Positions 1 to 35,488 of a DNA stretch of 35,488 nucleotides are shown here, piece by piece. The notes under the pieces were generated by a model, which was not told the DNA's origin, did no database searches, and saw only the letters and a program-made list of their open reading frames with translations. A program made the translations under genes and the position numbers. The first letter of the stretch is position 1, and every line of letters begins with the position of its first letter. Where the stretch lies: assembly GCA_014879735.1 (NCBI GenBank), contig JACSRN010000115.1:1-35488 (forward strand). The letters are read 5' to 3'. This DNA is from Paracoccaceae bacterium. Lineage in GTDB: Bacteria; Pseudomonadota; Alphaproteobacteria; Rhodobacterales; Rhodobacteraceae.

Positions 1-233
1 CCCGCCACCCGCTCGGGCAGGCCCGCCGCCAGGGCAATCCGCCGCGCCGGATTGCCCCCCGCCCCCAGCGCATCGGCCGAGATCACCTCGTCCACCGCCT
101 CCGGCGCGAATCCGGCATCGGCCAGCAGCGCCGCGATGACGGGTGCGGCCATGTCCTCGACCCGCAGCGCCGCAAAACCGCCGCCGCGCGGCATGACCGC
201 GGTGCGGCGCGCAGCGATCAGGCGCGGGGTCAT
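1..233 (-). CDS. thiolase family protein, N-terminal part (cut by window edge)
   Basis: Read on the minus strand from an ATG at 233, the frame stays open to base 1 and gives about 77 residues. They resemble the N-terminal end of thiolases (acetyl-CoA acetyltransferase type): an early AARRTAVMPRGG stretch, then DEVISADALGAGGNPARRIALAAGLPE. Family members condense or cleave acyl-CoA thioesters. The catalytic cysteine would lie just beyond the window edge, so activity cannot be judged. The start overlaps the stop of the upstream ligase gene by 4 bp (ATGA), which implies translational coupling and a shared acyl-CoA job. The exact substrate is unknown; a ketoacyl synthase-like relative is an alternative. 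Confidence 0.75.
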   Translation of the reverse strand, partial: MTPRLIAARRTAVMPRGGGFAALRVEDMAAPVIAALLADAGFAPEAVDEVISADALGAGGNPARRIALAAGLPERVA

Positions 234-1378
234 GCCCCGCGCTCCAGCGCGGCAAAATCGGTCTTGCCCGCCGCGGTCTCGGGCCAGTCGCCGCGCCAGG
301 CGATCCGCCGCGGCGCCTTCAGCGGCCCCAGCGCGGCGCGCAGCGCGGCAAGGACCGCGCCTTCCGCCGCCGGGTCGCCCATCGCAACGGCATGCAGGAT
401 ATGGCCGCGCCGCGCGTCCGGTTCGGTCAGCACCGCCGCGCGCACGATGCCCGGCAGGCTTTCCATCAGCGCCTCGATCTCTTCGGGAAAGACGTTCTGG
501 TCAGCCACCGTGACCATGCGCCCGCGGCGGCCGGACAAATGGAGGAACCCGTCCTCGATCCGCCCCATCTCGCCCACCGACAGCCAGCCGTCCCGCCACC
601 GCGCGCCGCCGGGCTCGCCGGCATAGCCGCGAAAGAGATAGGGGCTGCGCACCCAGACCTCGCCGCCGTCAAGCCCGAGCTCCACCCCCGGATAGGCGCG
701 GCCGACCGACCCCGCGGGGGTGGCGGCATCGGCGAGGGTGATGAAACTGGCCTCGGCCGCACCATAGAATTCCGATACTTCCGCCGCGGGTGCCAGCCGC
801 GCCAGATGCGCGCGCAAACCCGGGTCGAGCTTTGACCCGCCGACCAGCACCCGGCGCAGATCGGGCAAGGGCAGCGTCAGCCCGCGCAATTGTGCCGGCG
901 TGGCATAGATCAGCGCGATCCGGTGGTCGGCCAGTGCCCGGCCCTGCCGGTCCGGGCGCAGGCCCGGCAGAAGATGCACCTCGGCACCGAGATGCATCCC
1001 CTCGAGCGCGCCGTAAAGCGACAGCGAATGGACCAGCCCGCCCAGGACCGCGACCCGCAGCCCGGGGCCGATGCCGAACAGACCGGCATTCACCGCAAAG
1101 CTGGCGGTCCAGCTTTCCACGCTGCGGGCGATGCGCCGCGGCGCGCCGGTCGAGCCGGAGGTCAGCGTCTCGAACCCTTCCTGCGGGGCTGGACCGGCAC
1201 CGCCGATCCGGAAACCGCCGCCGAAACCGCCGCCACGGGCCAGCGCCTGCGCCAGTGCAGGCCCAGGCGGATCGGGCGGAATAAGCGGCACTGCCGCGCC
1301 GGCGCCACAGGGCCGAACCGGCCTGCCATCAGGGCCGAAGAGCCGCGCCTGGGGATGCCAGTGAAAACGCGCAGACAT
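230..1378 (-). CDS. AMP-forming acyl-CoA synthetase/ligase, compact form
   Basis: This 382-residue protein belongs to the ANL adenylating superfamily, which activates a carboxylic acid with ATP and usually passes it to CoA. The phosphate-binding loop TSGSTGAPR is at residues 73-81, FYGAAE (motif A5) at 204-209, GEMGR at the usual TGD position around 269-273, the hinge region GRRGR at 283-287, and the C-terminal lysine of AGKTD at 372. It is shorter than the usual 500 or more residues because the N-terminal region before the P-loop is only about 70 residues. The gene begins 9 bp after the aroQ stop and ends overlapping the thiolase start, so it sits in the middle of a three-gene run. The substrate cannot be read from the sequence. 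Confidence 0.8.
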   Translation of the reverse strand: MSARFHWHPQARLFGPDGRPVRPCGAGAAVPLIPPDPPGPALAQALARGGGFGGGFRIGGAGPAPQEGFETLTSGSTGAPRRIARSVESWTASFAVNAGLFGIGPGLRVAVLGGLVHSLSLYGALEGMHLGAEVHLLPGLRPDRQGRALADHRIALIYATPAQLRGLTLPLPDLRRVLVGGSKLDPGLRAHLARLAPAAEVSEFYGAAEASFITLADAATPAGSVGRAYPGVELGLDGGEVWVRSPYLFRGYAGEPGGARWRDGWLSVGEMGRIEDGFLHLSGRRGRMVTVADQNVFPEEIEALMESLPGIVRAAVLTEPDARRGHILHAVAMGDPAAEGAVLAALRAALGPLKAPRRIAWRGDWPETAAGKTDFAALERGA

Positions 1379-1387
1379 CCCCGTGCA

Positions 1388-1828
1388 TCAGCCGCGCGTC
1401 AGGGTGGCCATCCGGCGCAGCGCCAGCAGATAGCCCTCGGTGCCGAAGCCGGCGATCACGCCTTCGGCCCGCGCCGAGACATAGGAATGGTGCCGGAACG
1501 CCTCGCGCCGGTGGATATTCGAGATATGCACCTCAAGCACCGGCCCCTCGAAGGCCTGCAAGGCATCAAGGATCGCGATGGAGGTGTGGGAATAGGCGCC
1601 GGGGTTGATGACGATCCCGGCCGAGCGCCCGCGCGCGGCGTGGATCCAGTCGACAAGCTGCCCTTCGTGGTTCGACTGCATCGCCTCCAGCGCAAGCCCG
1701 AGGTCTGCCGCCAGCGCCCCGGTCGCCGCCACCACATCGGCCAGCGTCTCGCGCCCGTAGATTTCAGGCTGGCGCAGACCAAGCAGGTTCAGGTTCGGGC
1801 CGTTCAGAAGGGTGATGAGCTTGGGCAT
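1388..1828 (-). CDS. aroQ: type II 3-dehydroquinate dehydratase
   Basis: AroQ converts 3-dehydroquinate to 3-dehydroshikimate in the cytosolic shikimate pathway. The 146-residue protein has the usual family length. It shows NGPNLNLLG at residues 9-17, the catalytic tyrosine in PEIYG (Y24), [12 protein letters not shown] around 52-63, [10 protein letters not shown] around 74-83 and the histidine region HISNIHRRE near 101-109. The ATG at 1828 was chosen because the family starts right at [14 protein letters not shown] and AAGGAAG lies 5-11 bases upstream; a longer open frame upstream is arginine-rich and not conserved. It is the first gene of a minus-strand run with the acyl ligase and thiolase. 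Confidence 0.95.
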
Positions 1829-2159
1829 GAGGCTTCCTTTTGCGCGCCCCGACGATAGAGGATTGCGCCGCCTCGACAAGGGGGAGCGACCGCGAGCGCC
1901 CCCCGCACAGGGACGACGCCGACCCGTGCCAGGCACCAGCAGATATTGCTGTGACCACGGGGCGCGGCGCTGTGGCCCGGCGGCGCCACAGCCAAAGCCG
2001 CGGGTGAGCGGCCAAGGCGCAGCCGCCCCGGCCGGCAGCAGGCGGCGGGGGCAGGTGCAGATGGGGGCACAGACGGGGCGCCCGGACGGCGGCATCGCCG
2101 GGACCCGCCGGATGCGGGCCGCATATCCTGCCCGGCCACCGCGGGCTGCTTTGCAGCCG
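1829..2159. other. 331-base non-coding stretch between aroQ and metF terminator
   Basis: No convincing gene is seen on either strand; the frames here are arginine- and proline-rich shadows. The stretch holds the aroQ promoter region and a strong perfect stem, GCTGTGGC (1969-1976) and GCCACAGC (1985-1992), with an 8-base loop and no T-run. It could be part of an untranslated leader or a small RNA, but nothing else supports that. Confidence 0.5.
1852..1879 (-). promoter_or_regulatory. possible aroQ promoter
   Basis: On the minus strand TTGTCG (1874-1879) is followed after 16 bases by TATCGT (1852-1857), about 25 bases upstream of the aroQ start. Both hexamers match the sigma-70 consensus only partly, so this is an inference from position and spacing. 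Confidence 0.35.
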
Positions 2160-2193
2160 AAAAAGAGGCCCCCGGCAGACGCGCACGGGGGCC
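2160..2193 (-). terminator. rho-independent terminator of metF
   Basis: On the minus strand GGCCCCCG (2186-2193) pairs perfectly with CGGGGGCC (2167-2174) around an 11-base loop, and TC then TTTTT (2160-2164) follow. It lies about 33 bases past the metF stop, the expected place for an intrinsic terminator. Confidence 0.85.
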
Positions 2194-2225
2194 ACAGGGA
2201 GACCTCGGAAGTTCGGATCGCGGGC

Positions 2226-3092
2226 TCAGGCCACCTTTTCCAGCACCGTCTGCGGCTGGATGCCCAGAGCGCGCACCACCTCTCGCGTCAGGTCGGGGCG
2301 GTTCAGGGTGTAGAAATGCAGGTCCTCGACCCCGCCCTCGATCAGCCGGTCGCAAAGTGCCGTGCATTGGGCCAGCGCATAAAGCTCTTCGCGGCCGTCG
2401 CGGGCGGCACGGGTGAAGGCATCGTCCAGCCGCGCCGGCACGGTCGTGCCGCAGCGTGCGGCAAAACGCCGGGCACCGTCCCAGCTGACGATGGGCAGGA
2501 TGCCGGGGATGATGGGCGCGTTGATCCCCGCCTTCACGCAGGCATCGCGGAAACGGAAGAACGTGTCGGGGTTGAAGAAGAACTGCGTGATCGCGCTGGT
2601 GGCGCCGGCATCGATCTTGCGCTTTAGATGCGCGACATCGGCCGTGGCCGAGGCGGCATCGGGGTGGCGTTCGGGATAGGCCCCGACCCGGACGTTGAAG
2701 CCCTTGCCCGACAGCGCCGCCACCAGTTCGACCGACGAGGCAAAGCCTTCGGGATGGGCGGTCCAGCCGGCGGCGCCCTTGGGCGCATCGCCGCGCAGGG
2801 CCACGATGTCACGCACACCCGCGGCCGCATAGGCCTCGGCGATTTCCAGCGTCTCGGCTCGCGAAGCATCGACGCAGGTCAGATGCGCGGCCACGTTCAG
2901 CCCGGTGTTGCGGTGGATGGCCGTCACCGCCTCATGGGTCAGCTTGCGGGTGGTGCCGCCCGCGCCATAGGTGACAGAGACGAATTCGGGCCGCATCGGC
3001 GCCAGCGTCTGCACCGTATCCCACAGCCGGAACGACGCTTCGAGCGTCTGCGGCGGGAAAAATTCGAAGCTGATGCGCGGCGTCTGGGTCAT
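2226..3092 (-). CDS. metF: 5,10-methylenetetrahydrofolate reductase
   Basis: MetF reduces 5,10-methylene-THF to 5-methyl-THF using FAD and supplies the methyl group for methionine synthesis. The 288-residue protein has the family's length. FEFFPP (residues 9-14, with the conserved glutamate at 10) opens the TIM barrel, VTYGAGG is at 40-46, and ALRGD, part of the flavin and folate site, follows in the first half. The ATG at 3092 was preferred over longer starts because AAGGAG precedes it by 7 bases and homologs start close to SFEFFPP. It faces a LysR gene across about 85 bases containing a MetR-type box. An intrinsic terminator follows the stop. Confidence 0.95.
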
Positions 3093-3134
3093 GGTCTTCT
3101 CCTTCGGTGCCCCCTTGTGACAGATCCGGAAAGG

Positions 3135-3147
3135 TGAGACAAATTCA
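3135..3147. promoter_or_regulatory. MetR-type operator in metF-metR gap
   Basis: TGAG-ACAAA-TTCA matches seven of eight positions of the MetR consensus TGAA-N5-TTCA. It lies between the divergent metF and LysR genes, where a MetR site would be expected to control both. It was recognised by eye only. Confidence 0.55.
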
Positions 3148-3177
3148 TAGTCTTCAGCATCATTATGAGACTGTTTC

Positions 3178-4083
3178 ATGTACATCGAGTTGAAGCACCT
3201 CCGTACCATCCGGGCGATCCATCAGGCCGGCGGGCTGGCCCGGGCGGCCGAAATGCTGAACATGACGCAATCGGCGCTGTCGCATCAGGTCGCGGGGCTG
3301 GAGGATCAGGCGGCGATGGAACTGTTCGTCCGCCGCTCAAAGCCGATGCGGCTTTCGGCGGCGGGAATGCGCATGCTGCGCGCGGCCGATCGCATCCTGC
3401 CCGAGATCGACGCGATGGAGGAGGAGTTCCGCGCCCTGCGCGCGGGCAAGACCGGACGGCTGTTCATAACGCTGGAATGCCACGCCTGTTTCGACTGGCT
3501 TTTCCCGGTGCTGGAACAGTTCCGCCATGCCTGGCCCGAGGTCGAGGTCGATATCCGCGCGGGCCTGGCCTTCGATGCAATGCCCGCGCTGAACCGCGAG
3601 GAGGTGGATCTTGTAATTACCGCCGATCCGCAGCCGCTGCCGGGCATCTCTTTCGCGCCGCTGTTCGACTATCACCCGACCTTCGTCGCCGCAGCCGCGA
3701 ATCCGCTGGCCGGGAAACCCTTCATCCTGGCCGAGGATCTGCGCGATCAGGTGCTGATCACCTATCCTGTCAGCCGTGACAGGTTGGACGTGTTCACGGA
3801 ATTGCTGACCCCGGCGCGGGTGGAGCCGCGCGCGCATCGCACGGCGGAACTGACCGCGGTGATCCTGATGCTGGTGGGATCGGGGCGCGGCGTGTCGGTG
3901 CTGCCCGACTGGGTGCTGCGCCAGGTGCGGCGCAACCCGGACTATATCACCCGCCCGCTGGGCCTGCCGCCGGCGCTGAAACGGATGCATGCCGCCACCC
4001 GCGAGGAGGATGCCGCCCGCCCCTTCGTGGCGCATTTCCTGCGCCTTGCGCGGGTCGAGGCGGTCAAGCTGCAGCGCGATTGA
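3178..4083 (+). CDS. metR: LysR-family transcriptional regulator, MetR-like
   Basis: This 301-residue protein has the LysR layout: a winged helix-turn-helix at residues 1-60 (LKHLRTIRAIHQAGGLARAAEMLNMTQSALSHQVAGLE) and a periplasmic-binding-protein-like effector domain from about 90 to 295. MetR uses homocysteine as co-effector to activate methionine genes. The assignment rests on resemblance to MetR (MTQSALSHQ, CHACFDWLFPVL) and on the divergent placement next to metF with a MetR-type box between. The ATG at 3178 has only a weak upstream GAGA, but it begins immediately before the conserved IELKHLRT. The general family is certain; the MetR subtype is likely. Confidence 0.85.
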   Translation: MYIELKHLRTIRAIHQAGGLARAAEMLNMTQSALSHQVAGLEDQAAMELFVRRSKPMRLSAAGMRMLRAADRILPEIDAMEEEFRALRAGKTGRLFITLECHACFDWLFPVLEQFRHAWPEVEVDIRAGLAFDAMPALNREEVDLVITADPQPLPGISFAPLFDYHPTFVAAAANPLAGKPFILAEDLRDQVLITYPVSRDRLDVFTELLTPARVEPRAHRTAELTAVILMLVGSGRGVSVLPDWVLRQVRRNPDYITRPLGLPPALKRMHAATREEDAARPFVAHFLRLARVEAVKLQRD

Positions 4084-4266
4084 ACGCGGTCGGCCGGCCA
4101 GGCGGGCCTGCTGCTTGCGTCGGGCCGCCGGGCCAGCGGACGGGCGGCGCATCCGAAGGTCCCCCGCCCCGGGAAAAGGCATTGACGGCCAGCCCTTTGC
4201 GCGTTGAACTGCGATCCGGGCACTGGTGAAAGGGGCGCCGGGATCATCGCCCCCGGGGAGGCAGAG

Positions 4267-4698
4267 ATGCGCGCAATCGCGGCAGCGCTGGGGCTTGGGC
4301 TCTGTCTCGCGCTGGTCCGACCGGATGGTGCAGCGGCGGAGCGCGTCGAGGTCCGGGTCTCGATCTCGCGCCAGGCGATGGAAGTGTTCCACGAGGGGCG
4401 ACGGCTTTTCACCTGGCCGGTCTCGACCGGAAAGTCGGGCATGGCCACGCCGAAGGGCATCTACAAGCCCTGGATCCTGTCGCGCAACCACCGCTCGCGG
4501 CAGTACAACAACGCGCCGATGCCCTACGCGATCTTCTACCAGGGCGGCTATGCCATCCATGGCACCGATCAGGAACGCAAGCTGGGCCGGCCCGCCAGCC
4601 ATGGCTGCGTGCGCCTGTCGAAGAGCAATGCCAGGATCCTGTTCGAGATGGTGAAGGCGGAGGGGATGGAAAACATGCGGGTGAACATCGTTCCCTAG
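4267..4698 (+). CDS. L,D-transpeptidase (YkuD domain)
   Basis: This is a small exported YkuD enzyme of 143 residues that would make 3-3 peptidoglycan cross-links or attach proteins to peptidoglycan in the periplasm. Residues 1-24 form a signal peptide (MRAIAAALGLGLCLALV, then a GAAAE cleavage region). The catalytic motif is complete: H98 in AIHGT, then S111-H112-G113-C114 and VRLS. PVSTGKSGMATPKGIY around 51-66 is the usual substrate-groove strand. The ATG at 4267 follows GGGGAGG and starts the signal peptide; an upstream in-frame ATG at 4204 would bury it. It appears to stand alone, with about 180 bases upstream and 110 downstream. Confidence 0.9.
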   Translation: MRAIAAALGLGLCLALVRPDGAAAERVEVRVSISRQAMEVFHEGRRLFTWPVSTGKSGMATPKGIYKPWILSRNHRSRQYNNAPMPYAIFYQGGYAIHGTDQERKLGRPASHGCVRLSKSNARILFEMVKAEGMENMRVNIVP

Positions 4699-4810
4699 GT
4701 CCGGGGGGCAATGCAGCGGCGGGGCGGGGCCTACCCGCTCTTTCCTTCCCGCGGCTTTGCCTGTAGGAACCGCGCGGTTGCCAACCCGCCCTTTACGCCG
4801 GAGACCGCCC

Positions 4811-5599
4811 ATGCAGGGAAGCGCCAACCTGAACCTGATGATCAAGGCCGCCCGGCGGGCGGCGCGCTCTCTGGTCAAGGACTTCCGCGAGGTCGAGAAC
4901 CTGCAGGTCTCCTCCAAGGGTCCGGGAGATTTCGTCTCGCGCGCCGATCGCGAGGCGGAGCGGATGATCAAGGAAGATCTGCTCGGCGCAAGGCCGACCT
5001 ACGGCTGGCTGGGCGAAGAGACGGGCGGCACCCCGGGGCAGGATCCGACGCGGCGCTGGATCGTCGATCCGCTGGACGGAACGACCAACTTCCTGCACGG
5101 CCTGCCGCACTGGGCGATTTCCATCGCGCTTGAGCACAAGGGCGAGATCGTCGCCGGGGTGGTCTACGACCCGGCCAAGGACGAGATGTTCTGGGCCGAG
5201 AAGGGTGCGGGCGCCTGGCTCAACGACAACCGCCGGCTGCGCGTCTCGGGGCGGCGATACCTGCACGAGGCGATTTTCGCGACCGGCGTACCCTTCGGCG
5301 CGAAGCAGACCCTGCCGGCGATGCTGAAGGACCTGGCGCAGCTGATGCCGGCGACCGCCGGCATGCGGCGCTGGGGGGCGGCGGCGCTTGACCTGTCCTA
5401 TGTTGCCGCCGGCCGGTACGAAGGGTTCTGGGAGCGCGAGCTCAAGGCCTGGGACATCGCCGCCGGCCTGCTTCTGGTGAAAGAGGCGGGCGGCATGGTC
5501 GAGGGGCTGCGCGAAGGCCAGGATCCCCTGGAGACCGGCTCGATCCTTGCCACCAACACCCTGCTGTTCGGGCAGGTGTCCAAGCTGCTGCGCGGCTGA
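4811..5599 (+). CDS. suhB: inositol monophosphatase family protein (SuhB-like)
   Basis: This Mg-dependent phosphatase of the FIG superfamily hydrolyses inositol-1-phosphate or related sugar phosphates; SuhB homologs also act in rRNA transcription complexes in other bacteria. The 262 residues contain all three metal-binding motifs: GEE (residues 68-70), WIVDPLDGTTNF (83-94, aspartates 86 and 89) and WDIAAG (214-219). The ATG at 4811 begins MQGSANLNLMIKAARRA, matching the alphaproteobacterial N-terminus; an in-frame ATG at 4757 adds a basic non-conserved leader. A short palindrome, AACCGCGCGGTT (4768-4779), precedes it. The gene converges with the rhomboid gene, with 9 bases between the stops. 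Confidence 0.9.
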   Translation: MQGSANLNLMIKAARRAARSLVKDFREVENLQVSSKGPGDFVSRADREAERMIKEDLLGARPTYGWLGEETGGTPGQDPTRRWIVDPLDGTTNFLHGLPHWAISIALEHKGEIVAGVVYDPAKDEMFWAEKGAGAWLNDNRRLRVSGRRYLHEAIFATGVPFGAKQTLPAMLKDLAQLMPATAGMRRWGAAALDLSYVAAGRYEGFWERELKAWDIAAGLLLVKEAGGMVEGLREGQDPLETGSILATNTLLFGQVSKLLRG

Positions 5600-5608
5600 G
5601 CGGCCGGC

Positions 5609-6343
5609 CTAGCGGCGCACCCGTGGGACCCGGCTGCGCTCAAGCCGATAGTCGGGGTGGGGATGCGGCGGCTGGCCCGCAGTCTGCCGCCACCAGCCGC
5701 CCCCTCCCCGCCGCAGCCAGAGCGGCAGGGCAAGCACAAGCCCGGCGATGAAGCCGCCGACATGGGCCCAATAGGCGACACCGGCATCCGCCGAGGCCGC
5801 GAAGCCCGAGACGATCTGGATGCCGAACCAGATGCCCAGGACGACCCAGGCCGGCATGGCGAAGATGCGGATGAAGACGATGATGATCACCAGCACATCG
5901 ACCCGCGCCCGCGGATAGAGCAGCAGATAGCCCCCCATCACCCCGGCGATGGCGCCGGAGGCGCCGACCATCGGCGCCCGGGAATAGGGATCGGGCAGGA
6001 TCTGCAGCGCCGCCGCGGCCAGTCCGGCGGCAAGGTAGAACAGCAAGAAGCCGACATGGCCCATCTCGCTTTCGAGATTGTCGCCGAAGATCCACAGAAA
6101 CAGCATGTTGCCGGCGATATGCAGCCAGCCGCCATGCAGGAACATATGGGTGATCAGCGTCTCGTAGCCCTCTCCCGCCATGATGCGCGCCGGCACCAGG
6201 CCCCAGGCCCAGTAGAACCGTCCGAGCTCCGCCTCGCTGGCGCCGGGATAGGTGAGCAGGAAGATCGCGACATTGATCGCGATGAGGGCGAGCGTGACAT
6301 AGGGCGTGCGGCCCGAGGGGTTGTGGTCGCGGATGGGAAACAT
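5609..6343 (-). CDS. rhomboid-family intramembrane serine protease (active-site intact)
   Basis: Rhomboids cleave membrane proteins within the bilayer with a Ser-His dyad. The 244-residue protein has about six hydrophobic segments and the motifs HMFLHGGWLHIAGNM (L1 and TM2 region), GASGAIAG (nucleophile serine) and AHVGGFIAG (catalytic histidine). The tail is basic and soluble. The ATG at 6343 (MFPIRDHNPSGRTP) matches the family start; the ATG at 6361 adds six residues. Neither start has a clear ribosome-binding site. The putative substrates are unknown. Compare the second rhomboid at 10741-11430, where both catalytic residues are replaced. Confidence 0.88.
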   Translation of the reverse strand: MFPIRDHNPSGRTPYVTLALIAINVAIFLLTYPGASEAELGRFYWAWGLVPARIMAGEGYETLITHMFLHGGWLHIAGNMLFLWIFGDNLESEMGHVGFLLFYLAAGLAAAALQILPDPYSRAPMVGASGAIAGVMGGYLLLYPRARVDVLVIIIVFIRIFAMPAWVVLGIWFGIQIVSGFAASADAGVAYWAHVGGFIAGLVLALPLWLRRGGGGWWRQTAGQPPHPHPDYRLERSRVPRVRR

Positions 6344-6390
6344 GGAGCGTAGTGTTCCCATCCGCGCGCGGCGGTCAAGCGGGCAAAAGC

Positions 6391-6450
6391 GGGGGGCGCT
6401 GCCCCCGGCGCGTGCCGCGCCTCCCCCGGGGTATTTTGGTCAAGAGGAAG
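6391..6450 (+). repeat. dispersed GC-rich repeat, copy 1
   Basis: A GC-rich hairpin (GGGGGCGCTGCCCCC) is followed by a second imperfect stem and the core GGTATTTTGGTCAAGAGGAAG at 6430-6450. The same core recurs at 22401-22421 and, inverted, at 22564-22584. The copy lies 8 bases beyond the putA stop, so it may also form part of the putA 3' end. Confidence 0.75.
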
Positions 6451-6458
6451 GCGCGGGA

Positions 6459-9400
6459 TCAGTCCTCTGCCACTTCGGCCAGGAGCCGGGCGTTGCCACC
6501 CGCCGCCGTGGTGTCGATGCAGGTATGGCGCTCGATCGTGACATGGCCGCGGTCGGGCAGCGTGGCGATCAGCGGCAGGATCGGACCGGGACGGGCAGCC
6601 AGGGCGCGGGCCGCCTCGCGCGCGGTTTCACCCCAGGCGAGGACGCCGGAAAAGCCGGTCAGCCCGCCCAGCGCGGCCGGTGGCAGATCGGGGGCCTCCA
6701 CCGCCCGGCCGCCGAGGGCGCGGATGGCCTGGGCCTGGGCATGTGCCGCCGCCTCGCCGGGACCGAGGCAGAGGACAGGCGCGCGGGGATACCAGGTCAG
6801 CCGGTTCGATTCGCCGGTGGGACCGGGCAGGCTTTCGGTTGCCTCGGCCGGGGCCGGCGGTGCGGCAGCCAGGCGGCGTGCCGCCTCCTGCGCGGTGGTG
6901 GGACGGCCGGGCGTGCCCGTTGCGGGCGCGGGCCGGGCGGTGAACCGGGCCAGGTAGTCCGGTCCGCCGGCCTTGGGCCCGGTGCCCGACAGCCCCTCGC
7001 CGCCGAAAGGCTGGCTGCCGACCACGGCGCCGATCTGGTTGCGGTTCACATAGGTGTTGCCGGCACGGATGCGGCGGACCACGCTTTCGACCCGGTCGTC
7101 GATCCGGCTGTGCAGGCCGAAGGTCAGGCCGTAGCCGGTGGCATTGATCGCATCGACCACATCGTCGATCTCGCCGGCGCGGAAGGTGGCGACATGCAGC
7201 ACGGGGCCGAAGATTTCGCGTTCCAAGGCGCTGATCGAGGGGATGCGAATCACCGCGGGGGCAACGAAATGGCCGGTCGCGGGCACCTTCAGCTCCTTGA
7301 GAAGGCGGCCTTCACGCCGCGCCGTCTCGACATGGCTGCGGATCGTCGATGCGGCCTCGGCATCGATCACCGGGCCGATGTCGGTGGCGAGCGTCCAGGG
7401 ATCGCCCGCCGCGAGTTCGTCCATCGCACCGAACAGCATCTCCAGCATCGGGGCGGCGATGTCTTCCTGCAGATAGAGGCAGCGCAACGCCGAACAGCGC
7501 TGGCCGGCCGACTGGAAGCTGGAGGCGAGAATATCGCGCACCGCCTGTTCCGGCAGCGCAGTGGAATCGACGATCATCGCATTCAGCCCGCCGGTTTCGG
7601 CGATCAGCACCGCCTCGGGCGCCAGATTGTCGGCCATGCTGCGGCGAATGGCCAGGGCGGTTTCGGTCGACCCCGTGAAGGCGATGCCGGCCACCCGCGG
7701 ATCGGCCGACAGCATCGCGCCCACGGTGCCATCGCCGGGCAGAAGCTGCAGCGCGGTCGCCGGCACGCCGGCGCGGTGAAGGAGCGACACCGCAAGGGCG
7801 GCGATCAGCGGCGTCTGCTCGGCCGGTTTGGCCAGCACGGCGTTGCCTGCGGCCAGCGCGGCGGCGATCTGGCCGGTGAAGATCGCCAGCGGGAAGTTCC
7901 ACGGGCTGATACAGGCGAAGATGCCGCGCGGCGGATCGGTCAGCGATGCCGCGCCGGCGGCATAATAGCGCAGGAAATCCGTCGCCTCGCGCAGTTCCGA
8001 CACGGAATCGGCCAGCGTCTTGCCGGCTTCGCGGGCAAGAAGCGCATAGATCGGGCCGACCTCGGCCTCGTAGAGATCGGCCGCACGGTTCAGCACCTCG
8101 GCCCGGGTTGCGGGATCGGCGGCCCAGGGTTCGGCCAGGCGCAGGGCTGTGTCGGCATCGGCGGGGCTGGCGGTCAGCACCAGGCCCACCGGCGCCCCGG
8201 TCGCGGGATTTTGCACCTCGAGCCGCAGCCCGCCGGCCGCGCGGCCGGCAAGCAGCGGTGCCGCCTCGACCAGGACTTCGGCATAGGGCATGCGGGCCGC
8301 ATCAAGCCTGTCGAGATCGGCGGTATCGGTCAGGTCGTAGCCGCGGGAATTGACCCGGCCGGGGAAGAGGGCGGCAGAGGGGAGCACGGCCGGGTTTTCC
8401 ACCGATGCGACGGCCTCCATATAGGTCAGCGGGCAGGCGGCAACCTTTTCCGGTGGCACTTCCTCGTTCACGATCTGGTTCACGAAACTGGAGTTGGCGC
8501 CATTCTCCAGCAGCCGGCGGACCAGATAGGCCAGCAGGTCGCGATGCGCGCCGACCGGGGCATAGATGCGGCAGCGCGTGGACTTTTCCGACAGAACAAG
8601 GTCGTGCAACCGCTCTCCCATGCCGTGCAACCGCTGGAACTCGAACATTTCTGCCGAAACCCCCATGGCCGAGGCCATGTCCAGCACCGCGGCCACCGTA
8701 TGGGCGTTGTGGCCGGCGAACTGCGGATAGATCCGATCCGTCATGCCCAGCAGCTTGCGCGCGCTGGCGATATAGCTGACATCGGTCGCCTGCTTCCTGG
8801 TGAAGACCGGGAAGGAGGCCAGGCCCAGCACCTGCGCGCGCTTGATTTCGGCGTCCCAATAGGCGCCCTTCACCAGCCGCACCATGATCCGCCGGTCCAG
8901 CCGCACGGACAGGGCATAGAGCCAGTCGATCACCGCGCCGCAGCGCCGGCCATAGGCCTGCACCACCACGCCGAATCCGTCCCAGCCGGCAAGCGAGGGA
9001 TCCGCCAGCACCGCCTCGATCACCTCGAGCGACAGGGCCAGCCGGTCGGCCTCTTCGGCATCGATGTTGAAGCCCAGGCCCGCGGCCCGGGCCAGCCCGG
9101 CCAGGGCCCGCACCCGCGGCACCAGTTCCGCCATCACCCGCTCGCGCTTGGCCACTTCATAGCGCGGGTGCAGCGCCGACAGCTTGACCGAGATCCCCGG
9201 ATTCGCCCCGATATCCGACCCTTTCGCCGCCTTGGCGATGGCAGTGATGGCGCGGGAATAGGCCAGGTGATAGCGGCGGGCATCGGCCTCGGTCCGCGCG
9301 GCCTCGCCCAGCATGTCATAGCTGTAGGTATAGCCCTTCGCCTCCAACTCGCGGGCGCGCGCCATCGCGGTGTCGATGGTCTCGCCCAGCACGAACTGGC

Positions 9401-9893
9401 GACCCATCTCCTTCATCGCACGGGAGACAGCCGAGCGGATCACCGGCTCGCCCAGTCGTTTCAACGCCGCGCGCAGATGGCCGGTGACGCCCGGCTCGCG
9501 GTCGTCAAGGACGCGCCCGGTCAGCATCAGCGCCCAGGTCGAGGCGTTGACCAGCGACGACGCCGATTTTCCCAGGTGCCGGCCCCAGTCCGAGGGCGCG
9601 ATCTTGTCCTCGATCAGCGCGTCCATCGTGGCGGCATCGGGCACGCGCAGCAAGGCCTCGGCAAGACACATCAGGGCGATGCCCTCATCGGTGGACAGGC
9701 CGTATTCGGCGAGAAACACCTCCATCAGCCCCGGGCGGGAACTGTCGCGGATGCGGCGGACCAGCGTCGCGGCCTCGGCGACGATGCGGGCGCGCTCCTC
9801 CGGCGCAAGATCGGCCTCGGCGATCAGGGCCGAAACAAGCGGCGCCTCGGGCGCAAGCGACTGGTGGGTGATGATGTCGATGGGGTCGGGCAT
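6459..9893 (-). CDS. putA: bifunctional proline dehydrogenase / L-glutamate-gamma-semialdehyde dehydrogenase
   Basis: PutA oxidises proline to glutamate in two steps, using FAD and then NAD. The 1144-residue protein carries the proline dehydrogenase barrel (roughly 100-480, with GFNIDAEEADR near 274 and RLVKGAYWDAEIK at 339-351) and the aldehyde dehydrogenase domain (roughly 510-1000, with SPWNFPLAIF near 663, catalytic E766 in AETGG and C800 in SAGQRC). About 140 C-terminal residues form the extra domain seen in long PutA forms. There is no N-terminal ribbon-helix-helix domain, so it should not repress its own gene; the divergent Lrp-type putR fills that role, as established in Rhodobacter capsulatus. 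The start at 9893 gives MPDPIDIITH. Confidence 0.96.
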   Translation of the reverse strand: MPDPIDIITHQSLAPEAPLVSALIAEADLAPEERARIVAEAATLVRRIRDSSRPGLMEVFLAEYGLSTDEGIALMCLAEALLRVPDAATMDALIEDKIAPSDWGRHLGKSASSLVNASTWALMLTGRVLDDREPGVTGHLRAALKRLGEPVIRSAVSRAMKEMGRQFVLGETIDTAMARARELEAKGYTYSYDMLGEAARTEADARRYHLAYSRAITAIAKAAKGSDIGANPGISVKLSALHPRYEVAKRERVMAELVPRVRALAGLARAAGLGFNIDAEEADRLALSLEVIEAVLADPSLAGWDGFGVVVQAYGRRCGAVIDWLYALSVRLDRRIMVRLVKGAYWDAEIKRAQVLGLASFPVFTRKQATDVSYIASARKLLGMTDRIYPQFAGHNAHTVAAVLDMASAMGVSAEMFEFQRLHGMGERLHDLVLSEKSTRCRIYAPVGAHRDLLAYLVRRLLENGANSSFVNQIVNEEVPPEKVAACPLTYMEAVASVENPAVLPSAALFPGRVNSRGYDLTDTADLDRLDAARMPYAEVLVEAAPLLAGRAAGGLRLEVQNPATGAPVGLVLTASPADADTALRLAEPWAADPATRAEVLNRAADLYEAEVGPIYALLAREAGKTLADSVSELREATDFLRYYAAGAASLTDPPRGIFACISPWNFPLAIFTGQIAAALAAGNAVLAKPAEQTPLIAALAVSLLHRAGVPATALQLLPGDGTVGAMLSADPRVAGIAFTGSTETALAIRRSMADNLAPEAVLIAETGGLNAMIVDSTALPEQAVRDILASSFQSAGQRCSALRCLYLQEDIAAPMLEMLFGAMDELAAGDPWTLATDIGPVIDAEAASTIRSHVETARREGRLLKELKVPATGHFVAPAVIRIPSISALEREIFGPVLHVATFRAGEIDDVVDAINATGYGLTFGLHSRIDDRVESVVRRIRAGNTYVNRNQIGAVVGSQPFGGEGLSGTGPKAGGPDYLARFTARPAPATGTPGRPTTAQEAARRLAAAPPAPAEATESLPGPTGESNRLTWYPRAPVLCLGPGEAAAHAQAQAIRALGGRAVEAPDLPPAALGGLTGFSGVLAWGETAREAARALAARPGPILPLIATLPDRGHVTIERHTCIDTTAAGGNARLLAEVAED

Positions 9894-9946
9894 GGCACTC
9901 TCGGCGCGGCTGGGGGCGATGCGCCAAGGATAGCGCGTTGCGAACC

Positions 9947-9996
9947 GGCGATTTTCCCGATTATGATCCGTGGATCGGGCGGAATGACCGATTTTC
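9947..9996. promoter_or_regulatory. putA-putR intergenic operator candidates
   Basis: The gap holds nested inverted repeats: GATCC-GT-GGATC (9965-9976) within CCCGAT (9956-9961) and ATCGGG (9974-9979). The octamer CGATTTTC occurs twice in direct orientation (9949-9956 and 9989-9996), exactly 40 bases apart, about four helical turns. The layout suits an oligomeric Lrp-type regulator controlling both genes; binding is inferred. Confidence 0.5.
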
Positions 9997-10007
9997 AGGA
10001 GGTTTCC

Positions 10008-10469
10008 ATGGCGGATGGACCGGAGGCTCTGGACCGTTTCGATCAGGCGATCCTGCGGATTCTCGCAGCCGAGGGGCGGATCGCCGTCGTCGACCTGGCC
10101 CGCCGGGTCGGACTGTCGAAAAGCCCGGTGCAGGCGCGGATGAAACGGCTGGAAGAATCAGGCGTGATTGCCGGCTACCGCGCCGTGCTCGATCCGGTGA
10201 AAACCGGGCAGGCGCAGGTCGCCTTTGTCGAGGTCCGGCTGTCGGACACCCGCGAGGCGGCGCTGCAGGCCTTCAACCGGGCGGTGCTGGCCGTGCCGGA
10301 AATCGAGGAATGCCACATGATTGCCAGCCGCTTCGATTATCTTCTGAAGGTGCGGACGGCCGATATTGCCGATTACCGCCGCGTTCTGGGCGAACGCATC
10401 AGCGCGCTGCCGCATGTGGCACAGACCTCGACCTATGTCGCGATGGAGGCGGTCAAGGAGGGCGGCTGA
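10008..10469 (+). CDS. putR: Lrp/AsnC-family regulator of proline use
   Basis: The 153-residue protein has an N-terminal helix-turn-helix (about residues 8-58: LDRFDQAILRILAAEGRI, then VGLSKSPVQARMKRLEESGVIAGYRA) and a C-terminal RAM ligand-binding/oligomerisation domain (about 65-145). Lrp-type PutR proteins activate putA in response to proline. It is transcribed away from putA across a 114-base gap with symmetrical sites. The ATG at 10008 follows a near-perfect AGGAGG 5 bases upstream. This frame is open far further upstream, but that part is only antisense to putA. Confidence 0.93.
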   Translation: MADGPEALDRFDQAILRILAAEGRIAVVDLARRVGLSKSPVQARMKRLEESGVIAGYRAVLDPVKTGQAQVAFVEVRLSDTREAALQAFNRAVLAVPEIEECHMIASRFDYLLKVRTADIADYRRVLGERISALPHVAQTSTYVAMEAVKEGG

Positions 10470-10481
10470 TGGCGCGGCCGG

Positions 10482-10637
10482 TCAGAGGCGGATGGCCCGC
10501 ATCGCATCGACCGGGATGTTGAGGCGCTGCAGATCGGCCAGCGCCGGCGTCCGGTGGACGCGGACCGCGGCCGAGGCGCGGGCGGCAGCGCCGAAGGTGT
10601 CGAGGGCGGCAGCAAGGCTGGACAACAGGCGGGGCAT
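10482..10637 (-). CDS. small basic protein of unknown function (51 aa)
   Basis: A short frame MPRLLSSLAAALDTF...LADLQRLNIPVDAMRAIRL starts at an ATG at 10637 with AAGGAG 8 bases upstream, an excellent ribosome-binding site. The C-terminal part (ALADLQRLNI, DAMRAI) recalls the small DUF1127-type proteins common in alphaproteobacteria, which end in a similar RL.DLGI..... pattern; the match is not strong enough to name it. It ends 12 bases from the putR stop (convergent) and lies downstream of the second rhomboid gene on the same strand, from which it is separated by a hairpin. Confidence 0.6.
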   Translation of the reverse strand: MPRLLSSLAAALDTFGAAARASAAVRVHRTPALADLQRLNIPVDAMRAIRL

Positions 10638-10716
10638 CGGAAGACTCCTTTCAAGGAATACCCCCCGCAGATGGGGCAAGGGTGCCCGCCCGACAAGCCA
10701 CGGCACGGCATGCCCG

Positions 10717-10735
10717 CCATGCCGCAGCGGCATGG
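10717..10735 (-). terminator. GC-rich hairpin after the second rhomboid gene
   Basis: CCATGCCG (10717-10724) and CGGCATGG (10728-10735) form a perfect 8-bp stem with a 3-base loop, 5 bases past the rhomboid stop. There is no T-run, so it may be an mRNA 3'-end stabiliser or a weak terminator rather than a classical intrinsic terminator. Confidence 0.4.
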
Positions 10736-10740
10736 CCCGG

Positions 10741-11430
10741 TCAGCGCTGGCGCAACCGCTGCATCACCCGGCCCCAACCGCCGGGACTGACCAGGAACGA
10801 CAGGAGGAACCCCGCCACAAAACCACCCAGCTCGGCCACCCACCACGGGTTTCCGCCCACCACCAGCGAGAACAGGAACTGTGCCAGCATCAGCACGCCG
10901 ATCAGCGAAAACGCGCGGTACTGGTTCGCGCCGGTGCCGGCCAGCCGAACCCACAGCAGGAAGGTGAAGGCCCCGATCAGCCCGTAATCGGCGGGATAGG
11001 CCCCGAAAAGCGCAATTTCCTGCCCCGGCGGCACGATGGTGTAGATCAGTGCGCCCGCCACCGAGGCGCCGAGAAAGACCGCAGCCACCGCCCACCAGCG
11101 AAAGATCTCTCCCACCATCTTGCCCAGCGCCAGCAGGATCACCAGCGCGAACAGCGTGCTGGTAAAGCTGGGGTGGATTAGATTGTAGCTGACGAAGCGC
11201 CAGGGTTCGGGCGGAATCCACATGCCCTGCGCCCAGGCCTCGCGTACGAAGCCCGGCGCATAGGCAAAGCGCTGGATCGCCTCGCTGCGCCAGCCCAGAC
11301 CCCGGTCGCCCCCGGCGAGCCCGCTCTCGCCAAGCTGCACCACCACCTCCACCGCGATCATCGGCAGGGCCAGCGCCCAGACGATCCACGGCAAGGGGTT
11401 GATCGGCGCCTGATTGTGATCGCTTGGCAT
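10741..11430 (-). CDS. rhomboid-like membrane protein lacking the catalytic dyad
   Basis: The 229-residue protein has about six hydrophobic segments and the rhomboid arrangement: WRFVSYNLIHPSFTSTLFALVILLALGKMVGEIF matches the L1-TM2 region. Where active rhomboids have GASGAIFGLIGAF, this protein has GAYPADYGLIGAF, so the nucleophile serine is a tyrosine; where they have AHLGGF it has AELGGF, so the histidine is a glutamate. It is therefore probably a pseudoprotease that binds rather than cuts membrane proteins. The ATG at 11430 was chosen since a longer start adds a non-hydrophobic leader. It is divergent from trpS across about 90 bases. It looks intact, not decayed. Confidence 0.8.
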   Translation of the reverse strand: MPSDHNQAPINPLPWIVWALALPMIAVEVVVQLGESGLAGGDRGLGWRSEAIQRFAYAPGFVREAWAQGMWIPPEPWRFVSYNLIHPSFTSTLFALVILLALGKMVGEIFRWWAVAAVFLGASVAGALIYTIVPPGQEIALFGAYPADYGLIGAFTFLLWVRLAGTGANQYRAFSLIGVLMLAQFLFSLVVGGNPWWVAELGGFVAGFLLSFLVSPGGWGRVMQRLRQR

Positions 11431-11523
11431 GCGGCCCTGCCCTTTCAGCCCGTTCGGGGCCGTTGACGCCCCCCGCCCCATGGCTTACGCGGAAGCCGTC
11501 GCACATTCCAGACGGAGCATCCG

Positions 11524-12585
11524 ATGTCCACAGGCGCACCGGCGGCCCAAACGCCGAAAACCTTCCAGCCCCGCATCTTCTCGGGCATCCAGCCTTCCGG
11601 CGGATTGACGCTGGGCAACTACCTTGGCGCATTGAAACGCTTTGTCGAGAAGCAGGACGAGGGGATCGAGACGATCTACTGCCTTGTCGACCTGCATGCG
11701 ATCACCGTCTGGCAGGACCCCGAAAAGCTGCGCCAGCAGACGCGCGAGGCGGCGGCCGGCTTCATCGCCGCCGGGATCGACCCCGCCCGCTCGATCCTGT
11801 TCAACCAGAGCCAGGTGCCCGGCCATGCCGAACTGGCCTGGATCTTCAACTGCGTCGCGCGCATCGGCTGGATGTACCGGATGACGCAGTTCAAGGACAA
11901 GACGGCGGGCAAGAACGCCGAGAATTCCAGCCTCGGCCTTCTGGCCTATCCGTCGCTGATGGCCGCCGACATCCTGCTGTATCAGGCGACCCATGTGCCG
12001 GTGGGCGAGGACCAGAAACAGCATCTCGAACTGACGCGCGACATCGCGATGAAGTTCAACCACGATTACAAGGTCGATTTCTTCCCGATCACCGAGCCGG
12101 TGATCGAAGGTGCGGCAACGCGGGTCATGTCGCTGCGCGACGGCACCAAGAAGATGTCGAAATCCGATCCCAGCGACCAGAGCCGGATCAACCTGACCGA
12201 CGATGCCGACATGATCGCGGCCAAGATTCGCAAGGCCAAGACCGATCCCGCACCGCTGCCCGAGACGCTCGACGGCCTGAAGGACCGGCCCGAGGCGAAG
12301 AACCTCGTCAATATCTATGCCGCGCTTTCCGGACAAAGCGCCGCGCAGGTGGTGACCGAATATGCCGGCGCCCCGTTCGGCACCTTCAAGCCCAGACTGG
12401 CCGAGCTTGCCGTCGCCAAATTGTCGCCGATCACGAACGAGATGAACCGGCTGATGAAGGATCCCGCCGAAATCGACCGTATCCTCGGCCAGGGTGCCGG
12501 GCGTGCCGATGCCATCGCGGCGCCGATCCTGGAGCAGGTGTTCGATATCGTGGGCATGGTCCGCTCGCGCCGGCCGCCGGGATGA
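11524..12585 (+). CDS. trpS: tryptophan-tRNA ligase
   Basis: TrpRS charges tRNA-Trp and is a class I synthetase. The 353 residues show the HIGH-region variant [14 protein letters not shown] (24-37), [13 protein letters not shown] (161-173) of the tryptophan pocket and the KMSKS loop (210-214). The length and the N-terminus ([15 protein letters not shown] after a short leader) fit alphaproteobacterial TrpS. The ATG at 11524 has CGGAG about 6 bases upstream. Its stop overlaps the start of the next gene (ATGA at 12582-12585), so the two are probably co-translated. Confidence 0.97.
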
Positions 12586-13667
12586 TCCGGCGGGCTGCCC
12601 GGGGGCTGGCGCGCGCGGCGCTGGTTGCCGGGCTGGCCCTGTCGGTGACGGCAACCGGCTGGGCGGGCTGGAAGATCGCCCGCGATCCGCTGATCCGCCC
12701 GCTGGTCGACCGCAGCGTCGCAGGCTTTGTCGCAGCGCTGGAGCGCGAAACCGCCCGCACCGCCACGCCAGAGGCGGTGGCGGTGCGGCTCTCGGCACTG
12801 CTGGACGAGGATCCGCGCAACTGGATCGCCATCGCCGCGGTGGAAGACGTCGCGGCAGAGCGCGGCATCCTGCTGCCCCAGGCGCTGACCGCCCGCCGCA
12901 CAGCGGCCTGGGATGCCGATTCCGGGGTGTTCGCCGTTGCCGGCGGCTGTCTGGTCTGTGCCTGGGATGCCGCGGAATGTTCGCTGAGCGAGGCGCTGAT
13001 CTGCAATGCGCCGGTCACGTTGTCGCCGGTGGGCGATGTTCTCGGCATCGGCCGTGCCGGCCTTGCCGCCGCAACCGGCGCCGAGGTCGACCAGCTGGAC
13101 CTGACGCTTTCGGCCGTGGGTCTTGGCGCCACGGTTGCCGCCGTCGCCACCGGCGGCTCTTCGCTGACGCTGAAGGCCGGCGCGTCGCTGCTGAAACTTG
13201 CCCGCCGGATGAGCCTGGTGCCGCCACGACTGCTGGCGCTGATCCTGGACACCGCGCGGACCGGCATCCGCTGGGACGAGGCGATGCGGCTCGACACGCT
13301 GACCGACCCTGCGCGGCTGATCGATCCGGTGGCGGTGCGGCCACTGGCCGAGACCGCCTCGGATCTTGGTCGGGTGGCCGGGCGGCTGGATGCGGCAACG
13401 ACGCTGCATCTGCTGCGCTATGTCGACGGGCCGGAGGACGCGCGGCGTCTGGCCGTGGCAACCGAGGCGATGGGACCGAAGGTGGTCGGCCGGCTGGAGA
13501 TCCTCGGCAAGTCGCGCTTCATGCGCGCGGGGCTGCGCTGGTCGGATCAGGCGGTGGCGCTGGTCCTGGGGTTCTTCGGACTGGCCGCCTCGCTGGCCTC
13601 GGCGCTGGCAGGCCTGGTACAGGGCCGGCTGATGCGCCGCGGCCTCAGGCATCTGTCACACAGGTAA
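12582..13667 (+). CDS. unknown membrane-anchored protein coupled to trpS
   Basis: The 361-residue product is not recognised. It has a basic N-terminus and a hydrophobic segment (about residues 10-30: [21 protein letters not shown]), a long Ala/Leu-rich central part with a cysteine cluster ([24 protein letters not shown], around 125-150), a Gly/Ala-rich hydrophobic stretch around 165-200, and a C-terminal hydrophobic helix (about 335-353) followed by a basic tail [13 protein letters not shown]. The layout suggests an inner-membrane protein with a large periplasmic part. Its ATG overlaps the trpS stop. Codon use looks native. No function is proposed. Confidence 0.75.
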
Positions 13668-13975
13668 GGTCTGGCCGGCAGCAAACGACGCGGATCACCC
13701 GGTCAAGGCCGCGGCGGGAGGCCCGGCCCCGATCCGGCCGGACCCCGCATGCAGCCGCGTTGCGGCGCCCTTGCCGGCAAAACCATGCAGGAACATGCGC
13801 TGATCCACAGCAACGGCCGGGTTGTCCACAAGAAACCGCTTTACAGAAATCGGCTTTGTCGCCAGCATGCACCCACAATATCTGGTATTGCTGCTCAGTC
13901 CTTTCGCAGCGTCTTGCCGGATCAACAGCCTCTGGTGGATCATCCGGAAACAGCGGCAAATTGCGGGACACGGGC
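13668..13975 (+). other. 308-base leader region with DnaA-box-like and palindromic motifs
   Basis: No gene is seen. Two near-consensus DnaA boxes in the same direction, TGATCCACA (13801-13809) and TTGTCCACA (13822-13830), each differ by one base from TTATCCACA. About 45 bases further on, CAATA-TCTGG-TATTG (13876-13890) is a perfect inverted repeat that could be an operator. The stretch leads into the YbjN-like gene. Factor identities are inferred. Confidence 0.4.
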
Positions 13976-14479
13976 ATGGCTTTCACCGAGGATCTGGCGC
14001 TGGGGGATGAGATTCACCCCATCGATATCGTTGAATCTCTGGCCGCGGATCATGCCTGGGAGTTTGACCGCGTCACCGAAGACCAGATCGCCATGGCGGT
14101 CGAAGGGCAGTGGCGGACCTATTCGCTGACGCTGGCCTGGAGTCCGCAGGACGAGACGCTGCGGCTGATCTGCACCTTCGAGATGGAGCCGCCGGCCCCG
14201 CGGATGGCCGCGCTCTACGAATTGATGAATCGGTGCAACGATCTGGTCTGGACCGGCGCCTTCACCTGGTGGGACGAACAGAAGCTGATGGTCTGGCGCT
14301 ATGGCCTCTGCCTGGCGGGGGGCCAGATCGCAGGCCCCGAGCAGATCGACCGGCTGATTTCCTCGGCCGTGCTGGCGGCCGAGCGGTTCTACCCGGCCTT
14401 CCAGCTTGCGCTCTGGGGCGACAAGACCCCGGCGGAAGCGCTGAAGGTCGCCATTGCAGAGGCTTACGGGCGCGCCTAA
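13976..14479 (+). CDS. YbjN domain-containing protein
   Basis: The 167-residue soluble protein resembles the YbjN/type III secretion chaperone-like fold: an N-terminal acidic segment (HPIDIVESLAADHAWEFDR), beta strands around WRTYSLTLAWSPQDETLRLICTFEM and a C-terminal helical part (MNRCNDLVWTGAFTWWDEQKLMVWRYGL, then ISSAVLAAERFYPAFQLALW). In other bacteria YbjN affects motility and stress responses, but its biochemical role is not known. The ATG at 13976 has only a weak ribosome-binding site. It lies 28 bases upstream of proC and is probably co-transcribed with it. The upstream gap carries DnaA-box-like motifs. Confidence 0.8.
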   Translation: MAFTEDLALGDEIHPIDIVESLAADHAWEFDRVTEDQIAMAVEGQWRTYSLTLAWSPQDETLRLICTFEMEPPAPRMAALYELMNRCNDLVWTGAFTWWDEQKLMVWRYGLCLAGGQIAGPEQIDRLISSAVLAAERFYPAFQLALWGDKTPAEALKVAIAEAYGRA

Positions 14480-14507
14480 CCTCTCCTCCCGAGATGGGAG
14501 ATCTGGG

Positions 14508-15320
14508 ATGAGCATGGAACGGGTGGCCCGCGACGGGCTGGTGCTTCTTGGCTGCGGCAAGATGGGCAGCGCGCTTCTGGCGGGCTGGCTGAAGGCCGGC
14601 GTGCCGGCGAAATCGGTCTGGGTACTGGAACCGCAGCCTTCGGACTGGCTGCAGGGCGCCGGCGTCCATCTGAACGCCGGCCTGCCGCCGGCACCTGCGG
14701 TGGCGCTGCTGGCGGTGAAGCCGCAGATGATGGGCGCGGCCCTGCCCGGGCTGCAGGCGCTGGGAAACGGGACGACGCTTTTCATCTCGATCGCGGCCGG
14801 CACCACGATCGCCACGCTGGAGGCGACGCTCGGCGCGGCGACACCCATCGTCCGCGTCATGCCGAACACCCCCGCGATGGTCGGCCGCGGCATCAGCGGC
14901 CTGTGCGGCAACGCCCGGGCGACGGCCGCGGATCTGGCGCTGGCGCGCAACCTGATGCAGGCGGTGGGCGAGGTGGTCGACCTTGACGGCGAGCATCAGA
15001 TCGACGCGGTGACGGCGGTATCCGGCTCCGGTCCGGCCTATGTCTTCCTTCTGATCGAGGCGCTTGCCGCGGCGGGCGAGGCGGAGGGGCTGTCGGCCGA
15101 TGTGGCGATGCGGCTGGCCCGGGCCACGGTCTGCGGCGCCGGCGAACTGGCCTGGCAAAGCGACGAGACGGCGGCACAGCTGCGGATCAACGTCACCTCG
15201 CCGGGCGGCACCACGGCGGCGGCGCTGGCGGTGCTCATGGACGACAAGACTGGCCTGCCGCCGCTGATGCACCGGGCGGTGAAGGCGGCAGCCGACCGCG
15301 GGCGGGAGCTTGGGCGATGA
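14508..15320 (+). CDS. proC: pyrroline-5-carboxylate reductase
   Basis: ProC carries out the last step of proline synthesis, reducing P5C with NAD(P)H. The 270-residue protein has the family length. The Rossmann loop LLGCGKMGSALLAGW is at about 13-27, VRVMPNTPAMVGRGISGL is in the middle, and the signature region GSGPAYVFLLIEALAAAGE, then VTSPGGTTAAALAVL, is in the C-terminal dimerisation domain. The ATG at 14508 follows GGGAG by 7 bases; a later ATG at 14514 is also possible. Its stop overlaps the csaA start by 4 bp (ATGA). Together with putA in the same window it could form a proline cycle. Confidence 0.94.
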   Translation: MSMERVARDGLVLLGCGKMGSALLAGWLKAGVPAKSVWVLEPQPSDWLQGAGVHLNAGLPPAPAVALLAVKPQMMGAALPGLQALGNGTTLFISIAAGTTIATLEATLGAATPIVRVMPNTPAMVGRGISGLCGNARATAADLALARNLMQAVGEVVDLDGEHQIDAVTAVSGSGPAYVFLLIEALAAAGEAEGLSADVAMRLARATVCGAGELAWQSDETAAQLRINVTSPGGTTAAALAVLMDDKTGLPPLMHRAVKAAADRGRELGR

Positions 15321-15649
15321 TCAGCTATGACGATTTCCAGAAGCTCGATATCCGCGTTGGCCGGATCACCCGGGCCGAACCCTTTCCCGAGGCGCGCAAA
15401 CCGGCGATCAAGCTGTGGGTCGATTTCGGCGGCGAGATCGGCGAGAAGCGCTGTTCGGCCCAGATCACGCGGCATTACACCCCCGAGACGCTGGTCGGGC
15501 GGCAGGTGCTGGGGGTGGTGAACTTTCCGCCGCGGCAGATCGGCCCGGTGCGCAGCGAGGTTCTGGTGCTGGGCGTGCCCGATGCCGATGGCGAGGTGGT
15601 GCTGATCGGTCCGGGGCAAGAGGTGCCGCTGGGCGGGCGGATGTTCTGA
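15317..15649 (+). CDS. csaA: CsaA-type tRNA-binding/export chaperone protein
   Basis: The 110-residue protein is a stand-alone tRNA-binding (OB-fold) domain of the CsaA type, seen by FQKLDIRVGRITRAEPFPEARKPAIKLWVDFGGEIGEKRCSAQIT and the end VLLGVPDADGEVVLIGP-like segment before PLGGRMF. CsaA dimers bind unfolded proteins and possibly tRNA in bacteria. The start overlaps the proC stop by 4 bp, and its stop overlaps the next start (TGATG). The placement between metabolic genes suggests transcriptional convenience rather than a shared pathway. Confidence 0.92.
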   Translation: MISYDDFQKLDIRVGRITRAEPFPEARKPAIKLWVDFGGEIGEKRCSAQITRHYTPETLVGRQVLGVVNFPPRQIGPVRSEVLVLGVPDADGEVVLIGPGQEVPLGGRMF

Positions 15650-16602
15650 TGCGGCTTCTGATCACCCGCCGCCTGCCCGATGCAGCCCTCGCCGCCGCAG
15701 ATGCGCGTTTCGACGTCACGCTGCGCGACCGGACCGACCCACTGTCCCCCGATGAGCTGCGCCGCGCGCTGACCGATTTCGATCTGGTTCTGCCCACGCT
15801 GGGCGACCGCTTCTCGGCCGCGGTCTTTGCCGATGTCCCGGCGCCCCGGGCGCGGCTGCTGGCCAATTTCGGCGTGGGGATCAACCATATCGACGTTGCG
15901 GCGGCCCGGGCCGCCGGCGTTGCGGTGACGAATACCCCCGGCGCCGTGACCGAGGCCACCGCCGACATCGCCCTCACCCTGATCCTTATGACCGCGCGCC
16001 GCGCGGGCGAAGGCGAACGGATGCTGCGCGCCGGCGGCTGGACCGGCTGGCATCCGACCCAGTTGCTGGGGCTGCATCTGGGCGGCAAGACCGTCGGCAT
16101 CATCGGCATGGGCCGGATCGGCAAGGCCATTGCGCGGCGCTGCGTCCTGGGCCTGGGGATGGCGGCGGTGTTCTTCAACCGCTCGCCCGTGGCCGATGAC
16201 CCCGGCGTTCCCGCCCGGCAGGTGGCGCTGGCCGAGGCGCTGGCCGCCGATGTGGTGGTTCTGGCCGTCCCGGCAACACCCGAAACGCGGCATCTGATCG
16301 ACGCCGCCGCGCTGGCGCGAATGAAACCGGAGGCGATCCTCGTGAACATCGCGCGGGGCGATATCGTCGACGAGGCGGCGCTGGTCGCCGCGCTGTCCGA
16401 AGGCAGGATCGCCGGCGCCGGCCTTGACGTCTACGAGGAGGAGCCCAAGGTCAACCCGGCCCTTCTGACGATGCAGAACGTCACGCTGCTGCCGCATCTT
16501 GGCACGGCGGCGCTGGAGGTGCGCACGGCAATGGGGCTGATGGCGGTTGGAAACCTGGTCGCCTTTGCCGAAGATCGGCCGCTGCCCAATGCGGTGAACT
16601 GA
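15649..16602 (+). CDS. D-2-hydroxyacid dehydrogenase (glyoxylate/hydroxypyruvate reductase type)
   Basis: This is a 317-residue NAD(P)-dependent oxidoreductase of the D-isomer 2-hydroxyacid family. The nucleotide loop GMGRIG is at 153-158, the catalytic arginine is R236 in NIARGD, the glutamate is in DVYEEEP (about 265) and the histidine is H283 in LPHLGTA. FGVGINHIDVAAARAAGVAVTNTPG (74-98) is typical of glyoxylate/hydroxypyruvate reductases (GhrB-like), but formate or glycerate dehydrogenase activity cannot be excluded. It is the last of the tightly packed proC-csaA run (1-bp overlap at 15649) and converges with fadB across a repeat region. Confidence 0.9.
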   Translation: MRLLITRRLPDAALAAADARFDVTLRDRTDPLSPDELRRALTDFDLVLPTLGDRFSAAVFADVPAPRARLLANFGVGINHIDVAAARAAGVAVTNTPGAVTEATADIALTLILMTARRAGEGERMLRAGGWTGWHPTQLLGLHLGGKTVGIIGMGRIGKAIARRCVLGLGMAAVFFNRSPVADDPGVPARQVALAEALAADVVVLAVPATPETRHLIDAAALARMKPEAILVNIARGDIVDEAALVAALSEGRIAGAGLDVYEEEPKVNPALLTMQNVTLLPHLGTAALEVRTAMGLMAVGNLVAFAEDRPLPNAVN

Positions 16603-16670
16603 GGCGTGGTGGACTGCGGCGCGGTGAGCTGAGGCCCGGCGGCCCGCTGGGCCGGCCGGATCCCCGGGTG

Positions 16671-16803
16671 CCTCCCCCCGGGATAAGGGGAAACCATGCG
16701 CGGCAGGGCGCTGCCCCCCGCGCCACCCGGGATCTCTCGGGCCTCCCCCCGGATGAGGGGGAAGCCTTGCGCGGCAGGGCGCTGCCCCGCGCCACCCGGG
16801 TCA
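16671..16803. repeat. two tandem copies of a 71-base GC-rich unit
   Basis: The unit starts CCTCCCCCCGG and carries GCGCGGCAGGGCGCTGCCCC and CGCGCCACCCGGG; the two copies start at 16671 and 16742 and differ at a few positions. Each copy can form two hairpins. The array lies between the convergent hydroxyacid dehydrogenase and fadB genes, where it may end transcription from both sides. It shares its GGGCGCTGCCCC part with the dispersed repeat at 6391. Confidence 0.8.
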
Positions 16804-16832
16804 TGCGGCGGCGCGGGGGGCCAGCGGCCAGA

Positions 16833-19022
16833 TCAGGCCGCGGCCTTCTGGCTGCCGAAGCGGGCATAGAAGGTCTCGCCCTTCTCGGCCATTTCGCGCA
16901 GCAGTTCCGGCGCCTCGAAACGGTGCCCGAACTGCGCCGTCAGGCCGCGGCAGATCTCCACCGCCCGCGCGGCGCCGATGATGTCGAGCCAGGAGAACGG
17001 CCCGCCCGACCATGGCGCGAAGCCCCAGCCCAGGATCGCGCCGACATCGCCTTCGCGGATATCGGTCAGCACACCCTCTTCCAGGGCGCGGACCGCCTCC
17101 AGCACCTGCGCAAAGAGCAGGCGGTGCTGCACATCGGCCAGCGACGGCTGCATCTTGTCATGCGGATATTTCTGTTCCAGCCCCTCCCACAGGCCAAGAC
17201 GCTCGCCCTTGTCGGAATAGCTGTAGAAGCCCGCATTCGACTTGCGCCCAAGGCGGCCCTGATCGGCCATCCAGAACAGCACCCTGTCCACCGCATCATC
17301 GGGGTAGTCGCCGCCCATGGCGGCCCGGGTGGCCTTGGCGATCTTCACGCCCAGGTCGATCGAGGTTTCATCAACCAGCTGCAGCGGGCCCAGCGGCATG
17401 CCGACCAGCTTTGCAGCATTCTCGACCAGCGCCGGCTCCACCCCTTCGGCGACCATGCGGATGCCTTCGTTGATATAGGGGATGATGCAGCGGTTGGCGT
17501 AGAAGAAGCGCGCGTCGTTCACCACGATCGGCGTCTTGCGGATCTGGCGGACGAAATCCAGCGCCTTGGCCACGGCCACCTCGCCGGTCTTCTTGCCGCG
17601 GATGATCTCGACCAGCATCATCTTGTCGACCGGGCTGAAGAAATGGATGCCGATGAACCGGTCGGGCCGGGCGCTGGCATGGGCAAGCGAGCTGATCGGC
17701 AGGGTCGAGGTGTTGGTGGCGAAGATCATATCATCGCCGGCCGCCTCTTCGGCGCGCTTCGTCACCTCGGCCTTGATCTTGGGATCCTCGAACACCGCCT
17801 CGACGATCAGGTCTACACCCTTCAGCGCCGCGTAATCGGTGGTCGCGGTGATGCGGCCCAGCACTTCGGCCTTCTTCTCGGCCGTCACCTTGCCGCGCTT
17901 CATGCCCTTGTCGAGCAGGTCTTCGGAATGTTTGCGGCCGCGGTCCGCCGACTCCTGCGTGCTGTCGATCAGCACGACCTCGATCCCGGCCTGTGCCGCG
18001 ACATAGGCGATGCCGGCCCCCATCATGCCGGCGCCGATGACGCCCAGCCGCTTCACCGTCTGGTCGGCAACCGCCGGCCGGTTCGCGCCCTTGTCCAGCG
18101 CCTCCTTGTTGATGAAGAGGCTGCGGATCATCGCGGCGGACGACGGGTTCATCAGGACGGCGGTGAACTGCCGCGCCTCGATCTTCAAGGCCTGGTCGAA
18201 GGGCACCAGCGCGCCTTCGTAAACCGCGGCAAGCAGCGCCTTGGCCGCCGGATAGACGCCCTGGGTCTTGCCGAACACCATCGCATTGGCGCCGGTGAAG
18301 GTCATGAAGCCCGCGGGGTGATAGGGCGCGCCGCCCGGCATCTTGTAGCCCTTGTCATCCCAGGGCTTCACCAGGTCGGCATCCTTTGCGCCCAGCACCC
18401 AGGCCCTGGCCCGGTCCAGAAGCTCGGCCGCAGGTACCACCTCGTCAATCAGCCCGGCGGCCTTGGCCGCCTTCGGATCCGACAGCTTGCCCTCAAGCAG
18501 GAAAGGTGCGGCCACCATCGCGCCCAGCTTGCGGACCAGCCGCGTGGTGCCGCCACCGCCGGGGAAGATGCCGACCATGATTTCCGGCAGGCCGATCTTG
18601 GCCTTGGGGTTCTCGGCCGCAAAGATGCGATGGGTCGAAAGCGGCAGTTCCAGCCCGATGCCCAGCGCGGTGCCCGGCAGCGCCGCGGCGATGGGCTTTC
18701 CGCCCTTGCGGGTCTTCGGATCCATGCCGGCAAGCTCGATCCGGCGCAGGACCCGGTGCATCTGCATCACGCCATCGAAGATCGCCTGGGCGCCGCCTGC
18801 GCGCATCTCGGCGATGACGTTCAGATCCATCCCACCGGCAAAATCCTTCTTGGCCGAGGTGATGACGATCCCCTTCACCTCCGGATCGGCCAGCGCATCG
18901 CCGACCAGCGCGTCAAGCTCGGCAAAACCGGCCATCGACATGACGTTCATCGACTTCGATGGCACGTCCCAGGTGATGATGGCGACGCCATCGGCATCGG
19001 TCTTCATGGTGAAATCGGTCAT
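16833..19022 (-). CDS. fadB: multifunctional enoyl-CoA hydratase / 3-hydroxyacyl-CoA dehydrogenase
   Basis: FadB-type alpha subunit of beta-oxidation. The N-terminal crotonase domain (about 1-190) has the catalytic glutamates E125 (GIGLELPL) and E147 (GLPEIMVG) and PGGGGTTRL. The Rossmann loop GVIGAGMMGAG is at 327-337, then IGIHFFSPVDKM with the dehydrogenase histidine and the two C-terminal helical domains follow. At 729 residues the length is normal. The start (ATG 19022) has GGAGGAG upstream and overlaps the double cupin stop by 4 bp. It is the last gene of a chain glutathione transferase, FadA, cupin, double cupin, FadB. The ACD and FadA genes in the same block supply the first and last steps. 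Confidence 0.95.
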   Translation of the reverse strand: MTDFTMKTDADGVAIITWDVPSKSMNVMSMAGFAELDALVGDALADPEVKGIVITSAKKDFAGGMDLNVIAEMRAGGAQAIFDGVMQMHRVLRRIELAGMDPKTRKGGKPIAAALPGTALGIGLELPLSTHRIFAAENPKAKIGLPEIMVGIFPGGGGTTRLVRKLGAMVAAPFLLEGKLSDPKAAKAAGLIDEVVPAAELLDRARAWVLGAKDADLVKPWDDKGYKMPGGAPYHPAGFMTFTGANAMVFGKTQGVYPAAKALLAAVYEGALVPFDQALKIEARQFTAVLMNPSSAAMIRSLFINKEALDKGANRPAVADQTVKRLGVIGAGMMGAGIAYVAAQAGIEVVLIDSTQESADRGRKHSEDLLDKGMKRGKVTAEKKAEVLGRITATTDYAALKGVDLIVEAVFEDPKIKAEVTKRAEEAAGDDMIFATNTSTLPISSLAHASARPDRFIGIHFFSPVDKMMLVEIIRGKKTGEVAVAKALDFVRQIRKTPIVVNDARFFYANRCIIPYINEGIRMVAEGVEPALVENAAKLVGMPLGPLQLVDETSIDLGVKIAKATRAAMGGDYPDDAVDRVLFWMADQGRLGRKSNAGFYSYSDKGERLGLWEGLEQKYPHDKMQPSLADVQHRLLFAQVLEAVRALEEGVLTDIREGDVGAILGWGFAPWSGGPFSWLDIIGAARAVEICRGLTAQFGHRFEAPELLREMAEKGETFYARFGSQKAAA

Positions 19023-20005
19023 GTTGCTCCTCCGTGCGGATCTTTGGGCGGATATTCGGTCCCGTCGCGGCGCAGATAGCGGCGGGCGGGGCCGTCGTTG
19101 TGGGTGATCAGGTCGTGGTCGGTGTAGTGGATGACATCCCGGGGGAACCGGGTGCCAAGCGTCAGATAGGTGGCGGGCCGGTCGCTGCGGTTTTCCAGCC
19201 GGTGGCCGATGGGCTGGCCCGCAGGCCAGCAGGCGGCGTCACCGGGGGCCAACAGTGTTTCGGTGTCTTCGATCAATGTCGGCGCGCCGGAGAGAACGAG
19301 GATCATCTCATCCTCGCGCTCATGCCAGTGGCGAAAGGACGAGGTGCCACCGGGCGGCAGGTCTTCCAGATGCAGGCCGAATTGTGTCAGCCCGCCGGGA
19401 TCGCCCAGAACGCAATGCCGATAAGCGCCAAGCGGGCCGAGGATCGGGTGGATGTAGCCGTCCTCCAGCAGCCATTCGCGGGTTGCGGCGGGCTGGATGC
19501 GGCGCGGGGTCAGGTCGGTGTCGCGGGGGCCACCCCAGTCCGGCGCCAGATCCAGCAGTTCCGGCGGCAGGTCGCCGCCGCGCAGGCGCGTGCCGGCGGC
19601 ATCCAGCACCTCCCAAGTGGTGGCATGGTTCACCATGCGGGTGCCGCTGTCGGGATAGTGGCAGATGTCCCCGGCGACCCGGCTGCCGACAATGACATAG
19701 GTTGCGGGCGCGGCGCTGCGGTTTTGCACATGATGGGCATCCGGCTCTCCCCTGCGCCAGATCGCGGCATCGCCGGGGGTCAGGACATGCGCTCCGCAGT
19801 CATCCACCACCGTCGCGGTGCCGGACAGAAGATAAAGCGCCTCGTCCTCGGCCAGATGCCAATGCCGTTCGGATGACCGGGTGCCCGGCGGCAAGGTTTC
19901 TACGTAGCAGCCGAATTGCCTCAGCCCGCCCGCCTCGGACAGATGCAGCGTCGTGATCCCGTCTTCCCGGCGGATCAGCGGCGCATGGGCGGGATGCACG
20001 ATCAT
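19019..20005 (-). CDS. double-cupin protein
   Basis: The 328-residue product has two cupin domains. Each has the metal motif HWHxxEDE (RHWHLAEDEALYLLSG about residue 47; RHWHEREDEMILVLSG about residue 227) and the second motif with a conserved His and Asn-Arg-Ser (AHHVQNRS; GHRLENRS). The final part of each domain ends with a related HYxD stretch (CHYPDS; IHYTDHD). All usual metal ligands (two His, one Glu, one His) are present in both. Its start overlaps the cupin stop and its stop overlaps the fadB start, each by 4 bp. The substrate is unknown; cupins can be dioxygenases, isomerases or binding proteins. Duplication of the adjacent single-cupin gene is likely. Confidence 0.8.
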   Translation of the reverse strand: MIVHPAHAPLIRREDGITTLHLSEAGGLRQFGCYVETLPPGTRSSERHWHLAEDEALYLLSGTATVVDDCGAHVLTPGDAAIWRRGEPDAHHVQNRSAAPATYVIVGSRVAGDICHYPDSGTRMVNHATTWEVLDAAGTRLRGGDLPPELLDLAPDWGGPRDTDLTPRRIQPAATREWLLEDGYIHPILGPLGAYRHCVLGDPGGLTQFGLHLEDLPPGGTSSFRHWHEREDEMILVLSGAPTLIEDTETLLAPGDAACWPAGQPIGHRLENRSDRPATYLTLGTRFPRDVIHYTDHDLITHNDGPARRYLRRDGTEYPPKDPHGGAT

Positions 20006-20478
20006 TCGCGCGGCCCCGCCCAGTCGGTGCCGTCGCGATAGGTGTGACGGACGCGCCCGCCTTCGATATCCAGCCCGAAATCGTGGTCGGAATAGGCCAC
20101 CACCTCATGCGGGGCCTTCGACCCGACGATCAAGAAGCTGGCCGGTTCGGCCGAACGGTTCTCGAAACGGTGGCCGTTCGCCACGCCGGCCTTCCAGGCC
20201 GCGAACTCCCCCGGCGCCATCCAGGTTTCGCCCTCATCCTCGACCAGCACCAGCGCGCCGGACAGGACCACGGCGAACTCGTCCTCGGCCGCATGCCAGT
20301 GGCGCAGCGATGCGACGGCGCCAGGCTCCAGCATCACCAGATTGGCGCCGAACTGGGTCAGCCCCGCCAGATCGCCCAGCCGGCGCGAGGATCGGCCCCT
20401 CATCATCGCGGCATAGGGCTCGGGGTAGGTCGAGCCCGTCCGCAAAGGCGCGGCGAGGGGGTCCAGCTTTGGCATCAC
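20002..20478 (-). CDS. single-cupin protein
   Basis: The 158-residue protein is one cupin domain: HWHAAEDEFAVVLSG around residue 58 holds the first metal ligands, and GHRFENRS around 104 the last. A C-terminal extension ending VVAYSDHDFGLD, then RHTYRDGTDW, is shared with the second domain of the neighbouring double cupin (DVIHYTDHD, RYLRRDGTEY). The ATG at 20478 overlaps the fadA stop by 4 bp and its own stop overlaps the double-cupin start. The position inside a fadA-fadB operon points to a role in acyl-CoA or aromatic/organic acid metabolism, or in sensing a product of it, but this is inference. Confidence 0.8.
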   Translation of the reverse strand: MMPKLDPLAAPLRTGSTYPEPYAAMMRGRSSRRLGDLAGLTQFGANLVMLEPGAVASLRHWHAAEDEFAVVLSGALVLVEDEGETWMAPGEFAAWKAGVANGHRFENRSAEPASFLIVGSKAPHEVVAYSDHDFGLDIEGGRVRHTYRDGTDWAGPRE

Positions 20479-21686
20479 ACCCTCTCGATGATGGTGGCGG
20501 CGCCCATGCCGCTGGCGATGCAGAGCGTGGCAAGCCCGGTGCCCTTGCCGCTGCGCTCCAACTCGTCCAGCAGCGTGCCGATGATGATGGCGCCGGTGGC
20601 GCCCAGCGGATGGCCCATGGCAATGGAACCGCCGTTGACATTGACCAGCGCGGGATCGACGTCAAAGGCCTGCATGAAGCGCAGCACGACCGAGGCGAAG
20701 GCCTCGTTGACCTCGAAGAGGTCGATGTCGCGGATCGACATGCCGCTGTCCTTGAGGATCTTCTCGGTCACGGGGACCGGGCCGGTCAGCATGATCGTCG
20801 GATCGGTGCCGATCTTCGCCGTGGCACGGATGCGCGCGCGCGGCTTCAGCCCGTTGGCCTTGCCGAATTCGGCGTTGCCGATCAGCACCGCCGCAGCCCC
20901 GTCGACGATGCCCGAAGAGTTGCCGGCATGGTGGATGTGGTTGATCCGCTCGAGATGGGGATATTTCATCAGCGCCACCTTGTCGAAACCGGGCATCACC
21001 TCGCCCATGTCCCTGAAACTGGCCTTCAGCCCGCCCAGCGCCGCCAGATCGGTGCCCGGGCGCATGTATTCGTCGCGGTCGAGGATGGTCAGCCCATTGC
21101 GATCCCGCACCGGCACGATGGAGCGGGCGAACCTGTCATCCGCCCAGGCCTCGGCCGCGCGGCGCTGGGATTCCACCGCCAGGGCATCGGCCATCTCGCG
21201 GGTGAACCCGTATTCGGTGGCAATGATGTCGGCAGAAATCCCCTGCGGCACGAAATAGGTCTTCATCGCAAGCGTCGGGTCGACGGCGATCGCGGCACCG
21301 TCGCTGCCCATCGCCACGCGGCCCATCATCTCGACGCCGCCGGCGATATAGGCCTGGCCTGCGCCGCCCTTCACCTGGTTTGCCGCCAGGTTCACCGCCT
21401 CCATGCCGGAGGCGCAGAAGCGGTTGATGGCAAGGCCCGGGATGCGTTCGTCCAGATCCGACAGCAGGACGGCCGAGCGGGCAAGACAGCCGCCCTGCTC
21501 GCCCACCTGGGTGACATTGCCCCAGATCACATCCTCGACCGCATGGCCCGACAGGCCGTTGCGGTCCTTGACGGCATTCAATACCCCGGCCGACAGCGCG
21601 ACGGAGGTGACTTCATGCAGCGCGCCATCGGCGCGGCCCTTGCCGCGCGGGGTGCGGACGGCGTCGTAGATATAGGCTTCGGTCAT
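20475..21686 (-). CDS. fadA: acetyl-CoA C-acyltransferase (thiolase), FadA type
   Basis: This thiolase performs the last step of beta-oxidation, releasing acetyl-CoA. In the 403 residues the nucleophile C91 lies in NRFCASGMEAVN, the histidine H359 in GGSIAMGHPLGATGA, and the second cysteine C389 in LCIASGMGAA; NEAF is at about 327-330. At C389 the more usual CIGGGMG is CIASGMG. The ATG at 21686 has GAGGAG 5 bases upstream. The gene lies 10 bases from the glutathione transferase stop and overlaps the cupin start by 4 bp. An acetoacetyl-CoA thiolase role in PHB metabolism is possible, but the fadB partner argues for degradation. Confidence 0.92.
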   Translation of the reverse strand: MTEAYIYDAVRTPRGKGRADGALHEVTSVALSAGVLNAVKDRNGLSGHAVEDVIWGNVTQVGEQGGCLARSAVLLSDLDERIPGLAINRFCASGMEAVNLAANQVKGGAGQAYIAGGVEMMGRVAMGSDGAAIAVDPTLAMKTYFVPQGISADIIATEYGFTREMADALAVESQRRAAEAWADDRFARSIVPVRDRNGLTILDRDEYMRPGTDLAALGGLKASFRDMGEVMPGFDKVALMKYPHLERINHIHHAGNSSGIVDGAAAVLIGNAEFGKANGLKPRARIRATAKIGTDPTIMLTGPVPVTEKILKDSGMSIRDIDLFEVNEAFASVVLRFMQAFDVDPALVNVNGGSIAMGHPLGATGAIIIGTLLDELERSGKGTGLATLCIASGMGAATIIERV

Positions 21687-21696
21687 CGGTTTCTCC

Positions 21697-22338
21697 TCAG
21701 GCGGCGGCAGGCGGGAAAGCCCGCTGCATCAGGTCATAGGGATGCTTCCAGCCCGGAAGGGCGGAAAGGCGGGAAAGCCAGGTGTCGATATGGGGCCAGT
21801 CGGCGCGGGTGAAGCCGAAGGGTTCGGGGTAATAGAGATAGGAACAGCAGGAGAGATCGGCCACCGTCGCCCCCGTGCCGCCCGCCACCCAGTCGCGGGT
21901 GGCCAGATGGTCGTTCAGCACCGTGCAGGCCGCCCTGAAGCGGCCCTGCAGCCAGGGAATCACGCCCTCAGGGCGCTTGTCTGCCGGCAGGAAGTTCATC
22001 AGGAAGCGGCAGGTTCCGCCCTGGGCGGAAAACTTGTGGTTGTCCCACAGGATCCAGCGCAGGACCTCCCGCCGCTCGGCGGGGCTCGCCCCCCCGAGTT
22101 GCCCGGTCGCATCGGCGATATGGAGCAGGATGCTGCCCGACTGGCTGAGCGTTTCGTCCCCATCGACCAGAACCGGCACCTCGCCCATCTCGTTCAGCGC
22201 GCGGAATGCTGGCGTGCGGGTGGCACCCCGGAAATAGTCGACAAAGACCGGCTGCCAGGGCGTGCCGGTCAGTTCCAGCGCCAGCGCACATTTATAGGCA
22301 TTGCCGCTTTCGCCGAAGCCGTGGAGCTGGATCGTCAT
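21697..22338 (-). CDS. glutathione S-transferase family protein
   Basis: The 213-residue protein has a thioredoxin-like N-terminal domain (MTIQLHGFGESGNAYKCALALELTG, with the conserved cis-proline region EVPVLVDGDETLSQSGSIL) and a helical C-terminal domain from about residue 85. The ESGNAYKCALAL stretch places serine or cysteine near the usual catalytic site; glutathione conjugation or a reductive role is expected but the subclass is unclear. The ATG at 22338 follows GGGAGG. It is followed by fadA after 10 bases, which suggests detoxification of reactive acyl-CoA products in the same operon. A dispersed repeat copy lies just upstream. Confidence 0.85.
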   Translation of the reverse strand: MTIQLHGFGESGNAYKCALALELTGTPWQPVFVDYFRGATRTPAFRALNEMGEVPVLVDGDETLSQSGSILLHIADATGQLGGASPAERREVLRWILWDNHKFSAQGGTCRFLMNFLPADKRPEGVIPWLQGRFRAACTVLNDHLATRDWVAGGTGATVADLSCCSYLYYPEPFGFTRADWPHIDTWLSRLSALPGWKHPYDLMQRAFPPAAA

Positions 22339-22369
22339 GTTGCGGTTCCTCCCTCGATCACCGTCGCTG

Positions 22370-22421
22370 GCGGGGGTTTCACACCCCCGCACCCCCGTGG
22401 GGTATTTTCGTCAAGAGGAAG
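22370..22421 (+). repeat. dispersed GC-rich repeat, copy 2
   Basis: A perfect 8-bp stem GCGGGGGT (22370-22377) and ACCCCCGC (22383-22390) is followed by a GC-rich run and the core GGTATTTTCGTCAAGAGGAAG (22401-22421). It lies 32 bases upstream of the glutathione transferase gene, between it and the RHH-like gene, with copy 3 in reverse nearby. Confidence 0.75.
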
Positions 22422-22563
22422 AGGATTTGTTAACCCTGATCCCTCAGTCTCTGAATCGCGGTACAGGCTGGGGAGCCGATGACCGCTCAAGGGGAAGCCC
22501 CGCTTCGGTGAGATGCATAGCCAAGGCAGTAAGGGTCCGGGGCGGGGCCGACTGGATTGCCGG

Positions 22564-22600
22564 CTTCCTCTTGATCTAAATACCCCCCCGCCGGAGGCGC
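22564..22600 (-). repeat. dispersed GC-rich repeat, copy 3 (inverted)
   Basis: Read on the minus strand, CGCCTCCGGCG and a G-run are followed by the core GGTATTTAGATCAAGAGGAAG (22564-22584). Together with copy 2 it forms a pair in opposite directions flanking about 140 bases. It lies about 20 bases after the stop of the small RHH-like gene. Confidence 0.75.
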
Positions 22601-22622
22601 CCGCAGCCCATCCTCGCATCCC

Positions 22623-22835
22623 TCAGGATTTTCGTGCCTCCAGTTCCAGATTGAAAAGCCGCAGGCGATGCATCAGGTTTTCCCGGTCGGTCACGCTGTC
22701 GAAATTCTCGAACAGGAACGACAGCGCCTCGCCCTCGTCCAGCCCGGCCTCGGCGGCAAAGCGTTTCAGGCGGCGATAGCCGTCTTCGGTCATTGCGACG
22801 GGGAAGCGGCGGGTCAGGCGGAAACGTCTCGGCAT
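22623..22835 (-). CDS. small ribbon-helix-helix-like protein (70 aa)
   Basis: A 70-residue protein starting MPRRFRLTRRFPVAMTEDGYRRLKRFAAEAGLDEGEALSF with a second helix (SFLFENFDSVTDRENLMHRLRLFNLELEARKS). The strand-helix-helix order and the basic N-terminus recall CopG/Arc-type DNA-binding or antitoxin proteins, but the match is by shape only. The ATG at 22835 has GGAGGAG upstream and is preceded by a strong hairpin at 22857-22889. It lies downstream of the acyl-CoA dehydrogenase gene, with 60 bases between. Possible jobs include regulating fatty-acid genes or acting on the enzyme's expression; nothing in the sequence proves this. Confidence 0.6.
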   Translation of the reverse strand: MPRRFRLTRRFPVAMTEDGYRRLKRFAAEAGLDEGEALSFLFENFDSVTDRENLMHRLRLFNLELEARKS

Positions 22836-22856
22836 TGGCTCCTCCGGCTGCGGCGG

Positions 22857-22889
22857 GGTGCAAATTCCTTTCTTCCGGGAATTTGCACC
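22857..22889 (-). promoter_or_regulatory. perfect 12-bp palindrome between acyl-CoA dehydrogenase and RHH-like gene
   Basis: GGTGCAAATTCC (22857-22868) and GGAATTTGCACC (22878-22889) pair perfectly around a 9-base loop. It starts 6 bases past the dehydrogenase stop and ends just before the GGAGGAG ribosome-binding site of the small gene. No T-run follows, so it may be an operator, or an RNA hairpin that processes or attenuates the downstream message. Confidence 0.7.
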
Positions 22890-22895
22890 GCAAGC

Positions 22896-24668
22896 TTAGA
22901 ACGCCTCGGCGGCAAGGGCCATCACCGGATCCGCCCCGCTTTCGATCCGCGCCAGATGCATCCCGCAGGCCGGGAGCTGGCGGGCCATGTAGTAGCGGCC
23001 GGTGGCGATCTTGGTCTCGTAGAACGCGCTGTCCTCCGTGCCCGCATCCAGTGCCGCATGGGCGGCGGCGGCCATCCGCGTCCACATCAGGCCCAGGCAG
23101 ACATGACCCATCAGGTGCAGGAAATCGGTCGAGCCGGCAAGCGCCGCATCGGGGTTCTTCATGCCGTTCTGCATGAAGAACATGCCGGCCGCCTGCATCT
23201 GTTTCGACGCCGCCTTCAGCGGATCGGTGAACGCCTTCATCCGGTCGTCGCCATCATGCGCCTTCGTTTCGGCCTTCACCATGTCGAAGAAGGCCATCAC
23301 ATGCTTGCCACCATCGGTTGCGAGCTTGCGACCGACCAGATCCAGCGCCTGCACGCCGTTCGCGCCTTCGTAGATCATCGCGATCCGGGCATCGCGGACG
23401 AACTGCGACATGCCCTGTTCCTCGATATAGCCGTGGCCGCCGTAGATCTGCTGGGCCTGCACCGCCGAGTCGAACCCCTTGTCGGTCTGGAAACCCTTGA
23501 TCACCGGGGTCAGGAGGCCGATCAGCCCGTCGGCCGCGGCATCGCCGTGATGGGCCCGGTCGATCAGGCTGGCGCCCCAGAAGGTCAGCGCGCGGGCGCC
23601 CTCGACAAAACTCTTCTGATCCATCAGCGCCCGGCGGATGTCGGGATGAACGATCAGCGGGTCGGCGGCGCCGGTCGGGTTCTTCACCCCTGTCACGGCC
23701 CGGCCCTGCAGGCGATCCCGGGCATAGGCTGCCGCATTCTGGTAGGCCGCCTCGGCCACCGCATAGCCCTGCAGGCCCACGCCCAGCCGTGCCTCGTTCA
23801 TCATGGTGAACATGGCCCGCATGCCCTTGTGCAGGTCGCCGAGCAGCCAGCCCTTCGCGCCATCATAGTCCAGCACGCAGGTGGCATTGCCGTGAATGCC
23901 CATCTTCTCTTCGATCTTGCCGACCGTCACCGCGTTGCGCGCGCCCAGCGAGCCGTCTTCGTTCACAAGGACCTTCGGCACGATGAAGAGCGAGATGCCC
24001 TTCGTTCCCTCGCCGCCGCCGGGCGCCTTGGCCAGGACCAGGTGAATGATGTTCTCGGCCAGGTCATGATCGCCGGCCGAGATGAAGATCTTCTGGCCGG
24101 TGATCAGGTAGCTGCCGTCGTCCTGCGGTTCCGCCCTGGTCCGCAGCAGGCCGAGGTCGGTTCCGCAATGCGGCTCGGTCAGGTTCATGGTGCCGGTCCA
24201 GTCGCAAGACACCATTTTCGGCAGGTATTTCGCCTTCTGCTCCGGGCTGCCATGGGCATGGATCGCCGAATAGGCGCCATGGGTCAGTCCCTGATACATG
24301 TTGAAGGCCATGTTGGCCGAGACGAAGACCTCGCCCACGGCGGAACTCATCAGATAGGGCAGACCCTGGCCGCCATATTCCGGGTCGCAGTCGAGCGCGG
24401 TCCAGCCGCCCTCCTTCATCGCCCGGAATGCCGCATCAAAGCCCGTGGGCGTGCGCACCACGCCGTTTTCCAGCGTGCAGCCCTCGCGGTCGCCGACGGC
24501 GTTCAGCGGGGCCAGCACCTCGGTGGCGACCTTGCCGGCCTCCTCCAGCACGGCGGCGGTGAAGCCGCGGTCCAGATCGGCATATCCCGGTATGTCCGCG
24601 GCCGAGACGGCCAGCACGTCATGCAGCAGGAACTGCATGTCCTTCACGGGGGCGGTATAGGTGGTCAT
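22896..24668 (-). CDS. acyl-CoA dehydrogenase, long FadE/DmdC-like form
   Basis: This FAD enzyme introduces the alpha-beta double bond in acyl-CoA. The 590 residues carry the N-terminal helical domain, [13 protein letters not shown] (161-173, FAD-binding), the middle beta domain, the C-terminal helical domain with [11 protein letters not shown] (409-419) and the likely catalytic base E434 in IYEGANG, then an extra C-terminal domain to residue 590. The long form matches the group that includes 3-methylmercaptopropionyl-CoA dehydrogenase (DmdC), so straight-chain or methylthio substrates are both possible. The ATG at 24668 has AGGGAGG; an upstream in-frame start is not conserved. It follows a MerR gene by 19 bases. 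Confidence 0.9.
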
Positions 24669-24687
24669 GTCTTCCTCCCTTGGTCGG

Positions 24688-25113
24688 TCAGGCCGGTTTT
24701 CCGGGCGTCCGGGCGGCGCGAACCGCATCCATCAGCTGGGCACCGGCATCGAGTTCGGTCTTCAGTTCTGCAATCGCGAGATCGAGTTCGGCCCGCTGCG
24801 CCTCCATGGCGGCCAGCCGCCCGCGGGCGAGGTTATAGGTCCGCTGCATCTGCGCAAGGTTCGACCCCTCGCGGTCATAAAGGTTCAGCACCTGCCGGAT
24901 ATCCTCGAGACTGAAACCGAACCGCTTGCCGCGCAGGATCAGCTTCAGCCGGCCGCGGTCGGTCCGGGTGTAGAGCCGCTTTGCGCCACGGCGGATCGGG
25001 CGAAGCAGTTCCTTCGCCTCGTAGAACCGCAGGGTCCGGGGCGTGACGTCGAAGGCATCGCACATCTCGCGGATCGTCATCAGGTCGTCCTGGCTGGTCG
25101 GGGTCGGGGTCAT
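24688..25113 (-). CDS. MerR-family regulator of the acyl-CoA dehydrogenase operon
   Basis: The 141-residue protein has an N-terminal winged helix (about residues 12-80: [65 protein letters not shown]) and a coiled-coil dimerisation helix (about 95-130). There is no conserved metal-binding cysteine, so it is likely to sense an organic ligand, as LiuR-type MerR regulators of branched-chain and fatty acyl-CoA genes do. A palindromic operator lies about 70 bases upstream. The ATG at 25113 lacks a good ribosome-binding site; an ATG at 25080 (MTIREM) is an alternative. Confidence 0.85.
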
Positions 25114-25181
25114 GGCACGGTCACATCAGCAATCCCATCCCTATCCGAAATGGGGCGTCGATCCGCAGACTAGTAGAGCAG

Positions 25182-25207
25182 TTGACGTTCACGTAAGCGT
25201 AACGTCA
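25182..25207 (-). promoter_or_regulatory. MerR-type operator candidate
   Basis: TGACGTT (25183-25189) and AACGTCA (25201-25207) form a perfect 7-bp inverted repeat with an 11-base spacer; TTGACGT-TC-ACGTAAG at 25182-25197 is a second, closer imperfect repeat of the TnACGT type seen in LiuR-like operators. It lies about 70 bases upstream of the MerR gene start, where autoregulation would be expected. Confidence 0.5.
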
Positions 25208-25421
25208 CGTCACGGTCAGGCGCGACGCGGGGTCAGACCATGCACATGATATCCGCCCCCTGGCCGCGCCTTCCGACCCATGAAAAACCCGCCAATATCG
25301 GCCCCGCGGCAGAGCCGGCGCAGCACCTGCCGGCACCGGAATCCCGCCCCCTGCGGCACCGGACGCGGCCTGTCCGTGACACGGAAGGATTCGGGGACAT
25401 GCCGGCATTCCGGGACAAGCC

Positions 25422-25456
25422 GCAGGTCTGGGCGCAGGTCTGGGCGCAGGTCTGGC
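25422..25456 (+). repeat. 12-base tandem repeat, about 2.9 copies
   Basis: The unit GCAGGTCTGGGC occurs at 25422-25433 and 25434-25445, and the last copy, GCAGGTCTGGC at 25446-25456, is incomplete. It is in non-coding DNA next to the second MerR gene stop. Confidence 0.85.
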
Positions 25457-25472
25457 CGCGACCGGCGGCGCT

Positions 25473-25853
25473 CTAATCCAGCTTCCGCAACTCCGACACC
25501 GCCGTTTCCCGCAACGCGCGCAGGTCGGCGATCGTGGTGTCGAGCTCGGCCCGCTGACCTTCCAGCTCCTGAAGCTGGCGGTCGGCCAGACCGAGCCAGG
25601 TTTCCAGCTGCGGGCGCTCGCCCTTTTTGCCGTAGATCAGCAGCCACTGGCGAATCTCCTCCAGCGAGAAGCCGAAACGGCGGCCGCGCAGGATCAGCTT
25701 CATCCGCGCCACCTCGCGCGGGCCATAGAAGCGGGTACGGCCTTCCCTTTCGGGGGCGAGAAGCTCGATATACTCGTAATAGCGCAGGGTTCGCGGCGTA
25801 ACCTCGAACCTTGTGCACATATCCTTGAAACTCAGGCGAACGGAATCCGGCAT
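25473..25853 (-). CDS. second MerR-family regulator, paralog of the first
   Basis: A 126-residue MerR protein starting [71 protein letters not shown]. The DNA-binding half is clearly related to the MerR protein at 24688 (shared VTPRTLR[FY]YE and KLILRG[RK]RFGFSLE[ED]IRQ), while the C-terminal coiled coil differs. The ATG at 25853 has GGGGAG 9 bases upstream; a GTG at 25862 is possible. It is divergent from two thioesterase genes across about 110 bases, so it may control them. Confidence 0.83.
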
Positions 25854-25961
25854 GCTGGGCACTCCCCGACAGGCATCGTAGGGCCAAGCCGTGTCTCATG
25901 GCAACGGCATCGACGCACGGGCACCCTTGCGCCCGGCCCGGGCTGCGGCTTTGATGCGGCC

Positions 25962-26456
25962 ATGACCGGAACCCTGCCCCCACCCCCCTCTTCCCCGATA
26001 TCTTCCCCTCCGGCCGACGGACGCCTGACGGCTGCGCGCCAGTTCATCGCGGCACTGCCCCAGGCCCGTGCGCTGGGGCTGACGCTGGAGGAGATCGGGC
26101 CGGGAATAGCCGTGATCGTCATGCCCTACGACCCCAGACTGATCGGCGATCCGCGCACTGGCGTGATCCACGGCGGGGCGGTCTCGACCCTGATGGACAC
26201 CGCCTCGGGGACGGCGGTGCTCTGCCACCCGTCAGGGCCAGCGGGCACCGCGACCCTTGACCTGCGGATCGACTACATGCGGCCGGCGGCGCCGGGCCAG
26301 ACGATCCGCGCCCGGGCCGAGTGCCACCATGTCACCCGCAGCGTGGCTTTCGTGCGCGTCACCGCCACCGATGACGACGAGGCCCGTCCCGTGGCCATCG
26401 GCACCGGCGCCTTCACCGTCGAGCGCAGCCCGGCAGCCGGAAAGGCGGCGCGCTGA
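25962..26456 (+). CDS. PaaI-type hot-dog thioesterase 1
   Basis: Hot-dog thioesterases hydrolyse acyl- or aryl-CoA. The 164-residue protein has a Pro/Ser-rich N-terminus (about 20 residues, weakly conserved) and then a single hot-dog domain with [17 protein letters not shown] (about 67-83), the usual helix motif with the conserved HGG and Asp, followed by [17 protein letters not shown]. The ATG at 25962 has no clear ribosome-binding site. Its stop overlaps the next gene's start by 1 base (TGATG). It is the first of a pair that faces a MerR gene, and both fit acyl-CoA turnover in the neighbouring beta-oxidation block. Confidence 0.86.
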
Positions 26457-26899
26457 TGGAAGATCCGCGGGCGCAGATTCTGAACCGGCTGGCCTCCGGC
26501 ATCCCCTATCTCGGCTTTCTCGGCATCCGCGTCGACACCCGGGGCGATGAATTGACCGGCGTCCTGCCGTTTCGCCCCGAACTGATCGGCAATCCGGTGA
26601 TCCCGGCGCTGCATGGCGGGGTTACGGCGGCCTTTCTCGAGGTGACGGCGATCCTGGGGCTGGTCTGGACCGCGCTTGACAGGCAGGGGACGGAACTGCC
26701 CGAGGTGCTGCCCAAGACCATCGACCTGACTGTCGACTATCTGCGCGCGGGCCAGCCGCGCGACAGCTTTGCCCGGGCGCGCATCAACCGGCAGGGCCGG
26801 CGCTATGCCAGTGTCCAGGTCGAGGCCTGGCAGGACGACCCCGCCCGGCTTTTCGCGCAATGCACCGGCCATTTCCTGATGCCCGAACCACGCGGCTGA
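26456..26899 (+). CDS. PaaI-type hot-dog thioesterase 2
   Basis: A 147-residue single hot-dog protein with ALHGGVTAAFLEVTAILG (about 58-75) in place of the usual HGGx..D motif: the acidic residue here is glutamate, as in some PaaI relatives. PKTIDLTVDYLRAGQPRDSFARARINRQGRRYASVQVEAW is the usual central strand run. It is coupled to thioesterase 1 by a 1-base overlap and may form a mixed dimer or tetramer with it. The gene ends about 40 bases from the 3' end of the tRNA gene on the opposite strand. Confidence 0.85.
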   Translation: MEDPRAQILNRLASGIPYLGFLGIRVDTRGDELTGVLPFRPELIGNPVIPALHGGVTAAFLEVTAILGLVWTALDRQGTELPEVLPKTIDLTVDYLRAGQPRDSFARARINRQGRRYASVQVEAWQDDPARLFAQCTGHFLMPEPRG

Positions 26900-26940
26900 T
26901 GCGTCGCCGCCCGGCGTGGCGCGCTTCGGGACCGGCGCCA

Positions 26941-27017
26941 TGGTAGGCCCACTGGGACTCGAACCCAGACTGTGTGGAGTTTAAGTCCACTCTCTCTACC
27001 GATTGGAGTATGGGCCC
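26941..27017 (-). tRNA. tRNA-Leu(UAA)-like gene with a class I variable loop
   Basis: The minus strand folds as a complete cloverleaf of 77 bases including an encoded CCA. The acceptor GGGCCCA pairs with TGGGCCT (one G-T end pair), the discriminator base is A. The D-arm has a 3-bp stem (CTC/GAG) and loop CAATCGGTAGA, like leucine tRNAs. The anticodon stem GTGGA/TCCAC carries loop CTTAAAC, so the anticodon is UAA. The variable loop is only ACAGT (5 bases), and the T-arm is CTGGG TTCGAGT CCCAG. Leucine tRNAs normally have a long variable arm; this one does not. A well-spaced promoter precedes it. Its decoding role is inferred from the anticodon. Confidence 0.85.
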
Positions 27018-27026
27018 GAACCTTCG

Positions 27027-27055
27027 TCTTTATCAGCCCGGCTGCGCGCGTTCAA
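27027..27055 (-). promoter_or_regulatory. tRNA promoter
   Basis: On the minus strand TTGAAC (27050-27055) and TAAAGA (27027-27032) are separated by exactly 17 bases, and the tRNA starts 9 bases further on. The spacing and both hexamers suit a housekeeping sigma factor. Confidence 0.6.
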
Positions 27056-27251
27056 TCTGGCGTCGAGACCGCTGCCGGATTGGGGATTTGCACAAGCTAC
27101 TGAATAAAATCACTTCATCTTGGTGGAAAACCGCAGGTTCGATGGCAGGTCCCTGCCGGTTCCGCGCCCGTGCCGCAACCACCGCGCCATCCGTCCGCTT
27201 CCCGGCCCCGTGCGCTGCGGGTTCGGATTTCCGCCGCGCCGCAGCATCCGA

Positions 27252-27280
27252 TTGACAACCATCGGCCCGGACGCCTTTAT
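27252..27280 (+). promoter_or_regulatory. scoAB promoter
   Basis: A perfect TTGACA (27252-27257) is followed after 17 bases by CTTTAT (27275-27280), a weaker -10 element, about 32 bases before the scoA start. Confidence 0.5.
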
Positions 27281-27312
27281 GGCGGAAACAGGGATATCCG
27301 GAGGGGCGCCGA

Positions 27313-28017
27313 ATGAAGAAGGTCTACCCCAGCGCGGTTGCGGCGCTGGATGGGGTTTTGCAGGACGGCATACTGATCGCTGCGGGCGGCTTTGGCCTCT
27401 GCGGCATCCCCGAACTTCTGATCGACGCCATCGTCGACAGTGGGGTGAAGGATCTGACCGTTGCCTCGAACAATGCCGGGGTCGACAATTTCGGCCTGGG
27501 CAAACTGCTGGCCACGCGCCAGATCCGCAAGATGATCTCGTCCTATGTGGGCGAGAACGCCGAGTTCATGCGCCAGTATCTCTCGGGCGAGCTGGAACTG
27601 GAATTCAACCCGCAGGGCACGCTGGCCGAACGGATGCGCGCAGGCGGCGCCGGGATCCCCGGTTTCTACACCGCGACCGGCGTCGGCACGGTCATCGCCG
27701 AGGGCAAGGAACACCACGACTTCGACGGCAAGACCTATATCCTCGAGCGCGGAATCGTGGCCGATTTGTCGATCGTCAAGGCTTGGAAGGCCGATCCCTC
27801 GGGCAACCTCGTCTTTCGCAAGACGGCGCGCAACTTCAACGTACCGGCGGCCACCTGCGGCCGCATCTGCGTGGCCGAGGTCGAGGAGATCGTGCCGCTG
27901 GGCGCGCTGGATCCCGACACGATCCATCTGCCGGGCATCTACGTCCACCGCCTGATTGCCGGCCCTCATGAAAAGCGCATCGAGCAGCGCACCGTCCGCA
28001 AGAAGGAGTCCGCCTGA
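27313..28017 (+). CDS. scoA: 3-oxoacid CoA-transferase subunit A
   Basis: This family I CoA transferase subunit moves CoA between succinyl-CoA (or acetyl-CoA) and acetoacetate, linking ketone bodies to acetyl-CoA. The 234 residues have [13 protein letters not shown] near 26-38 (the CoA-transferase signature) and the [15 protein letters not shown] region near 111-125 of the A subunit. The start (ATG 27313) follows GGAGGGG. Its stop overlaps the scoB ATG by 1 base (TGATG). AtoD-like acetate CoA-transferase is an alternative name for the same fold; the SCOT type seems better supported by length. Confidence 0.9.
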
Positions 28018-28661
28018 TGCCCGCAGAAGCCAAAGGCTGGGACCGCAACCAGATTGCCGCCCGGGCGGCGCAGGAACTGCAGGACGGCTGGTATGTGAAC
28101 CTGGGAATCGGCATCCCGACCCTGGTGGCGAACTACATCCCCGAAGGCGTCTCGGTGACGCTGCAGTCGGAAAACGGCATGCTGGGCATGGGTCCCTTTC
28201 CCTATGAGGGCGAAGAGGATGCCGACCTGATCAACGCCGGCAAGCAGACCATCACCGAATTGCCGCAGACCGCCTATTTCGATAGCGCGACCTCTTTCGC
28301 GATGATCCGTGGCGGCAAGATCGCCATGGCGATCCTGGGCGCCATGGAGGTTTCGGAAGACGGCGATCTTGCAAACTGGATGGTGCCGGGCAAGCTGGTG
28401 AAGGGCATGGGCGGCGCCATGGATCTGGTGGCCGGCGTCGGCCGCGTGGTGGTGGTGATGGATCACGCCAACAAGGCCGGCGAATCGAAGGTGCTGAAGG
28501 CCTGCACCCTGCCGCTGACCGGCAAGGCCGTGGTCAACCGCATCATTACCAATCTTGGCGTGCTGGACGTGGTGCCGGGCGGGCTGAAGATCGTCGAACT
28601 GGCCGATGGCGTCAGCGAGGCGGATCTGCGCGCAGCAACCGAGGCGACCCTCGTCGACTGA
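28017..28661 (+). CDS. scoB: 3-oxoacid CoA-transferase subunit B
   Basis: The 214-residue partner carries the catalytic glutamate E52 in SENGMLGMGP, the second family I signature; NLGIGIPTLVANYIPEG is at 28-44. It forms the active transferase with subunit A. A good AAGGAG precedes the overlapping start. A short stem GAGGT/ACCTC follows the stop. The promoter and position near a beta-oxidation block suggest use of acetoacetate from fatty acid or leucine breakdown. Confidence 0.92.
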   Translation: MPAEAKGWDRNQIAARAAQELQDGWYVNLGIGIPTLVANYIPEGVSVTLQSENGMLGMGPFPYEGEEDADLINAGKQTITELPQTAYFDSATSFAMIRGGKIAMAILGAMEVSEDGDLANWMVPGKLVKGMGGAMDLVAGVGRVVVVMDHANKAGESKVLKACTLPLTGKAVVNRIITNLGVLDVVPGGLKIVELADGVSEADLRAATEATLVD

Positions 28662-28716
28662 GGTCTGCACCTCGGGCGGCCCTGCGCAGCCCGGGCCCTG
28701 ACGGGAAGGACCGACG

Positions 28717-29673
28717 ATGGCCCCTGCCGATCCCGTGCCGGCGGTCGACCTTGCGGTGATGTCCTACCGCAAGGCCGCATCGCTGATCTACACGCTGTTC
28801 ACGCTGCACCGGCACTCGGCCGGCCGGATCGGAACGGTCTGGCTGACCGACGACTGTTCGCGCGACGGCACCGCCGAACGGCTGGCCGACCCGGAACTGG
28901 CTCGTCGACTGCAGCCCTGGCGGCTGGATCTTGCGACGACGCGCCGGCCCGGCCGCTGGGGGCTGACCCAGGTCACGCCCGGTGTCCTGCGGCGGGCGCT
29001 GCGGCCGGGCATGCCGCTGGTGCAGCGCCTGCGCACGCTGAACGGGTTGCTGCGGCTTGGCCTGCTTTCCCCGGCCGATGTCCGCTATCAACGCGCGCTG
29101 GCTGCCACCCGCGCACCGTTCCTGCTGCTTCTGCACGACGATGTCGAGCTGCGCGGCGATGTGGTCGGCCATCTGCTGCAGGCGATCACCGCCGATCCCG
29201 GTTGCGCCATCGCCGGACCGCTGGGCCAGTGCTGGCGCTGCGGCGAGCGGGCGGCAGGCTGCACGCCGGCGCAGGTCGTCGCGGGGTCCCTGCCCTCATC
29301 GCGCTGGCCCGAGACCACCCCGCCGCCCGGGATGCGGTTTCGCCGCCGCGACCGCGCCTGCCGGATCAACGAATGGTGTGCGCTGATCCGGGTGGCGGCG
29401 GCGCGCGATCTGGCGCGCGACGGTATCTTCTTTGGCAATGTCGAGGATGGCGGCGATGTCGGCGCCTACTGGTTCGCCGCCGCGCTGGCCCAGGGCTGGC
29501 GCTTTGCCGATCCGTTCCAGCCCGGCGACGGACGGGATCTGTTTCTGCACGGCTGGCAGGGCCATCCCGGCCATGCGGTCTGGATCGACCAGGGCTCTGG
29601 CCGCAAGAGCTATGACGAGGGCGAGATCCGCGCCCGGCTCGACGCCGAGTTCGACTACCGGATGCCGCGCTAG
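28717..29673 (+). CDS. glycosyltransferase family 2-like protein
   Basis: The 318 residues begin with a nucleotide-sugar binding fold: VDLAVMSYRKAASLIYTLFTLHRHS, then VWLTDDCSRDGTAE (41-54), and later LLLHDDVELRGDVV (137-150), whose DD at 141-142 is at the metal-binding DxD position. These features fit GT-A glycosyltransferases. No transmembrane segment is seen, so it is cytosolic. The donor and acceptor are unknown; there are no other surface-sugar genes nearby. GGAAGGA precedes the ATG at 28717. The stop codon shares a CTAG palindrome with the stop of the convergent transglycosylase gene. Confidence 0.75.
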   Translation: MAPADPVPAVDLAVMSYRKAASLIYTLFTLHRHSAGRIGTVWLTDDCSRDGTAERLADPELARRLQPWRLDLATTRRPGRWGLTQVTPGVLRRALRPGMPLVQRLRTLNGLLRLGLLSPADVRYQRALAATRAPFLLLLHDDVELRGDVVGHLLQAITADPGCAIAGPLGQCWRCGERAAGCTPAQVVAGSLPSSRWPETTPPPGMRFRRRDRACRINEWCALIRVAAARDLARDGIFFGNVEDGGDVGAYWFAAALAQGWRFADPFQPGDGRDLFLHGWQGHPGHAVWIDQGSGRKSYDEGEIRARLDAEFDYRMPR

Positions 29674-30542
29674 TTCGATGCCGCCCCAGTGCCCGCGGCG
29701 ATCACCTTGAAAACGCAGGGATCGGTCACAAGCTCGGGCGGCGTCTGGCACAGACCCTGTGCCACCTGCCAGGCGGCGAGCACCTTGGGCACATAGTCGC
29801 GCGTCTCGGCATAGGGCGGCACGCCCTGATTGGACCGCACCGCGCCCTCGCCCGCGTTATAGGCTGCCAGAACCATCAACGGGTCATTGTCGAACTGGCC
29901 GAGAAGCCAGTCGAGATAGGCCACGCCCCCCTTGATGTTCTGCGCAGGATCGGTCGAATCCGTCACGCCGAAGCGTTTCGCCGTGGCCGGGATCAGTTGC
30001 ATCAGCCCGACCGCACCCTTGGACGACACCGCATTTGACCGCCCCGCGCTTTCGATCCCCATCACCGCCAGCACCAGCGCCGGCGAGACATCGGTGCCGA
30101 TCGTCGCCACCAGGATATCCTTGCCGTAGATGTCGGCCAGGGTCTGCATCGATTGCAGCCGCGGCGCCGCGACCTGCGCCCCGCCCGGCCCCTGCGTCAG
30201 CGCGGCCATGGCGGTGGGAAAGCGGTTCGACACTTCGGACAGACCGGCCGGCACCTTGTCCCAGAACCAAGCATAGGAGGATTTCGGCGCGGGTGCCGGC
30301 GCCCCGTCCGCCGCGGCAGGGGCTGCCGGCTCCGCCGCACTGTTCAGCGCGGGATCCTTCCAGGCCGTCGCCGCCAGCCGCCGTGCCTGCTCCACCGGGT
30401 CGATCTGCACGGTGATGCGCTTGCCAACCACCGAATCCGACACCTTGACGCGGCGGAAGGTGAAATCCTCATCCGCCGCCCCCCCCAGGGGAAGAACGGT
30501 CAGACACAGGGCGGTCAGGATCGGGCCTGCGAGCTTCTGCAT
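29670..30542 (-). CDS. lytic transglycosylase (SLT domain), exported
   Basis: The 290-residue protein begins with a signal peptide (MQKLAGPILTALCLTVLPLGGA, cleavage near residue 22), has an Ala/Pro-rich linker (about 65-90), and ends in an SLT domain. The catalytic glutamate is E164 in MGIESAGRSN, followed by KGAVGLMQLIPATA and AYNAGEGAV, the classical family 1 motifs. It would cleave peptidoglycan glycan strands in the periplasm. Its place directly before the tad locus, transcribed away from it, suggests a role in opening the wall for pilus assembly. The ATG at 30542 was chosen because it starts the signal peptide. Confidence 0.9.
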   Translation of the reverse strand: MQKLAGPILTALCLTVLPLGGAADEDFTFRRVKVSDSVVGKRITVQIDPVEQARRLAATAWKDPALNSAAEPAAPAAADGAPAPAPKSSYAWFWDKVPAGLSEVSNRFPTAMAALTQGPGGAQVAAPRLQSMQTLADIYGKDILVATIGTDVSPALVLAVMGIESAGRSNAVSSKGAVGLMQLIPATAKRFGVTDSTDPAQNIKGGVAYLDWLLGQFDNDPLMVLAAYNAGEGAVRSNQGVPPYAETRDYVPKVLAAWQVAQGLCQTPPELVTDPCVFKVIAAGTGAASN

Positions 30543-30900
30543 CCTTGCGATGCCTGCTTTCTTGTTGTTGCCGGCAGGATCGGTGAAAATCCGGCCCCGC
30601 CCAAGCGGAATCGGCGGCAAAAGATGGCAATTGCGCCAGATTTGACGGAAATGTCACGATGGCCACGCCACCGCTCATCCGGCATCCGCGATTTCTTTTC
30701 TTTCCCGATCAATATCTTAACGAGATTCTGACCCGGTTTTCAGCAGGGCGCGAAAATGCCTTGCCCCGTTCCAAATCCCGCCACGATTCACAGGTCATAT
30801 ACATCTATCCCGAGCGAAGAAGCGGCGTGGAACAGAGGCCCGACCGACCGAACCGTGGCGGATAGTAGTGTGAACCCGAGCACCTGGGAAAGGGATACCC
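30543..30900. other. 358-base divergent promoter region of transglycosylase and flp genes
   Basis: No gene is called here. The middle part (about 30690-30750) is clearly less GC-rich than its surroundings. TATACA at 30798-30803, about 98 bases before the first pilin gene, could be a -10 element, but no matching -35 box is convincing. A single TTAAC half-site (30717-30721) is not enough to call CtrA control. Confidence 0.4.
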
Positions 30901-31083
30901 ATGAAACTCTTCAATCTTATCAAGCGCTTCAACAAAGACGAAGACGGTGCCGTGACCGTTGACTGGGTCGTGCTGACCGCAGCCGTCGTCGGCCTTGGCC
31001 TGATCGTGATCGGCGCCATCGAAGGTTCCGTCACGGATCTTTCCGAAAACATCGCCGGCTCGATCGACGCCGCGCAGAACTGA
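30901..31083 (+). CDS. Flp-family type IVb pilin 1
   Basis: A 60-residue pilin precursor. A short charged leader (MKLFNLIKRFNKDEDG, residues 1-16) is followed by A17, then V-T-V-D21-W22 and a hydrophobic helix (VVLTAAVVGLGLIVIGAI). Cleavage is expected after G16. The +5 position, normally Glu, is Asp and the +6 Tyr is Trp, so the usual EY pair is DW. The ribosome-binding site GAAAGGGA is good. It opens the tad locus and is followed by its own terminator, which suggests that this major pilin is made in excess of the downstream proteins. Confidence 0.85.
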   Translation: MKLFNLIKRFNKDEDGAVTVDWVVLTAAVVGLGLIVIGAIEGSVTDLSENIAGSIDAAQN

Positions 31084-31112
31084 ATCCGCGGCCCCTGGGC
31101 CTGATCAAGCCG

Positions 31113-31147
31113 AGGCCGCGCTTTCCTGGAGCGCGGCCTTTGCCTTT
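31113..31147 (+). terminator. terminator after the first pilin gene
   Basis: AGGCCGCGC (31113-31121) and GCGCGGCCT (31131-31139) pair perfectly around a 9-base loop and TTGCCTTT follows. It lies about 30 bases past the first pilin stop, so part of the transcription may stop here before the second pilin and cpaB. Confidence 0.8.
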
Positions 31148-31277
31148 CCGGCGCCTTGGCCGGAACGGCCACGGAAATGACGCCGACCGTTCCGGCTTTT
31201 GCCGCAATCCGCCGCAACTCTGGGCGTCCCAACCCTGACCTCTGCCCCGCGGGGCATTCAAATCGCGGAGACTGCCG

Positions 31278-31469
31278 GTGCGCCACGTCCTGACCAAGTT
31301 CCTGCGAAACGAGGATGGTGGAATTACCGTCGACTGGGTCGTCCTGACGGCGGCAGTCGTTGGGCTGCAGGTCGCGGTGCTGGTGGCGGTGATCCGCGAC
31401 TCGCTTACCTCCCTGTCCGAAAGCTCTGCCGATACGATCACCGAATACGGCGAGTACCTGAACAACTGA
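31278..31469 (+). CDS. Flp-family type IVb pilin 2 (GTG start)
   Basis: A second pilin-like precursor of 63 residues starting at GTG 31278: leader to G14, then G15-I-T-V-D19-W20 followed by VVLTAAVVGLQVAVLVAVI. The DGxxTVDWVVLTAAVVGL part is nearly identical to pilin 1, while the leader and tail (ITEYGEYLNN) differ. GGAG lies shortly before the start. It could be a minor pilin or an alternative major pilin. A 7-bp hairpin (GGCCCCG/CGGGGCC) lies directly behind the stop. Confidence 0.8.
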   Translation: MRHVLTKFLRNEDGGITVDWVVLTAAVVGLQVAVLVAVIRDSLTSLSESSADTITEYGEYLNN

Positions 31470-31473
31470 GGCA

Positions 31474-31491
31474 GGCCCCGACCCCGGGGCC
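31474..31491 (+). terminator. hairpin after the second pilin gene
   Basis: GGCCCCG (31474-31480) and CGGGGCC (31485-31491) form a 7-bp stem with a 4-base loop, 5 bases after the pilin 2 stop. No T-run follows, so it may be a weak terminator or an mRNA end protector. Confidence 0.4.
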
Positions 31492-31544
31492 CGTGGAAAA
31501 GAAATGGCGGCCCATCGGCTGCCGGGTTTGAAAAGGTCGTGATC

Positions 31545-32492
31545 ATGCGCGCTGTCTTCGCACTGGTTCTGGTCGTCGGCATGGCCCTTGCCGGTGCCGC
31601 CGTCTACATGGTGCAGACCTATATGGGCCAGACCGAGGCCGCGCTGGCCCGTGCCAATGCCTTCCGCGAGAAGACCGGCAAGCTGGTCCAGGTCTATGCC
31701 GTGAACAAGAGCATGAAATTCGGCGATCCGCTTACGGCCGCCGATGTGGTGCCGGTCTATATCCAGGAGGCGAAACTGCCGGCCGGGGCCTTCCTCTATA
31801 CTGATCCGGCAAAGGCCGCGGTGCCGGCCACCACTGCCACGACCGCACCGCAGCCGGTTGCCGCCAAATCCGATGCCCCGAAAACCGGCGAGCTGGCGGC
31901 GGCCGGGCCGCTCTTTCCCGCCGACACCGACAAGCCGCGCTTCCTGATGCGCTCGGTCGAGCCGAACGAAATCCTGCTGGCCAGCCGCGTCACCGAGCCG
32001 GGCGAGGCCGCCAGCCTGACCGGCAAGCTGGAGCGCGGCATGCGCGCCTTCCAGATCAAGGTCGATACCTCCTCGGGGGTACAGAGCTTTGTCATGCCCG
32101 ATGCCTTCATCGACATCTACTGGACCGGAACCGGCGGCGACGTATCGGGCGAGATCACCCGGCTGATCGAAAGCGCAGTCACGGTGATCGCCGTCGACCA
32201 GGCCTCGGGCGAAGGCCAGATGGTGGCCGGCAACGCCCGTACCGTGACCGTGGCCGCAACGCCCGAACAGGTGGGTCGCCTGGCCCAGGCCCAGGCCACG
32301 GGACGGTTGACCATGTCGCTGGTCGCCTCGCCCGATGACGCCGTGGAAGGTCTTGTCGAGATCGACCGGGACAAGCTTCTCGGCGTGGAGAAGAAGGCCG
32401 AGGTGGTCGAGGCGGCGGCGCCCGAAGTCTGCACCATCAAGACCCGCAAGGGCGACGCAGTGGTCGAAGTTCCCATTCCCTGCACCAATTGA
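31545..32492 (+). CDS. cpaB: Flp pilus assembly protein CpaB
   Basis: CpaB/RcpC proteins are periplasmic parts of Tad pilus machines. The 315 residues start with a single N-terminal membrane anchor (MRAVFALVLVVGMALAGAAVYMV), have a SAF-like domain near residues 50-80 (VNKSMKFGDPLTAADVV), a long Ala/Thr/Pro-rich linker (about 90-120), then the main domain including RFLMRSVEPNEILLASRVTEPGEAASLTGKLERGMRAF and a C-terminal tail with CTIKTRKGDAVVEVPIPC. The ATG at 31545 suits AAAAGG 8 bases upstream; a GTG at 31539 is too close. A hairpin follows the stop. Confidence 0.9.
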   Translation: MRAVFALVLVVGMALAGAAVYMVQTYMGQTEAALARANAFREKTGKLVQVYAVNKSMKFGDPLTAADVVPVYIQEAKLPAGAFLYTDPAKAAVPATTATTAPQPVAAKSDAPKTGELAAAGPLFPADTDKPRFLMRSVEPNEILLASRVTEPGEAASLTGKLERGMRAFQIKVDTSSGVQSFVMPDAFIDIYWTGTGGDVSGEITRLIESAVTVIAVDQASGEGQMVAGNARTVTVAATPEQVGRLAQAQATGRLTMSLVASPDDAVEGLVEIDRDKLLGVEKKAEVVEAAAPEVCTIKTRKGDAVVEVPIPCTN

Positions 32493-32514
32493 AGGCCAGA
32501 TCAGGCCGCAGCGC

Positions 32515-32549
32515 CGGGCGTCGCGTCACAGCATGTGGGGCGACGCCCG
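32515..32549 (+). terminator. 10-bp hairpin after cpaB
   Basis: CGGGCGTCGC (32515-32524) and GCGACGCCCG (32540-32549) form a perfect stem; inside it CACA and TGTG can pair again. It lies 22 bases after the cpaB stop and has no T-run. It may weaken read-through or serve as an mRNA processing site before cpaC. Confidence 0.5.
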
Positions 32550-32583
32550 CCGGCTCTTACCAAGGCTTGCGCGCTGTTGCAGG

Positions 32584-32592
32584 TTATCCACA
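32584..32592 (+). promoter_or_regulatory. perfect DnaA box in the cpaB-cpaC gap
   Basis: TTATCCACA matches the DnaA consensus exactly, about 115 bases before the cpaC start. One 9-base box can occur by chance, so function is only a possibility. Confidence 0.35.
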
Positions 32593-32707
32593 TCAAAAAC
32601 GCCCCCCAAGGGTTTGATTCTTGCAAAAAAACGCGACATCCGGCAATCTGGGTGCACCAAGCGGGCAAAAAGACCCGGTCAGAGGCGTGATCGAAAGGGC
32701 AGATCAC

Positions 32708-34114
32708 ATGAGCATGAAGACCTTTCTTGCAGCCGGTGTGCTGGGCCTGGCCCTGTCCACCGCTGCGCATTCTCCCGCACCGGCCGAGGTCTTGCGGGTG
32801 ATGCGCGGTCAGGCCGCCGACGCGCTGCACGTTCCGATGAACCGTGCCGTGGTGGTGGAAAGCGATGTCCCCTTTGCCGAACTTTCGATCGCGAACCCGG
32901 GGATCGCCGATATCTCGACATTATCCGACAGGTCGATCTACGTTCTGGGCAAGGCGCCCGGGCGCACGACCCTGACGCTGCTGTCCGCGGACGGCAGGCT
33001 GATCTCGAACGTCGACGTGCAGGTCACGCCCGATATCGCCGAGTTCAAGGAGCGGTTGAAGCAGATCCTTCCGGGCGAGCCCATCGAGGTGCGCACCGCA
33101 AATGACGGGATCGTGCTGTCGGGCACCGTATCCTCGACCGCCAAGATGGACCGCGCGCTGGATCTGGCCAGCCGCTACGCACCCGACAGGGTGTCGAACC
33201 TGATGGTGGTGGGCGGCACGCAGCAGGTGATGCTGAAGGTCCGCTTTGCCGAGATGCAGCGCTCGGTCGCGAAAAGCCTTGACGCATCGATGGGCTTCAG
33301 GACCTCGGGCACGGACGGCGGCGGATCGATCGGCAGCGGCGTTCTGGCCGATGGCAGCAAGCTGTCCACCTATCTGAACGGCGGTTCGATCACCTCGACC
33401 AATGAGGCCGCCGGGCGCATGGGCCTGGGCTTCAACGTCGGCGCGCTGGAATTCGCGGTGCTGCTGGAGGCCCTGGAATCCAAGGGCATGGTCCGCACCC
33501 TGGCCGAGCCGAACCTGACCGCGCTGTCGGGCCAGGAGGCCAAGTTCCTCGCCGGTGGCGAATATCCCATTCCGGTGCCCGACAACGACGGCATCACCAT
33601 CGAATACAAGCCCTTCGGCGTCGAGCTGAACTTCACGCCCGTGGTGGTCGACGGCGATATCATCAACCTGACGATCAACGCGGCCGTCAGCTCCATCGAC
33701 AGCACGACCGCGATCGAGGCGAACGGCCTGACGGTGAACGCCTTCCGCCGGCGCGAAACCTCGACCACCGTCGAGATGCGCGATGGCGAGAGCTTTGCCA
33801 TTGCAGGCCTGCTGCAGGACGACTTTCGCGACCTGAAGGACCAGGTGCCGTGGCTGGGCGACGTGCCGATCCTGGGCGCGCTGTTTCGCAGTTCGGAATA
33901 CCAGCGCAGCCAATCGGAACTGGTGATCATCGTTACGCCGCATCTTGTGACCCCGGTGCGGGGCGAGGCCCTGGCCCTGCCCACCGACCGGGTCCGGATC
34001 CCGACCGAGAAGGAGCTCTTCCTTTACGGCGATGTCGCCGGTGCACCCAAGGGTGCGGCGGGCGAAGTGGCGCGGCAGGACTTCTCGTCCTCCTACGGCT
34101 ATGTGATGGAGTAG
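32708..34114 (+). CDS. cpaC: Tad pilus outer-membrane secretin CpaC/RcpA
   Basis: CpaC forms the outer-membrane pore of the Flp pilus. The 468 residues start with a signal peptide (MSMKTFLAAGVLGLALSTAAHSPAPAE), followed by the N-terminal domain (VPMNRAVVVESDVPFAELSIANPGIADI), a BON-like domain (about 115-180, IEVRTANDGIVLSGTVSST) and the secretin domain (about 230-430: GALEFAVLLEALESKGMVRTLAEPNLTALSGQEAKFLAGGEYPIPV, then PWLGDVPILGALFRSSEYQRSQSELVIIVTPHLVTPV). The ATG at 32708 begins the signal peptide; earlier starts add a non-conserved leader. It is 3 bases from the OmpA-like gene. Confidence 0.94.
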   Translation: MSMKTFLAAGVLGLALSTAAHSPAPAEVLRVMRGQAADALHVPMNRAVVVESDVPFAELSIANPGIADISTLSDRSIYVLGKAPGRTTLTLLSADGRLISNVDVQVTPDIAEFKERLKQILPGEPIEVRTANDGIVLSGTVSSTAKMDRALDLASRYAPDRVSNLMVVGGTQQVMLKVRFAEMQRSVAKSLDASMGFRTSGTDGGGSIGSGVLADGSKLSTYLNGGSITSTNEAAGRMGLGFNVGALEFAVLLEALESKGMVRTLAEPNLTALSGQEAKFLAGGEYPIPVPDNDGITIEYKPFGVELNFTPVVVDGDIINLTINAAVSSIDSTTAIEANGLTVNAFRRRETSTTVEMRDGESFAIAGLLQDDFRDLKDQVPWLGDVPILGALFRSSEYQRSQSELVIIVTPHLVTPVRGEALALPTDRVRIPTEKELFLYGDVAGAPKGAAGEVARQDFSSSYGYVME

Positions 34115-34117
34115 GCC

Positions 34118-34783
34118 ATGCGCGCGACCCTGATGGCTTCGGTCTGTTTCGCCGCGCTGGCGGCCTGCGGCCCCGACTACAACCGCGAACTTGGCGCCGC
34201 GGTTGACGATGGCACGTTCGGCAATGTCACCATGCAGAACACGCTGATCCAGACCGGAGAGCTGGAATACACCGTCGCCCTGGCCGAGCGGTTCAACCGC
34301 GAAGTGCCCGACACCGTGACCTTCGACTTCAACAATGCGCAGATCACGCCCGAGGCGATGGCAATCCTGGACCGGCAGGCGAATTTCATCCGCCAGTTCC
34401 CCGAGGTGCGTTTCAAGGTCTTCGGCCATACCGATCTGGTCGGCAGCCAGAGCTACAACTACAATCTCGGCCTGCGCCGGGCCAAGGCGGTGGTGAACTA
34501 CCTTGCCGCCCGCGGCGTATCGCGCTCGCGGCTTGAGGCGGTGGTCAGCTATGGCAAGACCCGGCCGCTGATCCAGACATCGGCGCCCGAGGAACGCAAC
34601 CGCCGCACCGTGACCGAGGTGTCCGGCTTCGTGAAATCGGCGCCGATGGTGCTGAACGGCAAATATGCCGCAATCGTCTGGCGCACCTATTCGACAGGCC
34701 AGGCGAACGAGCCGGGCCTGGCGGCCCGGGTGCATCCCGGCAATACGGTTATCGAAACCGTCGCAGTGCCCACCGGGAACTGA
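34118..34783 (+). CDS. OmpA-like lipoprotein of the tad locus
   Basis: The 221-residue protein has a lipobox (LAAC, C17), so it is a lipid-anchored periplasmic protein, and an OmpA-type peptidoglycan-binding domain (about 66-160: TVTFDFNNAQITPEAMAILD, GHTDLVGSQSYNYNLGLRRAKAVVNYL). Such proteins follow cpaC in Rhodobacterales tad loci and probably anchor the secretin to the wall. It begins 3 bases after the cpaC stop. A strong terminator lies behind the stop, which would separate it from cpaE. Confidence 0.88.
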   Translation: MRATLMASVCFAALAACGPDYNRELGAAVDDGTFGNVTMQNTLIQTGELEYTVALAERFNREVPDTVTFDFNNAQITPEAMAILDRQANFIRQFPEVRFKVFGHTDLVGSQSYNYNLGLRRAKAVVNYLAARGVSRSRLEAVVSYGKTRPLIQTSAPEERNRRTVTEVSGFVKSAPMVLNGKYAAIVWRTYSTGQANEPGLAARVHPGNTVIETVAVPTGN

Positions 34784-34812
34784 CGCCCGCGCCCGCGGGC
34801 GGTTATGGACGA

Positions 34813-34836
34813 GGCCGGGCCGATGCCCGGCCTTTT
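34813..34836 (+). terminator. intrinsic terminator after the OmpA-like gene
   Basis: GGCCGGGC (34813-34820) and GCCCGGCC (34825-34832) with a 4-base CGAT loop are followed by TTTT (34833-34836). This is a classical rho-independent terminator inside the tad locus. Confidence 0.9.
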
Positions 34837-34937
34837 CATTGCCGGCGCCCTGCCCCGGACACTTACCCCAGATTGACGCGGATTCGGCCCCAATCTCGCC
34901 ACCATCCTCGGCCAGTTTCGGATCCATGCGTAAGGCC

Positions 34938-34954
34938 GGGAAAAGAAATTTCCC
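34938..34954 (+). promoter_or_regulatory. palindrome upstream of cpaE
   Basis: GGGAAA (34938-34943) and TTTCCC (34949-34954) form a perfect 6-bp inverted repeat with a 5-base spacer, about 90 bases before the cpaE start and behind the terminator. The two GTTAAC/GTTTAC-like words nearby (34975-34985) do not form a full CtrA site. It may mark a separate cpaE promoter. Confidence 0.35.
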
Positions 34955-35043
34955 TGCCCGGCGTGCGGGGCTGTTAACGGTTTACGCCACGAACCTGTGG
35001 CACGTTCTGGTTTCGCGCGACCGACGACCGAACGTGAGGCAAG

Positions 35044-35488
35044 ATGAACAGTGTTGCGACCCTTCAGCCTGATCCCGCGCCCATCGTGGCGTGCACGGTC
35101 TCGCGCGATGTCCAGAACTTCGAGAAGCTGATCGACGACATGGAGGCCGAACTGGGCGAAGCCTGGGGCGATCTCAGCTTTGCCGATGCGCTGATCTTCC
35201 TGCAACAGCCCGATTCCGCGACGCTGCAGTTCATTGCCGTCGCGGTGGATGCCGAAGACGAAAACGATCTGACGCCGATCTCCGAAGTGATCCGCGCCGC
35301 GCGCGACCGCGGGGTCAGGGTGATTCTCGTCGCCAACCAGATCAGCCCGATGGCATTGCATCAGCTGATGCGCCTTGGCGCCGATGATTTTGTGCCCTAT
35401 CCGCTGCCCGACGGCGCCCTGCACGATGCAGTCCAGCGGATCCGGCGCCCGGTCCCGCCGGCCCCCCCCGCCGCCCCGCCGCCCGAGG
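35044..35488 (+). CDS. cpaE: CpaE-like pilus assembly ATPase, N-terminal part (cut by window edge)
   Basis: The frame begins at ATG 35044 (GAGG a few bases before) and is open to the last base, giving 148 residues. The N-terminal domain resembles the receiver-like domain of CpaE: MNSVATLQPDPAPIVACTVSRDVQNFEKLIDDMEAELG, then RDRGVRVILVANQISPMALHQLMRLGADDFVPYPLPDGAL, followed by a Pro/Ala-rich linker. The ParA/MinD-type ATPase domain that positions the Tad machine should lie beyond the edge. The position after cpaC and the OmpA-like gene supports the call. Confidence 0.85.
   Translation, partial: MNSVATLQPDPAPIVACTVSRDVQNFEKLIDDMEAELGEAWGDLSFADALIFLQQPDSATLQFIAVAVDAEDENDLTPISEVIRAARDRGVRVILVANQISPMALHQLMRLGADDFVPYPLPDGALHDAVQRIRRPVPPAPPAAPPPE

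Follow-up and report, generated by a model that had tools for sequence, protein, structure and literature searches.

Could a leucine tRNA without the long variable arm serve as the resident UUA decoder of a bacterium? According to a review, cellular leucine tRNAs outside animal mitochondria are all long-armed (PMC9976931). The question is raised by a tRNA gene of a Paracoccaceae bacterium, which is located on contig JACSRN010000115.1 of assembly GCA_014879735.1. Positions 1 to 35,488 of this contig are the whole stretch of DNA that was analysed and are called the window, and the genome to which it belongs, an assembly of 4.39 Mb in 201 contigs, is labelled G000. Here, we explore the structure of this gene, its relatives in bacteria and viruses, and the chromosomal locus that it occupies.

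The tRNA gene and its structure

The sole tRNA called in the window by ARAGORN is a tRNA-Leu(taa) at 26941-27017 on the reverse strand, which is also matched by Rfam RF00005 with 56.8 bits (E 7.2e-10) and is present in one copy in G000 according to blastn. Its features, with the evidence for each in brackets, are as follows.

26941..27017, reverse strand: class I tRNA-Leu(UAA) gene with encoded CCA (ARAGORN, Rfam RF00005, single copy by blastn)
26969..26973, reverse strand: variable loop ACAGT of 5 nt, replacing the long arm (sequence)
26981..26983, reverse strand: anticodon UAA within the loop CTTAAAC (ARAGORN, sequence parse)
26992..27008, reverse strand: leucine-type D-arm with the 3-bp stem CTC/GAG and the loop CAATCGGTAGA (sequence parse, covariation)
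27018..27157, no strand assigned: 5' flank of the tRNA, presumed promoter region (local alignments to congeners)

The variable arm of a class II tRNA has 10 nt or more, and the window tRNA, with the 5 nt ACAGT, falls outside that class. The acceptor stem is GGGCCCA/TGGGCCT with a G1.U72 pair, followed by A73 and the encoded CCA, and the T-arm is CTGGG/CCCAG. The D-loop is 11 nt long; C13 A14 A15, G18 G19 and A20a are present, as is GGTAGA. Every stem pairs in the sequence parse, and the minimum-energy fold of the unmodified transcript is not the cloverleaf. The cloverleaf, UAA anticodon, leucine D-arm, A73, CCA and 5-base loop described in the first-pass annotation are thus confirmed by ARAGORN, RF00005 and the sequence. 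The same annotation had claimed a promoter at an exact 17-base spacing, which fared less well: TTGAAC and TAAAGA can be read 17 bases apart, but a consensus scan of 26800-27320, whose rules may not suit this organism, gave no sigma-70-like promoter and no terminator.

Covariation of the short form

With blastn, the window tRNA matches three of 198 family genomes, that is, G000 itself, G065 and G126. The match in G126 is confined to 26 bases, while that in G065, a member of another genus, covers 74 of the 77 bases with 86% identity, and the differences between the G065 and window copies include paired (compensatory) changes in the anticodon and T stems. For the covariation analysis, 30 class I relatives were hand-picked from 46 sequences of the same length. 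In this set, 98.7% of the cells of the cloverleaf are paired (shuffled mean 66.7), and double-sided changes occur at 18 of the 20 cloverleaf pairs; neither value is reached by any of 500 shuffles, and in the controls with a slid register the pairing is 48.7% at most. Less extreme is the count of further pair types: 46 were seen, the shuffles average 41.6, and 30 of the 500 reach the observed count. For the 3-bp D-stem, 98.9% of the cells are paired, two of the three pairs show double-sided changes and the remaining pair is invariant. The short-armed tRNA-Leu(UAA) is a genuine, conserved kind of tRNA and not a one-off.

Relatives in bacteria and viruses

A covariance model built from two copies (G000 and G065) was run over 295 family genomes. 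Class I Leu(UAA) genes proved rare in the family, having been found in at least three of these genomes, G000 (106.7 bits), G065 (106.4 bits) and G054 (76 bits), and this count is a lower bound, since among the matches from 57.5 bits down only L156-L181 were typed, as Arg, Met, class II Leu(UAA) and one class I Leu(CAA). The 63.7-bit match of G004 was rejected as a member, as the gene is a Leu(CAG) of class I with a UCA tRNA next to it. At that locus (L155, 1366-1442 and 1501-1577 of G004:C400), the class I tRNA with the UCA anticodon is separated from the class I Leu(CAG) by 58 bases, and it might read UGA. In addition, a small tRNA array was observed at L171 (G271:C13), where Trp, Thr, Pro, a short-loop Leu(CAA) and Ser follow a layout that reads as phage-like.

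Model R3, which covers both forms of Leu(UAA), matches 250 of the 295 family genomes at E 3e-13 or better. Among the R3 matches listed, which do not include that of G054, a span of 74 nt occurs in G000 and G065 only, and the others span 81 to 84 nt. The remaining 45 genomes have no R3 match at E 3e-13; they may be devoid of the tRNA, or they may have a form that these searches overlook. Within the family, a second class II Leu(UAA) type was also seen (L161, L167, L172 and L173), which has a CTG/CAG D-stem and a GGCC-type acceptor and is unlike the GTG/CAC type seen in L145 and in the congeners.

When the class I model was run over 385 alphaproteobacterial genomes at E 1e-14, 11 matched. They comprise G000, G537, which was rejected as a carrier because its match is a tRNA-Lys, and nine genomes with a class I Leu(UAA). 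Four of these (G484, G388, G578 and G363), which span three families, have a MoCF_biosynth domain gene directly upstream of the class I tRNA and in the same orientation, which suggests that the class I gene is resident there. The class I Leu(UAA) of G363 also has a phage integrase gene 135 bases away from its 3' end, suggesting that integrating elements target such genes. G396 has a row of three class I leucine tRNAs (GAG, CAG and UAA; L402/L414, contig C43), and since terminase and portal genes are found about 4 and 7 kb away from this trio, the G396 copy is probably phage-borne.

The form is widespread in viruses. A short-form Leu(UAA) pattern matches at least 120 IMG/VR contigs, and a narrower pattern gave no match in the viral search. 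In the 120 viral loci listed, ARAGORN types the matched gene as tRNA-Leu(taa), with lengths of 73 to 79 nt, some of these calls including extra end bases. Of these 120 viral stretches, 30 contain at least five tRNAs and 23 contain just one. The variable loop is 5 nt long in the 12 bacterial and 120 listed viral copies that were parsed, but the pattern fixes the spacing, and hence the 5-nt loop, and the parser also required 5 nt. Among named phages, a short-loop Leu(UAA) is found in the T5-like Salmonella phage 5, Synechococcus S-CREM1 and Vibrio phiTY18. For example, the depositors of tRNAL2 from Salmonella phage 5 (AJ604531) note that a version of it with the anticodon CUA suppresses amber codons effectively. 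The possibility that the window tRNA is a lone oddity was rejected, as the form occurs in at least 120 viral contigs and in other Alphaproteobacteria.

The tRNA core sets most copies of the short form apart. All 12 bacterial class I copies have A9, C12, C13 and G23, and among the 120 listed viral class I copies A9 is found in 114, C12 with G23 in 114 and C13 in 120. These constancies, at positions 9, 12 and 13 as well as at 15 and 73, are not made by the viral search pattern, since the positions lie outside it. Among 34 class II Leu(UAA) genes from the family, G9 is present in 33, G12 in 33 and C23 in 34, and position 13 is G in 29 and A in five. The window tRNA, with A9, C12-G23 and C13, is outside this class II pattern of G9, G12-C23 and G13 or A13, and bears the complete phage-type signature, namely a 5-nt loop ending in AGU, A9, C12-G23, C13 and A73. 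Consequently, a plain deletion of the arm that kept the class II core was rejected, the core differing at 9, 12-23 and 13.

Over 68 aligned positions, the closest relative of the window gene among the listed viral copies and the bacterial ones is the viral L299 (identity 0.88), and the second closest is G065 (0.87); the best class II gene reaches 0.75. L299 encodes a phage RNA polymerase, a primase-helicase and a DNA polymerase. The mean identity of the window gene is 0.70 to the listed viral class I copies and 0.65 to class II genes, and for the G054 copy the best class II value is 0.85 and the best listed viral value 0.91. In a FastTree tree of 145 tips and 68 columns, L299, G000 and G065 are joined with a local support of 0.994, and the class II genes fail to group together as a single clade: the largest split made up of class II genes alone contains 16 of 31. 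It should be noted that C38 of the window tRNA recurs in the class II genes of four of the five congeners that have a detected Leu(UAA), and in six of the 120 listed viral copies; local descent, or else conversion of that arm, would be in keeping with this.

The tRNA locus across the genus

Thirteen genomes of the genus were sampled, and a class II Leu(UAA) was detected in five congeners (G198, G203, G204, G205 and G207). In all five, the class II gene is divergent from CoA-transferase genes and located upstream of them, and those same CoA-transferase genes flank the window tRNA at 27313-28661. The neighbouring features of the window are as follows.

27313..28017, forward strand: CoA-transferase subunit A, syntenic anchor in five congeners (Pfam CoA_trans, synteny)
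28017..28661, forward strand: CoA-transferase subunit B, syntenic anchor (Pfam CoA_trans, synteny)
27158..27312, forward strand: region preceding the CoA-transferase genes, with homology to the stretch that separates subunit A from the class II tRNA in the congeners
26456..26899, forward strand: 4HBT thioesterase, first gene 3' of the tRNA (Pfam 4HBT)
10011..10469, forward strand: Lrp/AsnC regulator, displaced by about 16 kb from the tRNA (Pfam AsnC_trans_reg)
6459..9893, reverse strand: PutA, proline dehydrogenase plus aldehyde dehydrogenase, adjoining Lrp (Pfam Pro_dh, Aldedh)

In a tree of the two CoA-transferase proteins, G000 groups with G204 (0.937) within the class II clade (0.956), which also contains G111, from another genus, and has weak internal support. 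The intergenic homology starts at 27158 with G205, at 27184 with G204 and at 27166 with G198, near the expected start of the old tRNA, and 27018..27157 is outside the local alignments to three of four congeners; the alignment to G203, which is longer and weaker, reaches into this stretch, and 4 of 200 shuffles are as good. Since the homology of the 5' flank stops near the 5' end of the old tRNA, the flank and the tRNA seem to have changed together. A class II remnant beside the new gene was also considered and rejected: at the G000 locus, four congener tRNAs score below the shuffle mean, with 364 to 390 of 400 shuffles scoring as well.

The left flank differs from that of the congeners, as the 4HBT thioesterase has no match in the loci fetched from the five class II congeners. 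In G205, G203 and G198, Lrp and then PutA lie 3' of the tRNA, about 0.3 to 4.5 kb off, whereas in G000 the tRNA and Lrp-PutA are separated by about 16 kb of other genes (10500-26940). The G204 contig ends 4.4 kb on, and no Lrp-PutA is found among its listed matches. In the other seven congeners (G199, G200, G201, G202, G206, G208 and G209), searches with R3 and blastn revealed neither form of Leu(UAA), and the fetched sequence surrounding their CoA-transferase genes gave no tRNA call. Among these seven, G209 is an assembly of 7 contigs that is 100% complete, and in G202 the CoA-transferase genes are flanked by thiolase, acyl-CoA dehydrogenase and thioesterase genes. Judged by synteny, the resident Leu(UAA) locus of the genus appears to hold the short form in the window species.

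The G065 copy and the search for a class II gene

In G065, the class I gene has a META-domain gene, Lrp and PutA on its 5' side. Lrp and/or PutA are found within about 1.5 kb of the tRNA at 11 of 29 class II Leu(UAA) loci, and in 10 of those 11 Lrp sits 5' of the tRNA, as in G065. In G304 (L377), a META-like gene also lies between, but it is inverted, shows 35% identity over 77 residues and is more than 1 kb from the tRNA. The arrangement suggests that the G065 gene fits within the common Leu(UAA) neighbourhood of the family, and its locus is likely to be strictly one-to-one orthologous with the class II loci.

Is there, then, a normal Leu(UAA) elsewhere in these genomes? In G065, which is 100% complete, four class II leucine tRNAs were found (UAG, CAG, GAG and CAA) and no class II Leu(UAA), although the same model finds those four and, as a positive control, retrieves the class II Leu(UAA) of G003. 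In G000, three class II leucine tRNAs were found (CAG, GAG and UAG) and no class II Leu(UAA); this absence is weaker evidence and no proof, since the assembly is in 201 contigs and Leu(CAA) was not found either. These absences rest on models R2 and R3 and blastn, because the genome search with RF00005 misses known tRNAs; for instance, no Tyr is among the matches it typed in G000, G209 and G065. The check for a normal isoacceptor that the first-pass annotation had proposed was thus carried out in both genomes, and none came to light.

Charging and decoding

According to the review, E. coli LeuRS depends on A73, A15-U48, G18G19, A20a and the contacts between the D and T loops, and variants without the long arm and the anticodon arm remain active (PMC9976931). 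All 12 bacterial class I copies, including that of the window, have A73, A15-U48, G18G19, A20a and the T-loop bases U54, U55, C56 and A58. As all the E. coli LeuRS elements are present and the long arm is dispensable in E. coli, charging of the window tRNA with leucine by the host LeuRS is expected. The best reading of the sequence is that the gene would be an ordinary leucine decoder of UUA, and of UUG by wobble. UUA is rare: across the ORFs called in the window, some of which may be false, it makes up 3 of the 1011 leucine codons. Of the two readings offered by the first-pass annotation, that of a LeuRS which tolerates a class I tRNA as reader of the rare UUA codon gains indirect support from these LeuRS elements and the dispensable arm. 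The other, a special or regulatory tRNA, finds no support, because the gene stands at the Leu(UAA) locus of the congeners and its kind shows compensatory conservation. Both the kinship with phage tRNAs and the replacement at a resident locus had been overlooked by that annotation.

Origin of the short form

How did the short form come to occupy this locus? We consider it probable that a phage-type gene replaced the resident Leu(UAA) in place, and that it works as a leucine decoder of UUA and UUG charged by LeuRS. In this view, the phage-type tRNA gene would have come in together with its 5' flank and, through recombination or integration at the locus, would have displaced the resident class II gene; the short form would be charged by the host LeuRS because bacterial LeuRS recognises A73 and the D/T-loop corner rather than the long arm. 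What is seen at the locus is that the class II gene was not found, the phage-type gene is present and no lysogen is visible. A Pfam scan of 24 window proteins (23 of the 35 called ORFs, plus Lrp) revealed no integrase or phage family, no tyrosine integrase is among the scanned neighbours of the tRNA, and a duplicated tRNA 3' end was rejected, as no repeat of it was found in the window. The route of import is therefore inferred. We also infer the direction of transfer, the mechanism of replacement, the charging by LeuRS and the expression of the gene, and the direction from phage to host is unproven, because several alphaproteobacterial genomes carry the form as a seemingly resident gene. On a wider view, a separate, phage-borne lineage of class I leucine tRNAs may have repeatedly replaced the class II UUA reader at its own locus, so that some bacteria have the short form only, a generalisation for which the balance tips slightly towards yes.

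The same locus could have been reached with no import, if the class II gene lost its arm and the core then shifted to stabilise the class I fold (G9 to A9, G12-C23 to C12-G23 and G13 to C13), the likeness to phages being due to convergence or to phage capture of host genes. Such an in-place change would agree with a position identical to that of the class II gene in the congeners, with the C38 and leucine D-loop shared with their class II genes, with the lack of any element remnant among those sought and with a tRNA tree in which class II genes are not one clade. However, it would have to produce the full phage-type signature, it leaves a listed viral copy closer to the window gene than any class II gene, it does not account for flank homology with G205, G204 and G198 that ends near the 5' end of the old tRNA, and it has to bring G000 and G065, members of different genera, into one group with a viral copy at 0.994; we regard it as unlikely. 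Import without a phage donor is the other alternative, in which an alphaproteobacterium with an old resident class I gene was the source and phages are one branch or uninvolved. The nine further genomes among the 385, four of them, from three families, with the MoCF_biosynth gene upstream that suggests residence, make such a donor conceivable, but none of the nine is among the twelve nearest relatives of the window gene, where the listed viral L299 comes first, and at least one of them, G396, has its copy near phage terminase and portal genes. Transfer between bacteria therefore seems to us a distinctly unlikely source.

Two further explanations concern the function of the gene rather than its source. 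That the tRNA is special, regulatory or miscoding and receives no leucine is suggested by the unusual class alone, and is made very improbable by the presence of all tested LeuRS elements, the position at the Leu(UAA) locus of the congeners, the lack of another detected UAA decoder in G065 and the phage homologue that works in suppression, as annotated. Decay or silence of the gene would suit the rarity of UUA in the called ORFs of the window, the seven congeners in which Leu(UAA) was undetected and the consensus scan that found no promoter; yet all stems pair, CCA is encoded and the differences from G065 are compensatory, and we give this explanation hardly any weight. Replacement in place by a phage-type gene is the reading that we carry into the comparison below.

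Comparison with known systems

Short-loop leucine tRNAs of phages are already known from sequence databases, and a short-loop Leu(UAG) of mycobacteria is reported in PMC6582537. In the open-licence literature, we found no report of a bacterium whose UUA codons appear to be decoded solely by a short-loop leucine tRNA at the resident locus, and at least two Rhodobacterales genomes (G000 and G065) appear to rely on a short-armed leucine tRNA for UUA. If confirmed, this would be a clear case of a phage-type tRNA assuming the job of the resident isoacceptor at its locus. It would also be a natural test of the features that a bacterial LeuRS needs and of how SerRS avoids leucine tRNAs, as well as a caution for annotation that reads a short arm as mis-isotyping.

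The window tRNA resembles bacterial class II tRNA-Leu(UAA) in the UAA anticodon, A73, the G1.U72 pair of some members, A15-U48, the chromosomal locus and the 3-bp D-stem with A14 A15 and GGUAGA, and differs from it in the 5-nt loop and in A9, C12-G23 and C13 in place of G9, G12-C23 and G13. With the phage class I tRNA-Leu(UAA) it shares the short loop, the leucine D-arm and A73, and the same core is found in 114 of the 120 listed viral copies; unlike the phage genes, it is chromosomal, with no phage gene among the 24 proteins scanned. For example, tRNAL2 of Salmonella phage 5 differs from it in having the loop GTTTT and G13. In Mycobacterium mucogenicum and relatives, the short-loop tRNA-Leu(UAG) is located in a tRNA gene cluster, and it is likewise a short-variable-loop leucine tRNA on a bacterial chromosome (PMC6582537). 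However, the mycobacterial copy is an extra one with the normal isoacceptor present, whereas the window tRNA is at the resident locus and no normal isoacceptor was found.

A known route by which a phage tRNA substitutes for that of the host is tRNA-dependent lysogeny, in which integration costs the host a tRNA gene at the insertion site and a tRNA encoded by the phage compensates for it, as with the tRNA-Leu-CAA of phage Gaia (PMC10865867); at the window locus, no integrase or prophage was found. The search for short-loop leucine tRNAs also turned up a human tRNA-Leu-CAA gene that resembles tRNA-Met. Closer in shape is the animal mitochondrial tRNA-Leu(UUR), which lacks the long arm and, according to the review, is charged through A73 and A14 (PMC9976931); it is armless like the window tRNA, it is organellar, and no homology is claimed. 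The window tRNA, a bacterial chromosomal leucine tRNA with a 5-nt loop, contradicts the long-arm generalisation made in that review (PMC9976931).
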